In this document: positions 1-64,000 of the stretch, in pieces | Numbering within the stretch: the stretch's first letter is position 1 | Layout of the letters: every line of letters starts with the position of its first letter | DNA from: Maribacter luteus | Lineage (GTDB): Bacteria; Bacteroidota; Bacteroidia; Flavobacteriales; Flavobacteriaceae | Direction: 5' to 3' | Assembly: GCF_009674825.1 (NCBI RefSeq) | Contig: NZ_WKJH01000001.1 | Location: 682,001-746,000 of the forward strand | Length of the DNA: 64,000 nucleotides | The notes under the pieces: generated by a model | Told to the model about the DNA's origin: nothing | Database searches by the model: none | Seen by the model: the letters and a program-made list of their open reading frames with translations, nothing else | Translations under genes and position numbers: made by a program

Positions 1-785
1 CGGCAGGTGGTGACACCTCGACCGAATGGGCTCCAAAATTCGCAGAAGTTGGTACAACAGTAGTTGACAATTCTTCGGCTTGGCGAATGGATCCAACTAA
101 AAAATTGATAGTACCAGAGATCAATGCGAACGAACTTACGGCAGAAGATAAAATCATCGCTAATCCCAATTGCTCTACCATACAAATGGTAATGGCATTG
201 GCACCCTTACATAATAAATACAAAATGAAGCGAGTGGTGGTTTCCACTTATCAATCCGTTTCAGGAACCGGCGTAAAAGCCGTACAACAATTGGAGAATG
301 AGATTGCCGGGGTTAAAGGTGAAATGGCTTACCCTTATCCTATTGGTAGAAATGCATTGCCCCATTGCGATGTATTCCTTGAAAACGGTTATACCAAAGA
401 AGAAATGAAATTGGCCCAAGAGCCTCAAAAGATATTCAATGACAGAACGTTCTCCGTTTCGGCAACAGCAGTGCGTATACCTACCGCTGGCGGACATTCA
501 GAGTCGGTAAATGTTGAATTCGAAAATGATTTTGATTTGAACGAAGTACGCCAATTGTTGAATGAAACATCGGGGGTTACCGTTCAGGACAACCCTGATA
601 CCAATACCTACCCCATGCCTATTTACGCCCATGACAAAGATGAGGTATTCGTTGGTCGTATTCGTAGGGACGAAACCCAAAGAAACACATTGAATATGTG
701 GATCGTTGCCGATAACCTAAGAAAGGGAGCTGCAACGAACGCCGTTCAAATAGCTGAATATTTAGTCGAAAACAAACTGGTATAG
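1..785 (+). CDS. asd: Aspartate-semialdehyde dehydrogenase (5'-truncated by window edge)
   Basis: This enzyme makes L-aspartate-4-semialdehyde by NADPH-dependent reduction of aspartyl phosphate, on the way to lysine, methionine and threonine. The reading frame is open from base 3 and enters in the middle of the NAD(P)-binding domain (AGGDTSTEW, then VVDNSSAWRM). It contains the catalytic cysteine motif NPNCSTIQ and the later GGHSESVNVEF segment that carries the active-site histidine. About 80-90 N-terminal residues lie outside the window, judged from the usual family length of about 330. The ATG at 87 is internal, not the start. A hairpin terminator follows the stop codon. The call is firm because all the signature motifs match. 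Confidence 0.95.
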   Translation, partial: AGGDTSTEWAPKFAEVGTTVVDNSSAWRMDPTKKLIVPEINANELTAEDKIIANPNCSTIQMVMALAPLHNKYKMKRVVVSTYQSVSGTGVKAVQQLENEIAGVKGEMAYPYPIGRNALPHCDVFLENGYTKEEMKLAQEPQKIFNDRTFSVSATAVRIPTAGGHSESVNVEFENDFDLNEVRQLLNETSGVTVQDNPDTNTYPMPIYAHDKDEVFVGRIRRDETQRNTLNMWIVADNLRKGAATNAVQIAEYLVENKLV

Positions 786-814
786 AACCACTTTTCTAGA
801 TAACCTTAACACTT

Positions 815-853
815 AAAACCTTTGAACACGAATTAGTGCCAAAGGTTTTTTTG
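815..853 (+). terminator. Rho-independent terminator after asd
   Basis: The arms AAAACCTTTG (815-824) and CAAAGGTTTT (840-849) pair perfectly over 10 bp with a 15-nt loop. A run of seven T (846-852) follows. It ends the asd transcript before the peptidase gene. Confidence 0.85.
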
Positions 854-886
854 TGTTAATTTTAGGGTCAACTAATCTCATGGTCC

Positions 887-3043
887 ATGAAAAAAATCTT
901 ACTATTTTCAGCCGCTGCCCTACTTCTCGGTGCATGCAATTCCAAAAACGAAAAAGAAACCATAACAGTGAATTACCCTACTACCCATAAAACCGATTCC
1001 GTAGATACTTATTTTGGAACCGAAGTAAAAGACCCTTATCGCTGGCTCGAAGATGACCGCAGTCCCGAAACCAAGGCTTGGGTCAAGGAACAGAATATCA
1101 CCACTTTTGGCTACTTGGAAAAAATACCTTTCCGGGCCGATTTAAAGAACCGACTCGAGAAATTATGGAATTACGAAAAATTGGGCTCCCCATTCAAAGA
1201 GGGAGACTACACGTATTTTTATAAAAACGACGGACTACAGGACCAATATGTGGTTTACAGGCAAAAAGGAGATGGGGAACCTGAGGTTTTTTTAGACCCC
1301 AATACATTCTCTGAAGACGGCACTACATCCTTGGCCGGACTCAGTTTTACCAAAGACGGTTCTTTAGCCGCCTATTTAATATCTAAAGGAGGTAGTGATT
1401 GGCGAAAAGCAATTGTCCTGAACACCGAAACCAAGGAAATCGTTGAAGACACTTTGGTAGATATTAAGTTCAGTGGTACTTCTTGGAGGGGCAATGATGG
1501 CTTTTATTATTCCAGCTACGATAAACCCGAAGGAAGCGAGCTTTCCGCAAAGACCGATCAACACAAAGTCTATTACCATAAGCTAGGTACCTCCCAAAAG
1601 GAGGATAAGGTTATTTTCGGCGCAAAATCGGAGGAAAAACACAGGTATATTTTCGCTAGTGTAAGCGAGGATAATCGTTATTTATTTATATCCGCAGCGA
1701 TTTCCACCTCTGGAAATAAGCTTTTTATGAAAGATTTGATCCAGCCCAACGCAAAATTACAGACCATATTGGATGATACCGAAACCGATAGTTATGTCAT
1801 TGACAATGTTGGCTCAAAACTGTACATTGTTACCAATTTGAATGCCCCCAACCAAAAAATCGTAACCGTGGACGCTTCAAACCCTACACCTGAAAATTGG
1901 GTGGATTTTATACCCGAAACCGAAAACGTGCTTTCTCCCAATACCGGTGGCGGATATTTCTTTGCTGAATATATGGTTGATGCCATTTCAAAAGTTTTTC
2001 AGTACGACTATGACGGAAAAATGGTGCGCGAAGTAAAATTACCCGGTTTGGGTAGTGCTTCAGGTTTTGGTGGAAAGAAAGAGGATAAGGAATTTTATTT
2101 TTCATTCACCAATTACAACACGCCAAGTTCTTCCTATAAGTACCATGTTGAAACAGGGGAATATTCGCAATATTGGAAACCCGAAATAGATTTCAATCCA
2201 GAGGATTACGAATCGCACCAAGTATTTTATAATTCAAAGGATGGAACCAAAATACCCATGATGATAACCTACAAAAAAGGTTTGGAGATGAATGGCAAGA
2301 ATCCGACTATTCTTTACGGCTATGGTGGTTTCAATGTAAGCCTTACCCCATCTTTCAGTATTGGCAATGCGGTTTGGATGGAACAAGGAGGTATATATGC
2401 AGTCCCCAATCTTAGAGGTGGTGGTGAATACGGCAAAAAATGGCATGATGCGGGTATTAAGACCAAAAAACAGAATGTTTTTGAAGATTTCATCGCTGCG
2501 GCAGAATACTTGATTTCGAATAAGTATACTTCCAACGAGTATTTGGCTATTCGTGGTGGTAGTAATGGCGGATTGCTTGTTGGTGCTACCATGACCCAAA
2601 GACCTGATTTAATGAAGGTTGCCTTACCGGCTGTGGGTGTTTTGGATATGCTACGCTACCATACCTTTACTGCAGGTGCAGGTTGGGCCTATGATTACGG
2701 CACTTCAGAGGAAAGCCAGGAAATGTTCGAATATCTTAAAGGTTATTCCCCTGTACACAACGTAAAAGAAGGAACTGAATATCCGTCTACCCTGATAACC
2801 ACTGGTGATCATGATGATCGAGTGGTACCTGCACACAGTTTTAAATTTGCCGCCGAACTCCAGTCAAAACAAGCAGGAGCAAACCCTACTTTGATCCGCA
2901 TTGAAACCAATGCCGGTCATGGTGCAGGTACGCCCGTTAGCAAAACGATTGAGCAATATGCCGATATATTTGGATTTACCTTGTTCAATATGGGTTTTGA
3001 GGAGCTGCCCAATAAAGCGGTATTGAAAGAATTCAAGGATTAA
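887..3043 (+). CDS. Prolyl oligopeptidase family (S9A) serine peptidase lipoprotein
   Basis: Predicted to cleave short proline-containing peptides outside the cytoplasm. The 718-residue protein begins with a lipoprotein signal whose lipobox is LLGAC (Cys about residue 17). The POP N-terminal signature DPYRWLEDD follows, then a seven-bladed propeller region of about 350 residues and a C-terminal alpha/beta hydrolase domain. The catalytic serine is in GGSNGG (S559), the aspartate in GDHDDRV (about D644) and the histidine in NAGHGAG (H678), so the triad is complete. Length matches the S9A family (about 700). It is flanked by terminators on both sides and appears monocistronic. The exact substrate cannot be read from sequence. 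Confidence 0.92.
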
Positions 3044-3069
3044 AACAAATTCATATCAATATATCATAA

Positions 3070-3101
3070 GAAAGTCCGTTTCCTTTTTGAGACGGACTTT
3101 C
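3070..3101 (+). terminator. Hairpin after the S9 peptidase gene
   Basis: GAAAGTCCGTTTC (3070-3082) pairs with GAGACGGACTTTC (3089-3101), with one G:T wobble and a 6-nt loop. It is a strong stem just past the stop codon. The U-tract is short, so this may be a terminator or an RNA-stabilizing hairpin. Confidence 0.6.
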
Positions 3102-3124
3102 ATATCATTACAAAGAACCATTTT

Positions 3125-4099
3125 ATGCTGCATGTAGACCATGTTTCCTTTCGTTATAACAATTCACCTGTTCTAGAAGACATCAATCTAAAAATAGAGA
3201 AAGGTGAACATGTTTCCATCATTGGGGAGAGTGGCTGTGGTAAAAGTACTTTGTTGAAGATCATTTACGGACTTTTACATGTTGAGGTCGGAGCATTATT
3301 TTGGAACGACACCCAAATCTTAGGGCCTAACTTCAATTTGGTGCCGGGAGAACCTTATATGAAATATCTATCACAAGATTTTGACCTGATGCCTTTTATA
3401 ACGGTAGAGGAAAATGTGAGTCAGTTTCTATCCGTTTTCGAGCCTGAAAAGTTGAAAGAACGCACACAGGAACTACTCGAAATGATAGAATTGACAGATT
3501 TTGCCAAGGTAAAGGTCAAAAACCTAAGTGGAGGCCAACAACAACGTGTGGCATTGGCCCGCGTTCTTGCACAACGTCCCGAAGTCTTATTACTTGATGA
3601 ACCTTTTAGCCATATCGACAACTTTAGGAAAAATGGACTTCGCAGGAACCTTTTCGGTTATTTAAAGAAAAAGGGGGTGACCGTCATCACGGCAACCCAT
3701 GATCACAACGATATGTTGCCCTTTGCCGATACCGTAGTGGTATTGAAAAACGGAAAGGTAATCGCAAAAGATTCCCCAAAAAATCTATTTGAACATCCAA
3801 AAGACCTTTATATCGCCGGTTTGTTCGGTGAAGCAAATAAGATACCCATTAACATCATAAAATCCTATGCCGATACCCAGCGCGAGATCATTGTATACGC
3901 ACATGAATTTAAAGTGTCGCAAAAATCAGGATTAGAAGTAGAAGTTGTACGTTCTTACTTTAAAGGTGGGTATTTTATGATTGAAGGGGTTTATGAAGGG
4001 CTACCTATATTTTTCAATCACGAAACAGCCCTAGATTCCCATAAAAAGGTATTTTTAAATGTTTCGATTGAAACGATTAACCAAAGATTGAACCTTTAA
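3125..4099 (+). CDS. ABC transporter ATP-binding protein (orphan ATPase)
   Basis: A 324-residue ATPase subunit of an importer-type ABC system. The Walker A motif GESGCGKST spans residues 34-42, the signature is LSGGQQQR, and the Walker B is LLLDEP, followed by an H-loop (TATHDH). The last roughly 100 residues, after the ATPase core, resemble a TOBE-like regulatory extension of the kind found in CysA/PotA/thiamine-type ATPases. No permease or binding-protein gene lies next to it, so the substrate is unknown. The 3' neighbour arfB starts 5 bp after the stop, so the two are probably co-transcribed. Confidence 0.85.
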   Translation: MLHVDHVSFRYNNSPVLEDINLKIEKGEHVSIIGESGCGKSTLLKIIYGLLHVEVGALFWNDTQILGPNFNLVPGEPYMKYLSQDFDLMPFITVEENVSQFLSVFEPEKLKERTQELLEMIELTDFAKVKVKNLSGGQQQRVALARVLAQRPEVLLLDEPFSHIDNFRKNGLRRNLFGYLKKKGVTVITATHDHNDMLPFADTVVVLKNGKVIAKDSPKNLFEHPKDLYIAGLFGEANKIPINIIKSYADTQREIIVYAHEFKVSQKSGLEVEVVRSYFKGGYFMIEGVYEGLPIFFNHETALDSHKKVFLNVSIETINQRLNL

Positions 4100-4104
4100 A
4101 TAGT

Positions 4105-4509
4105 ATGGATGCAGCTGCCCTTCTTCAAGAAATTAAATTAAAAGCGGTCAGGAGCAGTGGTGCGGGGGGACAGCATGTTAACAAGGTATCTACCAAAGTG
4201 GAACTTGCTTTTGATGTTGCCAATTCACAGGCATTGTCATTAAAAGAAAAGGAGCGTATTCTGCATAAACTTGCCCATAGGCTTACCAAAGGGAATGTTT
4301 TGATTCTACAGGCCGGTGATACCCGCAGCCAGTATAGGAATAAAGAGCTTGTTATAAAACGTTTTTTACAACTATTGGAAGACGCACTTACATTCCAGAA
4401 AAAACGCAGAAAAACAAAACCTTCTAAATCATCTATCGAAAAAAGGCTTCGCAAAAAGAAAAAAGACGCCTTAAAAAAACAAAACCGACGACGGCCAAAA
4501 TTGGATTGA
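4105..4509 (+). CDS. arfB: ArfB-type peptidyl-tRNA hydrolase (ribosome rescue)
   Basis: Releases nascent chains from ribosomes stalled without a stop codon, by entering the A site and hydrolysing peptidyl-tRNA. The 134-residue protein has the release-factor catalytic GGQ at residues 21-23, within SSGAGGQHVNK. It ends in a long Lys/Arg-rich tail (about residues 98-134), which in ArfB/ICT1 occupies the empty mRNA channel. It lacks the codon-recognition domains of RF1/RF2, as expected for this family. It lies 5 bp after the ABC ATPase gene and converges, with 6 bp between stops, on the GreA-like gene. Confidence 0.92.
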   Translation: MDAAALLQEIKLKAVRSSGAGGQHVNKVSTKVELAFDVANSQALSLKEKERILHKLAHRLTKGNVLILQAGDTRSQYRNKELVIKRFLQLLEDALTFQKKRRKTKPSKSSIEKRLRKKKKDALKKQNRRRPKLD

Positions 4510-4515
4510 TCTTAC

Positions 4516-4989
4516 CTAAACGATTTCAAGAATCTTAATATCGTTTTCTCCAAAATGAATGGTCTGCCCTACACTTTTTCCCAGTAACATAATACCAATG
4601 GGAGTGTTCAGTGAAATACAGAAATTCTTCTCTTTGGTGCCCAATTTACATTCACCTGCGGAAATGGAAAGAAAATAGTTCGCCATTGTCGTTTTTACCA
4701 AACTACCTAATGAGGCCGTTGCCCTTGACGTAGAAATATCAACCTTCTCCAGTACCCTGCGCATATTCTCGGCCTCTGAAAGTTGTTGCCCCAATTTCTC
4801 CCTTTCCAATTGAAGCATTGCCCTACCCGTCTCATGTTTATCGCCGGCACTACTTTTTGTCTCTGAGCCCAAGGCTTCTTGTATTTCATTAATCTGAAAC
4901 TCTATTCTAGAGATACGTTCTTGTACAAAATCCTCGCAAAATCGATACAAATTTTCTTTATGACTTAAATTGTCCATAGTGTAAAGCAT
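4516..4989 (-). CDS. GreA/GreB-family transcription factor-like protein
   Basis: A 157-residue protein with an N-terminal helical (coiled-coil) half (about residues 5-80). Its C-terminal half carries the GreA/GreB FKBP-like pattern: GSLVKTTMANYFLSIS, followed by the hallmark NTPIGIMLLGKSVGQ. GreA-type proteins bind the RNA polymerase secondary channel and rescue backtracked complexes. The N-terminal half diverges from canonical GreA, so it may be a Gre-like factor with another role. A second in-frame ATG lies 12 bp downstream of the chosen start. The lipoprotein gene lies 42 bp upstream on the same strand. Confidence 0.75.
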   Translation of the reverse strand: MLYTMDNLSHKENLYRFCEDFVQERISRIEFQINEIQEALGSETKSSAGDKHETGRAMLQLEREKLGQQLSEAENMRRVLEKVDISTSRATASLGSLVKTTMANYFLSISAGECKLGTKEKNFCISLNTPIGIMLLGKSVGQTIHFGENDIKILEIV

Positions 4990-5031
4990 TAATTACCTAT
5001 AAATTGAATTATGGGAAGCTATCATAAATGT

Positions 5032-5682
5032 TCATTGATCCTCGAAATGGTACAAATCGGCTAATTTATACACCAGATAATTTATTATTTGTTCTTCAGA
5101 CCTGCCCAAATTGTACATCTTATGTATTTGATCTTTATTTTCCGCTTTAAAAAAATCAAGGTCATTGGTACGATACTCACTAAAAATATTCCAGGAGGTG
5201 AGCCCCTGTAACATTCTCTTATGGGCATTGTATTTTTTACTGACGCTTTCATACTCTTTTTTAAAAGTCTTGTCTTTTTTCAAATTAGCATCTTGCTGCA
5301 TTGTAGTATAGCGGTCATACTCTGCTCGCAAACGAACATCAGCTTTCTTGGCTTCGGCAATGATTTTAAAATAAGCCCTTGAAACCAAGGATTGATAACG
5401 CTCCTCAAACAATGCTTCCATATCCAATTCTGTCGTAAATCGGTCTTCTTCTGAATCAGCCCTAGTAGATCTGGAAGAAATCTCGATATAATCCGAAACA
5501 TCGTCAGAATTACTGGCCATTAATGAATTTTTCCAAGCTTCCGATTTAATGATCTCTTTCCAAACACGGGTATATTCACGATGATAATTGGATTTGCCCA
5601 ATGAGCAACCCATAATGGACATCGATACCAAAAACAGTACACTTAACTTTTTAAAATGGGATACCAATGTAGACTCTGTCAT
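5032..5682 (-). CDS. Lipoprotein of unknown function
   Basis: A 216-residue protein with a hydrophobic N-terminal segment ending in a lipobox (SIMGC, Cys about residue 26), so it is probably anchored in the envelope. The mature part is charged and mostly helical in character, with many Lys/Glu/Tyr residues, and matches no family I recognise. It is the first gene of a possible two-gene unit with the downstream GreA-like gene. Its upstream region contains three short inverted repeats. Confidence 0.7.
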   Translation of the reverse strand: MTESTLVSHFKKLSVLFLVSMSIMGCSLGKSNYHREYTRVWKEIIKSEAWKNSLMASNSDDVSDYIEISSRSTRADSEEDRFTTELDMEALFEERYQSLVSRAYFKIIAEAKKADVRLRAEYDRYTTMQQDANLKKDKTFKKEYESVSKKYNAHKRMLQGLTSWNIFSEYRTNDLDFFKAENKDQIHKMYNLGRSEEQIINYLVYKLADLYHFEDQ

Positions 5683-5763
5683 TTAGAACACTATTAAACA
5701 CACGAATTTCTTAATCAATAATTGCTTTTCTTTAGCCTATCGATTTCGATTATGTTCAGAAAT

Positions 5764-5819
5764 ACCAAATGATTTGGTGTGGTTGTAAGACCTAGGGCAG
5801 GTCATTGTTCTCTCGAGAG
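5764..5819. repeat. Cluster of three short inverted repeats upstream of the lipoprotein gene
   Basis: Three inverted repeats fall within 56 bp: ACCAAAT-G-ATTTGGT (5764-5778), GACCT-AGGGC-AGGTC (5789-5803) and CTCTCGAGAG (5810-5819). They lie between the DAO-family gene (stop at 5858) and the lipoprotein gene (start at 5682), both on the minus strand. They could be operators or a processed hairpin. There is no T-tract. Confidence 0.4.
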
Positions 5820-5857
5820 GTACCAAGATAAAAAGAAAAATGAACAATGAACAACTT

Positions 5858-6973
5858 CTATACCGAAAGTTCTGCCAGTTCCTTACCTATTTGACTACCT
5901 ATGGCTATTCCCATTCCCCCCAACCGTACGCCACAATACACATTATCAGAAATTTGCTTAATTATCGGCTTTTTTACGTCCCCTATACCCATGGTGCCAC
6001 TCCATCTCATGGCTACCTCAAAAGGGGTGTCGGGTAAAATAATTTCGGCCAGCATTTTCTCAAGCTGATTTTGAATTAAGGGAGTCTCGGTCTGCTCATA
6101 GGTTTCTTCACCTTTAAAATCGAGGTTACGCCCTCCCCCGAAAAGGATCCTATTATCTATATTCCTAAAATAATAATATCCTTCATCTAGATGGAAAGTA
6201 CCTTTAATATGCAGTTCGGGAATGGGTTGCGTCACCAATACCTGTGCACGGGCAGGTTGCACTTTTTCATTTAAAAGTTGGGAAGCAAAGCCGTTCGTGG
6301 CGATCATTAACTTCTTGGTTTTAAAGGTAAAGGCATTCGTTCTTACTTCCACAGCGTTACCGGATTCTTGAAATTCCTCAACCGTTATCGCATTCAATAT
6401 CCGAATAGCATTCTTAGCCGTTAGATTTAGTAGTGCCGCCATCATTTTACCTGTATTAATTTGGGCCTCAAGCGTATTTGATATGTACTGCTCCTTTATG
6501 TTTTTAAAATGGAACCGATTCTCTTGCAATTGAAAGGCAGTTGTTCCAAAAATTGGTTTCAACAGGGAATTCACTAACCTAAGATTCTCCTTACAAGTCT
6601 TAAACAGTCCTTCCTTGGATTTAGGAAAGAGCTCATGGCCACCATGTTGTTGATAATCAATAGTTTCATCCCCCAATGTTTTACGCAGCAATTGTATTCC
6701 TTTCCATCTTTGATCTACCAACTGCACCACTTCTTCCTCGGTATGGGTGTTCAAATCGGAAATTATCTCGGAAATACTGCCATAACATGCAAAGCCGGCA
6801 TTTTTGGTACTTGCCCCTTCGGGCAAGACACCTTTTTCCAACACAACTATTTTTGCTGATGGATACTTTTTACGTATAACCAGGGCACAATTCAATCCGA
6901 CAATACCACTACCTACAATGGTGAAATCGATGTCGGACAACCATGTTTTATATTCCCAATAACTCAGGTTCAT
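5858..6973 (-). CDS. FAD-dependent oxidoreductase, DAO (glycine oxidase/D-amino-acid dehydrogenase-like) family
   Basis: A 371-residue flavoprotein expected to oxidize an amine or amino acid in the cytoplasm. The Rossmann dinucleotide fold is at the N-terminus: FTIVGSGIVGLNCALVI (about residues 17-33), then the acidic end of beta2 in VVLEKG. The DAO-family C-terminal motif RWSGTMGIG and the final Gly-rich stretch GVRLGGMGIAIG are also present. No signal peptide or membrane segment is seen. Neighbours on the same strand are not functionally informative, and the substrate cannot be assigned from sequence. Confidence 0.82.
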   Translation of the reverse strand: MNLSYWEYKTWLSDIDFTIVGSGIVGLNCALVIRKKYPSAKIVVLEKGVLPEGASTKNAGFACYGSISEIISDLNTHTEEEVVQLVDQRWKGIQLLRKTLGDETIDYQQHGGHELFPKSKEGLFKTCKENLRLVNSLLKPIFGTTAFQLQENRFHFKNIKEQYISNTLEAQINTGKMMAALLNLTAKNAIRILNAITVEEFQESGNAVEVRTNAFTFKTKKLMIATNGFASQLLNEKVQPARAQVLVTQPIPELHIKGTFHLDEGYYYFRNIDNRILFGGGRNLDFKGEETYEQTETPLIQNQLEKMLAEIILPDTPFEVAMRWSGTMGIGDVKKPIIKQISDNVYCGVRLGGMGIAIGSQIGKELAELSV

Positions 6974-7090
6974 ACGGCAAGATAATCACTATTGACCACA
7001 TTTTACTTTTGAAAGTGAACAGTATCCCCGTGTAATAAAATATTCGATTAAAGGCCAATCCTGATTTTATTATATCTTAAAGCTTGTGGA

Positions 7091-8485
7091 CTAATCTTGA
7101 TTAAGTCCGAAAAACAGTTGGGAAAGAAAATTAATATCCTGTTTTTTTCCTTTGATTTTTCCTTCTAGATCAACTTCGTTCCCGACAGCTTGTTTTGCGG
7201 ACAATTCCAGTGCTTGCAGCAAATCAAAATAACCCTCTAATTGTGGAATTTGGAAATCTTCTTTTGCCTTTGCAAAATCAATGGAAAGGTTCATAAAGTG
7301 CTGGTCGGTGGCCTGTTCTAAAGGTAATTTTGATTTACCTGTTTCGAATAGCGTGCTATTCGTGTTTTCTTCTACATAAAAACGATATAATGGGAACCCC
7401 GTAAAAACCCCATTTTGGTTCAATAAGTCTTTTTGGGCCAAGTAATCTTTCAATCCATTCTTTTCCTTTTCCAAATACAAAACCATATTCGGCACCTTTT
7501 TTTCTTGATAAGTCTTTTCTTCTATTTTATTGAAGTTGTCGTCGTATGTATACGTTACTATAGTATCTGACTGGGAGGTTGTTCCCTTTACACCCAGATA
7601 TACAAACCCATTGGTCAAATCTACTGCTTGCGACAGGTCTAAATTCATTTTTTTCAGAAAAGAACTGCCTTCCCATGACTTAATGAATCTTTGCTTGTTC
7701 TTTGGATGCTTAAAGTTGGCATCCCAATAAAAATTTATAGATGCTTCTGGTATTCGTGCATAATCGACTTCCTTCGGATAAGTCCTGATTCCATCAGTTT
7801 TAATATTGCCCTTTATAACAGCTTCCCCATCTACAAACTGTAATGTTATCTTACTCTTCCCATTTAGATAGGTTATATGGCTTTTTGAGTTGGAAAGAGA
7901 AGTAATCCAGTTGTTGCCCTTAGACTCGATTACCTTATTGGATTTCAAAATATCAAAAAATATATTTTTGCTTTTGGCATACGAATTGTCCAATCCGAAA
8001 GAGACTATTACTTTTTCCGTGTTCCAAGCACAAACCCAACGTTGTTTTTTATTTTCTAACCAATGCACATTGTTTTGATCGTCAGTACGTAATGTTAACC
8101 CCTTAGAATTTACATAATGGTCTATTTGATGCTTGAACGCTTTGGTGTTCTTTATCTTCAATACAGAGAAATACGTATTTTCAACTGTAGGCACAGTGAA
8201 CAATATCAGGTTGTAAGGCATAAGATCCACCCCTTTTTTATCTATGGTGTCTTTATCGGTTTTCCTTGGCTTAAAAGATGCATTATCGTAATAATAGATA
8301 GGTGAAGTCACCGCATCTAAAATCAGTGTTTCCTTTATATCATGAAAAGCTATTTTTATAGCGCTATCCGCATCTTTATGAATGACCCCCAATAAAGAGG
8401 CTTTGTTATTATACCAAGTATAGCCCCAATACCCCAATATTGAAGCTATACTCAATAATAAAACTATCTTAAGCGTTTTTTTCAT
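7091..8485 (-). CDS. Membrane-anchored protein of unknown function
   Basis: A 464-residue protein with one N-terminal transmembrane or uncleaved signal segment (about residues 5-24) and a long extracytoplasmic region. I do not recognise a family. It is the third gene of a tight operon, starting 2 bp after the stop of the 620-residue gene. Its mature N-terminus (IHKDADSAIKI) resembles in layout that of the upstream protein (IPSTASAVVSI), suggesting the two may be distant relatives. Confidence 0.7.
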   Translation of the reverse strand: MKKTLKIVLLLSIASILGYWGYTWYNNKASLLGVIHKDADSAIKIAFHDIKETLILDAVTSPIYYYDNASFKPRKTDKDTIDKKGVDLMPYNLILFTVPTVENTYFSVLKIKNTKAFKHQIDHYVNSKGLTLRTDDQNNVHWLENKKQRWVCAWNTEKVIVSFGLDNSYAKSKNIFFDILKSNKVIESKGNNWITSLSNSKSHITYLNGKSKITLQFVDGEAVIKGNIKTDGIRTYPKEVDYARIPEASINFYWDANFKHPKNKQRFIKSWEGSSFLKKMNLDLSQAVDLTNGFVYLGVKGTTSQSDTIVTYTYDDNFNKIEEKTYQEKKVPNMVLYLEKEKNGLKDYLAQKDLLNQNGVFTGFPLYRFYVEENTNSTLFETGKSKLPLEQATDQHFMNLSIDFAKAKEDFQIPQLEGYFDLLQALELSAKQAVGNEVDLEGKIKGKKQDINFLSQLFFGLNQD

Positions 8486-8487
8486 GC

Positions 8488-10350
8488 TTATTTACCCATC
8501 AAAACATCTATCATATCAATGAAATAAACAAAACTGTTCTTGTGCCCTTCGGAAGGTGTTTCCCAAATCAATTCACCTTTCATTGTGTTACCCTTGATTT
8601 TGTGGAAATTCACTTTAATGTCTTCTGTATTGGAGGTCAAAAAATCCACTTTATCCCTTAAATCCCTCGGAAAGGATTCTACGGGGATTTCGGATACTAT
8701 CTTTTTCCCATTTACATAAATACTTGATGCGTTTTTGGTAATGTTCTTTTTATGTTCGCCGGATAGTTTTGCCACGAATGTTCCGCTTTTTATGGCGGTC
8801 ATATCTTTTAACGAACTTCCAAAAAACACGGTGTTGTCCTTTTGTGTTATGTACATGTTAAATGGTGTGGAATTTGGGACGTCTGTTAACCTATAAACAC
8901 CGTTCATGGCCTCTAACTTATTTTCTTTAAGGCCAATTCTAACCAATCTATTAAAGATTTCCTGTTCCTCTGATGTAAACATGTACATAAAATCAGGTAT
9001 GGTTTCCGTTTTTGTTTTCTCTACTTCCTTATAGTTGAAATCGGCATCATATTCGTAATCTGTATATGTCACTTCTTTCTCTGATAAATTGGTAAGTGCC
9101 AAAAACATATCTCCACGGATTATTTTTGCAGCCTCTTCCTCATCTATCAACATAGAGAATATTTTTGCCCCTAAGGCCACCGATTCATTTAAGGTTTCTC
9201 CAGAATTCGTATCGAATAAACTGGTCGCCAATTTAGGGTATGCCTTTAGTACGCCTTCGGTACTAAGATTAAGAGACATATAACCCAGCAAATTATCTTC
9301 ATTTACATACTTGGTGAAATTCTTATTGATTTTTCCATTGTACATGGGTCTGTACAGGTCAGCGATTTCATCACTCATCATATATTCCGTTTTCAATACT
9401 GCTTGATCCTTGTCAAAGTCTAACTTGGCCGCAACAGAAACACCCTTATACAACTTATCTATATTCATGTAATTATAGGGGTTGAAATCACCTCCAAGCA
9501 TATAACTGGGTATAGCTTGCTCATAGATAGTGGCAAAATCGTTTACCCATACGCTGGCTTCTTGTTTTCCTTTTCCAATACTTTTAACATAATTTGTATT
9601 CGTAAGAATACTTTTACTTGCATAAGTACCTGAAATTATTTTTTTGGCATTGGCTAAGACTTCTTTTGAAAACTCCTTGCTTCTGGCCTCTCTCTTTTCC
9701 CTTCTTTCCTGACGCTTAATTTTCCTTTGCTCCTGTTCCTTTTTATAAGCATCACTATTGTAATAATCTACTCCTTGTATTTCTTCTGAAGACTCCGTTA
9801 CTTCTTCTACCGGTTCAACAATTTCTTCTATGACGGTTTCTGTTTGATAGTCGTCATAGTAACCATATACATCTTCCTCTATTTTATTATCAATGGCCAT
9901 AACGAACATCAGAACATTTTCATTCCACATGGTTACCGTATCACCACTATAGTTTTGAAAGTAAGATATGTCCCCTTCAGTAATGGTCTTGTCCAAATTT
10001 CTCTTACGTAAAGTACTCAAAAAGCCTTTGGAACTGTTCAGTGGAACAAGAAAACAGTTGGTAAGCACCCCTTCTTTCATTTCAAAAAAATAATAGAAGC
10101 TATTATCATAATCTAACCCTAAATCTTCCAAAGTTTCCAATTTTCCGTTGGTATCTTTGGCCAGTTCTTTTTCTAATAAAGTCCCAAATTTGGAGTTTGA
10201 GAATTCATCTAAACTCATTAATTGTAGAAGGTTTTTTCCATTAATCGAAACTACAGCGGATGCTGTTGAAGGAATTTTTGACACTAGGTCTTGCGCAGTT
10301 AGTGAGACTGTGATACAAAAAGCCGAAACGGCCATTACAAACTTTCTCAT
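8488..10350 (-). CDS. Secreted/envelope protein, DUF4836-like
   Basis: A 620-residue protein with a cleavable signal peptide (about residues 1-19, ending in SLTAQ). The mature start IPSTASAVVSINGKNLLQ resembles the opening of DUF4836-type Bacteroidetes proteins. That match is by eye and tentative. A highly charged, probably flexible Glu/Lys/Arg segment (about residues 170-230, including KKEQEQRKIKRQERREKR) interrupts the chain. It starts 8 bp after the stop of the upstream lipoprotein gene and ends 2 bp before the next gene, so the three are translated from one operon. Function unknown. Confidence 0.7.
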   Translation of the reverse strand: MRKFVMAVSAFCITVSLTAQDLVSKIPSTASAVVSINGKNLLQLMSLDEFSNSKFGTLLEKELAKDTNGKLETLEDLGLDYDNSFYYFFEMKEGVLTNCFLVPLNSSKGFLSTLRKRNLDKTITEGDISYFQNYSGDTVTMWNENVLMFVMAIDNKIEEDVYGYYDDYQTETVIEEIVEPVEEVTESSEEIQGVDYYNSDAYKKEQEQRKIKRQERREKREARSKEFSKEVLANAKKIISGTYASKSILTNTNYVKSIGKGKQEASVWVNDFATIYEQAIPSYMLGGDFNPYNYMNIDKLYKGVSVAAKLDFDKDQAVLKTEYMMSDEIADLYRPMYNGKINKNFTKYVNEDNLLGYMSLNLSTEGVLKAYPKLATSLFDTNSGETLNESVALGAKIFSMLIDEEEAAKIIRGDMFLALTNLSEKEVTYTDYEYDADFNYKEVEKTKTETIPDFMYMFTSEEQEIFNRLVRIGLKENKLEAMNGVYRLTDVPNSTPFNMYITQKDNTVFFGSSLKDMTAIKSGTFVAKLSGEHKKNITKNASSIYVNGKKIVSEIPVESFPRDLRDKVDFLTSNTEDIKVNFHKIKGNTMKGELIWETPSEGHKNSFVYFIDMIDVLMGK

Positions 10351-10358
10351 TTAAAGTA

Positions 10359-11030
10359 TTATTTGGTTAATTCAATTTTATTCTGAATATTTTTCTCCCC
10401 GAGAATCAGGGAAAGGGCATCAATTTTTAAAAATACGGCACCCTTGTTCGGTGCTATCTTGGCATCTGTATTGGAAACGGCCCTGACTTTATCCTGAAAC
10501 CTATAAATACAGGTATAGCTGGCTCCATCAAAAACCTTTCGGTCCTCTGATTTTAGTTTGTAAAAAGATTTTTTTATGAGCTCTTCCTGTGTAAAATGCC
10601 TTTTAAAGTAGTGTGCAGAAGGGTTGTAAGACAAATTGGTGTAATTGTTAGTGCCCTTATTCTTTATAAGGTCTTTAAAAATAATGTTCACGTTTTCCAC
10701 GGAATTGAAATCGCAGGAAAGAGTAAAAACGTAATTACTGAAATCTTTAGTTTTTTTAATATTCGATATGCCTGGTGTTTTTTCTAAATGGTATATGGCA
10801 TCCTTGAAAAATTCATTGATATCCTCTTCAGATGGAATTTTATGTCCATTTACACTATCCAACAACATTAAAGAGGCTAATTTGGTTTTACTCTTACTCA
10901 TGTTCAGGGTCACCATAATGGTGCCACTACCATCTTTATTGAGCTGTATTTCCTCCAAAATATCGAAACAACCCGCACTTAATGAAATACATAAGAACAG
11001 AGTGAAATATACTAGAGCCCTTTTAAGCAT
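10359..11030 (-). CDS. Lipoprotein of unknown function (first gene of envelope operon)
   Basis: A 223-residue protein with signal sequence and lipobox SLSAGC (Cys about residue 21). The mature part begins FDILEEIQLNKDGSGTI and is predicted beta-rich. It is not a family I can name with certainty. It leads the three-gene operon with the 620- and 464-residue envelope proteins. The 200 bp upstream separate it from the accC terminator and should hold the operon promoter. Confidence 0.72.
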   Translation of the reverse strand: MLKRALVYFTLFLCISLSAGCFDILEEIQLNKDGSGTIMVTLNMSKSKTKLASLMLLDSVNGHKIPSEEDINEFFKDAIYHLEKTPGISNIKKTKDFSNYVFTLSCDFNSVENVNIIFKDLIKNKGTNNYTNLSYNPSAHYFKRHFTQEELIKKSFYKLKSEDRKVFDGASYTCIYRFQDKVRAVSNTDAKIAPNKGAVFLKIDALSLILGEKNIQNKIELTK

Positions 11031-11194
11031 ATTGGTTGGTTTTTTATATAACGATTAACAAAAATATCAGTTATAAATTGCATTCCCCTTCCCTTTTATT
11101 TTCAATACTAAAAGCATAGTGAAATAACTAAAACAAACAGGCTAAAAGTTAGAACGAGCAACATCCGAAAACATGGGCTGTAAAAGTAATATGC

Positions 11195-11224
11195 AAAAAA
11201 AACCCGACGATATCGTCGGGTTTT
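11195..11224 (-). terminator. Rho-independent terminator of the fabH-accB-accC operon
   Basis: A perfect 26-bp palindrome (11199-11224, core CCCGACGATATCGTCGGG) starts a few bases past the accC stop. On the minus strand it is followed by eight U residues (11202-11195). It is a strong terminator. Confidence 0.93.
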
Positions 11225-11230
11225 AGTTTG

Positions 11231-12583
11231 TTATTCCTCTACCGGTGGATCCATTACAAAATCCTCCATGAACTTAGTGGTATAATTGCCAGCTAAATAA
11301 TCTGGATGTACCATTAATTGCCTGTGAAAGGGAATTGTAGTCTTCACCCCTTCGATTACGAACTCATCTAGAGCACGTTTCATCTTGTTGATCGCCTCTT
11401 CCCTAGTTTGGGCCGTGGTAATCAACTTTGCGATCATAGAATCATAATTGGGTGGAATGGTATAACCACTATAAACATGGGTATCCATACGAACACCATG
11501 TCCTCCCGGTGTATGCAACGTGGTTATTCTACCAGGTGAAGGCCTAAAGTTATTGTATGGGTCTTCCGCATTGATCCTACATTCTATGGCGTGTAATTTT
11601 GGATAATAATTCTTCCCTGAGATGGGTACTCCGCCAGCCACTAAAATCTGCTCCCTAATCAGGTCATAATCGACTACCTGTTCTGTAATCGGGTGTTCAA
11701 CCTGGATACGGGTGTTCATTTCCATAAAAAAGAAATTCCTGTGCTTATCTACAAGGAATTCAATGGTACCCGCACCTTCATATTTAATAAATTCAGCCGC
11801 TTTTACGGCAGCATTACCCATATCTTCCCGAAGTTTATCGGTCATATAAGGTGATGGGGTTTCCTCGGTCAATTTTTGGTGTCTACGTTGTATGGAACAA
11901 TCACGTTCAGATAAATGACATGCCTTACCATATTGGTCACCAATGATCTGTATTTCAATATGGCGTGGTTCTTCGATCAATTTTTCCATGTACATTCCCC
12001 CATTGCCAAAAGCGGCAGTAGCTTCCTGAACGGCACTGTCGAAGAGTTCTTCCATATCCTCTTCCTTCCAAACGGCCCGCATTCCCTTACCACCACCACC
12101 GGCAGTAGCTTTGATCATAACGGGATAACCCATTTTCTTGGCTACTTTTTTGGCCTCTGCAACATCTTTCAATAAACCATCTGAACCTGGTACGGTTGGT
12201 ACACCTGCCTTTTTCATGGTCTCCTTGGCCGAAGCCTTATCGCCCATTCGGTCAATATGTTCCCCGGAAGCACCGATGAATTTAATATCGTGTTCGGCAC
12301 AGATCTTGGAAAATTTAGAATTTTCGGATAAAAAACCATACCCTGGATGAATGGCATCGGCATTGGTTATTTCGGCAGCCGCGATAATATTCGGTATTTT
12401 GAGATAGGATTCACTACTCGGAGCAGGACCGATACAAACGGCCTCATCTGCAAATCGAACATGTAAACTCTCTTCATCTGCCTTGGAATATACAGCTACG
12501 GTCTTAATTCCCATTTCCTTACAGGTCCTGATAATCCGTAGTGCAATCTCCCCTCTATTTGCAATAAGTATTTTTTTGAACAT
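11231..12583 (-). CDS. accC: Acetyl-CoA carboxylase, biotin carboxylase subunit
   Basis: Carboxylates biotin on AccB using ATP and bicarbonate, the first half-reaction of malonyl-CoA synthesis. The 450-residue ATP-grasp protein begins [16 protein letters not shown]. It has the glycine-rich ATP loop [12 protein letters not shown] and the catalytic segment [14 protein letters not shown]. Length is normal for the family (about 450). It lies 71 bp after accB in the order fabH-accB-accC and ends at a strong terminator, which fits co-expression of initiation and elongation of fatty-acid synthesis. Confidence 0.97.
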
Positions 12584-12654
12584 CTCTTGAAGTTTTAACT
12601 TTTAAGCAATACATTTTAAATGGTGCAATGCACCAATTTTCAACTTAAAATCCA

Positions 12655-13143
12655 CTAAGATGGGTCAACCAAAAACAAAGGTTGATCAAACTCTACAGGA
12701 GATGCATCATCTACCAATATCTTAACGATCTTACCGGAAACTTCAGATTCAATATCATTGAACAATTTCATAGCTTCTATAACACAAAGTACATCACCTT
12801 GCGCAATTGTTGAGCCTACTTCGACAAAAGATGGTTTGTCAGGTGAAGGCTTTCTATAGAACGTACCTATGATCGGTGACTTAATCGTAATATATTTAGA
12901 TTCTTCCTCAGACTCTTTTTGGGCTGGAGTGGCAGGAGCAGCAACTTCGACAGCTGGCGTTGTTGCAACTGGGGCCATTTGGGCTTGGGCAACCGGTACT
13001 TGATGTACGAAAGTAGTCTCAGTACCTGCAGATGTTGATCCTGTCCTAATTGTTATTTTAATGTCATCTGTTTCTAACTTAACCTCGCTTGCCCCTGATT
13101 TGGCGACGAATTTAATGAGGCTTTGAATTTCTTTAATATCCAT
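12655..13143 (-). CDS. accB: Acetyl-CoA carboxylase biotin carboxyl carrier protein
   Basis: Carries the biotin that shuttles CO2 between biotin carboxylase and carboxyltransferase. The 162-residue protein has the usual N-terminal helix, an Ala/Pro/Glu-rich linker (about residues 50-83) and a C-terminal biotinyl domain. The biotinylated lysine is K126 in VIEAMKLFND. It lies 26 bp after fabH and just ahead of accC. Confidence 0.96.
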   Translation of the reverse strand: MDIKEIQSLIKFVAKSGASEVKLETDDIKITIRTGSTSAGTETTFVHQVPVAQAQMAPVATTPAVEVAAPATPAQKESEEESKYITIKSPIIGTFYRKPSPDKPSFVEVGSTIAQGDVLCVIEAMKLFNDIESEVSGKIVKILVDDASPVEFDQPLFLVDPS

Positions 13144-13169
13144 AAAAAGTAATTTATATAGTTGATTGC

Positions 13170-14168
13170 TTATTTATTATATGCCCATTTAAGGTAAATA
13201 GACCCCCAGGTGAACCCTCCTCCAAAGGCGGCGAATACCAGATTATCACCTTTCTTCAATTGTTTTTCATAATCAAAGAGCAACAAAGGTAAGGTAGCGG
13301 ATGTTGTGTTACCATACTTATTTATGTTCATCATGACTTTGGAGTTGTCCAGCCCCATTCTATTGGCAGTAGCATCAATGATGCGCTTATTTGCCTGATG
13401 GGGCACCAACCATGCCACATCTTGATCGCTAAGGTTATTGCGCTCCATGATCATCGCGGCAACATCGGCCATATTGCTCACTGCAAATTTAAATACGGTT
13501 CTACCATCTTGATAGATAAAATGCTTTCTGTTCTTAACGGTTTCCTCGGTGGCGGGCATCAAAGACCCACCTGCATCCATTCCAAGAAATTGCCTTCCCT
13601 TACCATCTGACCTCAAATATTCGTCTTGCATGCCCAAACCTTCGTTATTCGGCTCAAAAAGAACAGCACCGGCACCATCGCCAAAAATGATACAAGTTGT
13701 TCGATCCGTATAGTCGATAATCGAGGACATTTTATCGGCTCCGATCAATAAGACTTTCTTGTATTTACCTGATTCAATATAACTGGAGGCTGTTGACATT
13801 CCAAACAAAAAACTGGAACATGCGGCCAGGAGATCATATGCAAAAGCGTTTGTTGCCCCGATTTCAGAAGCTACAAAAGCTGCAGTTGAAGCGACTAAAC
13901 TATCCGGTGTGGCAGTAGCAACAATGACAAGGTCTATTTCCGATGGGTCGATATCGCCTTTTTTGATGAGATCCTCCGCAGCCTTAATAGCCATAAAAGA
14001 GGAGCCTTTTCCTTCTTCTTCTTTAAGAACCCTCCGCTCCTTGATACCTGTTCGTGTAGTGATCCATTCATCGTTGGTATCAACCATTTGTTCGAGCATT
14101 TGGTTGGTCAAGATGAACTTGGGGACATACCCGCCTACAGCTGTGATCGCTGCACTTAATTTACCCAT
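13170..14168 (-). CDS. fabH: 3-oxoacyl-ACP synthase III (KAS III)
   Basis: Condenses acetyl-CoA (or a branched acyl-CoA) with malonyl-ACP to start fatty-acid synthesis. The 332-residue thiolase-fold protein has the active-site Cys117 in LLAACSSF, the histidine in VPHQANKR and the asparagine in KYGNTTSA, so the Cys-His-Asn triad is complete. It is separated from rpmF by a terminator and 246 bp, so it is likely the promoter-proximal gene of a fabH-accB-accC operon. Confidence 0.96.
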   Translation of the reverse strand: MGKLSAAITAVGGYVPKFILTNQMLEQMVDTNDEWITTRTGIKERRVLKEEEGKGSSFMAIKAAEDLIKKGDIDPSEIDLVIVATATPDSLVASTAAFVASEIGATNAFAYDLLAACSSFLFGMSTASSYIESGKYKKVLLIGADKMSSIIDYTDRTTCIIFGDGAGAVLFEPNNEGLGMQDEYLRSDGKGRQFLGMDAGGSLMPATEETVKNRKHFIYQDGRTVFKFAVSNMADVAAMIMERNNLSDQDVAWLVPHQANKRIIDATANRMGLDNSKVMMNINKYGNTTSATLPLLLFDYEKQLKKGDNLVFAAFGGGFTWGSIYLKWAYNK

Positions 14169-14361
14169 ATTTCGTTTGTGTTGTCAATCAAAATCATTCG
14201 AAAAAGCTTCAAAATTGGGGAAAAATAATGATTTTTCAGGACTTTTTGCCCAAAAAGTGATTGTTTGTGACTAATTAGGGATTATTAGTACCATTGAAAA
14301 TAATTCAACCATTTTTAATTTCAACAGCTGATTATTTTCCAATTGATTCGCTTTAAGGCAT

Positions 14362-14391
14362 AAAAAAACCCCGCTTTTACAAGCAGGGGGT
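14362..14391 (-). terminator. Rho-independent terminator after rpmF
   Basis: On the minus strand the stem ACCCCCTGCTT / AAGCGGGGT has one bulged base and is followed by a run of seven U (+ strand A-run at 14362-14368). It lies 24 bp past the rpmF stop and separates yceD-rpmF from fabH. Confidence 0.8.
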
Positions 14392-14414
14392 CGTTATTTT
14401 ATCCAAAATCAAGT

Positions 14415-14612
14415 CTAAGCTTCCGCTTCCTCGGTATTATCGATCAAAACTTGACCTTTATAATATAATTTACCTTCGTGCCAATGCGCCCTGTGGTACA
14501 AATGCATTTCCCCTGTTGTTGGGTCTTTGGCTATTGTAGGTGCTACTGCCTTGTAATGCGTTCTTCGCTTATCTCTCCTAGTTTTGGAAATTTTTCTTTT
14601 AGGATGTGCCAT
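14415..14612 (-). CDS. rpmF: 50S ribosomal protein L32, cysteine-free form
   Basis: A structural protein of the large ribosomal subunit. The 65-residue protein begins with the typical [19 protein letters not shown]. Classical L32 has two CxxC pairs binding zinc, but this copy has no cysteine at all: the first pair region reads [14 protein letters not shown] and the second [11 protein letters not shown]. It is therefore a zinc-independent (C-minus) version. It follows yceD by 6 bp, the widely conserved yceD-rpmF pairing. Confidence 0.95.
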
Positions 14613-14618
14613 TATTAA

Positions 14619-15182
14619 TTATTTATCCGTTTGTAACTTCTTTAATTCATCCCAACGGGGATCATTATCTTCACTTTCGTTTTTCTCTTCCTTTGGACTT
14701 AGTTCTGCCAACTTATCTAGTACCTCTGATTGCAAAGTGCCATCCAGAACTCCGGGATGTATCCTTTTCTGGGGTACGGCCAAAACCAACATTTCATAAA
14801 CATATTGTGCAATGTTCAATTGATGCTCTCCATGAGGGATAATCAATATCTCATCGTTTTCATCATTGAACTCATCACCGAACTTGACTACCAATTCCAA
14901 TTCACCTTCAATCTCTTGGTCATAAGGTTCGCTGGTTGTATCACAATCTACATTTACAGAGCCCTCTGCATGCATCCCAAGTTCTAACATAGTGCTCATC
15001 TTATTCAGAACAACATGTAGATTTACTTTTGCTGCATTAAACTCATCATATCCAAAAGACTCAAAGAACGTATTATCTATATCATAATCAAACTCGTGTT
15101 TTCCCTGCTTTAATCCAGAGAAAGGAATTTTAAACTCCTTTTGCTTCATCACTTCAACACTTGTTTTAATATACTTGCCCAC
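14619..15182 (-). CDS. YceD/DUF177 family protein
   Basis: A 187-residue protein of the DUF177 (YceD) family, which in bacteria is almost always coded next to L32 and is linked to 23S rRNA/large-subunit maturation. The family core is visible as NVDCDTTSEPYDQEIEGEL and the acidic stretch leading to DDPRWDELKKL at the C-terminus. It lies 6 bp ahead of rpmF and is read from a near-consensus Bacteroidetes promoter just upstream. Confidence 0.88.
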   Translation of the reverse strand: MGKYIKTSVEVMKQKEFKIPFSGLKQGKHEFDYDIDNTFFESFGYDEFNAAKVNLHVVLNKMSTMLELGMHAEGSVNVDCDTTSEPYDQEIEGELELVVKFGDEFNDENDEILIIPHGEHQLNIAQYVYEMLVLAVPQKRIHPGVLDGTLQSEVLDKLAELSPKEEKNESEDNDPRWDELKKLQTDK

Positions 15183-15195
15183 ATTAAGGCGGGTG

Positions 15196-15225
15196 CAAAG
15201 ATACTTTTTTTTTAATAAATGCCAA
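15196..15225 (-). promoter_or_regulatory. Bacteroidetes-type promoter for yceD-rpmF
   Basis: On the minus strand, TTG (15225-15223) and TATCTTTG (15203-15196, matching TAnnTTTG) are separated by exactly 19 bp. The spacer contains a run of nine A. The expected start of transcription leaves a leader of only about 7 nt before the ATG at 15182. Confidence 0.7.
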
Positions 15226-15310
15226 TTATTAGCACGTAAATCTTCTGTCTTTCATTCAGTTGTAAGTAAATAGACATTAAATCCCTTAATTCTTTGGGTT
15301 TTGTTGCCAG

Positions 15311-16357
15311 TTATCTCCTTACTTTCTGTTTTTTCAAGGGGTTTTCTGTCAATTCAAGATACTCTTCCCTATTCTTGAAAATTTGAATGGCCTTGAAAAG
15401 CGCTTCTTTGAACGAATTATGGTCTGCCTCTCCCTTTCCGGCAATCTCATAGGCGGTACCATGATCCGGTGAAGTACGCACTTTCGAGAGTCCGGCCGTA
15501 TAATTTACCCCATTCCCAAAAGAAAGTGTCTTAAAGGGAATAAGCCCTTGGTCGTGGTAAGCTGCTAGAATGGCATCGAACTTCTTATAGCCGTCGGAGC
15601 CAAAAAAGCTATCGGCCGAATATGGCCCGAAAACCAATTGGCCGGCTTCTTTCATTTCCTTGATGACCGGTTTCATGATCTCATCATCTTCCTTTCCTAT
15701 TACACCATGATCACCGGAATGGGGGTTAATCCCCAAAAGGGCGATTTTAGGGCGTGGTATACCAAAATCCATCTGTAATGATTTCTCTATGAGATGTGTT
15801 TTGGCACGTATCAAATCAGGCGTTATTGCTTCGGCTACGTCTTTTACCGCGATATGATCGGTAAGCAAGCCCACCCTTAAATCGTTGGTGACCATGAACA
15901 TAAGGCTTTCACCATCGAGCTCCTTTGCCAAATAATCGGTATGTCCCGGAAATTTGAAATCGTCTGCTTGTATATTCTTTTTATTGATAGGTGCAGTGAC
16001 CAAAACATCAACCTTACCTTCTTTCAAGGCCTTTACGGCTGCGCGTAGTGATTTTATGGCATACATACCACCTTCTTTGGTCTCTTTACCAAATTCTACC
16101 TTCGGGGTTTCCTTCCAAACATTCACAACATTCACCTTGCCGTCAATTGCCTTGGCCGCATCATGTACGCCGTTATAATTAATGGTAAAGCCCAAAGCGT
16201 TTTTCTGGTAAGTTACGGTCTTGTTGGAAGCGAATATGACCGGTGTGCAAAAATCCAACATGCGGGCATCCTCGAATGTCTTGAGTATGACTTCGCACCC
16301 AATTCCGTTCAAATCCCCAATAGATATTCCTACCCTTATTTTTCGGCTTTCCTGCAT
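15311..16357 (-). CDS. pdxA: 4-hydroxythreonine-4-phosphate dehydrogenase
   Basis: An NAD-dependent oxidative decarboxylase in the DXP-dependent route to pyridoxal 5'-phosphate. The 348-residue protein starts RKIRVGISIGDLNGIGCEV, the PdxA N-terminal signature. It has the metal/substrate histidines in GHTDYLAKEL, NPHSGDHGVIGKED and AAYHDQGLIPFK, and ends with GKGEADHNSFKEA. Length is normal for the family. It diverges from ribE, with 83 bp between their starts. Confidence 0.96.
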   Translation of the reverse strand: MQESRKIRVGISIGDLNGIGCEVILKTFEDARMLDFCTPVIFASNKTVTYQKNALGFTINYNGVHDAAKAIDGKVNVVNVWKETPKVEFGKETKEGGMYAIKSLRAAVKALKEGKVDVLVTAPINKKNIQADDFKFPGHTDYLAKELDGESLMFMVTNDLRVGLLTDHIAVKDVAEAITPDLIRAKTHLIEKSLQMDFGIPRPKIALLGINPHSGDHGVIGKEDDEIMKPVIKEMKEAGQLVFGPYSADSFFGSDGYKKFDAILAAYHDQGLIPFKTLSFGNGVNYTAGLSKVRTSPDHGTAYEIAGKGEADHNSFKEALFKAIQIFKNREEYLELTENPLKKQKVRR

Positions 16358-16365
16358 TATATAGT

Positions 16366-16373
16366 TACCTTTG
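16366..16373 (+). promoter_or_regulatory. Possible -7 element for ribE
   Basis: TACCTTTG matches the Bacteroidetes -7 consensus TAnnTTTG and lies about 67 bp upstream of the ribE start in the pdxA-ribE divergent gap. No clear -33 element is seen at the right spacing. A possible minus-strand counterpart for pdxA is TAATTTTG (16423-16416). Confidence 0.35.
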
Positions 16374-16440
16374 TATTATGCGGCCGTTATGTAATATGCC
16401 GCTTTATCTGAATCACAAAATTACTTAATTTTAACGACAC

Positions 16441-17034
16441 ATGTTCACGGGAATAATCGAATCTTTGGGAGAAGTACAACAACTGGAAAAAGAAGGGGGC
16501 AACCTTCATATCAGCATTAATTCCTCTATAACACCAGAATTGAAAATAGACCAAAGCATTGCACATAACGGTGTTTGTTTAACCGTAGTTGCTATTAACG
16601 GACCTATTTACACGGTTACTGCCATTGAAGAAACCTTATTAAAATCAGGACTAGGGGAACTAAAAGTGGGGGATAAGGTGAATTTGGAAAGAGCCATGGT
16701 CTTAGGTGCTAGGTTAGATGGCCATATTGTACAAGGCCATGTTGACCAAACGGGTAAATGTACGGCCATATCCGAAAAGGACGGTAGTTGGTTTTTTACC
16801 TTTGAATATGACCCCAAATACAACAATGTGACCATTGAAAAAGGGTCGATTTCGATTGATGGGGTAAGCCTTACCGTTGTAGACTCCAAAACCAACGGTT
16901 TCAGTGTCGCCATAATCCCTTACACCTATGAGAACACAAGGTTCAATACCTATGAAGTGGGAAGTACGGTTAACTTGGAATTTGATGTTATCGGAAAATA
17001 TGTTGCCCGAATGACGCAACATCTTACCAACTAA
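16441..17034 (+). CDS. ribE: Riboflavin synthase subunit alpha
   Basis: Dismutates two 6,7-dimethyl-8-ribityllumazine molecules to riboflavin. The 197-residue protein has the duplicated lumazine-binding fold. Repeat 1 starts MFTGIIESLGEV and repeat 2 begins about residue 98 with LDGHIVQGHVDQTG. The two SxxxxGVxLTV segments (AHNGVCLTVV and SIDGVSLTVV) are present. Length is normal. No FMN riboswitch is evident in the short 83-bp leader region. The gene converges on the acyltransferase-like gene with only 3 bp between stop codons. Confidence 0.95.
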   Translation: MFTGIIESLGEVQQLEKEGGNLHISINSSITPELKIDQSIAHNGVCLTVVAINGPIYTVTAIEETLLKSGLGELKVGDKVNLERAMVLGARLDGHIVQGHVDQTGKCTAISEKDGSWFFTFEYDPKYNNVTIEKGSISIDGVSLTVVDSKTNGFSVAIIPYTYENTRFNTYEVGSTVNLEFDVIGKYVARMTQHLTN

Positions 17035-17037
17035 AAC

Positions 17038-18123
17038 TTATACTTTAATAAATATTTTCTTTTTGTACATGATATAAGCCAGAATCATGTAGAAACCTAC
17101 CACTGTAAGGCCATATAGCAGGGAGGGAAGTTCCAAAGTCATAAAATCATGGGTATACACGTTTTGAAATAGCCAACCATGTAAAGAAGTTTCGCCCACT
17201 TTTATCTGACCCATAATCTTGCTGATGAAACTCGAGAGGAAATATATGGTGATGGCGTTTGCACCCACATATTTGAAAATACTTCCGAATTTGACATCAC
17301 GTACATCTGAAAAATAATAGATCAACCCAAGGAAGATATTGGCCCAACCTGCGGTTACCAATACAAAACTACTGCTCCATAGGGCTTTGTTGATCGGGAA
17401 TATGATATCCCATAGATAACCTAAAATCAACATTACAACACCTAAACCCAAAAGAACCATCTCTTTCTTTTCCCTTTTTGAAGTCAATATCAGTCCGGTA
17501 AAAATCCCTAATAATGAAGTTGCTATTGAGGGCAGGGTGCTCAAAAAACCTTCAGGATCATAATCGGATTTATAGTTATGGGTGCCAAAAATCTTTACAT
17601 CCAGATAATTTGCTAGGTTATTGGGGGCACGATCAAATGTTGACGCGACACCTTCTACGGGCACATAGGTCATTAATAACCAATACCCCACCAAGAATGT
17701 GAAACATATGCCTATGAGGGTTTTCCAATTAAAGTTCATGAACAAGATTGCCGCAAAAAAGAAAACTACCCCGATTCGTTGTAAAACTCCAGGGAAACGA
17801 ATCGATTCAAAATCCTTGATAAAAGGAAAACTGATCATAAAAGCACCTAGGAACAGCCCAAGCCCAATTAGTTTTAAACTTCTAACGATTATTTTTCGAT
17901 AAGTGGCCGAAGATGCTGTTTTATTTTGATAAGCAAAAGCTATGGAAGTACCAACAATGAAAAGAAAAAACGGGAAGACCAGATCTGTTGGGGTATACCC
18001 ATGCCATTTGGCGTGTAACAACGGCGCATAAACATGGGACCAAGTACCAGGTGTATTGACCAAAATCATCAAAACAATGGTCAGCCCCCTAAAAATATCG
18101 ACCGAAATAATTCTATTTTTCAT
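17038..18123 (-). CDS. Membrane acyltransferase-like protein (heparan-alpha-glucosaminide N-acetyltransferase/DUF5009-like)
   Basis: A 361-residue integral membrane protein with about ten hydrophobic segments. The N-terminus has the family features RIISVDIFRGLTIVLMI and the loop HAKWHGYTPTDLVFPFFLF, shared with HGSNAT/NagX-type proteins. These are thought to transfer acetyl groups from cytoplasmic acetyl-CoA to amino sugars across the membrane. The histidine in this loop is the likely catalytic residue by analogy. Activity here is inferred only from family. It lies 52 bp downstream of the transglutaminase gene on the same strand. Confidence 0.8.
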   Translation of the reverse strand: MKNRIISVDIFRGLTIVLMILVNTPGTWSHVYAPLLHAKWHGYTPTDLVFPFFLFIVGTSIAFAYQNKTASSATYRKIIVRSLKLIGLGLFLGAFMISFPFIKDFESIRFPGVLQRIGVVFFFAAILFMNFNWKTLIGICFTFLVGYWLLMTYVPVEGVASTFDRAPNNLANYLDVKIFGTHNYKSDYDPEGFLSTLPSIATSLLGIFTGLILTSKREKKEMVLLGLGVVMLILGYLWDIIFPINKALWSSSFVLVTAGWANIFLGLIYYFSDVRDVKFGSIFKYVGANAITIYFLSSFISKIMGQIKVGETSLHGWLFQNVYTHDFMTLELPSLLYGLTVVGFYMILAYIMYKKKIFIKV

Positions 18124-18175
18124 GCTGGCTTCTTTAGACTAATAAAGATAACCAAATAGCATGTGAAAATCGTCG

Positions 18176-21100
18176 TTACGGTTGCTGTTTTAACCGCTTA
18201 TAACCAATTAATTGTTCCTTTAGATCCAATACCGATTTTACATAAGATTTAAAAGCTTCATACTCACTAGGATCAATTCTTTCTTTTGAGGTATGCGCTT
18301 CGATAGCAATATGCAGTTCATTAGGTTCAACAAGTTCATAATTGATATTGTACCGATGTTTTCGATAATTTAAACCGGCACTTTCCGGAACCTCGACGAA
18401 TTTCTCATCTTGGGCTAAAATGATTTTATAGGATGACTTATAGATATCGGCATTTTCGTAAAAAATGTATTCTATCGGAAAGTTTCTTTTTTCATCTGAA
18501 ATAATACCACTGTTGTAAGCATTGTTCACAGCTGGAATCCGAAAAACCTTCATGCTGCCAATTTCATCCATGGTCTCGTTTATGGTCAGATCAGAAGTAT
18601 AGCTGATAACAGGGGATTTCAAATCGTATTTTATATCATAAATGGTGTCCATCTTAAAATCCTCGAACAGCCTTCCTTTAAAATCATCCGTGATCTTTGT
18701 TTTGATGACCTCATAGTTTTCCTCCTTTAAAATAGCGGCATAGTTGGAATTGATACTGCCCTTTAAAACCGATTCAATCTTTAATTTATGCGTTTCCCCT
18801 CCCAATTGATATACCATATTGCTTTCAATAACGGTCGGGTCGTGGTTAATGTTATTAAGTAAATATACCCCTTGCCGAACATCTTTAACCACCTTATTGG
18901 GAATGTCCAAAGCAGTGGCGTTTTCTAAACTTGTAGGTATGGATTTATAAGGCAGGTTATTATCGGTAAGTTCCAAATACTGTGGTTCACCATCAATAAA
19001 AACCTTTACGATACAATGGTTGAAATCCTGACTTGGTAAAATCATGGATTGCTTACCGTAATCTGAGGTAAGGACCAAAACCAAATGGGATTTCAATCCG
19101 GCCATTTGTGCCAGGGTCACGTACAAGGTTGAAAAATCCTTGCAATCGCCCAACTTAGATTTTAGAGTTTTCGCCGGCCGTTGCGGTACAAAACCACTTT
19201 GCCTGAAACTTACATAACTATAACTTAGGTTTTCCATTAAGTAGTAATATATCCGTTCCGCTTTTTCGTTGTCGAAATACTTATCGACCGATTCGGGGAA
19301 TATCTTCTTAAATGCTTCCTCAACATCGGAATTTATCTGCATTTGGGGTCGAACAAGGTCGGAATACCAAGTAGCGATATCGTCCCAGGAATCAATGGTA
19401 CTAATATGTAGATATCTTACTACATCTGACATACTCGGCATATAATCCTCTTGCTGTTCAAGGGGTTTTAGGTTGTCCATTTCCCAAATATGGCAAACAT
19501 AATCGTCCATTTTCTTTTCTTGATGGGGTACTTGCCCGTTCATCAATTTAAAATGGAAGGGTTTTTCTTTAGGCACCAAGATCTTAAGTGAATTCTTTAA
19601 TATGGGATGGTAAGAATCCATCTGAAAATAATCTACATAATCTTTATAAAACCTACCGCTGGAACTTGCGCTACTTTCATAATCCACATAAATGATATCG
19701 CCAACCTCTAAATTACTGAACACCAGGTTTGACCCGTTTTTCGATGCCGGAACCACGGTTTTATTCGGTTTTACGATTTCAGATTTTGTTATGCTATAGT
19801 TACCTCGAAGCCCAAGATCAAGTTCTTTCATTGATTCTATACCGCTCTCCGAAGTAATCTCAAGTACATAGCTGTTCTTACTTCTATGTCCGCCTTCTGG
19901 GTATAATTGTACCAAAGTCTCATCGAGCAAATAATTGTACCCATAATTGTTCTTGGTACCCTTATTTCTGTTTTTGGCGATAAAATCATAAATGTCGTTT
20001 GTTGCCAATTCCTTGAAATAATCCTCGGTACCCGAAAGATCTTCGATTTTCTTTCTTAGTTCACTACTAGCCCCATTATGCTTCAACGATTTTTTATAAT
20101 AGGCCAAGGCTTCCTTCTTTTTTCCCAATTGTTCAAGGGCATTGCCCATATATTCCATACCTATGAAAGAATAAGGGTAATTGGCCAATACCTTTTCGAT
20201 AAAGGGCAAGGACTCTTCATACTTCTTATACTCATGCAAATAGGCGATATAATCCTTGAGATATGAATTACTACTACTAACGTCATTATATTGATCACGG
20301 AAAAGTCGTAGTACCTCTTCTTTCTTGTTCTGTTTGTCATAGAAACCGGCCAGTTTCAATATCGCAGGGTAATCAAAATATAAATCATTGATCGTCTCCA
20401 ATACCTTTATGGCATTCTCATCCTCGTTCAAATAGTCGGAATAGAGTGCTATATAAAGTTTGATTAGTTTTGTTTGATCCTTGAAATTGGTGGTGATATA
20501 TTTTAATTTTTCCTTTATGGCACTTTTGTCTTCTTTACGAATGCTCAACATCAAATCTGCCGAATGTTTTAAGATCTGCATATCCGTGGCAGCCTTGAAT
20601 TCATCCGTGAATTTTTCAAACTCCTTTATGGGTAACTTAAATAACTCCCCAGATTCCTGAAAACGGTATACATAGGACAAGTAATACTTATCATCGTCTT
20701 TTTCAATGTTTTTTTGCAGCTCTTTGGAAGAGGTGTAATCTTTCTCCAGATTATAGCTTACAATCAACAATCGCCTTAAAAAAGAGCTATTGCCGTGCTC
20801 TTTGAGCAGTGGTAACAGAATCTTTTTAGCCTCGGTGTATTTTGAATTTCTTAGATACGTACTTATTAAGCAATAGGTATAGAAGAAGTCATTGGGTTTC
20901 TCTGCAACTTTATTTTTAAAAAAAGCTTCAACCGAATTATCTATTTCTGTAGGTTGCAAGCTCTGTTCGGTACTCTTGGTATATGGTTTATAGGCGGAAT
21001 CAATCGTAATATCGGGAATCTCATTACCATCAACATCGGTCAATCTGGCTATAAAATAACCGACCCCACTTTGATCTGCGTTCTTGATCAGTAAACGGTT

Positions 21101-21952
21101 TATACCCTTAGGCAGGGTAAAAGAGACATTATAAGCATCCAAATCGGTAATACCGTCATTGGTATTCTCTAAAATGGCCACATCATTGACCCATACTTTT
21201 ACCAAAGCCGAACTACCCAATCGCAGAACAACCCGTTGATCCTCGGGATTGTTTATAAAGGTTTGGGCATAATTTACACCTGCACCATATTCTGTATGAT
21301 TGGTATAAAACTGATAGGCTTCTTTTTGAAAATCCCCGTTACCATACCAATTAATGAAACCATTGCTATTAGCATTGAAATCTTGCTCGGAATAAGCTTT
21401 CGATTCCGGATCGTAGGTAATATCCAACCCACTACCGTTCAGGTTTTCAAAGGTGCCACAAAACTGCCATTTCTTTATCGACGCCATTTCCGAATTCATT
21501 CTATAATATTCGTCCCAATCATTAGTATGCCTAGATACGATGGATTTAAGATACTTCATGGCTTCCAGAACAGTCGGGTCTTTTATGCGGCCCAGATCAA
21601 TATCCTTTATATTCTTACTGTTCTTGTTATTGAAACCACTTTCAATATAATTGTCAAAAAAGAAATTTTGTGTCCATAACGCATAGAGGTAATACTCAAA
21701 ATCGGGGTACTCCATCAATCGGGAAATAAAACCATCCGGATTGGTAAAGTTGCCATTTTCGGCCTTTATGATCTCTTTGGATAAAAAGTCGGTGATTTCA
21801 TCATCCTTTGATTTTCTAATGGCCGCCATTGCCTCTTTACGTTCATTCTTGAACAAGTGCTCCCAATGTTTTTCGTACTTGGTATTTTGGGAAAATAAAC
21901 TGGTGGTTGTCGTAGAAAGGACAAGAACCAGAAAAAAAAGAAATCTTATCAT
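18176..21952 (-). CDS. Large secreted DUF3857/transglutaminase-like protein with TPR repeats
   Basis: A 1258-residue exported protein with a signal peptide (about residues 1-21). The N-terminal third contains a beta-rich, possibly carbohydrate- or protein-binding module (about residues 160-310). TPR-like helical repeats follow, for example about residues 580-640 (FIGMEYMGNALEQLGKKKEA). Next is a DUF3857-type beta domain (about 660-830) and a transglutaminase core with C937 in KLGDCKDFSTLY, the histidine in DFNHCIVKVF and the aspartate in LELTD. Related Bacteroidetes proteins are peptidase- or crosslinking-like, but the natural substrate is unknown. Confidence 0.85.
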   Translation of the reverse strand: MIRFLFFLVLVLSTTTTSLFSQNTKYEKHWEHLFKNERKEAMAAIRKSKDDEITDFLSKEIIKAENGNFTNPDGFISRLMEYPDFEYYLYALWTQNFFFDNYIESGFNNKNSKNIKDIDLGRIKDPTVLEAMKYLKSIVSRHTNDWDEYYRMNSEMASIKKWQFCGTFENLNGSGLDITYDPESKAYSEQDFNANSNGFINWYGNGDFQKEAYQFYTNHTEYGAGVNYAQTFINNPEDQRVVLRLGSSALVKVWVNDVAILENTNDGITDLDAYNVSFTLPKGINRLLIKNADQSGVGYFIARLTDVDGNEIPDITIDSAYKPYTKSTEQSLQPTEIDNSVEAFFKNKVAEKPNDFFYTYCLISTYLRNSKYTEAKKILLPLLKEHGNSSFLRRLLIVSYNLEKDYTSSKELQKNIEKDDDKYYLSYVYRFQESGELFKLPIKEFEKFTDEFKAATDMQILKHSADLMLSIRKEDKSAIKEKLKYITTNFKDQTKLIKLYIALYSDYLNEDENAIKVLETINDLYFDYPAILKLAGFYDKQNKKEEVLRLFRDQYNDVSSSNSYLKDYIAYLHEYKKYEESLPFIEKVLANYPYSFIGMEYMGNALEQLGKKKEALAYYKKSLKHNGASSELRKKIEDLSGTEDYFKELATNDIYDFIAKNRNKGTKNNYGYNYLLDETLVQLYPEGGHRSKNSYVLEITSESGIESMKELDLGLRGNYSITKSEIVKPNKTVVPASKNGSNLVFSNLEVGDIIYVDYESSASSSGRFYKDYVDYFQMDSYHPILKNSLKILVPKEKPFHFKLMNGQVPHQEKKMDDYVCHIWEMDNLKPLEQQEDYMPSMSDVVRYLHISTIDSWDDIATWYSDLVRPQMQINSDVEEAFKKIFPESVDKYFDNEKAERIYYYLMENLSYSYVSFRQSGFVPQRPAKTLKSKLGDCKDFSTLYVTLAQMAGLKSHLVLVLTSDYGKQSMILPSQDFNHCIVKVFIDGEPQYLELTDNNLPYKSIPTSLENATALDIPNKVVKDVRQGVYLLNNINHDPTVIESNMVYQLGGETHKLKIESVLKGSINSNYAAILKEENYEVIKTKITDDFKGRLFEDFKMDTIYDIKYDLKSPVISYTSDLTINETMDEIGSMKVFRIPAVNNAYNSGIISDEKRNFPIEYIFYENADIYKSSYKIILAQDEKFVEVPESAGLNYRKHRYNINYELVEPNELHIAIEAHTSKERIDPSEYEAFKSYVKSVLDLKEQLIGYKRLKQQP

Positions 21953-22149
21953 CTAAATTAGGGTTGGTTCAATAAAATCACATGGATATTTATAACGGAT
22001 TTTATCTTCTTTTTGGTATGTTCTACAATCAATATTTACAATATGTGACAATGATAACCTAAAACCAATGGTATAAACCTGCGACAAGGGAAGCCTATCA
22101 AGATCATTGATAAAAGGAATCACCATTGATTTTGTTACTTCCACAACCT

Positions 22150-23238
22150 TTACAAATAAGATATTACAGTGTTCCTCATTACCGTAAATTGAGCTTCCAT
22201 ACTTTGTAACAACTTGAATTGTGCCTTAGTGCGTACCAAGTTATGTTCGGGATATTTAATTTTATAATAGGTATCACCAGCAATATAGTCCATTAAAAAG
22301 CGAAGCACTTGTTCATAGGTAATGTACTTGGCCGAAAATGCCAGATAATCGAGTTCGGTCTGTACCATGAACGATTTGGCTTCTTCGAGATATCCTTTCG
22401 TATAAGCCTTGAAGATTTCCAGATTCATAGACACGTTTTCCAGTTCCGGATCATCTTCGAGTCCTGTGTTCGTATATGAACGGATGGCGTCGCCAAAATC
22501 GTTTAAGACGGTACTATTAAGAACCGTATCTAGATCGATCATGCAAAGTACGTCTCCCTGTTTATTGAACAGAATATTGTTGATTTTGGTGTCGTTATGC
22601 GTTACACGAGTAGGAATGGCACCTTCTTCGACCAAGGTCCAGAATTTCAGCATCTCACCTCGGCGATCTTCTATCCATGAAATTTCTTCCTTTACAAGAC
22701 TTTTTCGCCCTACAGGATCTTTTTCCAAGACATCTTTCCATTGTTCAAGACGAAAGCGGATATTGTGAAAACCTGGTAAGATATCTACAAGCTGTCCTTT
22801 GTAGTCCGAGGTCATGCGCTGAAATCTACCTATGCCCTTACCCCCCGAATAGGCTAGCTCCGGAGTATTTGCCGAATCGTAGGATATGCTATCCTTGATA
22901 AATAAACACATAGTCCAGAACTCGCCATCACCATCCAGGTGATAAAGTGCCCCACTATGGGTCTTGATCAGGGTCAAGGTCTCACGAAAAGGATTGCCGC
23001 CACCTGCAACTATTTTCGTTTTTAGATGGGTCGTTATTTTTTGGATATTATCCATCATCGATGGTACATCCTTAAAAATTGTTTTGTTCTTTCGTTGAAA
23101 CAAGTAGTTTGATGCTTCCTTCCCAACCGTTTGAACAATATAGGTGTCATTAATAAACCCTTCCCCAAGTGGTTTTATGGAATATATTTCACCCTCAATT
23201 CGAAAATTTTCGGCAATGCTTTTTAGTGCCTGTGACAT
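22150..23238 (-). CDS. Phosphotransferase (APH-fold), N-acetylhexosamine 1-kinase (NahK)-like
   Basis: A 362-residue kinase of the aminoglycoside-phosphotransferase fold. The catalytic loop is THNDTKINNILF (about residue 205), the pattern of N-acetylhexosamine 1-kinases. It is followed by the metal-binding MIDLDTVLNS. The N-terminal lobe starts with a glycine-rich turn (PLGEGFINDTYIV). NahK homologues phosphorylate GlcNAc/GalNAc (or other hexoses) at the anomeric position. It is the last gene of an operon with an FHS-type sugar transporter (18 bp gap) and a ROK kinase, so an imported hexose or hexosamine is the likely substrate. The exact sugar is uncertain. Confidence 0.8.
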   Translation of the reverse strand: MSQALKSIAENFRIEGEIYSIKPLGEGFINDTYIVQTVGKEASNYLFQRKNKTIFKDVPSMMDNIQKITTHLKTKIVAGGGNPFRETLTLIKTHSGALYHLDGDGEFWTMCLFIKDSISYDSANTPELAYSGGKGIGRFQRMTSDYKGQLVDILPGFHNIRFRLEQWKDVLEKDPVGRKSLVKEEISWIEDRRGEMLKFWTLVEEGAIPTRVTHNDTKINNILFNKQGDVLCMIDLDTVLNSTVLNDFGDAIRSYTNTGLEDDPELENVSMNLEIFKAYTKGYLEEAKSFMVQTELDYLAFSAKYITYEQVLRFLMDYIAGDTYYKIKYPEHNLVRTKAQFKLLQSMEAQFTVMRNTVISYL

Positions 23239-23256
23239 ATTACCAATGTCTAAATA

Positions 23257-24495
23257 TCATTTTCTTATTTTACTTCCTTTGACCGCAAAATAGAGGATAT
23301 ACAAGTACGCAGGAATAAACAACCAGTAGGCAGTTTGATAATTGGCGACCGTGGCGACTTCCGTAGTCTTGACGGCATCTATCAAAAATCCGAAAATCAA
23401 TGGGATAACGGCCCCACCTACGATACCCATGACCAACATGGATGAACCGGTTTTCGTGAATTTACCTAAATCGGCAATGGCAAGAGGCCAGATGGCGGGC
23501 CACATTAGGGAATTGGCAAAACCAATGAGCGCCATACAATAAATACCGAACTCACCAGGTAAGAAAATCAACAATAAGGCCGAAACTATTCCGATCCATG
23601 AGAACATTTTCAGTGCCGCTGTTTGTGATATGAACTTAGGGATCATTAGTACTCCAAAAATATAACCGATTACAAGTCCGATAGGTACATATATGGCAAA
23701 ACTATCTAAGTTAGTTGCCGTATCACCGAATACAGCCTTTGCAAAACCAATTATCGATGCCATTGGTAAAGTTTCTACCCCAACATAAATAAATAGGGCA
23801 ACTACACCCAATAACAAGTGTGGAAATTGAAAGATACTTGTTTTACCGGCAGCATAACCTGATGTGGCCGCTTCGTCGGATTCGTCTTCACCTTCGGCCT
23901 TTACTTCAGGTAATGGCGCAAAAATCATGAAAATACCCAATGCCACTAGTATACCGGTTACAATATAGAACGGAACAATGACATCATCGAGTTTAACATT
24001 GTTCAGATCCATAAATAGACCAAGAAACAAGGATGATAACCACCATGCCGATTTATTGAAAATACCCATAAGGCTCATACGCATGGCAGCGCTCTCTTTT
24101 GGCCCGATAATGGTGACATATGGGTTAACCGACGCTTGTAAGATCGTGTTACCGATTCCTCCTATAAAAAGGGCTATCAGGAACAAAGGGAAGCTTAGCA
24201 TGTTAGACGAAGGCACGAAAAGTACCATCCCAATGGCCATAACAAAAAAGGCGATGACCATTCCGTACTTATAACCTACTTTTTTAATGATCCATCCGGC
24301 AGGTGCACCAAATACCACGAAAGCCGAAAAAATGGCTGCCGTAACTAAATAGGACTGGGATGTTGAAAGGTTAAAAGCATCTTGAAGAAACGGGGTCAGG
24401 AAACCACTAATCCCAACACCAAAACCTATCACAAAAAATAGGATACTGACTATTGCCAGTGGAATGATGTAGTTCGATTTTTTTGAATTGGTCAT
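23257..24495 (-). CDS. FHS-family (FucP/GluP/NagP-like) sugar:H+ MFS transporter
   Basis: A 412-residue inner-membrane permease with about 12 transmembrane segments. The family motif ILQASVNPYVTIIG (about residues 117-130) resembles the Q-x-x-NP-Y signature of fucose/glucose/N-acetylglucosamine porters. An acidic central loop (EGEDESDEAA) separates the two halves. It sits between a ROK kinase gene (28 bp upstream) and a NahK-like kinase gene (18 bp downstream), so imported sugar is probably phosphorylated at once. Which sugar cannot be decided from sequence. Confidence 0.88.
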   Translation of the reverse strand: MTNSKKSNYIIPLAIVSILFFVIGFGVGISGFLTPFLQDAFNLSTSQSYLVTAAIFSAFVVFGAPAGWIIKKVGYKYGMVIAFFVMAIGMVLFVPSSNMLSFPLFLIALFIGGIGNTILQASVNPYVTIIGPKESAAMRMSLMGIFNKSAWWLSSLFLGLFMDLNNVKLDDVIVPFYIVTGILVALGIFMIFAPLPEVKAEGEDESDEAATSGYAAGKTSIFQFPHLLLGVVALFIYVGVETLPMASIIGFAKAVFGDTATNLDSFAIYVPIGLVIGYIFGVLMIPKFISQTAALKMFSWIGIVSALLLIFLPGEFGIYCMALIGFANSLMWPAIWPLAIADLGKFTKTGSSMLVMGIVGGAVIPLIFGFLIDAVKTTEVATVANYQTAYWLFIPAYLYILYFAVKGSKIRK

Positions 24496-24523
24496 AATAT
24501 GAATTTAAGTTGGTTAGAAATAG

Positions 24524-25369
24524 TTAGGCATTATAATACAAGCCGGCGGCACCCAATATCGCGATGTCGTCTAGCTCCGATTGTTCAATGGTTATAATAT
24601 CTTTCATAACATCAAAAGGAAATTCAGCCACTTCTTCTTGAATACCTTCTTTAAAAAGGGGAAATGATTTGCTTATTGAACCTCCGAAAATAATGGCATC
24701 AGGTGCGAGTATATACATAATGGTCGTGACGAGTTTACCAATATGATGACCGAATTCGTTGAATAGCGCCAAAGCATTCTCATCCCCTTCCATCGCTTTG
24801 TCGAATAATTCCTTTCCGGTAATATTATTTATTTTGTTGAAGAAACCGCTGCCACAATAAGCTTCAAAAATACTGTCTTTATAGGGCATGTGACCCACTT
24901 CCCCTGCACCACCGAATAAGCCCGAGTGCAGTTTATTGTTGATAATGATACCTCCGCCAACACCTGTTCCCAAGGCCACAGCTACCATATTATCGAATTT
25001 TTGTCCCTTGCCAAAATGCTTTTCTCCCAAGGCAAAACAATTCGCATCATTTTCTATATATACCGGAATATTAAAGCGAGAACTTAGTTTTTCAACCAGA
25101 CCCAGACCATTCCATGCCGGAATGTTGGAAATCTTAACGATTTCGCCCTTGCCCGCATTGATCAAACCAGGAACCCCAACACCAATGGCCTTTGTTTCAG
25201 GAAGCATCACCTTTTCTATAACCTCATATAACGTTTCGAGTATTTCCTCGGCAGTTCTTTCGGCTCCTGTAGGCAAGGAATGCGTCTTCACAATTTCCTT
25301 GTTCACTATACATCCTGCACCTATTGAAGTGCCTCCGATATCAACTCCGACTATTACATCTGTTCTCAT
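24524..25369 (-). CDS. ROK-family sugar kinase
   Basis: A 281-residue cytoplasmic hexokinase-type enzyme with the ATP-phosphate loop VDIGGTSIGAG. The catalytic aspartate is in IENDANCFALGE, and the glycine-rich GTGVGGGII and GGAGEVGHM segments are of the ROK family. The CxCG zinc cluster that follows the GH motif in many ROK glucokinases is reduced here to AYCGSG. The gene heads an operon with an FHS transporter and a NahK-like kinase and diverges from the TauE/SafE gene. Glucose, mannose or N-acetylhexosamine 6-phosphorylation are all possible. Confidence 0.88.
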   Translation of the reverse strand: MRTDVIVGVDIGGTSIGAGCIVNKEIVKTHSLPTGAERTAEEILETLYEVIEKVMLPETKAIGVGVPGLINAGKGEIVKISNIPAWNGLGLVEKLSSRFNIPVYIENDANCFALGEKHFGKGQKFDNMVAVALGTGVGGGIIINNKLHSGLFGGAGEVGHMPYKDSIFEAYCGSGFFNKINNITGKELFDKAMEGDENALALFNEFGHHIGKLVTTIMYILAPDAIIFGGSISKSFPLFKEGIQEEVAEFPFDVMKDIITIEQSELDDIAILGAAGLYYNA

Positions 25370-25682
25370 ATATTATTATTTATTTCCAATTTCTAGTTTC
25401 AACATTCCCTTCCTGGCAAAATCCTTAAAATAGCACTTACCTTCTTAGCATGTAATATGTTTATGGTGTGGACAAAAACGGTCTACATTCCGGTTATTAA
25501 GAATCATTGAAAAACACCGCCTATCATAATTGTTTGAAGACCAATCCAATAACACTGAATCAGAGCCTGAATTAGGAATATCTATCGTAAAGGCGGTTGC
25601 TACCATGGGGTAGTTTGTTGGTTTAGAGTTAAAGATAAAATAATTTCGAATACATTTGCGCTTTGTTCGCTAAACAACAACT
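25370..25682. promoter_or_regulatory. 313-bp divergent intergenic region between ROK kinase and TauE/SafE genes
   Basis: It holds no convincing gene. A -7 like element TACATTTG (25651-25658, plus strand) lies 24 bp ahead of the TauE/SafE start and matches TAnnTTTG. No properly spaced -33 motif is clear. No hairpin, tRNA or LacI-type palindrome was seen. The minus-strand promoter for the sugar-kinase operon must also be here but was not identified. Confidence 0.4.
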
Positions 25683-26438
25683 GTGCTTCTATCAATACAA
25701 CCAGATATATCAACAATGGCATGGATCATGGCATTGACCGCCACATTTATCGTGGGTATTTCCAAGGCGGGAATAAAAGGCGTAGCCATCATCAATGTAA
25801 CCCTTATGGCATTGGCTTTTGGCGCCAAGGAATCTACCGGTCTCGTGGTGCCTTTACTGATCTTGGCCGATATTTTTGCGGTCATCTATTATAATCGACA
25901 TTGCCAATGGTCATATATTCTAAAGTTTTTACCATGGATTGTCGTTGGTATATTGATCGGGGTCTTTATCGGGATAGATCTTGATGAACAGACCTTTAAG
26001 ATCGCAATGGCCATCATTATCTTGGGTAGTGTGGTGATGATGTATTGGTGGGACCGAAAAAAAACCAAAAATGTTCCCTCACATTGGACCTTTGCAGGGT
26101 TCGTTGGTATATTAGCGGGTATCACCACCATGATCGGCAATTTGGCCGGAGCCTTCAGTAATATATTCTTTTTGGCCATGCGATTGCCCAAGAATGAATT
26201 TATAGGTACCGCAGCATGGTTGTTCTTGATAATCAACCTTTTTAAACTACCCTTTCATATTTGGTCCTGGGGCACTATTACCCCAGAAACTTTACTGATC
26301 AATCTAAAACTGTCCCCGGCCATTTTCCTTGGACTTTTTGTGGGTGTACGTTTGGTGAAAATAATCAAAGAGGATTTTTATCGAAAAATGATCTTGATTC
26401 TCACAGCCTTTGGTGCGATCATGATCTTGGTCAAGTAA
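25683..26438 (+). CDS. TauE/SafE-family membrane permease
   Basis: A 251-residue integral membrane protein with about seven to eight hydrophobic helices. It has the duplicated glycine-rich family pattern (FIVGISKAGIKGVAI near the start and FVGILAGITTMIGNLAGAFSNIF in the second half). This family exports or imports small organic or sulfur anions such as sulfite, taurine or sulfoacetate. Substrate cannot be assigned here. The start is a GTG at 25683; an ATG at 25716 would leave almost no residues before the first helix, so the upstream start is preferred. Confidence 0.88.
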   Translation: MLLSIQPDISTMAWIMALTATFIVGISKAGIKGVAIINVTLMALAFGAKESTGLVVPLLILADIFAVIYYNRHCQWSYILKFLPWIVVGILIGVFIGIDLDEQTFKIAMAIIILGSVVMMYWWDRKKTKNVPSHWTFAGFVGILAGITTMIGNLAGAFSNIFFLAMRLPKNEFIGTAAWLFLIINLFKLPFHIWSWGTITPETLLINLKLSPAIFLGLFVGVRLVKIIKEDFYRKMILILTAFGAIMILVK

Positions 26439-26797
26439 ATTGACATTCAAAAAGTGTTCTTGTTCTCTTTTTAGTACCTTGAGTCTGTTTGACTAAAAAA
26501 TAGAACCTGTGTGGTACATGCTCATCCAGGCGATCCATGAAAGTCCCAAACAAATCAGAAACCTTCCTATCTCTACATAATTTATCCTTGTCCGCATTTT
26601 CGCTTTTTTGTTTTGAGGGTGCAATATTACGGGGCATAACCACATTCTAATCCCAGTTTTGGATAAATGGTGTATTATACTCGATAAAGCTTTGGAATAC
26701 TCTGGAAAAGCAAATTCTTTTGTTTTAAAAACAATTGAAATAAACAGCTTTATCTCAGTTTATCTATTGGTCTTAGAAACGAAATGATTCATGTTCA
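26439..26797. other. 359-bp intergenic region; mostly featureless
   Basis: No recognisable gene beyond a possible 34-codon membrane peptide on the minus strand (26493-26597, listed separately). No terminator or strong promoter was recognised. Confidence 0.4.
26493..26597 (-). CDS. Possible 34-residue single-pass membrane peptide
   Basis: The short frame starts MRTRINYVEIGRF and continues with a hydrophobic stretch (FLICLGLSWIAWM) ending in TGSIF. The basic N-terminus and one hydrophobic helix are typical of small membrane peptides. There is no clear ribosome-binding site, and the frame could be chance. An overlapping longer frame here shows no protein-like features. Confidence 0.25.
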   Translation of the reverse strand: MRTRINYVEIGRFLICLGLSWIAWMSMYHTGSIF

Positions 26798-27211
26798 CTA
26801 TCTCCCCGTATGCCGAAGATCCTGTTTGATCTTTGCTTCGGTCGGGTGCAAGAAAATCATGTACGCGATAATGAAAATACCAAGTATGATCAAATCTGGC
26901 TTTATGAAGAGAATGATAAAGGCCGCACCTTCCAAAATGGCCCAACGTAACAAGGCCGCACTTTGGTAAAACGGTATTTTTTCCTCCAAACTCTTTTTAC
27001 GTTCTATTTTGTCGACTTGGGACCTAAAAAGAAAATTACCTACAAATATAGCTGCGATAGGGATACAGATGTATACGATGGCCTCGGTATTCAACTCAGG
27101 GAGTTCCAAAAAGGCCAATGATTTTAGGTCTCCTATTACTACATATGCGAGAACCATCCCCACACAAAGGGCAATATGTAAAATTTTAAGGACTTTTAGT
27201 TTTTCTTTCAT
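26798..27211 (-). CDS. Small integral membrane protein of unknown function
   Basis: A 137-residue protein with four hydrophobic segments (about residues 8-28, 43-62, 86-104 and 105-122) separated by a basic loop (QVDKIERKKSLEEK). I recognise no functional motif. It lies 6 bp after the GIY-YIG gene on the same strand and may be co-transcribed with it. Confidence 0.7.
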   Translation of the reverse strand: MKEKLKVLKILHIALCVGMVLAYVVIGDLKSLAFLELPELNTEAIVYICIPIAAIFVGNFLFRSQVDKIERKKSLEEKIPFYQSAALLRWAILEGAAFIILFIKPDLIILGIFIIAYMIFLHPTEAKIKQDLRHTGR

Positions 27212-27217
27212 TTTATA

Positions 27218-28060
27218 TTATAGTCTTTTAATTTCGTCCAATGTTTTGCCATTTTTATCCTTCCATTGTACCCAACCATTGGTCGAACGACCTAATACTA
27301 CACCACCAGCAGTACTTGGGGAGTTAAAAATATAATCCTCTGCAAATTCCAGAAATGAATCCTTTTCTTTCAAAATACCATCCTCCCATAACTTGACTCT
27401 TAGGGCAATCAAATAATCATGGCATGATGGAACTTCATTCAACTTAGCTTGTGACCCTTTGAATACCACAAAACCATCATCAATTAAGTCACCTTCAGCT
27501 TTAATACCCCTTCCTTTAAGATGAAAATAATTTTTGCTTGGATTTTGTGATTTCCCCACTTTTTCAAAAACAGGAAACCCAAGAGTCGCCAATAGAATAG
27601 TTATAGTTTCAAAACTGTCTAACAAATCCGCTTCCATAGATTCGGTCACAAATGATTTTGTGGGAATAGTACTGTTTTCCACTACAAATCGGTTTGCTTC
27701 TTTTGCATTGGCTACCGCAATATGTTCCAAATATTTAGCATGGGACTTTGTAAACGCATTGATTTTAGAAACCAATACAACAGCGTAATTCCAAAAGTCC
27801 TTTAATTTATTATGCTGTTTTAAACGATCTAAACAATCTTCAGCCTCGCCAATGTAAACCAATGATTTTGCTTTTTCTGTTGACTCACCAAACAAAAAAT
27901 AGATTCCGACATTTCTTAATTCGTCTCGCGTAGCAATATAATCCAATTTGTTTCTAGGCACCAGAATTGCCTTTACCACTCGATTGGTAATTTCAGCTAT
28001 CTTAACACTTCTAGGTGACCCATCAGGAAGAAATATTTGAATGGTCTGTGGTCGATTCAT
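27218..28060 (-). CDS. GIY-YIG nuclease-family protein with C-terminal DUF4357
   Basis: A 280-residue protein. The GIY-YIG core starts near residue 50 with VGIYFLFGE and LVYIGEAEDCLDRLKQH. It continues with FTKSHAKYLEHIAV, which supplies the later catalytic residues. The C-terminus (about residues 225-275) matches DUF4357: SPSTAGGVVLGRSTNGWVQW. GIY-YIG/DUF4357 proteins are common, often near restriction-like or mobile regions, but no methylase or integrase lies nearby. The DNA-cleaving role is by family only. Confidence 0.85.
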   Translation of the reverse strand: MNRPQTIQIFLPDGSPRSVKIAEITNRVVKAILVPRNKLDYIATRDELRNVGIYFLFGESTEKAKSLVYIGEAEDCLDRLKQHNKLKDFWNYAVVLVSKINAFTKSHAKYLEHIAVANAKEANRFVVENSTIPTKSFVTESMEADLLDSFETITILLATLGFPVFEKVGKSQNPSKNYFHLKGRGIKAEGDLIDDGFVVFKGSQAKLNEVPSCHDYLIALRVKLWEDGILKEKDSFLEFAEDYIFNSPSTAGGVVLGRSTNGWVQWKDKNGKTLDEIKRL

Positions 28061-28190
28061 AAATGATTAGAAGATTTATCCACTAATGTAATAATTCCCT
28101 CTCTTTTGGGGAAGCAAATTGGAGACGTATTTTTCTTCTACCTGATTTTCAATTCAACCAAACTGATACCTATCATATTTGGGAAAACAA

Positions 28191-28228
28191 AAAACCCACA
28201 GCCTGAACATACATTCAAACCATGGGTT
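28191..28228 (-). terminator. Probable terminator of the glp operon
   Basis: On the minus strand AACCCA (28228-28223) pairs with TGGGTT, which runs straight into a U-rich tract (+ strand run of A before 28195). The loop is long (about 26 nt) but has internal complementarity. It lies about 30 bp past the stop of the outer-membrane protein gene. Confidence 0.5.
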
Positions 28229-28258
28229 GTTTTCTAAGTTTGGGGAAACTACCTAATA

Positions 28259-29026
28259 TTAAAACAAGCTAACCGCTAACTGTACCCTTGCTATTTTTTG
28301 TGAAGGGTTCCAAAGTGTCGTTGCCGACACAGGGAAGCTTAAATCTGAAAACCTAAGGGTTTTTGTTGCAGTTAGGCCTACATTCACAAAATCGAAATTT
28401 TGCTCACCATCGCCATATAAATGCGTATCACCGTTAAAGGAAAATGCACCGCCTACAAAGCCCCTTAAATTCACTTTTGATTCGGTGATCAACGGATAAG
28501 AAGCTTCTACATATGTGGAATAACGCTGCTCCAGATCCCCATCATCATTCAATTGGGCATCGCCGCTACCGTACAATAATACGTCGGCTTCCAAACGTAA
28601 TGGGAAACTTTCGTTAAAGGTATAGGATGTACGCAGGTCCAATAAATGCGTGGTGGTGTTCTTATCGTAATTCCATACATCTGGAGACGCTACGCTGCGG
28701 GTATTGAATAAATCCCACAGGCCTATAGAGAAACCATTTTCGGCATATTGAACATAGTAGTTTATCTCTTTGTACGATGTACCGTCCGCATCATTAGAGA
28801 AAGACATTCCACCCCAAAAACCTGTTGTGAAACTACCCGACTCATTCAATCTCAATTTTGAGAAAACAGCGACCATGGGCTTATCGGTAATGACCAAACC
28901 TCTCCACAAATGGTTGGTTTTTACATCAACGTTAAAGTCGATCGGACTGTCTTTCAATTCTGTTTCTTGGGCATGGCCCATTTGCACTGCAATCAGCGCT
29001 ACGAATACTAAAAGTATTTTTTTCAT
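28259..29026 (-). CDS. Outer-membrane beta-barrel protein linked to the glycerol operon
   Basis: A 255-residue protein with a signal peptide (about residues 1-19, ending GHAQ). The mature part alternates hydrophobic and polar residues, consistent with about 10-12 beta-strands, and ends in a C-terminal phenylalanine (LAVSLF), typical of barrels inserted in the outer membrane. The early segment DVKTNHLWRGLVI resembles TorF-type outer membrane proteins. It lies 24 bp after glpF, so an outer-membrane role in glycerol or glycerol-phosphate uptake is suggested by context only. Confidence 0.65.
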   Translation of the reverse strand: MKKILLVFVALIAVQMGHAQETELKDSPIDFNVDVKTNHLWRGLVITDKPMVAVFSKLRLNESGSFTTGFWGGMSFSNDADGTSYKEINYYVQYAENGFSIGLWDLFNTRSVASPDVWNYDKNTTTHLLDLRTSYTFNESFPLRLEADVLLYGSGDAQLNDDGDLEQRYSTYVEASYPLITESKVNLRGFVGGAFSFNGDTHLYGDGEQNFDFVNVGLTATKTLRFSDLSFPVSATTLWNPSQKIARVQLAVSLF

Positions 29027-29050
29027 TGTATTTACTATAAGGGGAATATT

Positions 29051-29788
29051 CTACATTAAAGCCATATATAAGTAAGCGGCTATTAAACAGCCGATGATAG
29101 GGCCTACTACCGGAATCCAAGCATAGCCCCAATCACTTTTACCTTTTACCGGTAAAATGGAGTGCATGATCCTTGGTCCTAAATCCCTTGCAGGATTAAT
29201 GGCATAGCCTGTTGTGCCTCCCAAGGCCAAACCGATTACCCAAACAAGGAAGGCAACAGGAACTGCGCCAATAGAGCCCAACCCTATAATTGCCCGTGCA
29301 TCTACATCACCGATCAAATCCAATTTTGGACCGGCCAAATAGAATATTACAAAGACCAAAACGAAGGTTCCGATAATCTCGCTCATTAAGTTGGAAAAGG
29401 TGTTCTTAATAGCCGGACCTGTACTGAAACAAGCCAACATACCTTCTTCGTCCTCGGTTACCTTAAAGTGGTCTTTATAAAATAGCCACACTAAAAACGC
29501 ACCTATCATGGCCCCGATCATTTCCCCTGCAAGATATTCGGGCACTATGGCCCAAGTAATCTTACCTGCTGCGGCCAACCCTATGGTTACCGCTGGGTTC
29601 AAATGTGCGCCACTATAAGGGCCCGCCACAACTACACCAACAAAAACGGCCAAAGCCCAAGCTGTTGTAATCTCTATCCATCCTGCTCCGTTGCCCTTTG
29701 TGCCTTTCAAGACGACATTGGCAACCACCCCGTTCCCTAATAAAATAAGGAGCATGGTTCCTAAAATTTCTGCTACTAAAATTGACAT
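29051..29788 (-). CDS. glpF: Glycerol uptake facilitator, aquaglyceroporin (MIP family)
   Basis: A 245-residue inner-membrane channel for passive glycerol entry. Both pore-lining NPA motifs are present, in SGAHLNPAVTIG and GYAINPARDLG. The aspartate following the second NPAR is the glycerol-facilitator rather than strict-aquaporin pattern. Six transmembrane helices are expected. It lies 31 bp after glpK and 24 bp ahead of the barrel gene, in the order glpD-glpK-glpF. Confidence 0.95.
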   Translation of the reverse strand: MSILVAEILGTMLLILLGNGVVANVVLKGTKGNGAGWIEITTAWALAVFVGVVVAGPYSGAHLNPAVTIGLAAAGKITWAIVPEYLAGEMIGAMIGAFLVWLFYKDHFKVTEDEEGMLACFSTGPAIKNTFSNLMSEIIGTFVLVFVIFYLAGPKLDLIGDVDARAIIGLGSIGAVPVAFLVWVIGLALGGTTGYAINPARDLGPRIMHSILPVKGKSDWGYAWIPVVGPIIGCLIAAYLYMALM

Positions 29789-29819
29789 GGTTTTATAATT
29801 TATGGTTGCTGATCAGTGA

Positions 29820-31316
29820 TTATTCCTCAATCCAATTCTGTGCACATTTAACGGCCTTATGCCAGTAATGCAACATATTGTCGACTTTCTCTTTTGGGGC
29901 TTCTGGATAAAATTCCTTATCAATACTCCATTGAGATTGGATATCATCTATACTATCCCAGTAACCAACAGCCAAACCTGCCAAATAAGCGGCACCCATA
30001 ACCGTTGTTTCCAAGGTTTTAGGTCGTATGATTTTAAATCCGAATAAATCCGCTTGAATCTGCATCAATAAATTACTTGCCGTTGCGCCACCATCGACCC
30101 TTAGTTCAATACTTTTTTCACCTGCATCGGCTTCCATCGCTTTTACAATGTCATAAACCTGAAATGCAATACCCTCCAAAGTGGCCCTTGCAATATGTGC
30201 ATCGGTAGTACCTCGAGTAAGACCAACAATGGCACCACGTGCATATTGATCCCAATAAGGGGCTCCCAAACCTGTTAGGGCGGGTACGAAATAAACTCCT
30301 CCGTTATCTTCAACGGTTTCTGCCAAATGGTTAATGCCCGGGGCTGTTTTTACCATTTTCGCCCCGTCGCGTAACCATTGTATTGCGGCGCCGCCAACAA
30401 AAACACTACCTTCTAGGGCATAGGTGGTTTTACCATTTATTTTCCAAGCAACGGTAGTTAAAAGGTTGTTTTTTGAATACACGGCTTTATCACCAGTGTT
30501 CATTAGTAGGAAACAACCTGTACCATAGGTGTTTTTTACCATTCCCGGTTTGGTACACATTTGTCCGAACAATGCTGCTTGCTGATCCCCTGCAATCCCT
30601 GCAATAGGAATTTTGGTAGAGAATAAAGTGGTAGCGGTGGTACCATAAACCTCACTACTTTCCTTAACTTCCGGTAACATTGCTTTTGGAATATTGAATA
30701 GTTTCAACAACTCATCATCCCATGCCATGGTATGAATATTGAACAACATGGTTCTACTGGCATTGGATACATCTGTAACGAACAATTTTCCTCGAGAAAG
30801 TTTCCAAATAAGCCAAGAATCAACTGTACCGAAACAAAGTTTACCTGCTTCCGCTTTTTCTCGTGCACCTTCCACATTGTCTAAAATCCACTTAAGTTTG
30901 GTAGCCGAAAAATAGGCATCGATGACCAGACCTGTTTTCTCCTTGATCATATCAACATAACCGTCATCCTTTAACTGATCGCAATATTTGGCCGTTCTTC
31001 TATCTTGCCAAACGATGGCATTATGTATTGGTTCACTCGTTTCACGATCCCAAACAACAACAGTCTCCCTTTGGTTCGTAATACCAATAGCGGCAATACT
31101 TTCTCCGTTAATACCATGTTGGGCAACTACCTCGGCTGCCACAGCAATCTGTGATGACCAAATCGCATTTGGGTCATGTTCTACCCATCCCGGTTTTGGA
31201 AAGATCTGTTCGAAAGGTTTTTGGGAAACTCTAACAATTTGCCCATCGTGATTGAATAAAATCGCGCGGGAAGAAGTCGTTCCTTGATCAAGTGCTAAAA
31301 TCAGTTTATTCTTCAT
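29820..31316 (-). CDS. glpK: Glycerol kinase
   Basis: Phosphorylates glycerol to sn-glycerol 3-phosphate with ATP. The 498-residue FGGY-family kinase begins [15 protein letters not shown], the phosphate-1 loop. It carries the substrate motif [12 protein letters not shown], the catalytic aspartate in [12 protein letters not shown] and the C-terminal [14 protein letters not shown]. Length is as expected. It lies 53 bp after glpD and 31 bp before glpF, so entry and trapping of glycerol are co-expressed. Confidence 0.97.
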
Positions 31317-31369
31317 TGTTTATTGATTAAGTGGTTTTAATTGTTTCTAGGGACAATCAAAACAGGGGT

Positions 31370-32929
31370 TTATAAAATATAATTAGAGGTTACTTCAATA
31401 TAGTCTGCAACTTGTTTGGTCTGCCATTCTTGGTCCTTCCCAAGTTCTTTTGCCATGATTTCGGCTACTTGGGGTGCGATTCGGATACTTTCTTTAGCAT
31501 CCAATAACTGGCAACGGGTTCTGCGTGCAAGGAAATCCTCAACATTTCTGGCCATTTCATTTCTTACGGCCCAAACTACTTGACCTTCTATTATGCCTAA
31601 TGAATCACTTAAAGATTTATTATAACCGTTCTGCTTCGCTAATTTTAGTAATTGCTCTTCATCACTACCATAGAAATATAAAGGGTCGTTAAGATCTACA
31701 TCCTTTTTATAACCATGTATTTTGAGGTGTTTCGTTTTGGTTGGAATATGTTTCCAATCATGATTTTTTTCCGCTTTATCGACCAAATCTTGACCCATTC
31801 TTCTGAAAGTGGTCCATTTACCTCCGACGATTGTCAATAATCCTGAATCTGAGGTGTATATTTTGTGGCTACGGGAAATCTCTTTCGTTTTGTTTCCGTC
31901 ATGACTTGGTGCCGCCAAAGGACGTAAACCAGCAAACACACTTAATACATCACTTCTTTTAGGTGCCTTTGTCAAGTATCGACTAGCGGTACTTAAAATA
32001 AAACCTATCTCTTCTTCAAGTGCCACGGGTTCCAAAGATTCTTTTTCAATAGGGGTATCCGTAGTCCCAACTATTACCTTATTATGCCATGGCACTAAAA
32101 ACAAGACCCTACCATCATCTGTTTTCGGAATCGTAATGGCATCATCACCAGGTAAAAAGGATTTGTCCAATATTAAGTGAACCCCCTGACTAGGTGCAAT
32201 TGTTTTTTTAGCTCCAGGAGCATCCATCTGTAATACGTCGTCTGCAAAAACTCCGGTAGCATTAACTACTTGCTTTCCTTTTATTTCGAAAGAATCACCA
32301 CTCTCTTCATCATGAGCGTTAACACCGATAATATGACCGTTATCGTCTTTAAGTAACCCTTCTACAGCACAATAATTTAGTACTATCGCGCCCAATTCAA
32401 CAGAACTCTGCAACGTATTTATAGCCATTCGGGAATCATCGAATTGACCATCGTAATACACGACACCTGCAGAAATTTTATCTGGATTTATAAGCGAAAT
32501 ACGTTTTAAGGTTTTGGCTTTTGAAATTCGTCTAGATCTTCCTAAGCTTAATTTACCTGCCAACAAATCGTAAAAAGTTAACCCAACGGTATATAATATT
32601 TCATCATATAAACCATGTGTCGGAATTATAAATGACTGGCTTTTAGTAATGTGAGGGGCATTTTGCAGCATTAAACCTCTTTCTACAACTGCCTCACGAA
32701 CCAAACCTATATCACCTTGGGCCAAATACCGTACACCACCATGGACTAACTTTGTTGCCTTACTTGATGTAGATTTTGTAAAATCCGATTTTTCGAGCAA
32801 AACAACAGAGTACCCTCTTGCCGATGCCTCGAGCGCAATACCGATACCGGTAGCACCACCTCCTATTATTATGAAATCGTAAGTTTTGGAACCACTCCTC
32901 AACTCATCCATCATTTCTTTTCTATTCAT
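31370..32929 (-). CDS. glpD: Aerobic glycerol-3-phosphate dehydrogenase
   Basis: A membrane-associated flavoprotein that oxidizes glycerol 3-phosphate to dihydroxyacetone phosphate and passes electrons to quinone. The 519-residue protein has the FAD-binding loop DFIIIGGGATGIGIALEA, the GlpD signature KATKLVHGGVRYL and GGKWTTFRRMGQDL near the C-terminal domain. It is the first gene of the glp operon. Its start is preceded by an unusually good Shine-Dalgarno (AGGAGAG, complement of 32935-32941) and a promoter with an operator-like repeat. Confidence 0.95.
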   Translation of the reverse strand: MNRKEMMDELRSGSKTYDFIIIGGGATGIGIALEASARGYSVVLLEKSDFTKSTSSKATKLVHGGVRYLAQGDIGLVREAVVERGLMLQNAPHITKSQSFIIPTHGLYDEILYTVGLTFYDLLAGKLSLGRSRRISKAKTLKRISLINPDKISAGVVYYDGQFDDSRMAINTLQSSVELGAIVLNYCAVEGLLKDDNGHIIGVNAHDEESGDSFEIKGKQVVNATGVFADDVLQMDAPGAKKTIAPSQGVHLILDKSFLPGDDAITIPKTDDGRVLFLVPWHNKVIVGTTDTPIEKESLEPVALEEEIGFILSTASRYLTKAPKRSDVLSVFAGLRPLAAPSHDGNKTKEISRSHKIYTSDSGLLTIVGGKWTTFRRMGQDLVDKAEKNHDWKHIPTKTKHLKIHGYKKDVDLNDPLYFYGSDEEQLLKLAKQNGYNKSLSDSLGIIEGQVVWAVRNEMARNVEDFLARRTRCQLLDAKESIRIAPQVAEIMAKELGKDQEWQTKQVADYIEVTSNYIL

Positions 32930-32972
32930 GACTCTCTCCTTTATTTTGAACTATCGTTTTCTTATTTGAGAA

Positions 32973-33003
32973 TAAATGTACAACAAAACGAAACATTTCA
33001 AAA
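32973..33003 (-). promoter_or_regulatory. glpD promoter with overlapping GlpR-like operator
   Basis: On the minus strand TTTTG (33003-32999, -33 element) and TACATTTA (32980-32973, -7 element) are 18 bp apart. The spacer contains TGTTTCGTTTTGT, the complement of the 13-mer ACAAAACGAAACA (32983-32995) that recurs exactly at the glpR start. Repressor binding here would block the promoter. Confidence 0.6.
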
Positions 33004-33004
33004 G

Positions 33005-33030
33005 TTATTTTTTATTATTTTTTATTATTT
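33005..33030. repeat. 10-bp-period AT-rich tandem repeat upstream of glpD promoter
   Basis: TTTATTATTT occurs twice in perfect tandem (33011-33020, 33021-33030), preceded by a partial third copy. A-tract phasing at one helical turn just upstream of the -33 element suggests intrinsically bent, UP-element-like DNA. Confidence 0.4.
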
Positions 33031-33153
33031 TCATAAACAATGATATTTGTCATAAAAAAAGGCCATTTCATCAGTTAGCTATATTTATTAAGCATATTTT
33101 AGCATTATATGATATTTTAAGGCTTATTTTTCGCAATAAATCAATTTTATAAC

Positions 33154-33162
33154 TTTCGTTTT
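33154..33162 (-). promoter_or_regulatory. Additional GlpR-like half element
   Basis: TTTCGTTTT (complement AAAACGAAA) matches the core of the 13-mer repeat found at both glp promoters. It lies between them and could be an auxiliary regulator site. This is a short match and could be chance. Confidence 0.35.
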
Positions 33163-33218
33163 GATACAAAATCCAACAACAAAATGTGGTGATTCAGCTT
33201 TATATTGCCATGTTTATC

Positions 33219-33243
33219 TTGTACATTTGTACAAAACGAAACA
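33219..33243 (+). promoter_or_regulatory. glpR promoter and operator region
   Basis: An inverted repeat TTGTACA-TT-TGTACAA (33219-33234) embeds a -7 element TACATTTG (33222-33229). It is followed at once by the 13-mer ACAAAACGAAACA (33231-33243), identical to the copy in the glpD promoter. The arrangement places the likely transcription start about 10 bp before the ATG at 33246 and predicts autoregulation. Confidence 0.6.
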
Positions 33244-33245
33244 AA

Positions 33246-34013
33246 ATGACACTGAATATCGTAGATCGCCATAAGCTCATTTTGAAAAAACTTGAAGCGG
33301 ACGGCTTTGTAAATGTTAATGATTTAAGTAAAGAGTTCGATGTTTCTTTGGTCACCATTCGGAAAGATCTAAAGTTACTTGAAGAAAGAAAGCTGTTGTT
33401 TCGTTCGCATGGTAAAGCTATTCCCGTAAACCCTTATATCACGGAACATCCTGTGAACATAAAGGAGAAAATACATACGAAGGAGAAAAACAAAATAGCA
33501 GTAGCGGCCGCATTGACCTTAGAGCCCCATGACAGTATTATCATTGCTTCGGGAACATCGGTCATTGAATTCGCAAGGCATATTAAACCCATAGAGGGAT
33601 TGACCGTATTAACCGCTTCTTTGAATACCGCTATTATTTTGGCCGAACACAAGGAAATAGATGTTATGCAGTTAGGGGGAATCGTAAGGTCTAGTTCTTC
33701 CTCTGTCGTTGGCCCAATTGGAGAAAAAATGTTGGCGGAATTTACATTTACCAAATTATTTCTAGGAGTCGATGGTATAGATCTGGATTACGGACTTACT
33801 ACTACAAGTTCTATGGAGGCTTCCCTTAATAAGGAAATGATCAAAGCGGCACATAAAATCATAGTATTGGCCGACTCTTCGAAATTCAGCAAAAAAGGAT
33901 TCGGAAGAATCTGTGGTATCGATGAAGTTGATCAAATCATTACAGATTCGGGCATAGACGACAAAACAAAACACCGTCTCGCAGAATTAGGTGTGGAGCT
34001 GACAATCGTTTAG
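33246..34013 (+). CDS. glpR: DeoR/GlpR-family transcriptional repressor
   Basis: Predicted repressor of the divergent glp operon, responding to glycerol 3-phosphate. The 255-residue protein has an N-terminal winged HTH (about residues 5-60, with FVNVNDLSKEFDVSLVTIRKDL split across the helices). A DeoR sugar-phosphate sensor domain follows, with the GTSVIEFARH loop and the GLTTTSSMEASLNK, LADSSKF segments. The ATG at 33246 is preferred over one 60 bp upstream because it matches the family N-terminus. The upstream ATG would also place the promoter and operator repeats inside the gene. It converges on the GH92 gene. Confidence 0.9.
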   Translation: MTLNIVDRHKLILKKLEADGFVNVNDLSKEFDVSLVTIRKDLKLLEERKLLFRSHGKAIPVNPYITEHPVNIKEKIHTKEKNKIAVAAALTLEPHDSIIIASGTSVIEFARHIKPIEGLTVLTASLNTAIILAEHKEIDVMQLGGIVRSSSSSVVGPIGEKMLAEFTFTKLFLGVDGIDLDYGLTTTSSMEASLNKEMIKAAHKIIVLADSSKFSKKGFGRICGIDEVDQIITDSGIDDKTKHRLAELGVELTIV

Positions 34014-34024
34014 ACGAATATATA

Positions 34025-34066
34025 AAAGGCAAAAAGAGAAGTTTTTACACCCCCCTTTTTGGCTTT
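34025..34066. terminator. Probable terminator between convergent glpR and GH92 genes
   Basis: AAAGGCAAAAAG (34025-34036) pairs with CTTTTTGGCTTT (34055-34066) except for one mismatch. The stem lies between two convergent stop codons and could serve both strands. Confidence 0.5.
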
Positions 34067-34089
34067 AATGATAGGTTTTCATCAAAAAA

Positions 34090-36741
34090 TCATTGTTCTG
34101 AGGTACCCCAGGCCTTGTTTGGTTCGGGTCCCATCTCAAAAACCAACTCACTACCTTCCAGGATCGCCTCATGGCTTATGTAACACAAGTTGTAAGGTTT
34201 TCCATTCAAGGTTGCCGATTGTACATAAGCGTTCTCCTTTGAATTGTTATTCGCGATTATAGTAAAAACCTTTCCGTTCCCAACATTCATTCGTACTTTA
34301 TTGAACACAGGGCTACAAAGTTGGTAAACAGGGTCTCCCGGTAGGGCAGGATAAAAGCCCATGGCACCAAAAACATACCAAGAGGATACTTGTCCGCAAT
34401 CATCGTTACCCGGTAAACCACCGACATCATTAAAAAAATACTTGGCCAACATATCCCTTACTACTTTTTGTGTTTTCCATGGTGTGCCTAAACTATTGTA
34501 CATATAGGGGGCATGCATTGAAAACTCATCACCCACGTAATACATATCTTTTTCGAAAAATTGGTCAAGATAGTTTATCAACTTGTCTTCCCCTCCCATA
34601 AAATCAGCTAAACCTGGAATGTCATGGGGCACCAATAACGTATGGTTCCTATAATACACCTCGGTATCGTGATCCGTACCTTGTGCCCAAACACTAATAC
34701 TCTTATCAAACGGAGGCAGCCATTCCCCATTTAACTTCTTACCACGTACCAAACCAGTTTCCTTATCCAATACATTGATATAACGTTTTGAACGTTCCAT
34801 GTATTCAGTGTACTTGTCATCTTTACCTAGAGCTTTTGCCATTTGGGCAATACAATAATCATCGTATGAAAACTCCAATGTCCTTGCAACGGGTTCACCA
34901 TAAAACCCAAAAACATCTGCAGGAACATATCCTATTTCATTAAAGTGATCAATCCCAACCCGCCCGGAAAATCCGCGGTTTCCTTTTTCATTGGCATTTT
35001 TCAACATGGATTCAAAGGCCACATCGGTATCGAAACCCCTTATACCTTTTACATAGGCATCGGCTATAACGGCATCGGCATGCGTACCCATCATAATACT
35101 ACGGTACCACGGATTGGGCCATTTAGGTAACCACCCTCCCTCTTCGTAGGCATTCAACATACCATTAATAACGTTTGTGGTTTCTTCAGGCTTTACTAAT
35201 ACCCATAATGGATGTAAAGACCTAAACGTATCCCAGATAGAAAGGTCGGTGTACATTTGACCCTCATGCACTTGATAATCAAACGGACTGAAATACCTAC
35301 CGTCTTCATTCAGATTTCGCGGGTTTACGAAACATTTGGTCAATGCCGTGTAGAAAATGGACTTATCATCCTCACTACCTTCTACTTGAATCAAATTCAG
35401 TTCATTCTCCCAAACACCGGAACTTTTCGTCACCGCTTTGTCAAAATCGAAATCCGGGAACTCTTCATCCATATTCGCTCGGGCCTGGGCAATATCAATC
35501 AAAGATGTTCCGACTTTCATTTTCACCTTTTCCTGATTTTTGGTTGAAAAAGTTACATAAACTGCATTCCCATCTGCCCCTTCCAAAGCCAACTTGGCGC
35601 CCATTTCAGGATCTGGCCGCACTGGCTCTGCACATCTTAAATGCATTTCAGTCGTACTTGACCCATCATAATATTCGATCCGTATTTTGTATTCGTGCCC
35701 TTTTGTTAGGTTCACCTTATGTATATTGGTGCCTGTTGCCCTATACTTCCATTCATCTATTACCAATTGGTCATCTATGTACATACGGGTGCCATCCTTG
35801 GTTGTTAACTCGAAAGAATGCTCTCCTGAATGGCGTGCAACAAATATTCCCGTAAATCTTACAGAGAAAAAATCGGCCTTAACACCTTCAGCCGGTTCTT
35901 TTAACCAATTATAATTTAATTTGGTATAGTTCTTCACTACATCTGGCTTCCCTTGTAATTTGTCGTTGTTGAAATACTCTGCTTTAAACCCGTTTGGAAC
36001 TAATTTTTCATCAACCACATTAGGGAGTAAATCAATAGTATACGTATCAAATTCCTTATCAAATTTCGCAACAAAGTGATTCCTGAAATGACCAGCGATA
36101 ACCATATAACCTTCAATCTCATTTTTTTCAGGGATTACCTTATAGTGGCCAGGAACATAAACCCCATCGAACACCACAGATGAAGATTTTGATTCTGGAT
36201 AGGTAAACTGAAAGAATCCCGTTTTCGCGGCTGCCGTTAGTTCAGCCTTAATGTTGTAATCATCTAATTGTACCGAATAATAATGTGGTTTGGCCACCTC
36301 GGAATCATGACTGAATTTAGAAGCACGTTCATCGGCATCAATATTTACTTCACCTGTCATGGGCATTAATGACATAGGGCCCCAATCACCGACAACTGCT
36401 CCATTAGGATATCGTGTGCCACGAAAACCTTGAATCTTTTCTTGATCGTACCAATAGGGAACTGGAACGGTAACAACCCTATCTGTCCATTTTGCCGTTT
36501 GGGGTGTCCAGTGGGTTAAGGCAGATGGGTTCCCCACAATAGGGGAAACGTAACCCATAGGCTCTTCGACCTCGGTAACCGTAATATCGGCTATACTGGC
36601 TGCCGTACCCACCCTTGTGTCTACATATTCCAAATAATTATTGCCCGACAAACCTTTATCCCCTTCATTTTCATCACAACTAGAGCAAATACAGCAAACT
36701 CCAATACATACCAAAAACTTTATCAATCTAAAATTCATCAT
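34090..36741 (-). CDS. GH92 alpha-mannosidase lipoprotein with inserted PA14 domain
   Basis: An exo-acting, calcium-dependent alpha-mannosidase family; members remove alpha-1,2/1,3/1,6-linked mannose. The 883-residue protein has a signal with lipobox ICSSC (Cys about residue 22). The N-terminal GH92 beta-sandwich starts YLEYVDTRVGT. A PA14 domain (about residues 250-370, FKAEYFNNDKL to EYYDGSSTTEMHLR) is inserted, followed by the (alpha/alpha)6 catalytic domain with YTDLSIWDTFRSLHPL, GGWLPKWPNPWY and the C-terminal signature GNDDCGQVSSWYVFGAMGF. It lies 12 bp after the GH38 gene, so both are co-translated. Linkage specificity cannot be set from sequence. Confidence 0.9.
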   Translation of the reverse strand: MMNFRLIKFLVCIGVCCICSSCDENEGDKGLSGNNYLEYVDTRVGTAASIADITVTEVEEPMGYVSPIVGNPSALTHWTPQTAKWTDRVVTVPVPYWYDQEKIQGFRGTRYPNGAVVGDWGPMSLMPMTGEVNIDADERASKFSHDSEVAKPHYYSVQLDDYNIKAELTAAAKTGFFQFTYPESKSSSVVFDGVYVPGHYKVIPEKNEIEGYMVIAGHFRNHFVAKFDKEFDTYTIDLLPNVVDEKLVPNGFKAEYFNNDKLQGKPDVVKNYTKLNYNWLKEPAEGVKADFFSVRFTGIFVARHSGEHSFELTTKDGTRMYIDDQLVIDEWKYRATGTNIHKVNLTKGHEYKIRIEYYDGSSTTEMHLRCAEPVRPDPEMGAKLALEGADGNAVYVTFSTKNQEKVKMKVGTSLIDIAQARANMDEEFPDFDFDKAVTKSSGVWENELNLIQVEGSEDDKSIFYTALTKCFVNPRNLNEDGRYFSPFDYQVHEGQMYTDLSIWDTFRSLHPLWVLVKPEETTNVINGMLNAYEEGGWLPKWPNPWYRSIMMGTHADAVIADAYVKGIRGFDTDVAFESMLKNANEKGNRGFSGRVGIDHFNEIGYVPADVFGFYGEPVARTLEFSYDDYCIAQMAKALGKDDKYTEYMERSKRYINVLDKETGLVRGKKLNGEWLPPFDKSISVWAQGTDHDTEVYYRNHTLLVPHDIPGLADFMGGEDKLINYLDQFFEKDMYYVGDEFSMHAPYMYNSLGTPWKTQKVVRDMLAKYFFNDVGGLPGNDDCGQVSSWYVFGAMGFYPALPGDPVYQLCSPVFNKVRMNVGNGKVFTIIANNNSKENAYVQSATLNGKPYNLCYISHEAILEGSELVFEMGPEPNKAWGTSEQ

Positions 36742-36753
36742 ACTTTTTATCCT

Positions 36754-39700
36754 TTATAACATTTTCAACAATACGAACCGAGTTTCATAGTGCTCTATAA
36801 GTATTGGTTTGGTCAACTCCTTTATTTCTTCTCCCAGTACATTTGTCTCAATGGCTTTTACCGCCCCGGTTTGCTCAAGCAATCTTGGAACATCAAGAAT
36901 GGCATGATCACCTTCTGTTTCCCGCAAATGTAGAAGCACTCCTTTATCACCCGCTAATGGCCTAGCACTGACGAGAATTAAATTTGGTAAATCAAAATCT
37001 AACAAAGATATGGAAAGCGCATTTATGGCCTTGCCTGAATTACTTGGTGGAATGACCCGAGCAAGCATTGGGACCCTACTTTCCCATCCGAAACGGGTGG
37101 CAAAAGATTTAGAACGATCCTTGGATGATGTCAAATAATACTTCCATTTCATTTCACCTTCTTGGCTAGCCCTAAAATTGGTCGTCCAGTAATTATTGAG
37201 CACCCATGAATAAATATGTGGGTTTTCAGGTTTATGCTTGTAATAAAATCTCCCGGTATTGATGTCCCCGAATTGAACCAACGGAACATCAGTGGAGCTG
37301 AATAAAATCTGGGCTTCATCGTTTTGAACAGCCGCAAAGTTCTGTATTACGTTCCAATCGGCCGAAGTACCTTCCAATTGGTTCATTCCTGGATTTACGA
37401 TCCCACCTTGCACATCAAAAGCCAATTGATCATTATCCTTCATACGAAAAGGAAGGGCAATAAAAACACCTTCAGGATCAGTATGCCCACGTTTGTACAT
37501 ATCATATGAGAGCTCTATCCGTTTTGAATTTTTATATAATTTTATTTCAAAATTAACCCCCCTAGAATCGGCGCATTCCTCATTTTTCCCATTGATGTGT
37601 ATACTGCTCCATAAAGGGGTTTCCTCAATCCCGGAAACCTTTATATCGGATAAACCGGACATTTTCTTTTTTATCGGAACATAAACCGTATCCCTATTCG
37701 CATTGGTAAGACGCTCCATCGATTCCCGGTTATCCGGTTGCTCGTATATAAATTCACCCAACTTATACTCGCTGCCTAAATCGACCAATTCTTTATTCAA
37801 TTCCTTATCGTATAGGCTAGTTACCACTCCTTTTTTTGAATCGATCTGAATACGATAATATTCATTTTCAAGTATTGGCCCTTCTACTTCCGTATTTTGA
37901 TTTGGTTGCTTTTTCCCTTCTTCCAAAACAATTTTAAAAGTTGCATAACCCATTGGAGGTACATTAGGCGCCCACAACAGATAATTGCTGCCATCTGCCC
38001 TACTGGATATCCTTTGCACAGCAATTTCATTCCCTTTGGTATCCAATATTTTATAGGGTTTTCCCAATGGTAACAACTGATGGTCTATATAGGCCTTGAC
38101 CAATCCTGAGCGCTCCCAATTCAACGTGTTGAAAACCGCTATGGTGGGCTCATTTGCTTTAGGGATGTGTTGTTGCATTAACCCCAAGGCCTTTTCTTGG
38201 ATTAAACTGGATTCCTTAAAGGCCGTCCATGCATATGCCGATTTTTGTCCCCATTGAATAACGGAATTCTCAATTTGGGGATCCGTTATACTCTCTGCGG
38301 CCCCAAATGTGTGTTCATCATAAAACAGCAATTCGTCATAGGCTTTTTCAATGTCTCCAGTAATGTTTTCTGGAAGCGTGGTTCCCATGAACTGGGCCAT
38401 AGACAAGAGTCCCATATTTGCAATCATGTTTGAATGAACGGTCCTAGCGGTCTTTGTTTCGGTAAACGCCGTTCCAAAACCATCTGTCCACCAGTCTGGC
38501 CAAGCTACTTTTTGTACTGGCAAATCATCAGCCTGATTTTCATCGAGGTAGATCATAAATTCACTTGCCAGCGATAGTTTCAATTTGGGCCACTCGTATT
38601 TTTCATTCCACTCCTTAACAATATCACATGCCTTGGTGGAAGGCGGAGAATTATCGGTCAGGTATCCTGAAAATTGAAAAGCCGTCCTGTCATGTGGATA
38701 CCCTTTTGCTTCCAGGCCATCAAGATATTGGGATAAGTTGGCCCTAAACTGATCTAACTCCCCTGAGGTTAAGCTTAACGCATTGCCATGCATGTAGTGC
38801 TCACTTCTATAAGCCAAGAGACGGTTACCTGAGTTAGACTCCCACCAAAAAGAGGTCGGTTTATCAAAAGGAACCTGTGCCCTATGCCCGTGCTGTCCCA
38901 TGGTCAGGTATTTTACTCCTGTATTTTTATACAAGTCTATCATGGCCCAACCAATGCCATTTACATCATTTTGCATGGCGGTTTGCACATCAATCCCTTT
39001 TTCCTTAAAATGGTTCAGTGCCTGTGTTTGCATGGCCAAAGCGGTTTCATCAATGATTTCAGAGAAATTGAAAAACATACCGGTCACTTCTATCCGCCCT
39101 TCTTTTATTCTTTGAAGCAATCGTTCTATTTGTTCTTTGGGTCTGTTTTTCAAGTATTCACGAACCGTCCAAGCGGCTTCGCATGTCCATCGAAATTTGG
39201 CTTCATCTGGATAATCATCAGTTTGATCGCAATAATCAAGGGCATAATCAATAAAACGTAAATGCTCAGTCAAAATCTCAGTCTGTGATCTTGTATAGCC
39301 GATGTCGGTGTGGCTATGCTGCACTAAATGAATGGTCCATTCCTTAACAGGTTCTACCGTAAAACCAACTTGCTTTCTCATTTTGCCCATACGCAGCTCC
39401 GCATCAACCTTTGTTGGAGTTGTTACTGCAGGAATAAGTAAATCAACTTCATTAAATCCCGTTTTGATATCAAATTTCTGTGTTAGTCCCGAAGTGGTTA
39501 TACTAGCCTTGGTAGGTGCTTTCAAATGCACGATTTCAAACCGGACCGTATGGTACAGCGAACCCTCTTTTTTGGTCACTGTTTTTAGCTGTTTTGATTT
39601 GATGTCTTCACTCAGCACCTTGTCAAAGGTCATAAACCAATCATTACTGTGATTGTCCACACCATCAATCATTAATTCAACGGCATTACCTGGTGTAATA

Positions 39701-40155
39701 TATTTACTGGGAATCGTTAATACCGCTGTACCCATTTCATCACGGTTGGTATCTACCATTGAACGGTTGAATACCAGTAGAACGCCATCTTTACCTGAAA
39801 AGTTTCTTTCTTTCTCATTTTTACTGGGAGAAGAAAACGTCATTACCTTTTCCTTATTTACATAAAGGTCAAATTCATTGGAAGGGGTCTTCGCACTAAT
39901 ACCATATAACCATATGAAGGATACGGTTTTTTTAGAATAACCATCTGGTACAACTTCTGTTTTCCAAGCAATAGGAGGCACATCGGCCCGCGCTCTGGTC
40001 AAAAGACATTTTTCCCTATAGGAAAAAGGGGAATGATACGTAAAATCAGTTCCACTGACTTTTTGTTCATAACCCGCTAAATAATTTTCTTGGGCCTGTA
40101 CCTTAGGCGCCAAAATAAATAGCAATAACAGTATTGGTAAATGTTTGGTTTTCAT
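36754..40155 (-). CDS. Large GH38-like alpha-mannosidase (divergent subgroup)
   Basis: An 1133-residue secreted glycoside hydrolase with a signal peptide (residues 1-22, ending VQAQ) and about 250 residues of N-terminal beta-rich sequence. A GH38-type catalytic barrel follows: HSHTDIGYT (metal ligands H282, D284), then QNDVNGIGW with the probable nucleophile D397, and FYDEHTFGAAES further on. The long C-terminal beta-sandwich part resembles GH38 middle and C domains. It differs clearly from the two other GH38 genes here. It lies 12 bp before the GH92 gene, so alpha-mannoside removal is a reasonable role. Sugar specificity is unproven. Confidence 0.85.
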   Translation of the reverse strand: MKTKHLPILLLLFILAPKVQAQENYLAGYEQKVSGTDFTYHSPFSYREKCLLTRARADVPPIAWKTEVVPDGYSKKTVSFIWLYGISAKTPSNEFDLYVNKEKVMTFSSPSKNEKERNFSGKDGVLLVFNRSMVDTNRDEMGTAVLTIPSKYITPGNAVELMIDGVDNHSNDWFMTFDKVLSEDIKSKQLKTVTKKEGSLYHTVRFEIVHLKAPTKASITTSGLTQKFDIKTGFNEVDLLIPAVTTPTKVDAELRMGKMRKQVGFTVEPVKEWTIHLVQHSHTDIGYTRSQTEILTEHLRFIDYALDYCDQTDDYPDEAKFRWTCEAAWTVREYLKNRPKEQIERLLQRIKEGRIEVTGMFFNFSEIIDETALAMQTQALNHFKEKGIDVQTAMQNDVNGIGWAMIDLYKNTGVKYLTMGQHGHRAQVPFDKPTSFWWESNSGNRLLAYRSEHYMHGNALSLTSGELDQFRANLSQYLDGLEAKGYPHDRTAFQFSGYLTDNSPPSTKACDIVKEWNEKYEWPKLKLSLASEFMIYLDENQADDLPVQKVAWPDWWTDGFGTAFTETKTARTVHSNMIANMGLLSMAQFMGTTLPENITGDIEKAYDELLFYDEHTFGAAESITDPQIENSVIQWGQKSAYAWTAFKESSLIQEKALGLMQQHIPKANEPTIAVFNTLNWERSGLVKAYIDHQLLPLGKPYKILDTKGNEIAVQRISSRADGSNYLLWAPNVPPMGYATFKIVLEEGKKQPNQNTEVEGPILENEYYRIQIDSKKGVVTSLYDKELNKELVDLGSEYKLGEFIYEQPDNRESMERLTNANRDTVYVPIKKKMSGLSDIKVSGIEETPLWSSIHINGKNEECADSRGVNFEIKLYKNSKRIELSYDMYKRGHTDPEGVFIALPFRMKDNDQLAFDVQGGIVNPGMNQLEGTSADWNVIQNFAAVQNDEAQILFSSTDVPLVQFGDINTGRFYYKHKPENPHIYSWVLNNYWTTNFRASQEGEMKWKYYLTSSKDRSKSFATRFGWESRVPMLARVIPPSNSGKAINALSISLLDFDLPNLILVSARPLAGDKGVLLHLRETEGDHAILDVPRLLEQTGAVKAIETNVLGEEIKELTKPILIEHYETRFVLLKML

Positions 40156-40224
40156 TGTAATGATCTTTAATATTCAATTATTCAAATCCTTTTTTATTTG
40201 ATTGATGTGCTTTACCTCATTTGT

Positions 40225-42438
40225 TTACTGAATAACCACTTCTTCCCCATAAAATTCGGTAGCGATCAACTTGCCTCCTTCGTACACGGAGAATGATTTA
40301 CGGGTCAATTGAATCCCGAATGTTCTGCCTTTCCATCTGATATCAGTTAGTGTTGCTTCACCGATATCTTCGTGGTTAAAAGGTTTTATGGTCAATTCTT
40401 TTTCTCCCATATTTACTCCAAATGTGCCAAAGACAATGGCTTCCATTCCTGCCCCTGCAGAAATTTGTAAAGGCATTGAAGAACGGTCTTGTTCGGCGGT
40501 ATCAATACGAGGATTTTGAGGTAAGTACGGAAAATGGTCTATGTACCTGATATTGCGCTTTAAGACATCCCAACCTTTACCTGCAAATCCTTTTTGGTAT
40601 AGGTTACGGGAAATACGACCCGGCATTCCTGCATACTGGCCACCGCCTCCCCAATCCGAGTCGATTAGATCCCAATGCACACTATCTCTCCGAGCAATGG
40701 AATACACGCCGTATTTACCAAGAAATTCCCCTTCCTGTAAATGACTTACCAAACGATACGCTTGATGGTCTGGCAGGAAATCCGTTCCCAAGAGATCGAA
40801 TAAATGATAGGTCCATATGGTGCCTTTTGAACCATCGGGGTAATAATTATCGAACCAACCCAATTCTTCATTCCACATGTACTTGTTTACAAGGCCTTTC
40901 AATTTTTCGGCATCCTTGAAATATGTTTGCCCTAATTTCTTCTCGTTTCTCTTTTTTGCCCAATCAGACATCGTATATAACAAATCAATGGTCAAGGTAT
41001 TGGTGATCGGTACGGCATGATTATAACCATCGGTACGGATCTCAATTATTTTTTCAGTGTTATATCCGACATCAATAAGTCCTAATTCATTGGTATAGTT
41101 GGTTTGAAGTTCATCTACCCATCGTTGCATCCATTCCCATACGGTTACACCTGCCGCTTTTTCATTAAAAATGGAATAATCCCCAGTATGGCGTATGTAG
41201 GCTTCAATCATGAGTTGAAGTGCAAATGGTTCTTGTATGTATAGAATATCCCAATGTGCTCCGTTCCAACCTACATAGGTTCTTTTCAATTGTACTTGTT
41301 CAAAATCCGTCAGGATCGCACTTTTCAAACTTTCCGGATCTAACATTGCGATGACATCCGAAGTATAGGAAGTATCCCAACTAATGGTATAAGGCCACGT
41401 ACCAACCGCCCAAAACACATCGGAAATGAAATTTGGATTTTCATATCGACTCATTAAAACGGACAACATACAACGGTAATAATACTCCTCCAGTTGCTTG
41501 TTTGAGCTTGTTAATTTCGGGAGTTTATCATAGGCCCAAGACAACATTTCCCGTGTCTTTTTATCTGCACGTTTCATACGCTCCTTAATATCTGACTGGG
41601 AAATTACCGGCGCTCCATTTTGGGGTTCATAGAATTTGATGGCAAAATAATAGGTCTCCGTATTTCCTGGTGCTATGCTTATTTCAAACCCATTATCACT
41701 TGTTTTTTGGATCGAAGAAGAAACACGTGCATGGGCCACTTCGCTTCCAATGGTAAAAGCATCGAGTGAATCTACTTTTGTCGACCCTTTCTTAAAATGA
41801 CATTCCAATATTTCAGCCACTTGGTTTGGAATCACGGTCATTTCCAAATCTTTCGAATTGCGATTGGTAAGGGTAAGCTTTATAAACACCTCATCATCAT
41901 CAAAAGAGACATTCATCCAACTCTTAGCTGAAAAACTAACCCATTTCTTGTTATATTCTTTATGGAATGTAGCCGTACGTTCATATTGGTTGGGCTGCCA
42001 TTTTTCATCTTGGGTAACCATTATCGATGGGGAATTGGGGCGAAAATTTGAGCCCAGAGGATCGTAACTACCCCCATCATCGATCCAGGATTTCCATTTT
42101 GTAGGAACGTCATCCTCAATTAAACGGCCTGTTCCTTTATCAAAAAAGTTCAGATTGAATTCGTAGCGCGGTGCGCCAATTGGCAAAAACCAGACATTCG
42201 TGAACTGGGTTACACTGTACTGTCGTGGTGAAACAAATCCCCTATGGTTAAATAGAATTACCTGTTCGTCATCAAAAGACATATCCTCCCTGTCCATCAC
42301 ATAATATTCGGGGTCTTCGGGGGTAATGACATTCTGTGCCTGTACCGTCAATACTTGAATACAACAGGCTAAAAATAGTAGTAAACAAATTCGTTTTGTA
42401 TTTGGTTTTGGTATCATATAATTCTGTTCTAAATTCAT
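40225..42438 (-). CDS. Secreted (alpha/alpha)6-barrel glycoside hydrolase, MGH1/GH63-like
   Basis: A 737-residue secreted protein. The signal peptide ends about residue 35 (VQAQ) from the first Met. An internal Met at 42417 gives a shorter, equally plausible signal peptide. The N-terminal half is a beta-sandwich. The C-terminal half has the helical-barrel pattern WDTSYTSDVIAML, GWNGAHWDILYIQEP, WGGGGQYAGMPGR and SAGAGMEAIVFG, closest in style to the mannosylglycerate-hydrolase/GH63 superfamily. The exact CAZy family is uncertain. It lies in the mannosidase cluster, so action on a mannose- or glucose-containing oligosaccharide is likely. Confidence 0.65.
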   Translation of the reverse strand: MNLEQNYMIPKPNTKRICLLLFLACCIQVLTVQAQNVITPEDPEYYVMDREDMSFDDEQVILFNHRGFVSPRQYSVTQFTNVWFLPIGAPRYEFNLNFFDKGTGRLIEDDVPTKWKSWIDDGGSYDPLGSNFRPNSPSIMVTQDEKWQPNQYERTATFHKEYNKKWVSFSAKSWMNVSFDDDEVFIKLTLTNRNSKDLEMTVIPNQVAEILECHFKKGSTKVDSLDAFTIGSEVAHARVSSSIQKTSDNGFEISIAPGNTETYYFAIKFYEPQNGAPVISQSDIKERMKRADKKTREMLSWAYDKLPKLTSSNKQLEEYYYRCMLSVLMSRYENPNFISDVFWAVGTWPYTISWDTSYTSDVIAMLDPESLKSAILTDFEQVQLKRTYVGWNGAHWDILYIQEPFALQLMIEAYIRHTGDYSIFNEKAAGVTVWEWMQRWVDELQTNYTNELGLIDVGYNTEKIIEIRTDGYNHAVPITNTLTIDLLYTMSDWAKKRNEKKLGQTYFKDAEKLKGLVNKYMWNEELGWFDNYYPDGSKGTIWTYHLFDLLGTDFLPDHQAYRLVSHLQEGEFLGKYGVYSIARRDSVHWDLIDSDWGGGGQYAGMPGRISRNLYQKGFAGKGWDVLKRNIRYIDHFPYLPQNPRIDTAEQDRSSMPLQISAGAGMEAIVFGTFGVNMGEKELTIKPFNHEDIGEATLTDIRWKGRTFGIQLTRKSFSVYEGGKLIATEFYGEEVVIQ

Positions 42439-42452
42439 ATTTCTGCCTTAAA

Positions 42453-42530
42453 TTAACTTAAAAGAAGTGCCGCCCCCAATGCATCCAAACCGATAGATTG
42501 GCAAACACAAAATTTATTTTTTTCTTTCAT
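42453..42530 (-). CDS. Possible 25-residue peptide with CxC motif
   Basis: A short frame [15 protein letters not shown], ending in a hydrophobic tail (ALGAALLLS). It sits in the 253-bp gap between the propeller/discoidin gene and the GH63-like gene. It could be a real microprotein or a chance frame. No good ribosome-binding site is seen. Confidence 0.2.
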
Positions 42531-42691
42531 TGATTTAATATCCAATTAATGTACATCATCTGCCAAGCTCATAGTTTTCTGTTTCTTAGATCCTGTTAAT
42601 CGTTCCTTTATCGTTTTCAGCTTTCTTTAAATTAGAAATGAACATGTTTTCTTTACTTACATCGAAAAAACCAATTCCTCGTAATGATTTA

Positions 42692-44401
42692 TCAATTAGC
42701 TTCAAATACTTGAATTTCCGATACACCCAATCTCAGTCCGGGAAGCCACCCAGCAGACATTTCAGCATTTCCATCTGTGATGGTGAACTTTACCCACTTC
42801 ACCTTTTTTGATGGGAACTTAATCTCTGTTGGGGTTTTAGCACTGTTTGAAGGGGCCGCGTACATCCATTCCATAGAACCATCACTGAATACAAAATATC
42901 CTTCTTTGGTCCACCGGTCTCCGGCCGGACTGTCATATACCCGTATTCTGTCGATTGTTTTTTCCTCATCCCACTCTAATTTGATCATGGCTCCTTTTCC
43001 TTCATTAGAAATCCACTCTTTTGTTTTGTCTTTGTTCTCTATATCAATGATGCCATCGATAACGGCCTCGGGCTTGCTTTCCTCTTCAGATGAAGTTGCT
43101 GATACTTTAGCTATTGGTGCTATGTTTTTTAAATCAGGTTTAATTTCTTTAAATGGTTCATCTTTTAGAACAAAAGCAAGCTCATGCATTGATGCCGCAT
43201 AGCGATTTTGATGCGGATTGATGTTCTGTACACTGTAATTACTTGCAACGGTCATCCATGCACTGGTACCATCATCATTGATAAACTGGGGTGTTATATT
43301 AGGAAAGTATGTTTGAGCTCCCCAATCTTTCATGTAATGTACAATTTTGTAAGGACCGGTTATTTCATCTGCCTCCCAAAAAATGGTAACATTGTAGGGG
43401 AGGTTTTCTTCCGATTCCTTTAATCTACAAGTCATCAAGATATACTTGTTCATCTTTGGAAAGTATGTGATGCTTTCACTACCTAAGTGATTGGGCCAAT
43501 CTACAATAGGTTTGGCGTTCGCTACTCCCTTTGCCCAGATTGGTTTGCCATTTTTAGTTAGCCCTGCAAAAAACTCATAGCTTTCCGCTTTTGTGATACT
43601 CTCGGGATTAGCATCCGTTCTACATAAATAGATGGCATCACCTTTATCCCAGTTGTTTTGACCTTTTCCGGAACTATATCCATGTGCACTCAAATAAATG
43701 TGTCCGTCTTCAGCCTTGTTGTTCTTTGCAAAATTTACCGCATGGACGGTACGAAATTTGGCTTTACCTTTTTCATTGAAAAAGTTACCATCCGGATCAA
43801 TGGTATTGATCCAATATTGATTTTTCCAATTGGGCTCTGTATTGGCGGTAAAATGGTTCCAGTTTTTTGAATATCTAAACCCATTGAAATAACCTTCATG
43901 ATTAAAGGCATTATAGGTGCCTATATAGAACACATCATCGACAATAAGACTTACACAAGGGTAATAATTGGTGCCACCTGCCCACATCCTCCCCAGATTT
44001 TCAAATTTAAGATTGACAGGGTCCTTACCGATCACTTTTGCCTGCCCGACAGCATTTGAACGGATATTTGAATTGGTTGAAAAACCTTCTATCTGTCCAT
44101 CCGTCCAAGTGGAATACAAGTTGCCGTCAGTTGAAGATTGTAGATACCATGTATCGGCAGCGGTATAATTAGCATATCGGCCTGTGAACATGACTTTGGT
44201 GATATCCTTAGACCGTTCGAATGGACAATCATCTGGAATTTCGTTTTCCCATTCATAATACGCATAGATTGGATTGATCGCAGGATCAGCTTTATCCCCC
44301 TCACGTTTAGTGTTATCTGTTAATTGAGCAAATGATACACCTTGAAATACTAAAACAAAAAAGATGGTAAATAATAAGGTCTTCATATTTTTGATTATCA
44401 A
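42692..44401 (-). CDS. Secreted DUF4185-like beta-propeller protein with C-terminal discoidin-type domain
   Basis: A 569-residue secreted protein with a signal peptide (ending VSFAQ; a second start, MKTLLF, lies 15 bp downstream). About residues 40-420 resemble a five-bladed propeller: repeated aromatic and glycine-rich blades such as FENLGRMWAGGTNYYP, HIYLSAHGYSSGKG and LGSESITYFPKMNKYILM. The last roughly 150 residues (ATSSEEESKPEAVIDGI, GAMIKLEWDEEKTIDRIRVY) are an F5/8-type carbohydrate-binding-like domain. Enzymatic function is unknown; a lyase, hydrolase or binding role is possible. It is followed by the GH63-like gene in the same orientation. Confidence 0.7.
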   Translation of the reverse strand: MIIKNMKTLLFTIFFVLVFQGVSFAQLTDNTKREGDKADPAINPIYAYYEWENEIPDDCPFERSKDITKVMFTGRYANYTAADTWYLQSSTDGNLYSTWTDGQIEGFSTNSNIRSNAVGQAKVIGKDPVNLKFENLGRMWAGGTNYYPCVSLIVDDVFYIGTYNAFNHEGYFNGFRYSKNWNHFTANTEPNWKNQYWINTIDPDGNFFNEKGKAKFRTVHAVNFAKNNKAEDGHIYLSAHGYSSGKGQNNWDKGDAIYLCRTDANPESITKAESYEFFAGLTKNGKPIWAKGVANAKPIVDWPNHLGSESITYFPKMNKYILMTCRLKESEENLPYNVTIFWEADEITGPYKIVHYMKDWGAQTYFPNITPQFINDDGTSAWMTVASNYSVQNINPHQNRYAASMHELAFVLKDEPFKEIKPDLKNIAPIAKVSATSSEEESKPEAVIDGIIDIENKDKTKEWISNEGKGAMIKLEWDEEKTIDRIRVYDSPAGDRWTKEGYFVFSDGSMEWMYAAPSNSAKTPTEIKFPSKKVKWVKFTITDGNAEMSAGWLPGLRLGVSEIQVFEAN

Positions 44402-44457
44402 TTATTAGTTCAAATGATTCTATGTTCCAAAATACTTTTGAGAATAGCATTGTGTAA

Positions 44458-45531
44458 TCAAGGCCTATCAAGTAATGCCAAAGCCGCTTTCATATAACCC
44501 ATTGCATAAGCCATACCTGCATACCATGGGGCGTCGCAGGTCATTTGTGGGGTATGGTCGGGAATCAATACGCCATCAAAATTGTTCTTCTTTAAAATCT
44601 TTAAAATCTTGAACATATCAATATCCCCTTCATCCACAAAAACCTCTTTATAGTTAGGTACCTTGCCTTTTACATTTCTAAAATGGATATATCCAATTTT
44701 ACCTTGCTCACTATAACTATCAGTAGCATCATATACATTGCCCTCGGTCATTTCAGCGATAGAACCTAAACAGAATTCCAGGTTGTTGGCTGGACTCGGA
44801 TTCATATCAATCAATTTTTGGTACATATTAGGTTGAAACACCAATCTGGGCGAATTACGCACATAGGGCATTGGTGGGTCATCTGGGTGGGCTGCCATTT
44901 TTACCCCTGCTTCCTCGGCAACAGGCAGGATCTCATCCAAAAAATACTGTAAACGACCCCACAGTTCGTCATGGTCTATTTTTGGCATAGTACCTTCAGG
45001 AGCATTTTCATCATACACCATGTTCCACACCATCCCATTGGGAATCGGGGTATCGTCGCCACCATCCATCCCTACAGAAACCGCTCCTCCACGAGCAAAA
45101 GGCCCTTGATTCCTTGCAGCCACACCGGCCAATGAAAAATTATATCCAAAAATGGGAATTCCTGCCTTACCCACATTGCGGATAAGTTGCTTCAGGTTTT
45201 CCATTTGAACTTCTTTCTTTGGTCCATCCAATAAGATATCATGCCAATGGGCAGGGTCAAAATTTTCAATGGCCTCCCATATCAAACCATGTGAATTTAT
45301 TTCCTTTTTAATGGCCATTAATTCCTCTAAGCTCCATATTTGATTGGCATCACCGGCTTTGCCCCAACCTTCCTTCTCTCCAATTGGTTGGTTCGCATTG
45401 CTTTTATCATTCTTTTCATGCCCAAAATAATCGACCATATGAACCACTACATGGGTTGCCCCACATTGTTTTGCGAACTTATAATGGTCCTCATTCAACA
45501 TATGCCTGTATAATCCGAATCCTAGTTTCAT
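44458..45531 (-). CDS. Mannonate dehydratase-like (UxuA family) enzyme
   Basis: UxuA dehydrates D-mannonate to 2-keto-3-deoxygluconate using a metal ion. The 357-residue protein keeps the metal and active-site set: H215 in MAAHPDDPP, C254 in EFCLGS, H283 in IHFRNVKG, and D325-H326 in IPDHTPQ. It also has FARGGAVSVGMDG. It is about 40 residues shorter than the well-studied UxuA and may act on a related sugar acid. No signal peptide, so it is cytoplasmic. It lies 44 bp after the CoA-transferase gene, which carries the LacI-type operator upstream. Confidence 0.85.
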   Translation of the reverse strand: MKLGFGLYRHMLNEDHYKFAKQCGATHVVVHMVDYFGHEKNDKSNANQPIGEKEGWGKAGDANQIWSLEELMAIKKEINSHGLIWEAIENFDPAHWHDILLDGPKKEVQMENLKQLIRNVGKAGIPIFGYNFSLAGVAARNQGPFARGGAVSVGMDGGDDTPIPNGMVWNMVYDENAPEGTMPKIDHDELWGRLQYFLDEILPVAEEAGVKMAAHPDDPPMPYVRNSPRLVFQPNMYQKLIDMNPSPANNLEFCLGSIAEMTEGNVYDATDSYSEQGKIGYIHFRNVKGKVPNYKEVFVDEGDIDMFKILKILKKNNFDGVLIPDHTPQMTCDAPWYAGMAYAMGYMKAALALLDRP

Positions 45532-45575
45532 CGTTATTTATTCTTAGTTATTATCTTAATTATTAATCTATTGCC

Positions 45576-46739
45576 TTAATCACAGAATTCCTTGCGTATT
45601 TCATCCGCATCTTCATTGAGCAAGGGTGCCGCTTTGTAAATTTTTTGTGGGGTATCGCTAAACCACACGGGAAACCCCGTTGTTTTCACTTTTCCGATGG
45701 TTGGGTGTTCAATTTCAATGATCATTTCATTGTGTTTGATCTGAGGGTCCTCGATCATCTCATCAAATGTATTTACTTGGGAACACCAAATATCTTCCTC
45801 CAGAAGAATGTTAAGCCAATCTTCCGTTGACCTCGTCTTAAACACAGCATCGAAATCGAACCGGATTTCATCCCTACTTTCTATGACATTATTTGATGCG
45901 AATTCTTCAGAGTCATATTTTTTCAATCCTATGATCTGGGCCAATCTTTGAACCGAATTCATACCAATGGCAATGTAACCGTCATTTGTGTTATAAAGGC
46001 CATATGGTGCCCCCACCCAAGGATTAGGAATACCGCTCTCACTTTTTTCAGGATTACTTCCCCGATGTAAAAAGGCCGTTACCTCCTGAATGTGAAATCC
46101 AACAACGGAGTTTAATAAATTGGCTTCTATTTTTTGCCCTTTTCCAGTTTTTTCCCTGGAATAAATGGCCGCTAGAACTGATTGATTGATGAACAAACTC
46201 GTTAATAAATCTGCCTGTCCTACCGCCGTAACTACCGGCATTTGGCCTTTTACACCATTCAATGCCGCAGTACCACTAATTGACTGCGCCAATAAATCTT
46301 GCCCCGGTCTATGCAAATATGGTCCGGTAGCCCCGTAACCTGAACTGGAGCAATACACCAAACCTCGATTGATTTTCTTCATATCTTCATAGCCCAACCC
46401 CAATCTTTCCATGACGCCAGGTCGAAAATTCTCAACCAAAATGTCGGCTTTCCTGATAATATCAAGTACTACCTTTTTATCCTCGGTATCCTTTAAATTC
46501 AAGGCTATACTTCTCTTATTCCTATTGAAACTTACAAAAGAGATACTTTCTCCTTCAGGATACATATTATCATAGGCGTAATGGCGCATCCAATCACCTT
46601 TTTTGGGTTCAATCTTAATAATATCGGCACCCATATCGCCCAACATCTGGGTGGCCCATGGTCCTTGTGCCAATTGTGTGAAATCGGCCACTATCAAACC
46701 CTTCAAAGGGCCTACGGTTTCATTGTTATCAGTACTCAT
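45576..46739 (-). CDS. CaiB/BaiF family (class III) CoA-transferase
   Basis: Moves CoA between an acyl-CoA and a carboxylic acid. The 387-residue protein has the family N-terminus PLKGLIVADFTQLAQGPWAT, GADIIKIEPKKGD and NRNKRSIALNL. The catalytic aspartate is in the conserved PGQDLLAQSISG. The substrate acid is unknown. It is the first gene of a pair with the UxuA-like dehydratase and has a LacI-type palindrome about 65 bp upstream of its start. With the enoyl-CoA hydratase gene nearby, it points to CoA-thioester chemistry within this sugar locus. Confidence 0.88.
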   Translation of the reverse strand: MSTDNNETVGPLKGLIVADFTQLAQGPWATQMLGDMGADIIKIEPKKGDWMRHYAYDNMYPEGESISFVSFNRNKRSIALNLKDTEDKKVVLDIIRKADILVENFRPGVMERLGLGYEDMKKINRGLVYCSSSGYGATGPYLHRPGQDLLAQSISGTAALNGVKGQMPVVTAVGQADLLTSLFINQSVLAAIYSREKTGKGQKIEANLLNSVVGFHIQEVTAFLHRGSNPEKSESGIPNPWVGAPYGLYNTNDGYIAIGMNSVQRLAQIIGLKKYDSEEFASNNVIESRDEIRFDFDAVFKTRSTEDWLNILLEEDIWCSQVNTFDEMIEDPQIKHNEMIIEIEHPTIGKVKTTGFPVWFSDTPQKIYKAAPLLNEDADEIRKEFCD

Positions 46740-46802
46740 ATTGTATTACTTTAGGAATTGAATAGTATTGGATACATAAAATCCCCTACACATTCCATTT
46801 TT

Positions 46803-46820
46803 GCTAAATCGATTTAGTTA
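46803..46820. promoter_or_regulatory. LacI-type operator upstream of CoA-transferase gene
   Basis: CTAAATCGATTTAG (46804-46817) is a perfect 14-bp palindrome with the central CG typical of LacI/GalR operators. The core matches the two 18-mers at 56640 and 61766 at all but one base. It lies 65 bp upstream of the CoA-transferase start. Confidence 0.65.
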
Positions 46821-46834
46821 ATAGTTACTTTTTT

Positions 46835-47881
46835 CTAAAAAACCACACAAACAGGGGATAATATTTCTTTGGTACGAAACTTCTCATTCAACATTCCGTC
46901 TTCTTCAATGCGATAGACGATCGTATCATGCGAATTTTGGTGACAGGCTATTAACCATTTACCATCAGGAGTAATATTGAATTCCCTTAATTCATCCCCA
47001 TTAGTATTCTGGTAGCTTATCAGTTCCAAACTATTCTCTTTAATCCGAAATATGGTTACCCCTTCGAATTTTCTGTTCGCCACATATAAGAAATTTCCAT
47101 TGGGGTGCATGCGTATAGCCGATGCACTGGGAACACCCTTGTAATCATTAGGTAAGGTGGAATAGGTGCCAATTTCTTTGAATACGCCTTCGTCACCTTG
47201 TAAAACAGATAGCGTACTAGTTAACTCACTGATCACATAAGCATAATCACCTACTTTATTGAAAACCATGTGCCTTGGTCCGTTACCTGAAGTAATCTTA
47301 CAATCCTTCATAGGGCTTGGCACTAAATATTCACCCTCGAATCTATAGGATTTGATCCTATCGATCCCCAAATCACAGACATAAATATCTTTGCCATTCG
47401 GGTGCACCGAAACCTGATGGGCATGTGGTGCTTCTTGCCGAACCTTATTGATGCTAGAACCCTTATGGTCATACTGTTTTGCCTTTGGCAACAGTTTTCC
47501 TGAAGCATCCAAAGGATATTGAAAGACATTCCCTGTGGCATAACAGGCCACCAAAATGTTATTGTGGTATGTTGTTAAATGACATGGGTACCCCCCCTTA
47601 ATCGGTTGTTCGTTCATAAATTCCAACGAAAAACCCTCTTTCACCCTATATGCCCTGACATGTGGGGAATCTTGCTCATCAAGTTCCGTATTACAGTACA
47701 AATATTTATGATCGGCACTAAGGGCCAAATAACTCGGGTTACGGGTAGGTTCGGTTGAAAGTATCTTGAGTTCGCCGGTTTTCGTATTAAGTTGAACGGT
47801 GTAAATACCATGGCCGATACCCCCAAAACCGGGAATAGGATATTCGGTATAACTGCCGATAAAGAATGTCAACGTTTCCAT
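46835..47881 (-). CDS. Cytoplasmic lactonase-family (6-phosphogluconolactonase-like) beta-propeller protein
   Basis: A 348-residue seven-bladed propeller of the lactonase family (PF10282 type). Signatures include YTVQLNTKTGELKIL, RNPSYLALSADHKYLY, HAHQVSVHPNGKDIYVCDLG and GNGPRHMVFN. It lacks a signal peptide, so it acts in the cytoplasm, probably opening a sugar lactone. It lies 3 bp after the enoyl-CoA hydratase gene and downstream of the SDR gene, whose product could supply the lactone. Whether the substrate is phosphorylated is unknown. Confidence 0.82.
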   Translation of the reverse strand: METLTFFIGSYTEYPIPGFGGIGHGIYTVQLNTKTGELKILSTEPTRNPSYLALSADHKYLYCNTELDEQDSPHVRAYRVKEGFSLEFMNEQPIKGGYPCHLTTYHNNILVACYATGNVFQYPLDASGKLLPKAKQYDHKGSSINKVRQEAPHAHQVSVHPNGKDIYVCDLGIDRIKSYRFEGEYLVPSPMKDCKITSGNGPRHMVFNKVGDYAYVISELTSTLSVLQGDEGVFKEIGTYSTLPNDYKGVPSASAIRMHPNGNFLYVANRKFEGVTIFRIKENSLELISYQNTNGDELREFNITPDGKWLIACHQNSHDTIVYRIEEDGMLNEKFRTKEILSPVCVVF

Positions 47882-47884
47882 ATT

Positions 47885-48652
47885 CTATGATTTAGCAATG
47901 AAATCCTGAATGGCTTTTTTTGCTTCAGCACCATAAAAAAGCTTTGTTACCACCTTACCCTCTTCAGTAATTTTCTGATCAAAAGGAAGAGCGGAAAGAC
48001 TTAGTTGCGCCAATTTTTTCAATTCTTTGATCGCTGATGGTGACCGTCTTGACAGTTTTTCTGCAAACCGTACGATCTCCGCATCAAAGTTATCTTCGGG
48101 AATTACCTGATTTACGATTCCCCAGTCATATAATTTTTCAGCAGTATACTGACCGCCGAAAAACAACAATTCCTTTGCACGGTTTATGCCTACTTTTTGA
48201 ATAAGACGCTGTGTTCCCCCACCCCCGGGAACCAAACTTAAGAATACTTCGGGCAGCCCCATTTTAGCCGTTGCACTGGCGAGTATCATATCGCAGGAAA
48301 GTGCAATTTCAAAACCTCCGCCAAGGGCAAATCCGTTTACCGCCGCAATCCATGGTTTAGACGCATTTTCGATGGTTTCGTATAACTTTATCCCTCGATC
48401 TTGGAAAGATTTGAACTCCTCTGGTGTCTGATCCCCGTATTCTTTGATATCGGCACCTGCCATAAATGCTCTACCTGAACCGGTAATGACCCCGACATTT
48501 ATAGAGTCATCAGTATTTATAAGTCGTATCGCTTCTATGATTTCATCCATCATTTCACGATTCATCGCGTTCAATTGTGTAGGTCGGTTAAAAATCAAGA
48601 AACCAATCTTATCTTCTGATTTTACGATGATATGTTTAAATGTTTTATTCAT
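47885..48652 (-). CDS. Enoyl-CoA hydratase/isomerase (crotonase) family protein
   Basis: A 255-residue crotonase-fold enzyme. The oxyanion-hole segments are AFMAGADIKEY and GFALGGGFE. Both acid-base glutamates of true hydratases are present (E115 in GGGFEIAL and E135 in MGLPEV, 20 residues apart as in mitochondrial ECH). It probably adds water to, or removes it from, an acyl-CoA. It overlaps the preceding solute-binding-protein gene by 8 bp and lies 3 bp ahead of the lactonase gene. No beta-oxidation partners are near, so a role in this sugar operon is suggested. Confidence 0.88.
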   Translation of the reverse strand: MNKTFKHIIVKSEDKIGFLIFNRPTQLNAMNREMMDEIIEAIRLINTDDSINVGVITGSGRAFMAGADIKEYGDQTPEEFKSFQDRGIKLYETIENASKPWIAAVNGFALGGGFEIALSCDMILASATAKMGLPEVFLSLVPGGGGTQRLIQKVGINRAKELLFFGGQYTAEKLYDWGIVNQVIPEDNFDAEIVRFAEKLSRRSPSAIKELKKLAQLSLSALPFDQKITEEGKVVTKLFYGAEAKKAIQDFIAKS

Positions 48653-49799
48653 AGGAAACTATGGTTTTATAGTGTTCATTTAAATTTTTTATCAATGTAT
48701 CGGCTCCGGTATTTTTTTCCACACAAGCATGGATTAAATCGGCCCCTTGTTCTTGAAATTCATTCCACCCGGGATATTGGGGTCTTATATATGCGTTTTT
48801 CATTGTTTTCATCGTATTCGTGAAAAAATCATTGCACAATGCATTGTTCGCTTCGCTTTTCCAGGCTTTTAACCCTGCGGGTTGACCTTGGTGCCGAACA
48901 TATTCCCCTGCTTGATTTTCGATATTGGCGATATATTTCAACAATTCCACCGCTAACTTTTTATACTTGCAATGTGCAGATACCGCCAAACCAACTCCAC
49001 CCAATATGGTGGATACCTCAGTATTCGGATTTGCGGGGCTATCAATAAAGGTGACAATGTTTTTGGCATATCCCATTCTTGAATAGTTGGTGTACCCGAA
49101 TAAGTAAGGAGCATAGATAATTTCGTCATTTGCTGCCATTTCATCCAAAATTTGAATCGGGTTCCAATTGATGGATTCAGGGTGAATGAACTCCAAATGG
49201 TATTTTAGTTCGTCAATCGCCTTGGCACCAATTTTAGGGTCGATTCCATTTTCATTAATAAAACCGCGCCCGCCGATTTGGGCACACAAGGTTAAAAAAG
49301 CACACCAGATATCTGTGGGGCAGAGCGCCCAGGCAACAGAAAGTTTATTGGGCACCTTTTTATAAAAACTTTTTAGCTCTTCAAGGGTTGTTGGCACTTG
49401 CAACCTCAGTTTCGACAACTGGTCATCCCTTTTCGCCGCAACCAACGCCGCTGCATCAATTGGTAAGGCATATAAATGCCCTTTATACTGATAAGAATCA
49501 TAGCAATGATCAACATAGGCATTTTCAAAAACGGCCAATTCATCTTCCGATATAATACCTTTTAAATCTAACAGCAATTGATTTTTATGTGCCTGACCCA
49601 TATAAGGGTGGTCAATTGTTATTAAATCGTATTCCTCTATCAGGTCTTCAATCGGCATATCACCAAATTCCTTAAGCGAACGAACATCCCATTTAATACT
49701 GACTTCAGGATGTGATTGCGTAAAACTCTTGGATAGCGCCCTTAGAGGTTCATAACCTCTGGGGTGATCCCATGCCATTCCCTTTAGTTCAATCTTCAT
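48645..49799 (-). CDS. Solute-binding protein (family 1)-like, without signal peptide
   Basis: A 384-residue protein with the fold pattern of sugar-type ABC solute-binding proteins: DLITIDHPYMGQAH, LYALPIDAAALVAAKRDD, and GGVGLAVSAHCKYKKLAVELL. The N-terminus MKIELKGMAWDHPRG has no signal peptide or lipobox. A 39-bp longer frame adds none either, so it should remain cytoplasmic. The start at 49799 is preferred because it follows the SDR stop by 7 bp instead of overlapping it. No permease or ATPase gene is nearby. It may be a cytoplasmic sugar or ligand sensor, or a carrier, in this operon. Confidence 0.75.
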   Translation of the reverse strand: MKIELKGMAWDHPRGYEPLRALSKSFTQSHPEVSIKWDVRSLKEFGDMPIEDLIEEYDLITIDHPYMGQAHKNQLLLDLKGIISEDELAVFENAYVDHCYDSYQYKGHLYALPIDAAALVAAKRDDQLSKLRLQVPTTLEELKSFYKKVPNKLSVAWALCPTDIWCAFLTLCAQIGGRGFINENGIDPKIGAKAIDELKYHLEFIHPESINWNPIQILDEMAANDEIIYAPYLFGYTNYSRMGYAKNIVTFIDSPANPNTEVSTILGGVGLAVSAHCKYKKLAVELLKYIANIENQAGEYVRHQGQPAGLKAWKSEANNALCNDFFTNTMKTMKNAYIRPQYPGWNEFQEQGADLIHACVEKNTGADTLIKNLNEHYKTIVSYE

Positions 49800-49806
49800 T
49801 TTTGAT

Positions 49807-50607
49807 CTAGTCTTTTGTTCTTGGAGGGCGCGGATCATATTGAATGGTATGGTTCATATATGCACCATCGATATAAATATCGGAGCCATTGATATAGTCG
49901 CCCAATTCACTCGCCATAAAGGCTACGGTATGGGCTACATCTCCCACATTACCAATTCTACCTTGTGGAATCCAATTCTCAAACTTCTCTTTTCCGAATT
50001 TGGCAATTTCCTCCCTGTTCATTTCCGTGGTTATGGCCCCGGGGGCAATAGAAACGACCCTTACATTATTTTCTGCCAATTCGAGTGAAAGGCATTTTGA
50101 AAGCATTTTTAACCCTGCCTTTGCGGAACAGTAATGGATCAATCCCTTTCTAGGTACCACATCATGGATCGATGAAATATTTATAATGACACCACCTCCA
50201 TCTTTTTCCATTCTTTTACCTGCCTCTTTGGAACATAAAAAGGGTCCCTTCAAATTCACATTGATGACACGGTCCCATTCTTCTTCATCCAAATCCAATA
50301 TATGGTGAATGGATTCGGTTCCTGCGTTGTTTACAAGAATATCAATTCCGCCAAATTCAGCATCCATTTTCGCGAACATTTTCTTTATCTGTTCCGAATC
50401 TGAAACATCTGCACCCGCAATTCCTGTTTTTACCCCATAAGCATCGCTTATTTCTTGGGACAATTTTTCAGCACTTTGCTTATTGCTATTATAATTGATG
50501 AAAACATCGGCACCACAAGCACCTAATTTTCTACATATTTCGGCGCCTATTCCTTTGCTTCCGCCTGTAACCAAAACCTTTTTCCCTTGTAAATCTATAT
50601 TAAGCAT
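49807..50607 (-). CDS. Short-chain dehydrogenase/reductase (glucose 1-dehydrogenase-like)
   Basis: A 266-residue NAD(P)-dependent oxidoreductase with the nucleotide motif TGGSKGIG (residues 14-21), NNAG, the catalytic serine in NISSIHD and the YCSAK catalytic pair. SDRs of this type oxidize sugars or alcohols. In this operon, next to a lactonase and UxuA-type dehydratase, oxidation of a free sugar at C1 (or another carbon) is a reasonable role. Family similarity alone cannot fix the substrate. Confidence 0.85.
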   Translation of the reverse strand: MLNIDLQGKKVLVTGGSKGIGAEICRKLGACGADVFINYNSNKQSAEKLSQEISDAYGVKTGIAGADVSDSEQIKKMFAKMDAEFGGIDILVNNAGTESIHHILDLDEEEWDRVINVNLKGPFLCSKEAGKRMEKDGGGVIINISSIHDVVPRKGLIHYCSAKAGLKMLSKCLSLELAENNVRVVSIAPGAITTEMNREEIAKFGKEKFENWIPQGRIGNVGDVAHTVAFMASELGDYINGSDIYIDGAYMNHTIQYDPRPPRTKD

Positions 50608-50650
50608 AAACCTTGCTTTTAATTCATATCTAAATTGAAAACTTAAAACA

Positions 50651-51064
50651 TTAGCTGAAAGCTTTTTCGACCAACGCCTTCATTTCGATCCTTTTTTCGA
50701 CAGATAATTCGAAAAAATCGAAATCACCTTCATGGGTATTTGATTTCTCAACGATAATTACCTCACAACCCACTTCCATTGCAATATTATGCCATGTTTC
50801 AACCGGAATGTTATAAGTGATTTTAGGTTGCATAAGTTCAACGTCATATTCAATTTGATCTCCCTCAATTTTTGCCGTGATCAATACCGCTTTTCCTTTT
50901 AAGAGGATAAAAACCTCATCGGTCAAATGATGAACGTCCAACTTCTTAATATTATCAATTTCCTGTTCGGGCATGTAATTCAATTGGGCAACCTGCCAAC
51001 CATCCCGAATTAGAAAAGGATGATACCCATTATCACCAATATGATATTGCTCTATCAATTTCAT
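50651..51064 (-). CDS. Small cupin-like protein
   Basis: A 137-residue protein with a cupin-style core: HHLTDEVFILLKGKAVLIT (motif 1, with two His and a Glu) and VETWHNIAM (motif 2, with His). It may bind a metal and act as a sugar isomerase or lyase-like enzyme, or only as a binding protein. Its start overlaps the stop of the MFS transporter gene by 4 bp (translational coupling). Confidence 0.7.
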   Translation of the reverse strand: MKLIEQYHIGDNGYHPFLIRDGWQVAQLNYMPEQEIDNIKKLDVHHLTDEVFILLKGKAVLITAKIEGDQIEYDVELMQPKITYNIPVETWHNIAMEVGCEVIIVEKSNTHEGDFDFFELSVEKRIEMKALVEKAFS

Positions 51065-52545
51065 TTACTTTGTTTTTGTTTTTTATTATCGGTTTTCCAC
51101 GACATCTCTATTTCTTCCAAGGTTTTTCCTTTGGTTTCAGGAACAAATTTCCAAATGAACCAAATGGCAGGAATCGTCAATGTCCCATAAAGGAAGAATG
51201 TGCCAGAAGGCTTAATGGTCTCTATAAAAACAGGATTGGTCAAGGTGATGAAAAAACCTGTCACCATTAAGGACAGACTGCCGATACTTACAGCAAGACC
51301 CCTGATTTTTGTTGGGAATATCTCGCTGATGATTACCCAAACTATGGGTCCGTATGAGAATGCGAAACACGCTACATAAATCAATAATGGAATAATCACC
51401 AAGTTGGAACCTAAAGCGAACAATATACCAACACCCATCAAAGATACAGCAGCTCCGATGACCCCGATCAACAGTAGCTTTCTTCTACCATATTTTTCAA
51501 TATTCAATATGGCAACAAAAGTGAAGATCGAATTAACCATACCAACCAAGACAGCACCAAGGAAAGAACTCTCAACACTTTTGAACGATTCATTCAAGAT
51601 ATTGGGCGCAAAATACATGATGGCCGCTATTCCACTTAAATGGGAGAACATCGGCAATAAAATACCGATTAAAAATGGTCTTCTTAAATAGGGTTTGAAC
51701 AGTTCTTTCAACCCTTGGGTTTCTTGGATAGTGGCTTCTTTCATTTCTGCCAACTGACTTTTTGCCATTTCCAGATCACCTAACCTTGACATCGTGGCAA
51801 GAGCTTCTTTTTCTTTGCCGTTCACCACCTGCCATCTTGGACTTTCGGGCACGAACATGAGTAAAACCAAAAACAGAACGGCAATGGGTATTTCTGTACC
51901 GAACATGCCTCTCCATAATTCCTCTACAAATAGCCAATCCCATAAACCCACATCAGCACCAGTGATAATTCCGGCCTTCTCACCAGCCTGATTGAGAACG
52001 AGCCAATCAACAAGAAAAGCGAGTAGGATACCCAAAGTTATGGACAATTGATATAGGGATACCATTTTTCCCCTTTTCTCGGGCATGGTAAGTTCCGAAA
52101 TATAAATAGGGGCTACAACCGAGGTTATACCCACACCGATTCCCCCAATTATCCGGACTACAATCAACGTGATAAAAGATGAATCCAAACTTGAGGTTAT
52201 CCAGAAAGAAGCATCTGGATCTCCCAAAAACTGTGGGGGTAACATGGAACCAAAAGCCGATATCGTTAAACAACCTGCTGCTAATATCAAGGTTTTTTTA
52301 CGCCCATATAAGTCGGTTACCCTCCCTGAAATAATACATCCTAAAATGGTTCCTAACAACGCAGAGGAAACCACCCAACCGAGCATACTTGCCGTAAGGT
52401 TGTATTGACTTTCCAAAAACGAGTTGCACCCGGAAATAATGGCTGTGTCATAACCAAATAGGAAACCGCCTAAAGTAGATACGAAACTTATTGCCAGAAG
52501 GTAAAAAGAAGACTTTTTATTCATTATCATTACTGTTTTTGACAT
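51061..52545 (-). CDS. Sugar-porter family MFS transporter (XylE/GalP-like)
   Basis: A 494-residue inner-membrane sugar:H+ symporter with 12 hydrophobic segments. The family motifs include GGFLFGYDTAIISG near the start, GRVTDLYGRKKTL, PIYISELTMPEKRGKMVSLYQ and the C-terminal PETKGKTLEEIE. It carries the mono- or disaccharide released in the periplasm into the cytoplasm, where the neighbouring enzymes would act. It lies 6 bp after the RraA-like gene, and its stop overlaps the cupin start. Confidence 0.92.
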   Translation of the reverse strand: MSKTVMIMNKKSSFYLLAISFVSTLGGFLFGYDTAIISGCNSFLESQYNLTASMLGWVVSSALLGTILGCIISGRVTDLYGRKKTLILAAGCLTISAFGSMLPPQFLGDPDASFWITSSLDSSFITLIVVRIIGGIGVGITSVVAPIYISELTMPEKRGKMVSLYQLSITLGILLAFLVDWLVLNQAGEKAGIITGADVGLWDWLFVEELWRGMFGTEIPIAVLFLVLLMFVPESPRWQVVNGKEKEALATMSRLGDLEMAKSQLAEMKEATIQETQGLKELFKPYLRRPFLIGILLPMFSHLSGIAAIMYFAPNILNESFKSVESSFLGAVLVGMVNSIFTFVAILNIEKYGRRKLLLIGVIGAAVSLMGVGILFALGSNLVIIPLLIYVACFAFSYGPIVWVIISEIFPTKIRGLAVSIGSLSLMVTGFFITLTNPVFIETIKPSGTFFLYGTLTIPAIWFIWKFVPETKGKTLEEIEMSWKTDNKKQKQSK

Positions 52546-52551
52546 GTATGT

Positions 52552-53256
52552 TTACATGATACCAAATTTCTCAAAAGCCTCAACTGTACTCATTCCCGCC
52601 TGGAGTGCCTCCTTTACCAACTGTTCGCCCCTAGCTTTTTCTATTGCCCCCGTAAAGGCTTCATCAACAGCTTCTTTAGGCACAATCAATACGCCGTCTA
52701 TATCACCATAAACAACATCACCAGGGTTTATTCGAATACCTGCAATTTCTATGGGAACCCTATAATCGATAACCTTTCCCCGTGGACCTTGATCTTGGGC
52801 ATAACCACCGAATGAAAAAGTTGGATATTCTAGACTTAGAATCTCTTTCGTATCCCTTGAATATCCATTGACCACTGCTCCGGCAGCGCCTAATTTCATA
52901 GCTCTGGTACTCATTAATCCGCCCCAAAGCGCATAATTGGGTGAAGAACCTGAACAGATATAAACCTCATCTTCTTTTAAACTATCCAAGGCTTCGAACA
53001 TAATGCCAAAAGGCTTCTGCATTAAAGGGTTTTTGGTGTTTTCAGTGACTTCCTCAAATACATCGGCCTCCAAAACAGGCATTGCCCTTCCTATTACTAT
53101 GAAATCATCATTCAAGGGTTTTAAATTGGGAGGAAGGAACTGATGCAAATAGCCCATTTTATCCAAAATATCGCCTACCAATGCCACGAATAATTCTTTT
53201 TTAGCGATTTCAAAAAGCTCCTTATCATTTTTCCATAACGGCTTAGTTGTCTTCAT
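52552..53256 (-). CDS. RraA-family aldolase/decarboxylase
   Basis: A 234-residue protein of the RraA family. It has the full motif G-X20-R-D-X2-E (G113, R134, D135, E138; GYSRDTKE). This is the form seen in family members shown to have 4-hydroxy-4-methyl-2-oxoglutarate aldolase and oxaloacetate decarboxylase activity, and it differs from E. coli RraA, an RNase E inhibitor. It probably cleaves a 2-oxo acid to pyruvate plus an aldehyde or acid. The location among sugar-acid enzymes supports an aldolase role over an RNA role. Confidence 0.8.
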   Translation of the reverse strand: MKTTKPLWKNDKELFEIAKKELFVALVGDILDKMGYLHQFLPPNLKPLNDDFIVIGRAMPVLEADVFEEVTENTKNPLMQKPFGIMFEALDSLKEDEVYICSGSSPNYALWGGLMSTRAMKLGAAGAVVNGYSRDTKEILSLEYPTFSFGGYAQDQGPRGKVIDYRVPIEIAGIRINPGDVVYGDIDGVLIVPKEAVDEAFTGAIEKARGEQLVKEALQAGMSTVEAFEKFGIM

Positions 53257-53404
53257 TCTTTATGTTTAAATTCATTAATTATATTTCTTTCTTATAGTCC
53301 TATTATCTCATATCTGAAGTACTTTACCATATTTCTATTGTGAACTTATTTACAGTTAGCACACTTGACAGTCTTTAGCCCTTTTTCCATTTCAACTATA
53401 AATC

Positions 53405-53680
53405 TTATGGTTTTAGGAATAAATTTGAAGTTACCCTAACCTGGGAATGGTCTCTAATGATACCCGTGCCTGAGAAGTCCTTATCTACCTTCCCTAATAT
53501 GAATGGGCCTACTTGTGTAAAAAAATACAGGCAGCCCATTTCTTTATGCATATACAGCGGAAGTCTGTTCCCGATTTCATACACTTCGGAATAATTCACA
53601 ACTACACCTTGCCTACTGTCTTTGACCAAAATGGCGTGAACCTCCGAAATTTGATTTGAAACCTTCCTGAAGAACCTCAT
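53405..53680 (-). CDS. Small protein of unknown function, coupled to GH38
   Basis: A 91-residue protein beginning MRFFRKVSNQISEVHAILV. No signal peptide or membrane segment. It starts 4 bp after the GH38 stop and lies ahead of the RraA-like gene, so it is probably translated with them. The C-terminal part (GKVDKDFSGTGIIRDHSQ) resembles nothing I recognise. It could also be the remnant of a larger gene. Confidence 0.5.
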   Translation of the reverse strand: MRFFRKVSNQISEVHAILVKDSRQGVVVNYSEVYEIGNRLPLYMHKEMGCLYFFTQVGPFILGKVDKDFSGTGIIRDHSQVRVTSNLFLKP

Positions 53681-53684
53681 TTTC

Positions 53685-56597
53685 TTATTTTTCTGAAAAA
53701 ATCAGTTTATAGGTTTCAATCGCATTGTGACCTATATTTACCTTAAAGTCATTACCTGAGGCTTTCATTTGACTTTCTTCCTCTTCGATCAGGTTTGTTT
53801 TGACAAGACCTGTGAGGGACTTTGGCAGCCCTATACTAGGTTGCTTGTCTTTCCCTTCCATTTCGACCAACCTTATAATGACCTTATCATCTTTCTCACT
53901 TTTTTTAATTGTACTTATACGCACCATATCCTCTGAAACATTGAAGAAACTCATCGCTTCCGGCAATTCCGCTTGCTTATTTCCCTTTTGTTTTAAAACA
54001 GTTCGCAGAGGGTGGTTAAATCCCGTTCCAAACTGAAAAGAGGTTTTCTCATCTGCCTTGTGTGATGCCATAGAAAACTTGAAATGATGGTCACCGGTCT
54101 GGTGGTACCAATTGCCTTCCCCGTGACAGCTTTTATGGGAGGCCAATAATACTCCCTGAAGTACCGTGTAATCCACAGCCTCCCTCGTAGGGTCTATCCA
54201 ATCAGCAAGTGCAACATCGGTAGCCATGGTTACCGCAAAATCCGGTGTCTCCGCGACAATGAAGTTCATCACCTCACGTGGATGTATGTTTACCGGCTTT
54301 TGATCATAGGTTCCTCCCCATGCCCAACCACCTGGCGCCTGTTTCATTTCTGTTTTTCCTACTTCGGCTATGGCCAATGGCACTTCATACTTAATCTTGG
54401 AATCTTCCATATTAAGGGGCAATGCAAATCTAAATTCCCTATTGTGTGTACCGTCCCAATCCAAAAGATCTACGAAGAAATCTATTTTCTTCTCTTGATG
54501 GAACACCCGTATTCTCTGCACCACGGAAGTATGCTTAAACTTTGCCTTGTTTTCATATTCCGTATAAACGGCCCCATCGGCAACCAATTCCCAACTATCC
54601 CCATGGTTGCTCATCTTTTCATAATTATCCATATTGGGCTTGGTCATTTGGGTAAACTCCCCTGCCCCATTGCCATTATATCCCATTGATAGAATATCGC
54701 CACCTGAAAAACGCGTCGTGTTCATAACTTCGGTTTTCAACTTATTATCAAATAAATAGGTGATTCCCCCCTTACCAAGGTGCATTGTATAATATTCGTT
54801 CATCAATGCATTCGGTGTTACGGTTTTATTGATTTTGGCCTGTCTCTTACCCTTTCTTAAATAGTAGGTTTTATATCCTATGGATGGAATTTTCGCTGCA
54901 TATAATTGTATTTCATCCTTATCACTTGTACTTGCTTGTGAAGGAACCACTATACCATTTTCGTCTGTCACATAATAGGATGCCGCATTCTTTATTTTTA
55001 CAGAGGCCAACCCACTTCGACTCCATGAAAGGTCGTTGTACACTACAACTCCATTCGATTTTTTTGTGTTTATCCTTTCGGAAATGGAACCCAAAGATTT
55101 GTTCAGCAATGCAACGGCCTCATCAGCCGCGAATTCCAATTTATCCTTAAAAATACTGTCTGTGATATGGCCGTTTTTACCACCCCACCCATGATCGGGA
55201 TAAATAGATTCCTCAAAGGCCTTTGACAACCGCTCTGCGGGATACTCATCAAAGCTTTTATTAAGAAGTGCATCCACGGTACCAAAAATTTCCGCGGAAG
55301 GTAAAAGCCGACCTGCTTTTCTCGATGCCGTAATGGCCTTATGGTGTCCAGGGCCATGTATATAAGCCCAAATATTGGGACGATCCCCCTCTAAATTCTC
55401 GAACTTAACCCCTGGCTTATTAATTTCGGATAGGAAGCTGCTTACGGTCGAATGTCTTAAAGCGGGTATTTTAGCACCTGTTTTGGCAACAATATCATTC
55501 CATTCCTTCACTACTTTGCCGTAATCCACAGGGCCGGCAGCATCATTACTAAGAACGATGGCAAAATGCGGTGGTAAATTATGCTCCTTATAATAATCGC
55601 CCCACATTTTCACCCTGTTTTGAATCTTATGCAAGGCTTCAATAGCATCCTCATCAAAAATTTTGTAGAACATTGCCGCCCAACCATAGTTCCCAGGTGT
55701 ATAAGTCAATATCGAGGATCCATCTGGGGATTTCCAATCATAGAACCCTTCCCTCATTCTAGAGGTGAAAAGGTTTTTTACCCCTGACTTGGCCAAAATC
55801 TGGGAAAACTGTAAAGTTCTCCCGGGAACATCGGTATTGTAAGCCGATTCTTCTTCTACACCATCAAAATTATCCTTTATCCAAAGCTTGCCAAAATACA
55901 TTTCCCGAATTAACTGCTCTCCCGTCTGCATGCCATCATAAGGTTGGTTATAAGTAGCACCCCAAGTGAACCTACCTTCTTTATAGCGTTCAATCACCTC
56001 ATTTTTACGTTCAGGAAATTCTTGAACAAATTCTTTTAAATTCAGGGCCTGCTCCATCCCAAAATAATAGTCTTTATCCGTTTTCATGATATCCAGGGCA
56101 GGGGCAATAATATCATTGACCCTTTCATGCATACAATATTCAGGGGTATCCATCCAAGCAATATCCTGATGTGAGGAAGATATAATATGGAAGGTGCCTT
56201 CATTGAAATACCCCCAATCAGAAGTCACCAATGGTGTAAAAAGTTGTTTCTGGTCCAATTTTCGACTTGCCCCCTTAAAGTCTATCATCTCAGGTTGGCC
56301 TATAACAGGAAGCCACACCCAGGCCTTGCCCTCTTTATGTTCGATTTTTGAGGTGCGTCCGTTTTCGAAAACGACCTGTTTGTAATCTTCCTCGTTTGCT
56401 ACTTGCAAATAAGCCTTTACCAGAATATTATTATCTTTCTGGACATACTCATAAGGTTTAGGGTATTCAAATCCGATGGTTTTATCTATCGATTGTGAAA
56501 CACCGATGCAGGAAACCAAAAGCACCACTGTTAGTAAGATACCCTTCTTTAATTTCCTAATTCTATTCTTCATTAATATTTGTTTTTTATAATCCAT
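53685..56597 (-). CDS. GH38-family alpha-mannosidase-like lipoprotein (paralogue A)
   Basis: A 970-residue glycoside hydrolase with an exported N-terminus. A second start at 56573 gives a cleaner signal peptide with lipobox LVSC. The catalytic part has SSHQDIAWM (metal ligands H143, D145) and NTDVPG with the probable nucleophile D256. It also has IHGPGHHKAITASRKAG and YPDHGWGGKNGHITD, found in this GH38 subgroup. It is a close relative of the partial GH38 at 61825. An operator and a -7 element lie just upstream. Family members hydrolyse alpha-mannosides, but the true substrate of this subgroup is unknown. Confidence 0.88.
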   Translation of the reverse strand: MDYKKQILMKNRIRKLKKGILLTVVLLVSCIGVSQSIDKTIGFEYPKPYEYVQKDNNILVKAYLQVANEEDYKQVVFENGRTSKIEHKEGKAWVWLPVIGQPEMIDFKGASRKLDQKQLFTPLVTSDWGYFNEGTFHIISSSHQDIAWMDTPEYCMHERVNDIIAPALDIMKTDKDYYFGMEQALNLKEFVQEFPERKNEVIERYKEGRFTWGATYNQPYDGMQTGEQLIREMYFGKLWIKDNFDGVEEESAYNTDVPGRTLQFSQILAKSGVKNLFTSRMREGFYDWKSPDGSSILTYTPGNYGWAAMFYKIFDEDAIEALHKIQNRVKMWGDYYKEHNLPPHFAIVLSNDAAGPVDYGKVVKEWNDIVAKTGAKIPALRHSTVSSFLSEINKPGVKFENLEGDRPNIWAYIHGPGHHKAITASRKAGRLLPSAEIFGTVDALLNKSFDEYPAERLSKAFEESIYPDHGWGGKNGHITDSIFKDKLEFAADEAVALLNKSLGSISERINTKKSNGVVVYNDLSWSRSGLASVKIKNAASYYVTDENGIVVPSQASTSDKDEIQLYAAKIPSIGYKTYYLRKGKRQAKINKTVTPNALMNEYYTMHLGKGGITYLFDNKLKTEVMNTTRFSGGDILSMGYNGNGAGEFTQMTKPNMDNYEKMSNHGDSWELVADGAVYTEYENKAKFKHTSVVQRIRVFHQEKKIDFFVDLLDWDGTHNREFRFALPLNMEDSKIKYEVPLAIAEVGKTEMKQAPGGWAWGGTYDQKPVNIHPREVMNFIVAETPDFAVTMATDVALADWIDPTREAVDYTVLQGVLLASHKSCHGEGNWYHQTGDHHFKFSMASHKADEKTSFQFGTGFNHPLRTVLKQKGNKQAELPEAMSFFNVSEDMVRISTIKKSEKDDKVIIRLVEMEGKDKQPSIGLPKSLTGLVKTNLIEEEESQMKASGNDFKVNIGHNAIETYKLIFSEK

Positions 56598-56630
56598 AAC
56601 ACATGTTCATCCTTTTTTCCGACCTAAAAC

Positions 56631-56657
56631 CAAATTTACAACTAAATCGGTTTAGTT
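56631..56657 (-). promoter_or_regulatory. GH38 operon promoter with overlapping LacI-type operator
   Basis: The palindromic 18-mer AACTAAATCGGTTTAGTT (56640-56657) is followed on the minus strand, one base later, by TAAATTTG (56638-56631), a match to the -7 consensus TAnnTTTG. The operator therefore sits in the spacer, where a bound LacI-type regulator would block RNA polymerase. The same 18-mer occurs exactly at 61766-61783. Confidence 0.68.
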
Positions 56658-56903
56658 TTATTAAAAATTAAAGCTAAATCTTTCTTTCGAAGATACAAAA
56701 ACCATCTTTGATCAGGGAAACGACAGTCTATCTTTATTCCTGTTTAAATCCTTGTCTTATAACGAAGTGATCTTCCTGTTTCCAAAATTGACACAATTTT
56801 TATTTAATTGGAGTATCCTGTTGACATCTAATTTTACTTCAAACCGTCCCTAATGAAACTTAAAAATAATAAGCCAAAGTGTATCCTGTTAAGCCCTTAA
56901 ACA

Positions 56904-56929
56904 AGGGTGGTTATTTGTTCAACCACCCT
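56904..56929 (-). terminator. Probable terminator of the susCD transcript
   Basis: AGGGTGGTT (56904-56912) and AACCACCCT (56921-56929) form a 9-bp stem with an 8-nt loop, 46 bp past the susD stop. The downstream T-tract is weak (TGTTT), so this may also be a stabilizing hairpin. Confidence 0.5.
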
Positions 56930-56974
56930 CGTCTTAAAAAACTAAACAAAACTAACTCTATGATCTTTTTTCCA

Positions 56975-58447
56975 TTAATCCCCCAAGTTGGGATTAAGTA
57001 CCACCTCGTTCTGTGGTATTGGGAAATAGACATTATCTTCAGTTAGGGTTTTCCCATTTGGTAGTGTGCTACCAACTAAACTGCCAAAATCAGAACCATT
57101 GAAGACCATTCCGGTTCTTCGTTGATCAAACCAGATTATTCCTGCCTCTGCAGCAAACTCCCAAAAACGTTGTTTCCAGACTTCTTCCCTAAAATCTTCT
57201 TTACTCAATCCAGAAACATCTGCCAAACCTGCTCTTGAACGTATCGCGTTCAAGGCATTATATGCCGATGCATCTGCAGTGGCCACTTCGTTATGCGCTT
57301 CTGCATAAGTTAATAGCACATCTGCATATCTTAAAAGAGGTACATTCTTACCAGACAATCCGTTCCCTTCCCTATATTCTTCATAAAAATATTTATAGAC
57401 GGAATTATTAAAAGTAACACCATCCATTTCATTGAAAAAGAAGCCTTGGTTTTGAGCCCTTAAGTCATTGGCATCGTATGAGCTTATGTAATCCTCTTCT
57501 GGCTCCATACCACCAAAATGCAAGGTCAACGGACTTATTGCCTCTCCGCCTATGGGTGTAAAATAACTGGTAATCGATGACCCGACAGCCTCATCATTAT
57601 ATTGAACCATGAAAATGTTTTCTTCAGTATTGTCAAATGCTGGATTGTTCAATTTATTGAACCAAGTTTTAGAACCATCCGATTGAAACAAATTATACCA
57701 TTCGGCACTTATAACCTCATTGGCTTTATCCCGCGCTAGGGCATATTTATCGGTTTGGTTCAAAGGGGCTCCTGCCATAGTCAAATAAACCTTGGCCAAA
57801 AGCGATTTCACCGCGCCTTTAGTGACTCGTCCACTTGAAGATGTATTGGGTAACCCGGCATCTTCGGCAATCAATAAATCAGGTACGATTACGGTTTCAT
57901 ATACTTCCTGTACACTGGATTTTGGCAACAGACCGTCATCAAAAGAAGATGAAGGCGTAATATTCAATGGAATATCCCCAAAGATCTGTACCAATTGATA
58001 ATAATAATAAGCCCTTAAAAAGTACGCCTCTCCCAATAATGCATTAGCCTTTTCAGTGGTCAATTCTGGATCCGTTATAGTAGGTATGGATGCAATTGCA
58101 ATATTAGCAGCTTCAACACCTCCATAATAAGTGTTCCAAAATCCTGAGGCATTGGCGTTACTGGAACTATAGATCAAAGCATAGGCATCTTCCATATCAG
58201 TGTCCTGTGTGCCTACTGCAGGTTTAAGTGCCCCTGTACTTACTTCAAGAATGGAATATACCATTTTTGCATACCCTGTTCTGTTATATGGGGCTCGTAG
58301 ATAAGCATATATACCATTTACAGACTCTTGTGCATCCAATAATGACGTACCTATTGTCGTTTTTTCGGATTTTGGTGTTTCATCCAAAAAATCCTCACAT
58401 GAGAAAAACAGGCAACAAATAATTAATAATAGATTATATTTTGTCAT
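56975..58447 (-). CDS. susD: SusD/RagB-family outer-membrane glycan-binding lipoprotein
   Basis: A 490-residue surface lipoprotein that captures oligosaccharide and delivers it to the SusC channel. The signal ends in lipobox LFFSC, with Cys about residue 16 followed by EDFLDETPKSEKTT. The TPR-rich SusD pattern is seen as GEAYFLRAYYYYQLVQIFGDIP, and the C-terminus is YFPIPQNEVVLNPNLG. It lies 16 bp after the SusC gene and is the last gene of the pair. Ligand unknown; alpha-mannosides are suggested by neighbours. Confidence 0.93.
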   Translation of the reverse strand: MTKYNLLLIICCLFFSCEDFLDETPKSEKTTIGTSLLDAQESVNGIYAYLRAPYNRTGYAKMVYSILEVSTGALKPAVGTQDTDMEDAYALIYSSSNANASGFWNTYYGGVEAANIAIASIPTITDPELTTEKANALLGEAYFLRAYYYYQLVQIFGDIPLNITPSSSFDDGLLPKSSVQEVYETVIVPDLLIAEDAGLPNTSSSGRVTKGAVKSLLAKVYLTMAGAPLNQTDKYALARDKANEVISAEWYNLFQSDGSKTWFNKLNNPAFDNTEENIFMVQYNDEAVGSSITSYFTPIGGEAISPLTLHFGGMEPEEDYISSYDANDLRAQNQGFFFNEMDGVTFNNSVYKYFYEEYREGNGLSGKNVPLLRYADVLLTYAEAHNEVATADASAYNALNAIRSRAGLADVSGLSKEDFREEVWKQRFWEFAAEAGIIWFDQRRTGMVFNGSDFGSLVGSTLPNGKTLTEDNVYFPIPQNEVVLNPNLGD

Positions 58448-58463
58448 GACTTTTTATTTAATG

Positions 58464-61400
58464 TTATAGTGTTAGCTTAAATCCAAGGTTCATATTCATA
58501 GGTCTTGGGTAACCATTAAGTTCAATTCCTTCGGTAAATTGCCCGCCAAATGAACTAACCTCTGGATCATAACCATGGTAATCGGTACTTAAGAAAAAGT
58601 TCTGAAGGTTCATATAGACTTTAGCGGATTGTAAACCCAGTTTATCCAATAAAGAACTATCGAAGTTATAGGTCAAGCTAAGGTTCTGTCCCCTTATAAA
58701 ACTACCGTCAAATACTTGACCTGAATCTGCACCATCGAATTTTTTAATATTCTTTCGCACTCTTGGGTACATTGTATTTTGATTTTCCGGTGTCCACATT
58801 TGATCAAAGAATTTTTTATAGGTATTACCATAACCTACACGGTCTACTTGAAGAATAATGGAGTGATCAAGGATATCATTCCCTTGACTGATTAAAATAT
58901 CTACACTCAAATCCCAGTTTTTATATGAGAATGTGTTGCCGATATTCATGGTGTAATCGGGTAGTCCGCTTCCGATTATCTGTTGGTCATCAAAATTCAG
59001 AATACCGTCATCGTTCTTATCCTCTAACTTTATGTCCCCAGGTATTCTGCCATAACGGGCAGCTTCATCTACCTCGTCGGTACCCCATGTACCCAAACGA
59101 TTATAGCCCCAGAAGGACCCTGCAGCCTCACCAACCCTGAATATCTGTTGATTCCACCAGATTGGTGCCGTAAAGATATCAGCATCTTCATTACCGAGTG
59201 AAAGGATTTCATTGTCGTTCATTGTGAAGTTCAGTGATGAACTCCATGAAAAATTATCGGTTTGCACATTTAGACTATTAACTAAAAATTCGACACCACT
59301 GTTGCGAATGGAACCTGCATTGGATAGAATTGAAGAATACCCCGTAAATGATGCCAGTGGTACATTGAACAACAAATCATTCGTTGTTCTTTTATAATAA
59401 TCCGCCGTTATATTTACGCGATCGGCTATTCCCAGATCAAATCCGACATTGATTTCTTCGGTTGTTTCCCATTTAAGGTCATCGTTACCTATAGAACCTT
59501 GTGAAGATCCAATGGCTCTTTCATTATTGAATATCACTGTTTGAACTCCGGGACTGGCAATTCTTGCATAATTACCAATGGCATCGTTACCGGTTTCACC
59601 GTAACTGGCTCTTAGTTTTAAATTGGAAACAACTTTTGAACCCTCCATAAAAGGCTCACTAGACACTCTCCATCCTAATGCTGCTGAAGGGAAAAAGGAG
59701 TATTTATTGTTGTCTCCAAACCTGGAAGAACCATCATATCGACCTGTAAGGGTCAACAAGTATTTACTCTTGTAACTATAATCCAAGCGACCAAAATAGG
59801 AGTCGATGGAATAACGGCCGAAACTACTATTTACCTGAGGGTCGGCGATTCCTTGACCCACATTGTAGAATTTATAAAAATCGTCAAAATCCTGAGCGGT
59901 TAAGTCAAAAGAAAAAGCCTCATTCTCTTGTCTGGTTGCCCCTAAGATTACACCTAAACTATGATTTTCATTAATTAGGGTATTGTAGCTCAATGTATTT
60001 TCAAGAATGGTCTGTTGCCCATTCGAATTTGTTAAAGAGGCCGAATTTCGATTTACGAAAGTGTCTAATCTTCTGGCCGCAAATATGTTACCCTCTTGAT
60101 TATTATCCTGAATGGAATACGAGGTTCTTAGTTTCAGGTTTTTTGTAAAATTGATTTCAGTAAATATATTACGTACTACTTGTCTGTTTTTTACGATCCT
60201 GTCCAATAATTCCAATCTATCTTTTGGAGTGGCGCCATACCAAACATCCCAACCTCCGCTAGAATTCTTTAGGTCATCGGCATTAACAGGAGAACCATCT
60301 GGGTAAGCTGTAGGATAAATGGGAAGATAGAATAACATTGCATACGTTAGCGCATCCGCACCAATCCTATAATCATCGACAATGTTCGTCTCGGTTTCAC
60401 TGTAGGCGAGGCTACCTCCTATTTTCAACCAGTCATTTATTCTAAAATCACCATTGAAACGCATGGTATTCTTTTTAAAATAAGTACTGTTCAGTATACC
60501 ATTATCATCTTGCGTACCCGCTGAAAAAGAAATATTGAAATTTTCCCCACCACCTCTTACATTCGCAAAATATTGTTGTGAATAAGAAGTTCTAGTAGAT
60601 TCATCAAACCAATCCGTATCATAAATAGGTTTTCCCTCTACGGAGCCATCATCGGTGAAAAATTCTGGATAATCAACAGGATAATTGTTGACGAAAGATC
60701 CATCACCGGCACCTAAAGCCCTTTGATCGGCATCAAGTCTAACCTTTAAATCTTTCCAGTATTCATCACTATTCAACACTTCCGGTTGATTGGCCGGTTT
60801 CCCTATTTGAAGGTTGGAAACAATATCTACAGTAAATTTACCTGATTTTCCTTTTTTAGTTGTGACCAAAATTACACCGTTGGCACCCCTTGCCCCATAA
60901 ATGGCCGTTGCCGATGCATCTTTCAATACGGAAATAGTTTCAATATCATTGGTGTTGATCAAATCAATGTCGACACCTATGATACCATCCACAACGTATA
61001 AGGGCTCGTTATTGGCATTCAAGGACCCCTTTCCACGTATCGTTACCCGAAAACCACCACCTGGGCGACCAGAACTATTGAATACATTTAAACCGGCCAC
61101 TTTTCCCTGAAGGTTGTCCAAAGGGTTAAGCGATACGCGATCCTCGATTTTTTCGGCACTAACCGTCGCAACGGAGCCTGTAAGATCGGATTTTTTTTGG
61201 GTCCCATACCCTACAACAACAACCTCGTCCAATTCCGAAGCACTGGAATATAAGATTACGTTGATGTTGGTATTACCCTTTACAGCGATCTCCTGAGGCG
61301 TATACCCAATATAGGAAAATACCAAAATGGCGTTTTCATTTAAGGGCTGAATTGAAAAATTACCATCAAAATCGGTTTGCACCCCATTTGTCGTTCCTTT

Positions 61401-61643
61401 TTCAACGATACTCGCTCCAGGTAAAGGAGTGCCATTTTCATCCTTAACGGTACCTGTTACGGTAATTTGCCGCACTGGGTCTTTCTTCGTTGAAAGTTCC
61501 TCTACAACCAACCCACGCCGATTATTTTCTTGGTCGGGAATTGTTGTTGGTTCATTGGCCTTTGCCTGATTGAAAGCACAGAGAAATGCTAGGGCAAAGA
61601 GGGCAGAAAGCTCCCTTCTCAAGATTCGTTTCTTTTTTCTCAT
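58464..61643 (-). CDS. susC: SusC/RagA-family TonB-dependent outer-membrane transporter
   Basis: A 1059-residue TonB-dependent transporter that imports oligosaccharides together with SusD. After a signal peptide (about residues 1-29) and a 30-residue linker comes the carboxypeptidase-like domain (about 58-130, VTGTVKDENGTPLPGASI). The plug domain follows (SELDEVVVVGYGTQKKSDLTG, then NEPLYVVDGIIGV and SATAIYGARGANGVILV). The rest is a 22-strand-type barrel ending LGFKLTL. Upstream there is a copy of the LacI-type 18-mer (61766-61783). Length is typical. Confidence 0.95.
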   Translation of the reverse strand: MRKKKRILRRELSALFALAFLCAFNQAKANEPTTIPDQENNRRGLVVEELSTKKDPVRQITVTGTVKDENGTPLPGASIVEKGTTNGVQTDFDGNFSIQPLNENAILVFSYIGYTPQEIAVKGNTNINVILYSSASELDEVVVVGYGTQKKSDLTGSVATVSAEKIEDRVSLNPLDNLQGKVAGLNVFNSSGRPGGGFRVTIRGKGSLNANNEPLYVVDGIIGVDIDLINTNDIETISVLKDASATAIYGARGANGVILVTTKKGKSGKFTVDIVSNLQIGKPANQPEVLNSDEYWKDLKVRLDADQRALGAGDGSFVNNYPVDYPEFFTDDGSVEGKPIYDTDWFDESTRTSYSQQYFANVRGGGENFNISFSAGTQDDNGILNSTYFKKNTMRFNGDFRINDWLKIGGSLAYSETETNIVDDYRIGADALTYAMLFYLPIYPTAYPDGSPVNADDLKNSSGGWDVWYGATPKDRLELLDRIVKNRQVVRNIFTEINFTKNLKLRTSYSIQDNNQEGNIFAARRLDTFVNRNSASLTNSNGQQTILENTLSYNTLINENHSLGVILGATRQENEAFSFDLTAQDFDDFYKFYNVGQGIADPQVNSSFGRYSIDSYFGRLDYSYKSKYLLTLTGRYDGSSRFGDNNKYSFFPSAALGWRVSSEPFMEGSKVVSNLKLRASYGETGNDAIGNYARIASPGVQTVIFNNERAIGSSQGSIGNDDLKWETTEEINVGFDLGIADRVNITADYYKRTTNDLLFNVPLASFTGYSSILSNAGSIRNSGVEFLVNSLNVQTDNFSWSSSLNFTMNDNEILSLGNEDADIFTAPIWWNQQIFRVGEAAGSFWGYNRLGTWGTDEVDEAARYGRIPGDIKLEDKNDDGILNFDDQQIIGSGLPDYTMNIGNTFSYKNWDLSVDILISQGNDILDHSIILQVDRVGYGNTYKKFFDQMWTPENQNTMYPRVRKNIKKFDGADSGQVFDGSFIRGQNLSLTYNFDSSLLDKLGLQSAKVYMNLQNFFLSTDYHGYDPEVSSFGGQFTEGIELNGYPRPMNMNLGFKLTL

Positions 61644-61765
61644 AATTCACAATTGTTAAGTTGATTTTAATTAAACTAGGTTTACCTTATAACAAGGCAC
61701 TGAAATTGATGCTCTAGTACATAAATCCAGTGCTGTACCTTTTTCATTAATGTATTCTTAATCAT

Positions 61766-61783
61766 AACTAAATCGGTTTAGTT
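61766..61783. promoter_or_regulatory. LacI-type operator upstream of susC
   Basis: AACTAAATCGGTTTAGTT is exactly the 18-mer found at 56640-56657. It lies 123 bp upstream of the susC start, between susC and the partial GH38 gene (stop at 61825). No consensus -7 element is obvious close by. Confidence 0.65.
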
Positions 61784-61824
61784 TTTTTGGGGAAACCAAA
61801 TTTTTTACTGGTTTTCAAGACCAC

Positions 61825-64000
61825 TTATTTCAAATCCAGACTAAACGTTTCAATCGCATATTTACCAACCTTCAATTCTGGAGCAACAGGTATTGGATTC
61901 TCCTCGATTATATTGGTGTGCTTATACGAAGTAATATCGAAATAAGAAGAAACATTCACTTTCTCATCACCATCCTTAACATTGTACATTCGCGCAATCA
62001 GTTCTTCTGAATCCTCGGCTTTTTTTATTGCTGAAATCATTACATTATCAGTGTCTATTGAGAAGAAACTCATAGATTCAGGCAGAAATGGTTTTTTGGA
62101 AGAATCTGGATAGATCACCACGTTAATCGGTTCATTTTCCTGTTTAGCGATTTGTTGTCCATTTATGCTTCCTGCTTCATTGGAAGTGAAAACAGTATGA
62201 AACTTGTGGTTTCCGGCCTGTGAGTATTCATTACCTTCCCAATGGCAAGAAGTTCTACTTGCCAACAATAAATTCTGTAAAACAGCCTTATCATTGTCGT
62301 GTGAAGTTGGGTCGACCCAATCGGCGGCGGCCACCGAAGAACTCACAGTAACAGATACATCATTATCAGTAGCTGAAATCCAATCAATAATCGCTCTCGG
62401 GTGAACATCTTTACATAATGGCGTATAACGTTCGCCGGCAGTTTTTATCTCATCTTTACCTACCCTTACACTACCAAAAGGCACTTCGTGGGCTATTTCA
62501 GGATTTTCCATATTAATAGGGAATGCCGTCCTGAATTCACGGTACAGTTCCCCTGACCAGTTTCTCAACTCCGTATTGAAATAAATACGTTTAAGATTAT
62601 GGTATAAAGTAACATCTTGACGTACTATGGCATGTTTAATTTGTTGTTCCAGTCTATATTTGGTATACACCGGTCCGTTCTCAAGAACTTCCCATTCAGG
62701 GTTATGAAGGCTCATTTTATCAAAATCGACCATACTTGGTTGTTGTACATCCCCAAACTCACCGGCGCCATTGCCTACTGATTGCATAGTAAATACCTCA
62801 CCTCCTTTTAGGTTCTCTGTTGACAATAGTTCTTTTTTAAACTCCTTATCAAAAACTTGAGCAATACCACCATTCTCAAAGGTTATTTTGTAAAATGGAT
62901 TTTCATAAGTTTCAGTTGATGCCTTTTTGATATTGTTTTTGGCATTGATTTGCTTGTTCGCTATGTAGTAAGTGGCATAACCTATAGAAGGAATATGCTC
63001 TGCAATAAAGGTAATATCGGCACTTTTTAAACTCCCATCATTATGAAAGGTTTCGTTCGTGATTTGGGAAACGACGTTTTTATTATTCGCATCTACAACA
63101 GCTAAATGTTGTGTGCTGCCTTTTAAAAATTGCAAAGAGACCGTTACTGGATCCGTACGTTCCCATGACAAACTATTGAACAAAACTATGGGTGTACCCA
63201 ATTTCTCGTTTTTCTTTATTCTGGTAGACAAGAAATCCAAACCTTTATTCAATAGATTTTGACCCATGGTACGCGACTTTACCAAATTCTCCTTGAACAG
63301 GTTATCGGTGACATCCCCGTCATGACCTCCCCAACCATGATCAGGGTAGATTTTTGCCTGCCAAGCCTCATCAAACTCCTTAAAGGGATATTGCATTTTT
63401 TTAGGATCGATAACATTGGCTATGGAAAGAAATTTCTCGGCAGCAGGTAACAACTTGGATGCCTCCCTACTTGCTGTCAAGGCATCATGATGTCCTGGCC
63501 CATGAATATAGACCCACACATTGGGGCGTTCACCCATTATGGTATCAACCTTTGTTGCTTTTTCCTCGGCCAATGGCATAAATTCATCCACGGTCATAAG
63601 TTCCATCTTCGGTAAATGAACATCCCGTTTATCACCTTTATCATCTTTTAGTGTATCGAATGAATTCCATGATTCGATAAATTCAGAATAATCAATCGCA
63701 GGTAGCATATCCTGACTTGAAAGTAACGGCGTTTGAATCTCACTACCTTCAAAATTCTTTTCCCAGTACAATACCTGTTCTGCACCATACTTCATCTTAC
63801 TGTTCAAATCCCTTGAGAGGTAGAGCAGGTCATTCCCATAATGACCAGGAGAATAGGTAAATACAGAACTACCATCAGGACTTGCCCAATGGAACATTCC
63901 TTTGGCGTGTCTGCTTATGATCATATAATCGACCCCTGCCTTTTTTAGGATTTGGGGGGTTTGTAATGATTTTCCGGGTACATCAACGTTCCAATACACC
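61825..64000 (-). CDS. GH38-family alpha-mannosidase-like protein (paralogue B; 5' end outside window)
   Basis: About 725 residues of a glycoside hydrolase whose start lies beyond the window; the frame stays open to the edge. By comparison with paralogue A about 240-260 N-terminal residues are missing, including the first metal-ligand motif. The remaining part has NVDVPG (probable nucleophile Asp), IHGPGHHDALTASREAS and YPDHGWGGHDGDVTD, closely matching paralogue A. The two copies flank susCD. The first codon seen in frame is a GTG, but that is not the real start. Confidence 0.9.
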   Translation of the reverse strand, partial: VYWNVDVPGKSLQTPQILKKAGVDYMIISRHAKGMFHWASPDGSSVFTYSPGHYGNDLLYLSRDLNSKMKYGAEQVLYWEKNFEGSEIQTPLLSSQDMLPAIDYSEFIESWNSFDTLKDDKGDKRDVHLPKMELMTVDEFMPLAEEKATKVDTIMGERPNVWVYIHGPGHHDALTASREASKLLPAAEKFLSIANVIDPKKMQYPFKEFDEAWQAKIYPDHGWGGHDGDVTDNLFKENLVKSRTMGQNLLNKGLDFLSTRIKKNEKLGTPIVLFNSLSWERTDPVTVSLQFLKGSTQHLAVVDANNKNVVSQITNETFHNDGSLKSADITFIAEHIPSIGYATYYIANKQINAKNNIKKASTETYENPFYKITFENGGIAQVFDKEFKKELLSTENLKGGEVFTMQSVGNGAGEFGDVQQPSMVDFDKMSLHNPEWEVLENGPVYTKYRLEQQIKHAIVRQDVTLYHNLKRIYFNTELRNWSGELYREFRTAFPINMENPEIAHEVPFGSVRVGKDEIKTAGERYTPLCKDVHPRAIIDWISATDNDVSVTVSSSVAAADWVDPTSHDNDKAVLQNLLLASRTSCHWEGNEYSQAGNHKFHTVFTSNEAGSINGQQIAKQENEPINVVIYPDSSKKPFLPESMSFFSIDTDNVMISAIKKAEDSEELIARMYNVKDGDEKVNVSSYFDITSYKHTNIIEENPIPVAPELKVGKYAIETFSLDLK

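Follow-up and report, generated by a model that had tools for sequence, protein, structure and literature searches.

A two-module gene set with a predicted oxidative sugar route in an alpha-mannoside locus of Maribacter luteus

Gene content of the locus

A compact group of genes lying beside alpha-mannosidase-family genes of Maribacter luteus raises the question of how a sugar freed by such enzymes is broken down inside the cell. The stretch analyzed here, referred to as the window, comprises 64,000 nucleotides (contig NZ_WKJH01000001.1, positions 682,001 to 746,000). Nine open reading frames, all on the minus strand, were confirmed at 44458-53256. In order of transcription they encode an RraA-like lyase (52552..53256; PF03737, 107.7 bits), a XylE-like sugar-porter MFS transporter (51061..52545; Sugar_tr PF00083, 346.3 bits), a small cupin-like protein (50651..51064), an SDR that is a candidate aldose 1-dehydrogenase (49807..50607; PF00106/PF13561, adh_short 196.7 bits), a cytoplasmic-looking solute-binding-fold protein (SBP; 48645..49838; PF13416/PF01547, SBP_bac_8/1, 47.5 and 46 bits), an enoyl-CoA hydratase/isomerase of the crotonase family (ECH; 47885..48652; ECH_1 PF00378, 192.3 bits), a 7-bladed beta-propeller lactonase (46835..47881; PF10282, 300.7 bits), a family III (CaiB/BaiF) CoA-transferase (45576..46739; CoA_transf_3 PF02515, 364.9 bits) and a UxuA-like dehydratase of a short subfamily (44458..45531). 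The successive intergenic gaps are 6, -4, 43, -32, -8, 3, 95 and 44 bp, and the overlapping or tightly packed arrangement described in the initial annotation, together with its family assignments, was confirmed (gaps from -32 to 95 bp).

The neighboring genes, also on the minus strand, are largely devoted to glycans. On the UxuA side lie a protein with a C-terminal DUF7402 (42692..44401; PF24135, 87.9 bits; a 95% identical copy is found in locus L004), a probable polysaccharide-acting member of the locus, an MGH1-like glycoside hydrolase (40225..42438; PF22422, 29.6 bits vs 27), a GH38 alpha-mannosidase-family protein (36754..40155; PF01074, 109 bits) and a GH92 protein with a PA14 domain (34090..36741; PF07971, 528.3 bits). 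On the RraA side there is a second GH38 protein (53685..56597; PF01074, 91 bits), followed by a SusD-like outer-membrane protein (56975..58447) and a SusC-like TonB-dependent transporter (58464..61643), both called from reading the sequence and with relatives of 83 and 88%, respectively, in L004, and by a third GH38 protein cut by the end of the window (61825..63999; PF01074, 31.6 bits, PF07748, PF17677). The glycan is probably an N-glycan or alpha-mannan.

Recurrence of the gene set and its two modules

The main check set out in the initial annotation was whether the nine genes recur together with GH38, and they do. Among 19 tabulated loci with a window-type SBP (the window included; L008 was left out as its contig ends), all nine genes were found at 13 (the SDR of L002 being seen by tblastn) and GH38 at 17. 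Taken singly, the UxuA-like gene was present at all 19, the MFS and lactonase at 18 each, RraA and ECH at 17 each, the cupin at 16 and CaiB at 15; the SDR was found at 17, or 18 counting L002. Within 397 Flavobacteriaceae genomes, the 14 with a window-type SBP all fall among the 20 that have a UxuA-like protein at 73% identity or more (hypergeometric 1.8e-21, with kinship ignored).

Departures from the complete set were informative. Locus L138, from the same genus, and L139 keep RraA, MFS, cupin, SDR, lactonase and UxuA in the same order, with SBP, ECH and CaiB absent, and searches of their genomes (G009 and G472) for CaiB at E<=1e-30 and for SBP at E<=1e-40 came back empty. In L163 the SBP and CaiB are reduced to fragments and no ECH was seen; SDR, MFS, RraA and lactonase are retained. 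By their gene content, the nine genes are thus two modules, A (the six genes of L138) and an optional B (CaiB, crotonase and SBP). Since module B is missing in L138 and L139 and fragmented in L163, the CoA steps would not be needed to finish the main route. A single pathway with CoA steps had been proposed; the genes do recur as a unit, and what falls is one nine-step route, CaiB, ECH and SBP being optional in these three loci.

Looser arrangements also exist. The UxuA-like gene occurs away from module A in three loci: in L142 it lies beside a relative of full UxuA, with no other module A protein recognized at high identity, in L143 it is accompanied by RraA and an SDR-like gene alone, and in L148 by an SDR-like gene alone. 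The SBP is present in L149 and L160 with no ECH or CaiB within the stretch, and in L081 and L074 with RraA and no CaiB nearby; L004 and L150 have no near CaiB and carry one of 44-46% elsewhere in the genome.

Module A as a probable oxidative route

The families encoded together here (dehydrogenase, lactonase, dehydratase and lyase, by Pfam) are those of a non-phosphorylative Entner-Doudoroff (ED)-type pathway and recur across loci, which fits the ED-like logic initially read from the SDR, lactonase, UxuA-type and RraA genes. The same four functions, with oxidation at C1 and dehydration of an aldonate, make up the known non- and semi-phosphorylative routes for L-rhamnose, L-fucose and pentoses. 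What differs here is the separate, short-subfamily UxuA-like dehydratase, the RraA-family lyase, the propeller lactonase, import by a sugar porter and the setting in a mannoside locus.

The MFS passes the NCBIfam sugar porter family (324.8 vs a cut-off of 237.8) and misses the XylE equivalog (393.8 vs 608), the SDR passes a glucose 1-dehydrogenase subfamily (NF005559, 220.0 vs 215) and misses L-rhamnose 1-dehydrogenase (198.2 vs 400), and the lactonase falls below the cut-offs of the NCBIfam 6-phosphogluconolactonase models. The cupin-like protein gave no match in the Pfam search and only a weak one to the NCBIfam WbuC cupin (E 1.4e-4, 21.7 bits vs 42). A profile of 11 of its relatives matches one solved protein, 3d0j, described as 'uncharacterized' (E 8.6e-25); a mutarotase- or anomerase-like helper is possibly its role, which is our guess.

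The UxuA-like protein shares with the D-mannonate dehydratase UxuA the Pfam family (PF03786, 190.9 bits vs a gathering score of 23.7) and residues H215, C254, H283, D325 and H326, invariant in all 12 aligned proteins, two of them full-length UxuA. We take these to be the metal and catalytic His, Cys, His and Asp-His positions of UxuA. It lacks, however, an insert of full UxuA and falls below both the uxuA equivalog TIGR00695 (128.7 vs 199.55) and subfamily NF003027 (155.3 vs 191). Given the missed equivalog cut-off and only 27% identity to the full UxuA of its own genome, its substrate may not be D-mannonate.

In the RraA-like protein, G131, R134 and D135 are invariant in 14 of 14 aligned sequences and form a G-x-x-R-D pattern, presumably the motif of RraA-like class II aldolases. 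All nine NCBIfam models among the matches listed were below their cut-offs. Relatives of 60-64% identity are found on plasmids of other bacteria, two of them inside oxidative sugar clusters: the one in Ensifer (62-64%) adjoins a full UxuA, and the one in Phocaeicola (62-64%) an MR/MLE protein, an SDR and an SGL lactonase. From this context, the protein is a candidate 2-keto-3-deoxy-sugar-acid aldolase. The PF03737 family and the motif are shared with HMG/CHA aldolase, other RraA-fold lyases and FlDet, a member of the RraA family from a bacterium that lives on alginate and reported to be a KDGR dehydratase/decarboxylase (PMC8563752); as against these, the window protein fails the NCBIfam cut-offs just mentioned and has sugar oxidation genes as neighbors.

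How the route may end

No 2-keto-3-deoxygluconate (KDG) kinase or KDPG aldolase is among the nine genes, as originally noted. Both kinds are encoded elsewhere on the same contig of this genome, where two KDPG-aldolase-family genes each lie near a kinase 71-72% identical to the KDG-type kinase of L003. In L003 itself, UxuA is directly followed by a PfkB kinase, which scores best against models of the KDG-kinase type but passes none of them, and by a KDPG aldolase that does pass its cut-off (353.7 vs 275). The L163 cluster contains relatives of both. The presence of these genes in the L003 and L163 clusters, as in semi-phosphorylative ED-type routes, suggests KDG as the product of module A. By the same token, the strictly non-phosphorylative ending proposed earlier is not established, and the RraA-like protein, which L003 and L163 retain next to these kinase and aldolase genes, may do something else.

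Module B proteins

The CoA-transferase has a PGQD Asp (D148) that is invariant in 16 of 16 aligned sequences and that we take to be the catalytic Asp of family III CoA-transferases (Asp169 of Frc). All 7 NCBIfam models among the matches listed were below cut-off. The ECH, as claimed before, retains both Glu residues (E115 and E135, invariant in 10/10), presumably the two catalytic Glu of the crotonase family.

The SBP, which the initial interpretation left aside, is the most unusual part of the gene set. Its profile matches sugar-binding proteins (best 1eu8, E 2.4e-17), and a Foldseek search with a low-confidence model agrees on this fold. With the sugar-binding proteins of ABC transporters (1eu8, SmoF and others) it has fold and sequence profile in common, but it differs in having no visible signal peptide, no adjoining permease or ATPase and a start of its own, with the conserved motif KGM[AT]WxHPRG. 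Read by eye, the window protein and its relatives show no signal peptide or lipobox and have a mature-type start shortly before strand 1; 48 positions are invariant in the 14-row alignment. No ABC permease or ATPase label appeared among the listed genes of window-type loci (BLAST labels against a small reference set), and the nearest ABC transporter label in the window is at 3125. A full ABC transporter, distinct from the SBP and served by a binding protein of its own, is present in some alphaproteobacterial clusters.

The pairing of a family III CoA-transferase with a crotonase is shared with the CaiB/CaiD carnitine-crotonobetaine system, and many Bacteroidota relatives have two side-by-side CaiB genes like the two-subunit benzylsuccinate CoA-transferase BbsEF (9fn0). 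Module B differs from both in lying within sugar-acid clusters and in its partner, a cytoplasmic solute-binding-fold protein.

Distant versions of module B

More distant versions occur in loci of rhamnose, fucose or pectin type (the sugars being assigned from neighboring genes), mostly with a MaoC hydratase in place of the crotonase. Of the 23 distant Bacteroidota loci, 21 have CaiB within 8 kb of the SBP; CaiB adjoins the SBP in 12 of 13 alphaproteobacterial stretches, hand-picked from the matches and including some close kin. The hydratase, where seen, is either an ECH or the unrelated MaoC. Window-type loci have an ECH in 18 of 20 (L008 counted) and MaoC within 8 kb in none of the 20; the 23 distant Bacteroidota loci have MaoC in 16, an ECH-like gene instead in two (31-33%, in L052 and L054, with an aldehyde dehydrogenase-like gene next to it) and neither in five. 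Of the seven alphaproteobacterial stretches in which an L-rhamnose mutarotase is annotated, six also have MaoC, and the seventh (L080) stops too soon to show whether it does. In L069, MaoC is accompanied by both a rhamnosidase and a GH92-like gene; in L010, a further CaiB together with an ECH is present in addition to the MaoC set.

The C3 hydroxyl of D-mannonate points left in Fischer projection, which fits a (3S)-type crotonase, and that of L-rhamnonate and L-fuconate points right, which fits a (3R)-type MaoC. Going by these general enzyme specificities and by the sugars assigned from neighboring genes, the use of crotonase or MaoC matches this C3 configuration, with two exceptions.

In locus L062, from the same family as the window, one SDR scores above the cut-off for L-fucose dehydrogenase (356.7 vs 300), and the best matches of its lactonase (L-fuconolactonase, 271.4 vs 400) and FAH protein (2,4-didehydro-3-deoxy-L-rhamnonate hydrolase, 367.7 vs 500) are below theirs; no dehydratase other than MaoC was recognized in the locus. 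Its genome, G398, encodes one IlvD/EDD protein. It also has two proteins that pass the MR/MLE cut-off, and the best matches of these two (DgcA/dipeptide epimerase, MenC) all fall short of their own cut-offs. No clear classical aldonate dehydratase was found in G398, G226, G083 or G379 (MR/MLE proteins were identified in G398 alone). Several alphaproteobacterial clusters, on the other hand, have an MR/MLE or L-fuconate dehydratase alongside module B, so that there it fills no gap.

Proposed pathway and alternatives

From the gene content, conservation, modularity and conserved residues described above we infer a set of reactions and substrates, all of them proposals. The sugar porter would import the released monosaccharide, for which D-mannose or a modified form of it is the likeliest candidate. 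The SDR would oxidize this sugar at C1 to the lactone, the propeller lactonase would open the lactone to the aldonate and the UxuA-like enzyme would dehydrate the aldonate to KDG. KDG would then be cleaved by the RraA-like lyase, or by KDPG aldolase after phosphorylation by KDG kinase, or in both ways. We consider this ED-like reading of module A likely. In module B, the CoA-transferase would load CoA onto a sugar acid and the crotonase would act on this thioester, where C2-C3 elimination of water (or of an O-alkyl group) would give a 2-keto-3-deoxy acyl-CoA; the CoA would be handed on to the next sugar acid, and so would work catalytically. The cytoplasmic solute-binding-fold protein might hold the sugar acid or assist the transferase. 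Module B could thereby widen the route to acids beyond the UxuA-like enzyme, such as an epimer or methylated mannonate; with UxuA present, its substrate in this operon is a guess, and C2-C3 elimination on a sugar-acid CoA thioester is a tentative assignment. The reading as a whole, in which the operon forms the intracellular part of an alpha-mannoside utilization locus and encodes the two-module route, is quite possible, if short of probable. The interpretation first given to these genes is thus partly supported; its statement that no named pathway with this exact set was known agrees with our literature searches aimed at the CoA part, in which no named or published pathway of this kind was found.

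Module B might instead break down an acyl group that decorates the glycan, or some other short acid, sharing no more than the operon and leaving the sugar chain untouched. CoA-transferase and enoyl-CoA hydratase are ordinary fatty- and short-acid chemistry, module B is dispensable, and the SDR, FabG-like by several NCBIfam matches, could serve as a 3-hydroxyacyl-CoA dehydrogenase. However, the nine genes include no thiolase, L138 and L139 keep the SDR without module B, and module B includes a sugar-binding-type fold. Sets like it also turn up repeatedly in clusters for several different sugars, together with sugar dehydrogenases, lactonases or mutarotases. We consider this reading unlikely. 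Removal of O-methyl groups, a special case of the elimination favored here, would start from mannose methylated at O-2 or O-3 (fucose or rhamnose in relatives), whose acid would be activated with CoA and would lose methanol in connection with the C2-C3 elimination. Methylated mannose occurs in algal and mollusc N-glycans, and GH141 acts on the 2-O-methylated fucose of RG-II; a protein of GH141 type that includes a rhaM domain is encoded in L056. The addition of module B to complete-looking routes (the L138/L139 comparison, and alphaproteobacteria with an MR/MLE dehydratase) also speaks for demethylation, but G398 seems to need module B for any fuconate dehydration and no gene for methanol or formaldehyde was noticed in the clusters as read, and we rate it as distinctly unlikely.

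CaiB and CaiD interconvert carnitine forms, and alpha-methylacyl-CoA racemases belong to the CaiB superfamily, so that a CaiB and crotonase pair, as in carnitine racemization, could also act on the CoA thioester of an aldonate, epimerizing it at C2 or C3 and letting more than one sugar feed UxuA. This is improbable, since L062 and L082 have no recognized dehydratase nearby and the route would then have no dehydration step. A chance gathering of unrelated genes round a mannoside locus, each family being known singly, is contradicted by the co-occurrence of all nine in most tabulated loci, the joint absence of three in relatives and the full co-presence of SBP and UxuA-like protein, and is very hard to credit.

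The conserved set, found beside mannose-cutting enzymes in marine bacteria, appears to oxidize the freed sugar instead of phosphorylating it; if true, it would show how marine and soil bacteria oxidize deoxy- and manno-sugars of algal, fungal and plant glycans with no prior phosphorylation. C2-C3 elimination after loading CoA onto an aldonic acid, by a crotonase (C3 left) or MaoC (C3 right) and with a cytoplasmic SBP fold as a working part, is doubtful as a general mode of sugar-acid breakdown. If it holds, proteins of Bacteroidota and Alphaproteobacteria that at present carry no annotation beyond 'CoA transferase' or 'extracellular solute-binding protein' would gain a function, and the CoA route would be the only fuconate/rhamnonate dehydratase of some Flavobacteriaceae. 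The swap of crotonase and MaoC gives a sharp stereochemical prediction, and L138 and L139, with module A alone, and L163, with a decayed module B, are natural controls.

A recurrent nine-gene set in mannoside loci

On the reverse strand at 44458-53256, nine ORFs lie head to tail with intergenic gaps of -32 to +95 bp, in the transcription order RraA-like lyase, sugar-porter MFS, cupin-like protein, SDR, solute-binding-fold (SBP-like) protein, crotonase-family hydratase (ECH), lactonase, CaiB CoA-transferase and UxuA-like dehydratase. The surrounding locus contains SusC- and SusD-like genes, three GH38 genes, one GH92 gene and an MGH1-like hydrolase. The initial annotation had singled out this set, and its observation is confirmed, as the ORFs are present, tightly packed and found complete in 13 of 19 window-type SBP loci (the window included), counting an SDR in locus L002 found by tblastn. 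Across these 19 loci we found UxuA in 19, MFS and lactonase in 18 each, RraA, SDR, ECH and GH38 in 17 each, cupin in 16 and CaiB in 15. This tabulation excludes L075, L076 and L156 (duplicates of L004, L002 and L006) and L008 (contig end). The ORF caller placed an antisense ORF over the L002 SDR and missed genes in GC-rich alphaproteobacterial loci, so in these cases we relied on annotated records or tblastn.

Scanning genome contigs for relatives of the SBP-like protein, we found eight loci (56-71% identity), each with a GH38 gene, from Maribacter, Pseudozobellia, Seonamhaeicola, Hyunsoonleella, Carboxylicivirga and Marinilabiliaceae; the last two belong to a different order from the others. 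Among 397 Flavobacteriaceae genomes, the UxuA-like protein was found in 23 (E<=1e-90), 20 of them at an identity of at least 73%, and an SBP relative in 28 (E<=1e-40), 14 of them at 54% or more. All 14 of the latter fall within the 20 with the UxuA-like protein, and the two genes are within ~5 kb of each other in 13, being on separate contigs in genome G577. The window lactonase is just 35-41% identical to those of several loci. A second, diverged cupin-like gene immediately precedes RraA in L002 (6061-6477) and L004 (6098-6514).

Two modules rather than one route

The initial annotation had also read the nine genes as one possible undescribed sugar or sugar-acid pathway. This interpretation is partly supported, but a single nine-step route is ruled out by the joint absence of SBP, ECH and CaiB in relatives. 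We refer to these three genes as module B and to the remaining six as module A. L138 (from the genus of the window) and L139 have RraA-MFS-cupin-SDR-lactonase-UxuA, accompanied by GH38 and GH76-like genes, but none of the three module B genes; searches of their genomes found neither a CaiB relative (E<=1e-30) nor an SBP (E<=1e-40). In L163, SDR, MFS, RraA and lactonase matched over their full length, while SBP and CaiB persist as pieces (residues 16-88 and 133-387) and ECH was not seen, a case of module B decay in one genome. These fragments lie at 5174-7784, with a further MFS-like match in between.

Among 20 UxuA-positive genomes, full-length CaiB (at least 75%) was found in 10 of the 14 that are SBP-positive versus none of the six that are SBP-negative (Fisher p 0.011, or 0.05 with the G651 fragment counted, kinship being ignored). 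Strict inseparability of SBP and CaiB is ruled out by L149, L160, L081 and L074. In the L149 and L160 stretches SBP occurs with neither ECH nor CaiB; SBP and ECH are both present in L004 and L150, whose sole CaiB is a 44-46% relative elsewhere in the genome. In L142, L143 and L148 the UxuA-like gene stands apart from most other genes of the set, which counts against a strict module A. At L142 6773-10060 this gene (78%) has a divergently oriented full UxuA relative (49%) and SDR-like gene as neighbours, no other gene of the set being recognised there.

A second CaiB (44-45%), SDR (33-35%) and MFS (40-42%) are located near the first set in L152 (1576-4900), L153 (1577-4900) and L089 (7578-12019), the last with a UxuA-like protein (30%) and an MGH1-like hydrolase (83%) as well. 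Such parallel pairs of oxidation sets suggest two related sugars.

Probable product and possible substrate of module A

Directly after UxuA, L003 encodes a PfkB kinase (best models of the 2-keto-3-deoxygluconate (KDG) type, below their cut-offs) and a KDPG aldolase (NF005499, 353.7 versus a cut-off of 275), and relatives of both (69% and 57%) are found in L163. The product of the UxuA-like dehydratase is therefore most likely KDG. Elsewhere, the window genome carries two KDPG-aldolase-family genes with KDG-type kinases close by and also a full UxuA-type protein. The UxuA-like protein forms a distinct short subfamily whose substrate may be a modified mannonate. An N-glycan or alpha-mannan substrate is suggested by GH85 and GH76-family matches in L006 and by the presence of GH92 in other loci. 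RraA proteins are not necessarily aldolases, since FlDet is described in PMC8563752 as an RraA-family KDGR dehydratase/decarboxylase.

RraA relatives (62-64%) are found in Ensifer and in Phocaeicola. The Ensifer gene adjoins a full UxuA, and its vicinity also encodes an SDR, an SGL-family lactonase, a UxuA-like protein (51%) and an ABC importer. In the gut bacterium Phocaeicola massiliensis (L019, 8632-23636), an oxidative sugar route is encoded by GH95, AraC, RraA (64%), MR/MLE, SDR, SGL lactonase, SSF symporter and two GH2 genes. Module A is a known kind of pathway in a new arrangement.

Module B in other bacteria and its possible chemistry

The SBP family extends into other phyla and occurs on 146 plasmid records, mostly of Sinorhizobium (33-35% identity among the best 30 of 146). 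We compared 13 hand-picked alphaproteobacterial stretches (L010, L012-L015, L021, L022, L079-L084), some of them closely related (two from Shinella, two from Sinorhizobium meliloti). In 12 of the 13, CaiB adjoins the SBP gene; in Microvirga L081 it does not, and the SBP gene lies among RraA, two UxuA, SGL and SDR genes. In Pseudosulfitobacter L082, aldose epimerase, SDR, CaiB, SBP, ECH and FAH are consecutive. At L013 3077-12723, MaoC, CaiB, SBP and an AMP-binding protein occur close to genes for PdxA and for a four-carbon acid sugar kinase, forming a module B whose primer may be a CoA ligase.

We also compared 23 distant loci of Bacteroidota (L052-L074), three of which come from a single genome and several of which share a genus. 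Within 8 kb, CaiB was found in 21 of them, the hydratase MaoC in 16, ECH in two (L052, L054) and neither hydratase in five. A frequent order is SBP-CaiB1-CaiB2-second SBP-Gfo/Idh-MaoC, and some loci add RhaT, RhaM, GH29, rhamnosidase, GH141 or pectin enzymes. At L056 10-2520, a single protein combines a GH141 insertion domain with a rhaM mutarotase domain at its C terminus, near a MaoC-form module B and a GH28 gene.

The constancy of CaiB and SBP while unrelated hydratases are swapped suggests that the common step of module B is a (de)hydration at C2-C3 of a CoA thioester. Crotonases work on (3S) and MaoC-type enzymes on (3R) 3-hydroxyacyl-CoA, and in Fischer projection the C3 hydroxyl is on the left in D-mannonate and on the right in L-rhamnonate and L-fuconate. 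Along these lines, ECH is present in 17 of the 19 tabulated window-type loci and as a truncated copy in L008, and MaoC was not found within 8 kb in window-type loci. An L-rhamnose mutarotase is annotated in seven of the alphaproteobacterial stretches; six of these have MaoC, and the other, L080, stops too soon to show it. L010 has a second CaiB with ECH alongside MaoC, and L052 and L054 are misfits to this pattern.

Module B could supply the dehydration where a genome shows no clear classical aldonate dehydratase. An SDR of L062 scores above the L-fucose dehydrogenase cut-off, other proteins best match, below cut-off, L-fuconolactonase and 2,4-didehydro-3-deoxy-L-rhamnonate hydrolase, and no dehydratase except MaoC was recognised in this locus. 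This argument is weakened in its simple form because a PF13378 search found MR/MLE proteins in all 20 genomes. It is confined to G226, G083, G379 and G398 (the L062 genome), each with two MR/MLE proteins over the cut-off, at a best E of 1e-28 to 1e-31. These four have a single IlvD/EDD protein each, out of seven genomes, and G371, G277 and G257 have two IlvD/EDD proteins. The MR/MLE proteins were identified in G398 only, their best matches being DgcA/dipeptide epimerase and MenC, below cut-off. Nor is module B a gap filler everywhere, since some clusters also have an MR/MLE dehydratase; module B might then remove an O-methyl group or carry out an epimerisation. From its gene context, module B may represent a novel type of sugar-acid chemistry. 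Among the open-access literature matches listed, none describes CaiB with SBP-like proteins in sugar catabolism. Oxidative fucose and rhamnose routes with mandelate-racemase-like enzymes have been proposed for SAR202 (PMC10444878), in the main text of which the terms 'CaiB', 'CoA transferase' and 'MaoC' are absent.

The SBP-like protein

A profile search related this protein to sugar-binding proteins; its AlphaFold model is poor (mean pLDDT 61.6) and gives weak support for the fold. No signal peptide was visible by eye, and as no ABC transporter genes were recognised beside it in the window-type loci either, a role as an ABC component was rejected. The lack of a visible signal peptide, the conserved KGM[AT]WxHPRG start and 48 positions that do not vary across 14 sequences spanning phyla point to a conserved site. 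Our guess is that the protein binds the sugar acid for the CoA-transferase. The alignment (A3) omits L007, L022 and the second SBP-type protein of L011, which is ~20% identical to the first. This second SBP-fold protein (L011, 15451-16683) and relatives such as L062 12431-13654 adjoin CaiB2 in many Bacteroidota loci.

Other genes of the window

Farther downstream of the mannoside locus, GlpF-, GlpK- and GlpD-family (glycerol) genes are found at 29051-32929; together with the MGH1-like enzyme (40225-42438), they may be tied to mannosylglycerol or mannosylglycerate substrates. A DUF4357 protein with weak GIY-YIG and RAMA matches is encoded at 27218-28060, and the consecutive ROK, MFS and APH-family genes at 22150-25369 are possibly a set for sugar import and phosphorylation.
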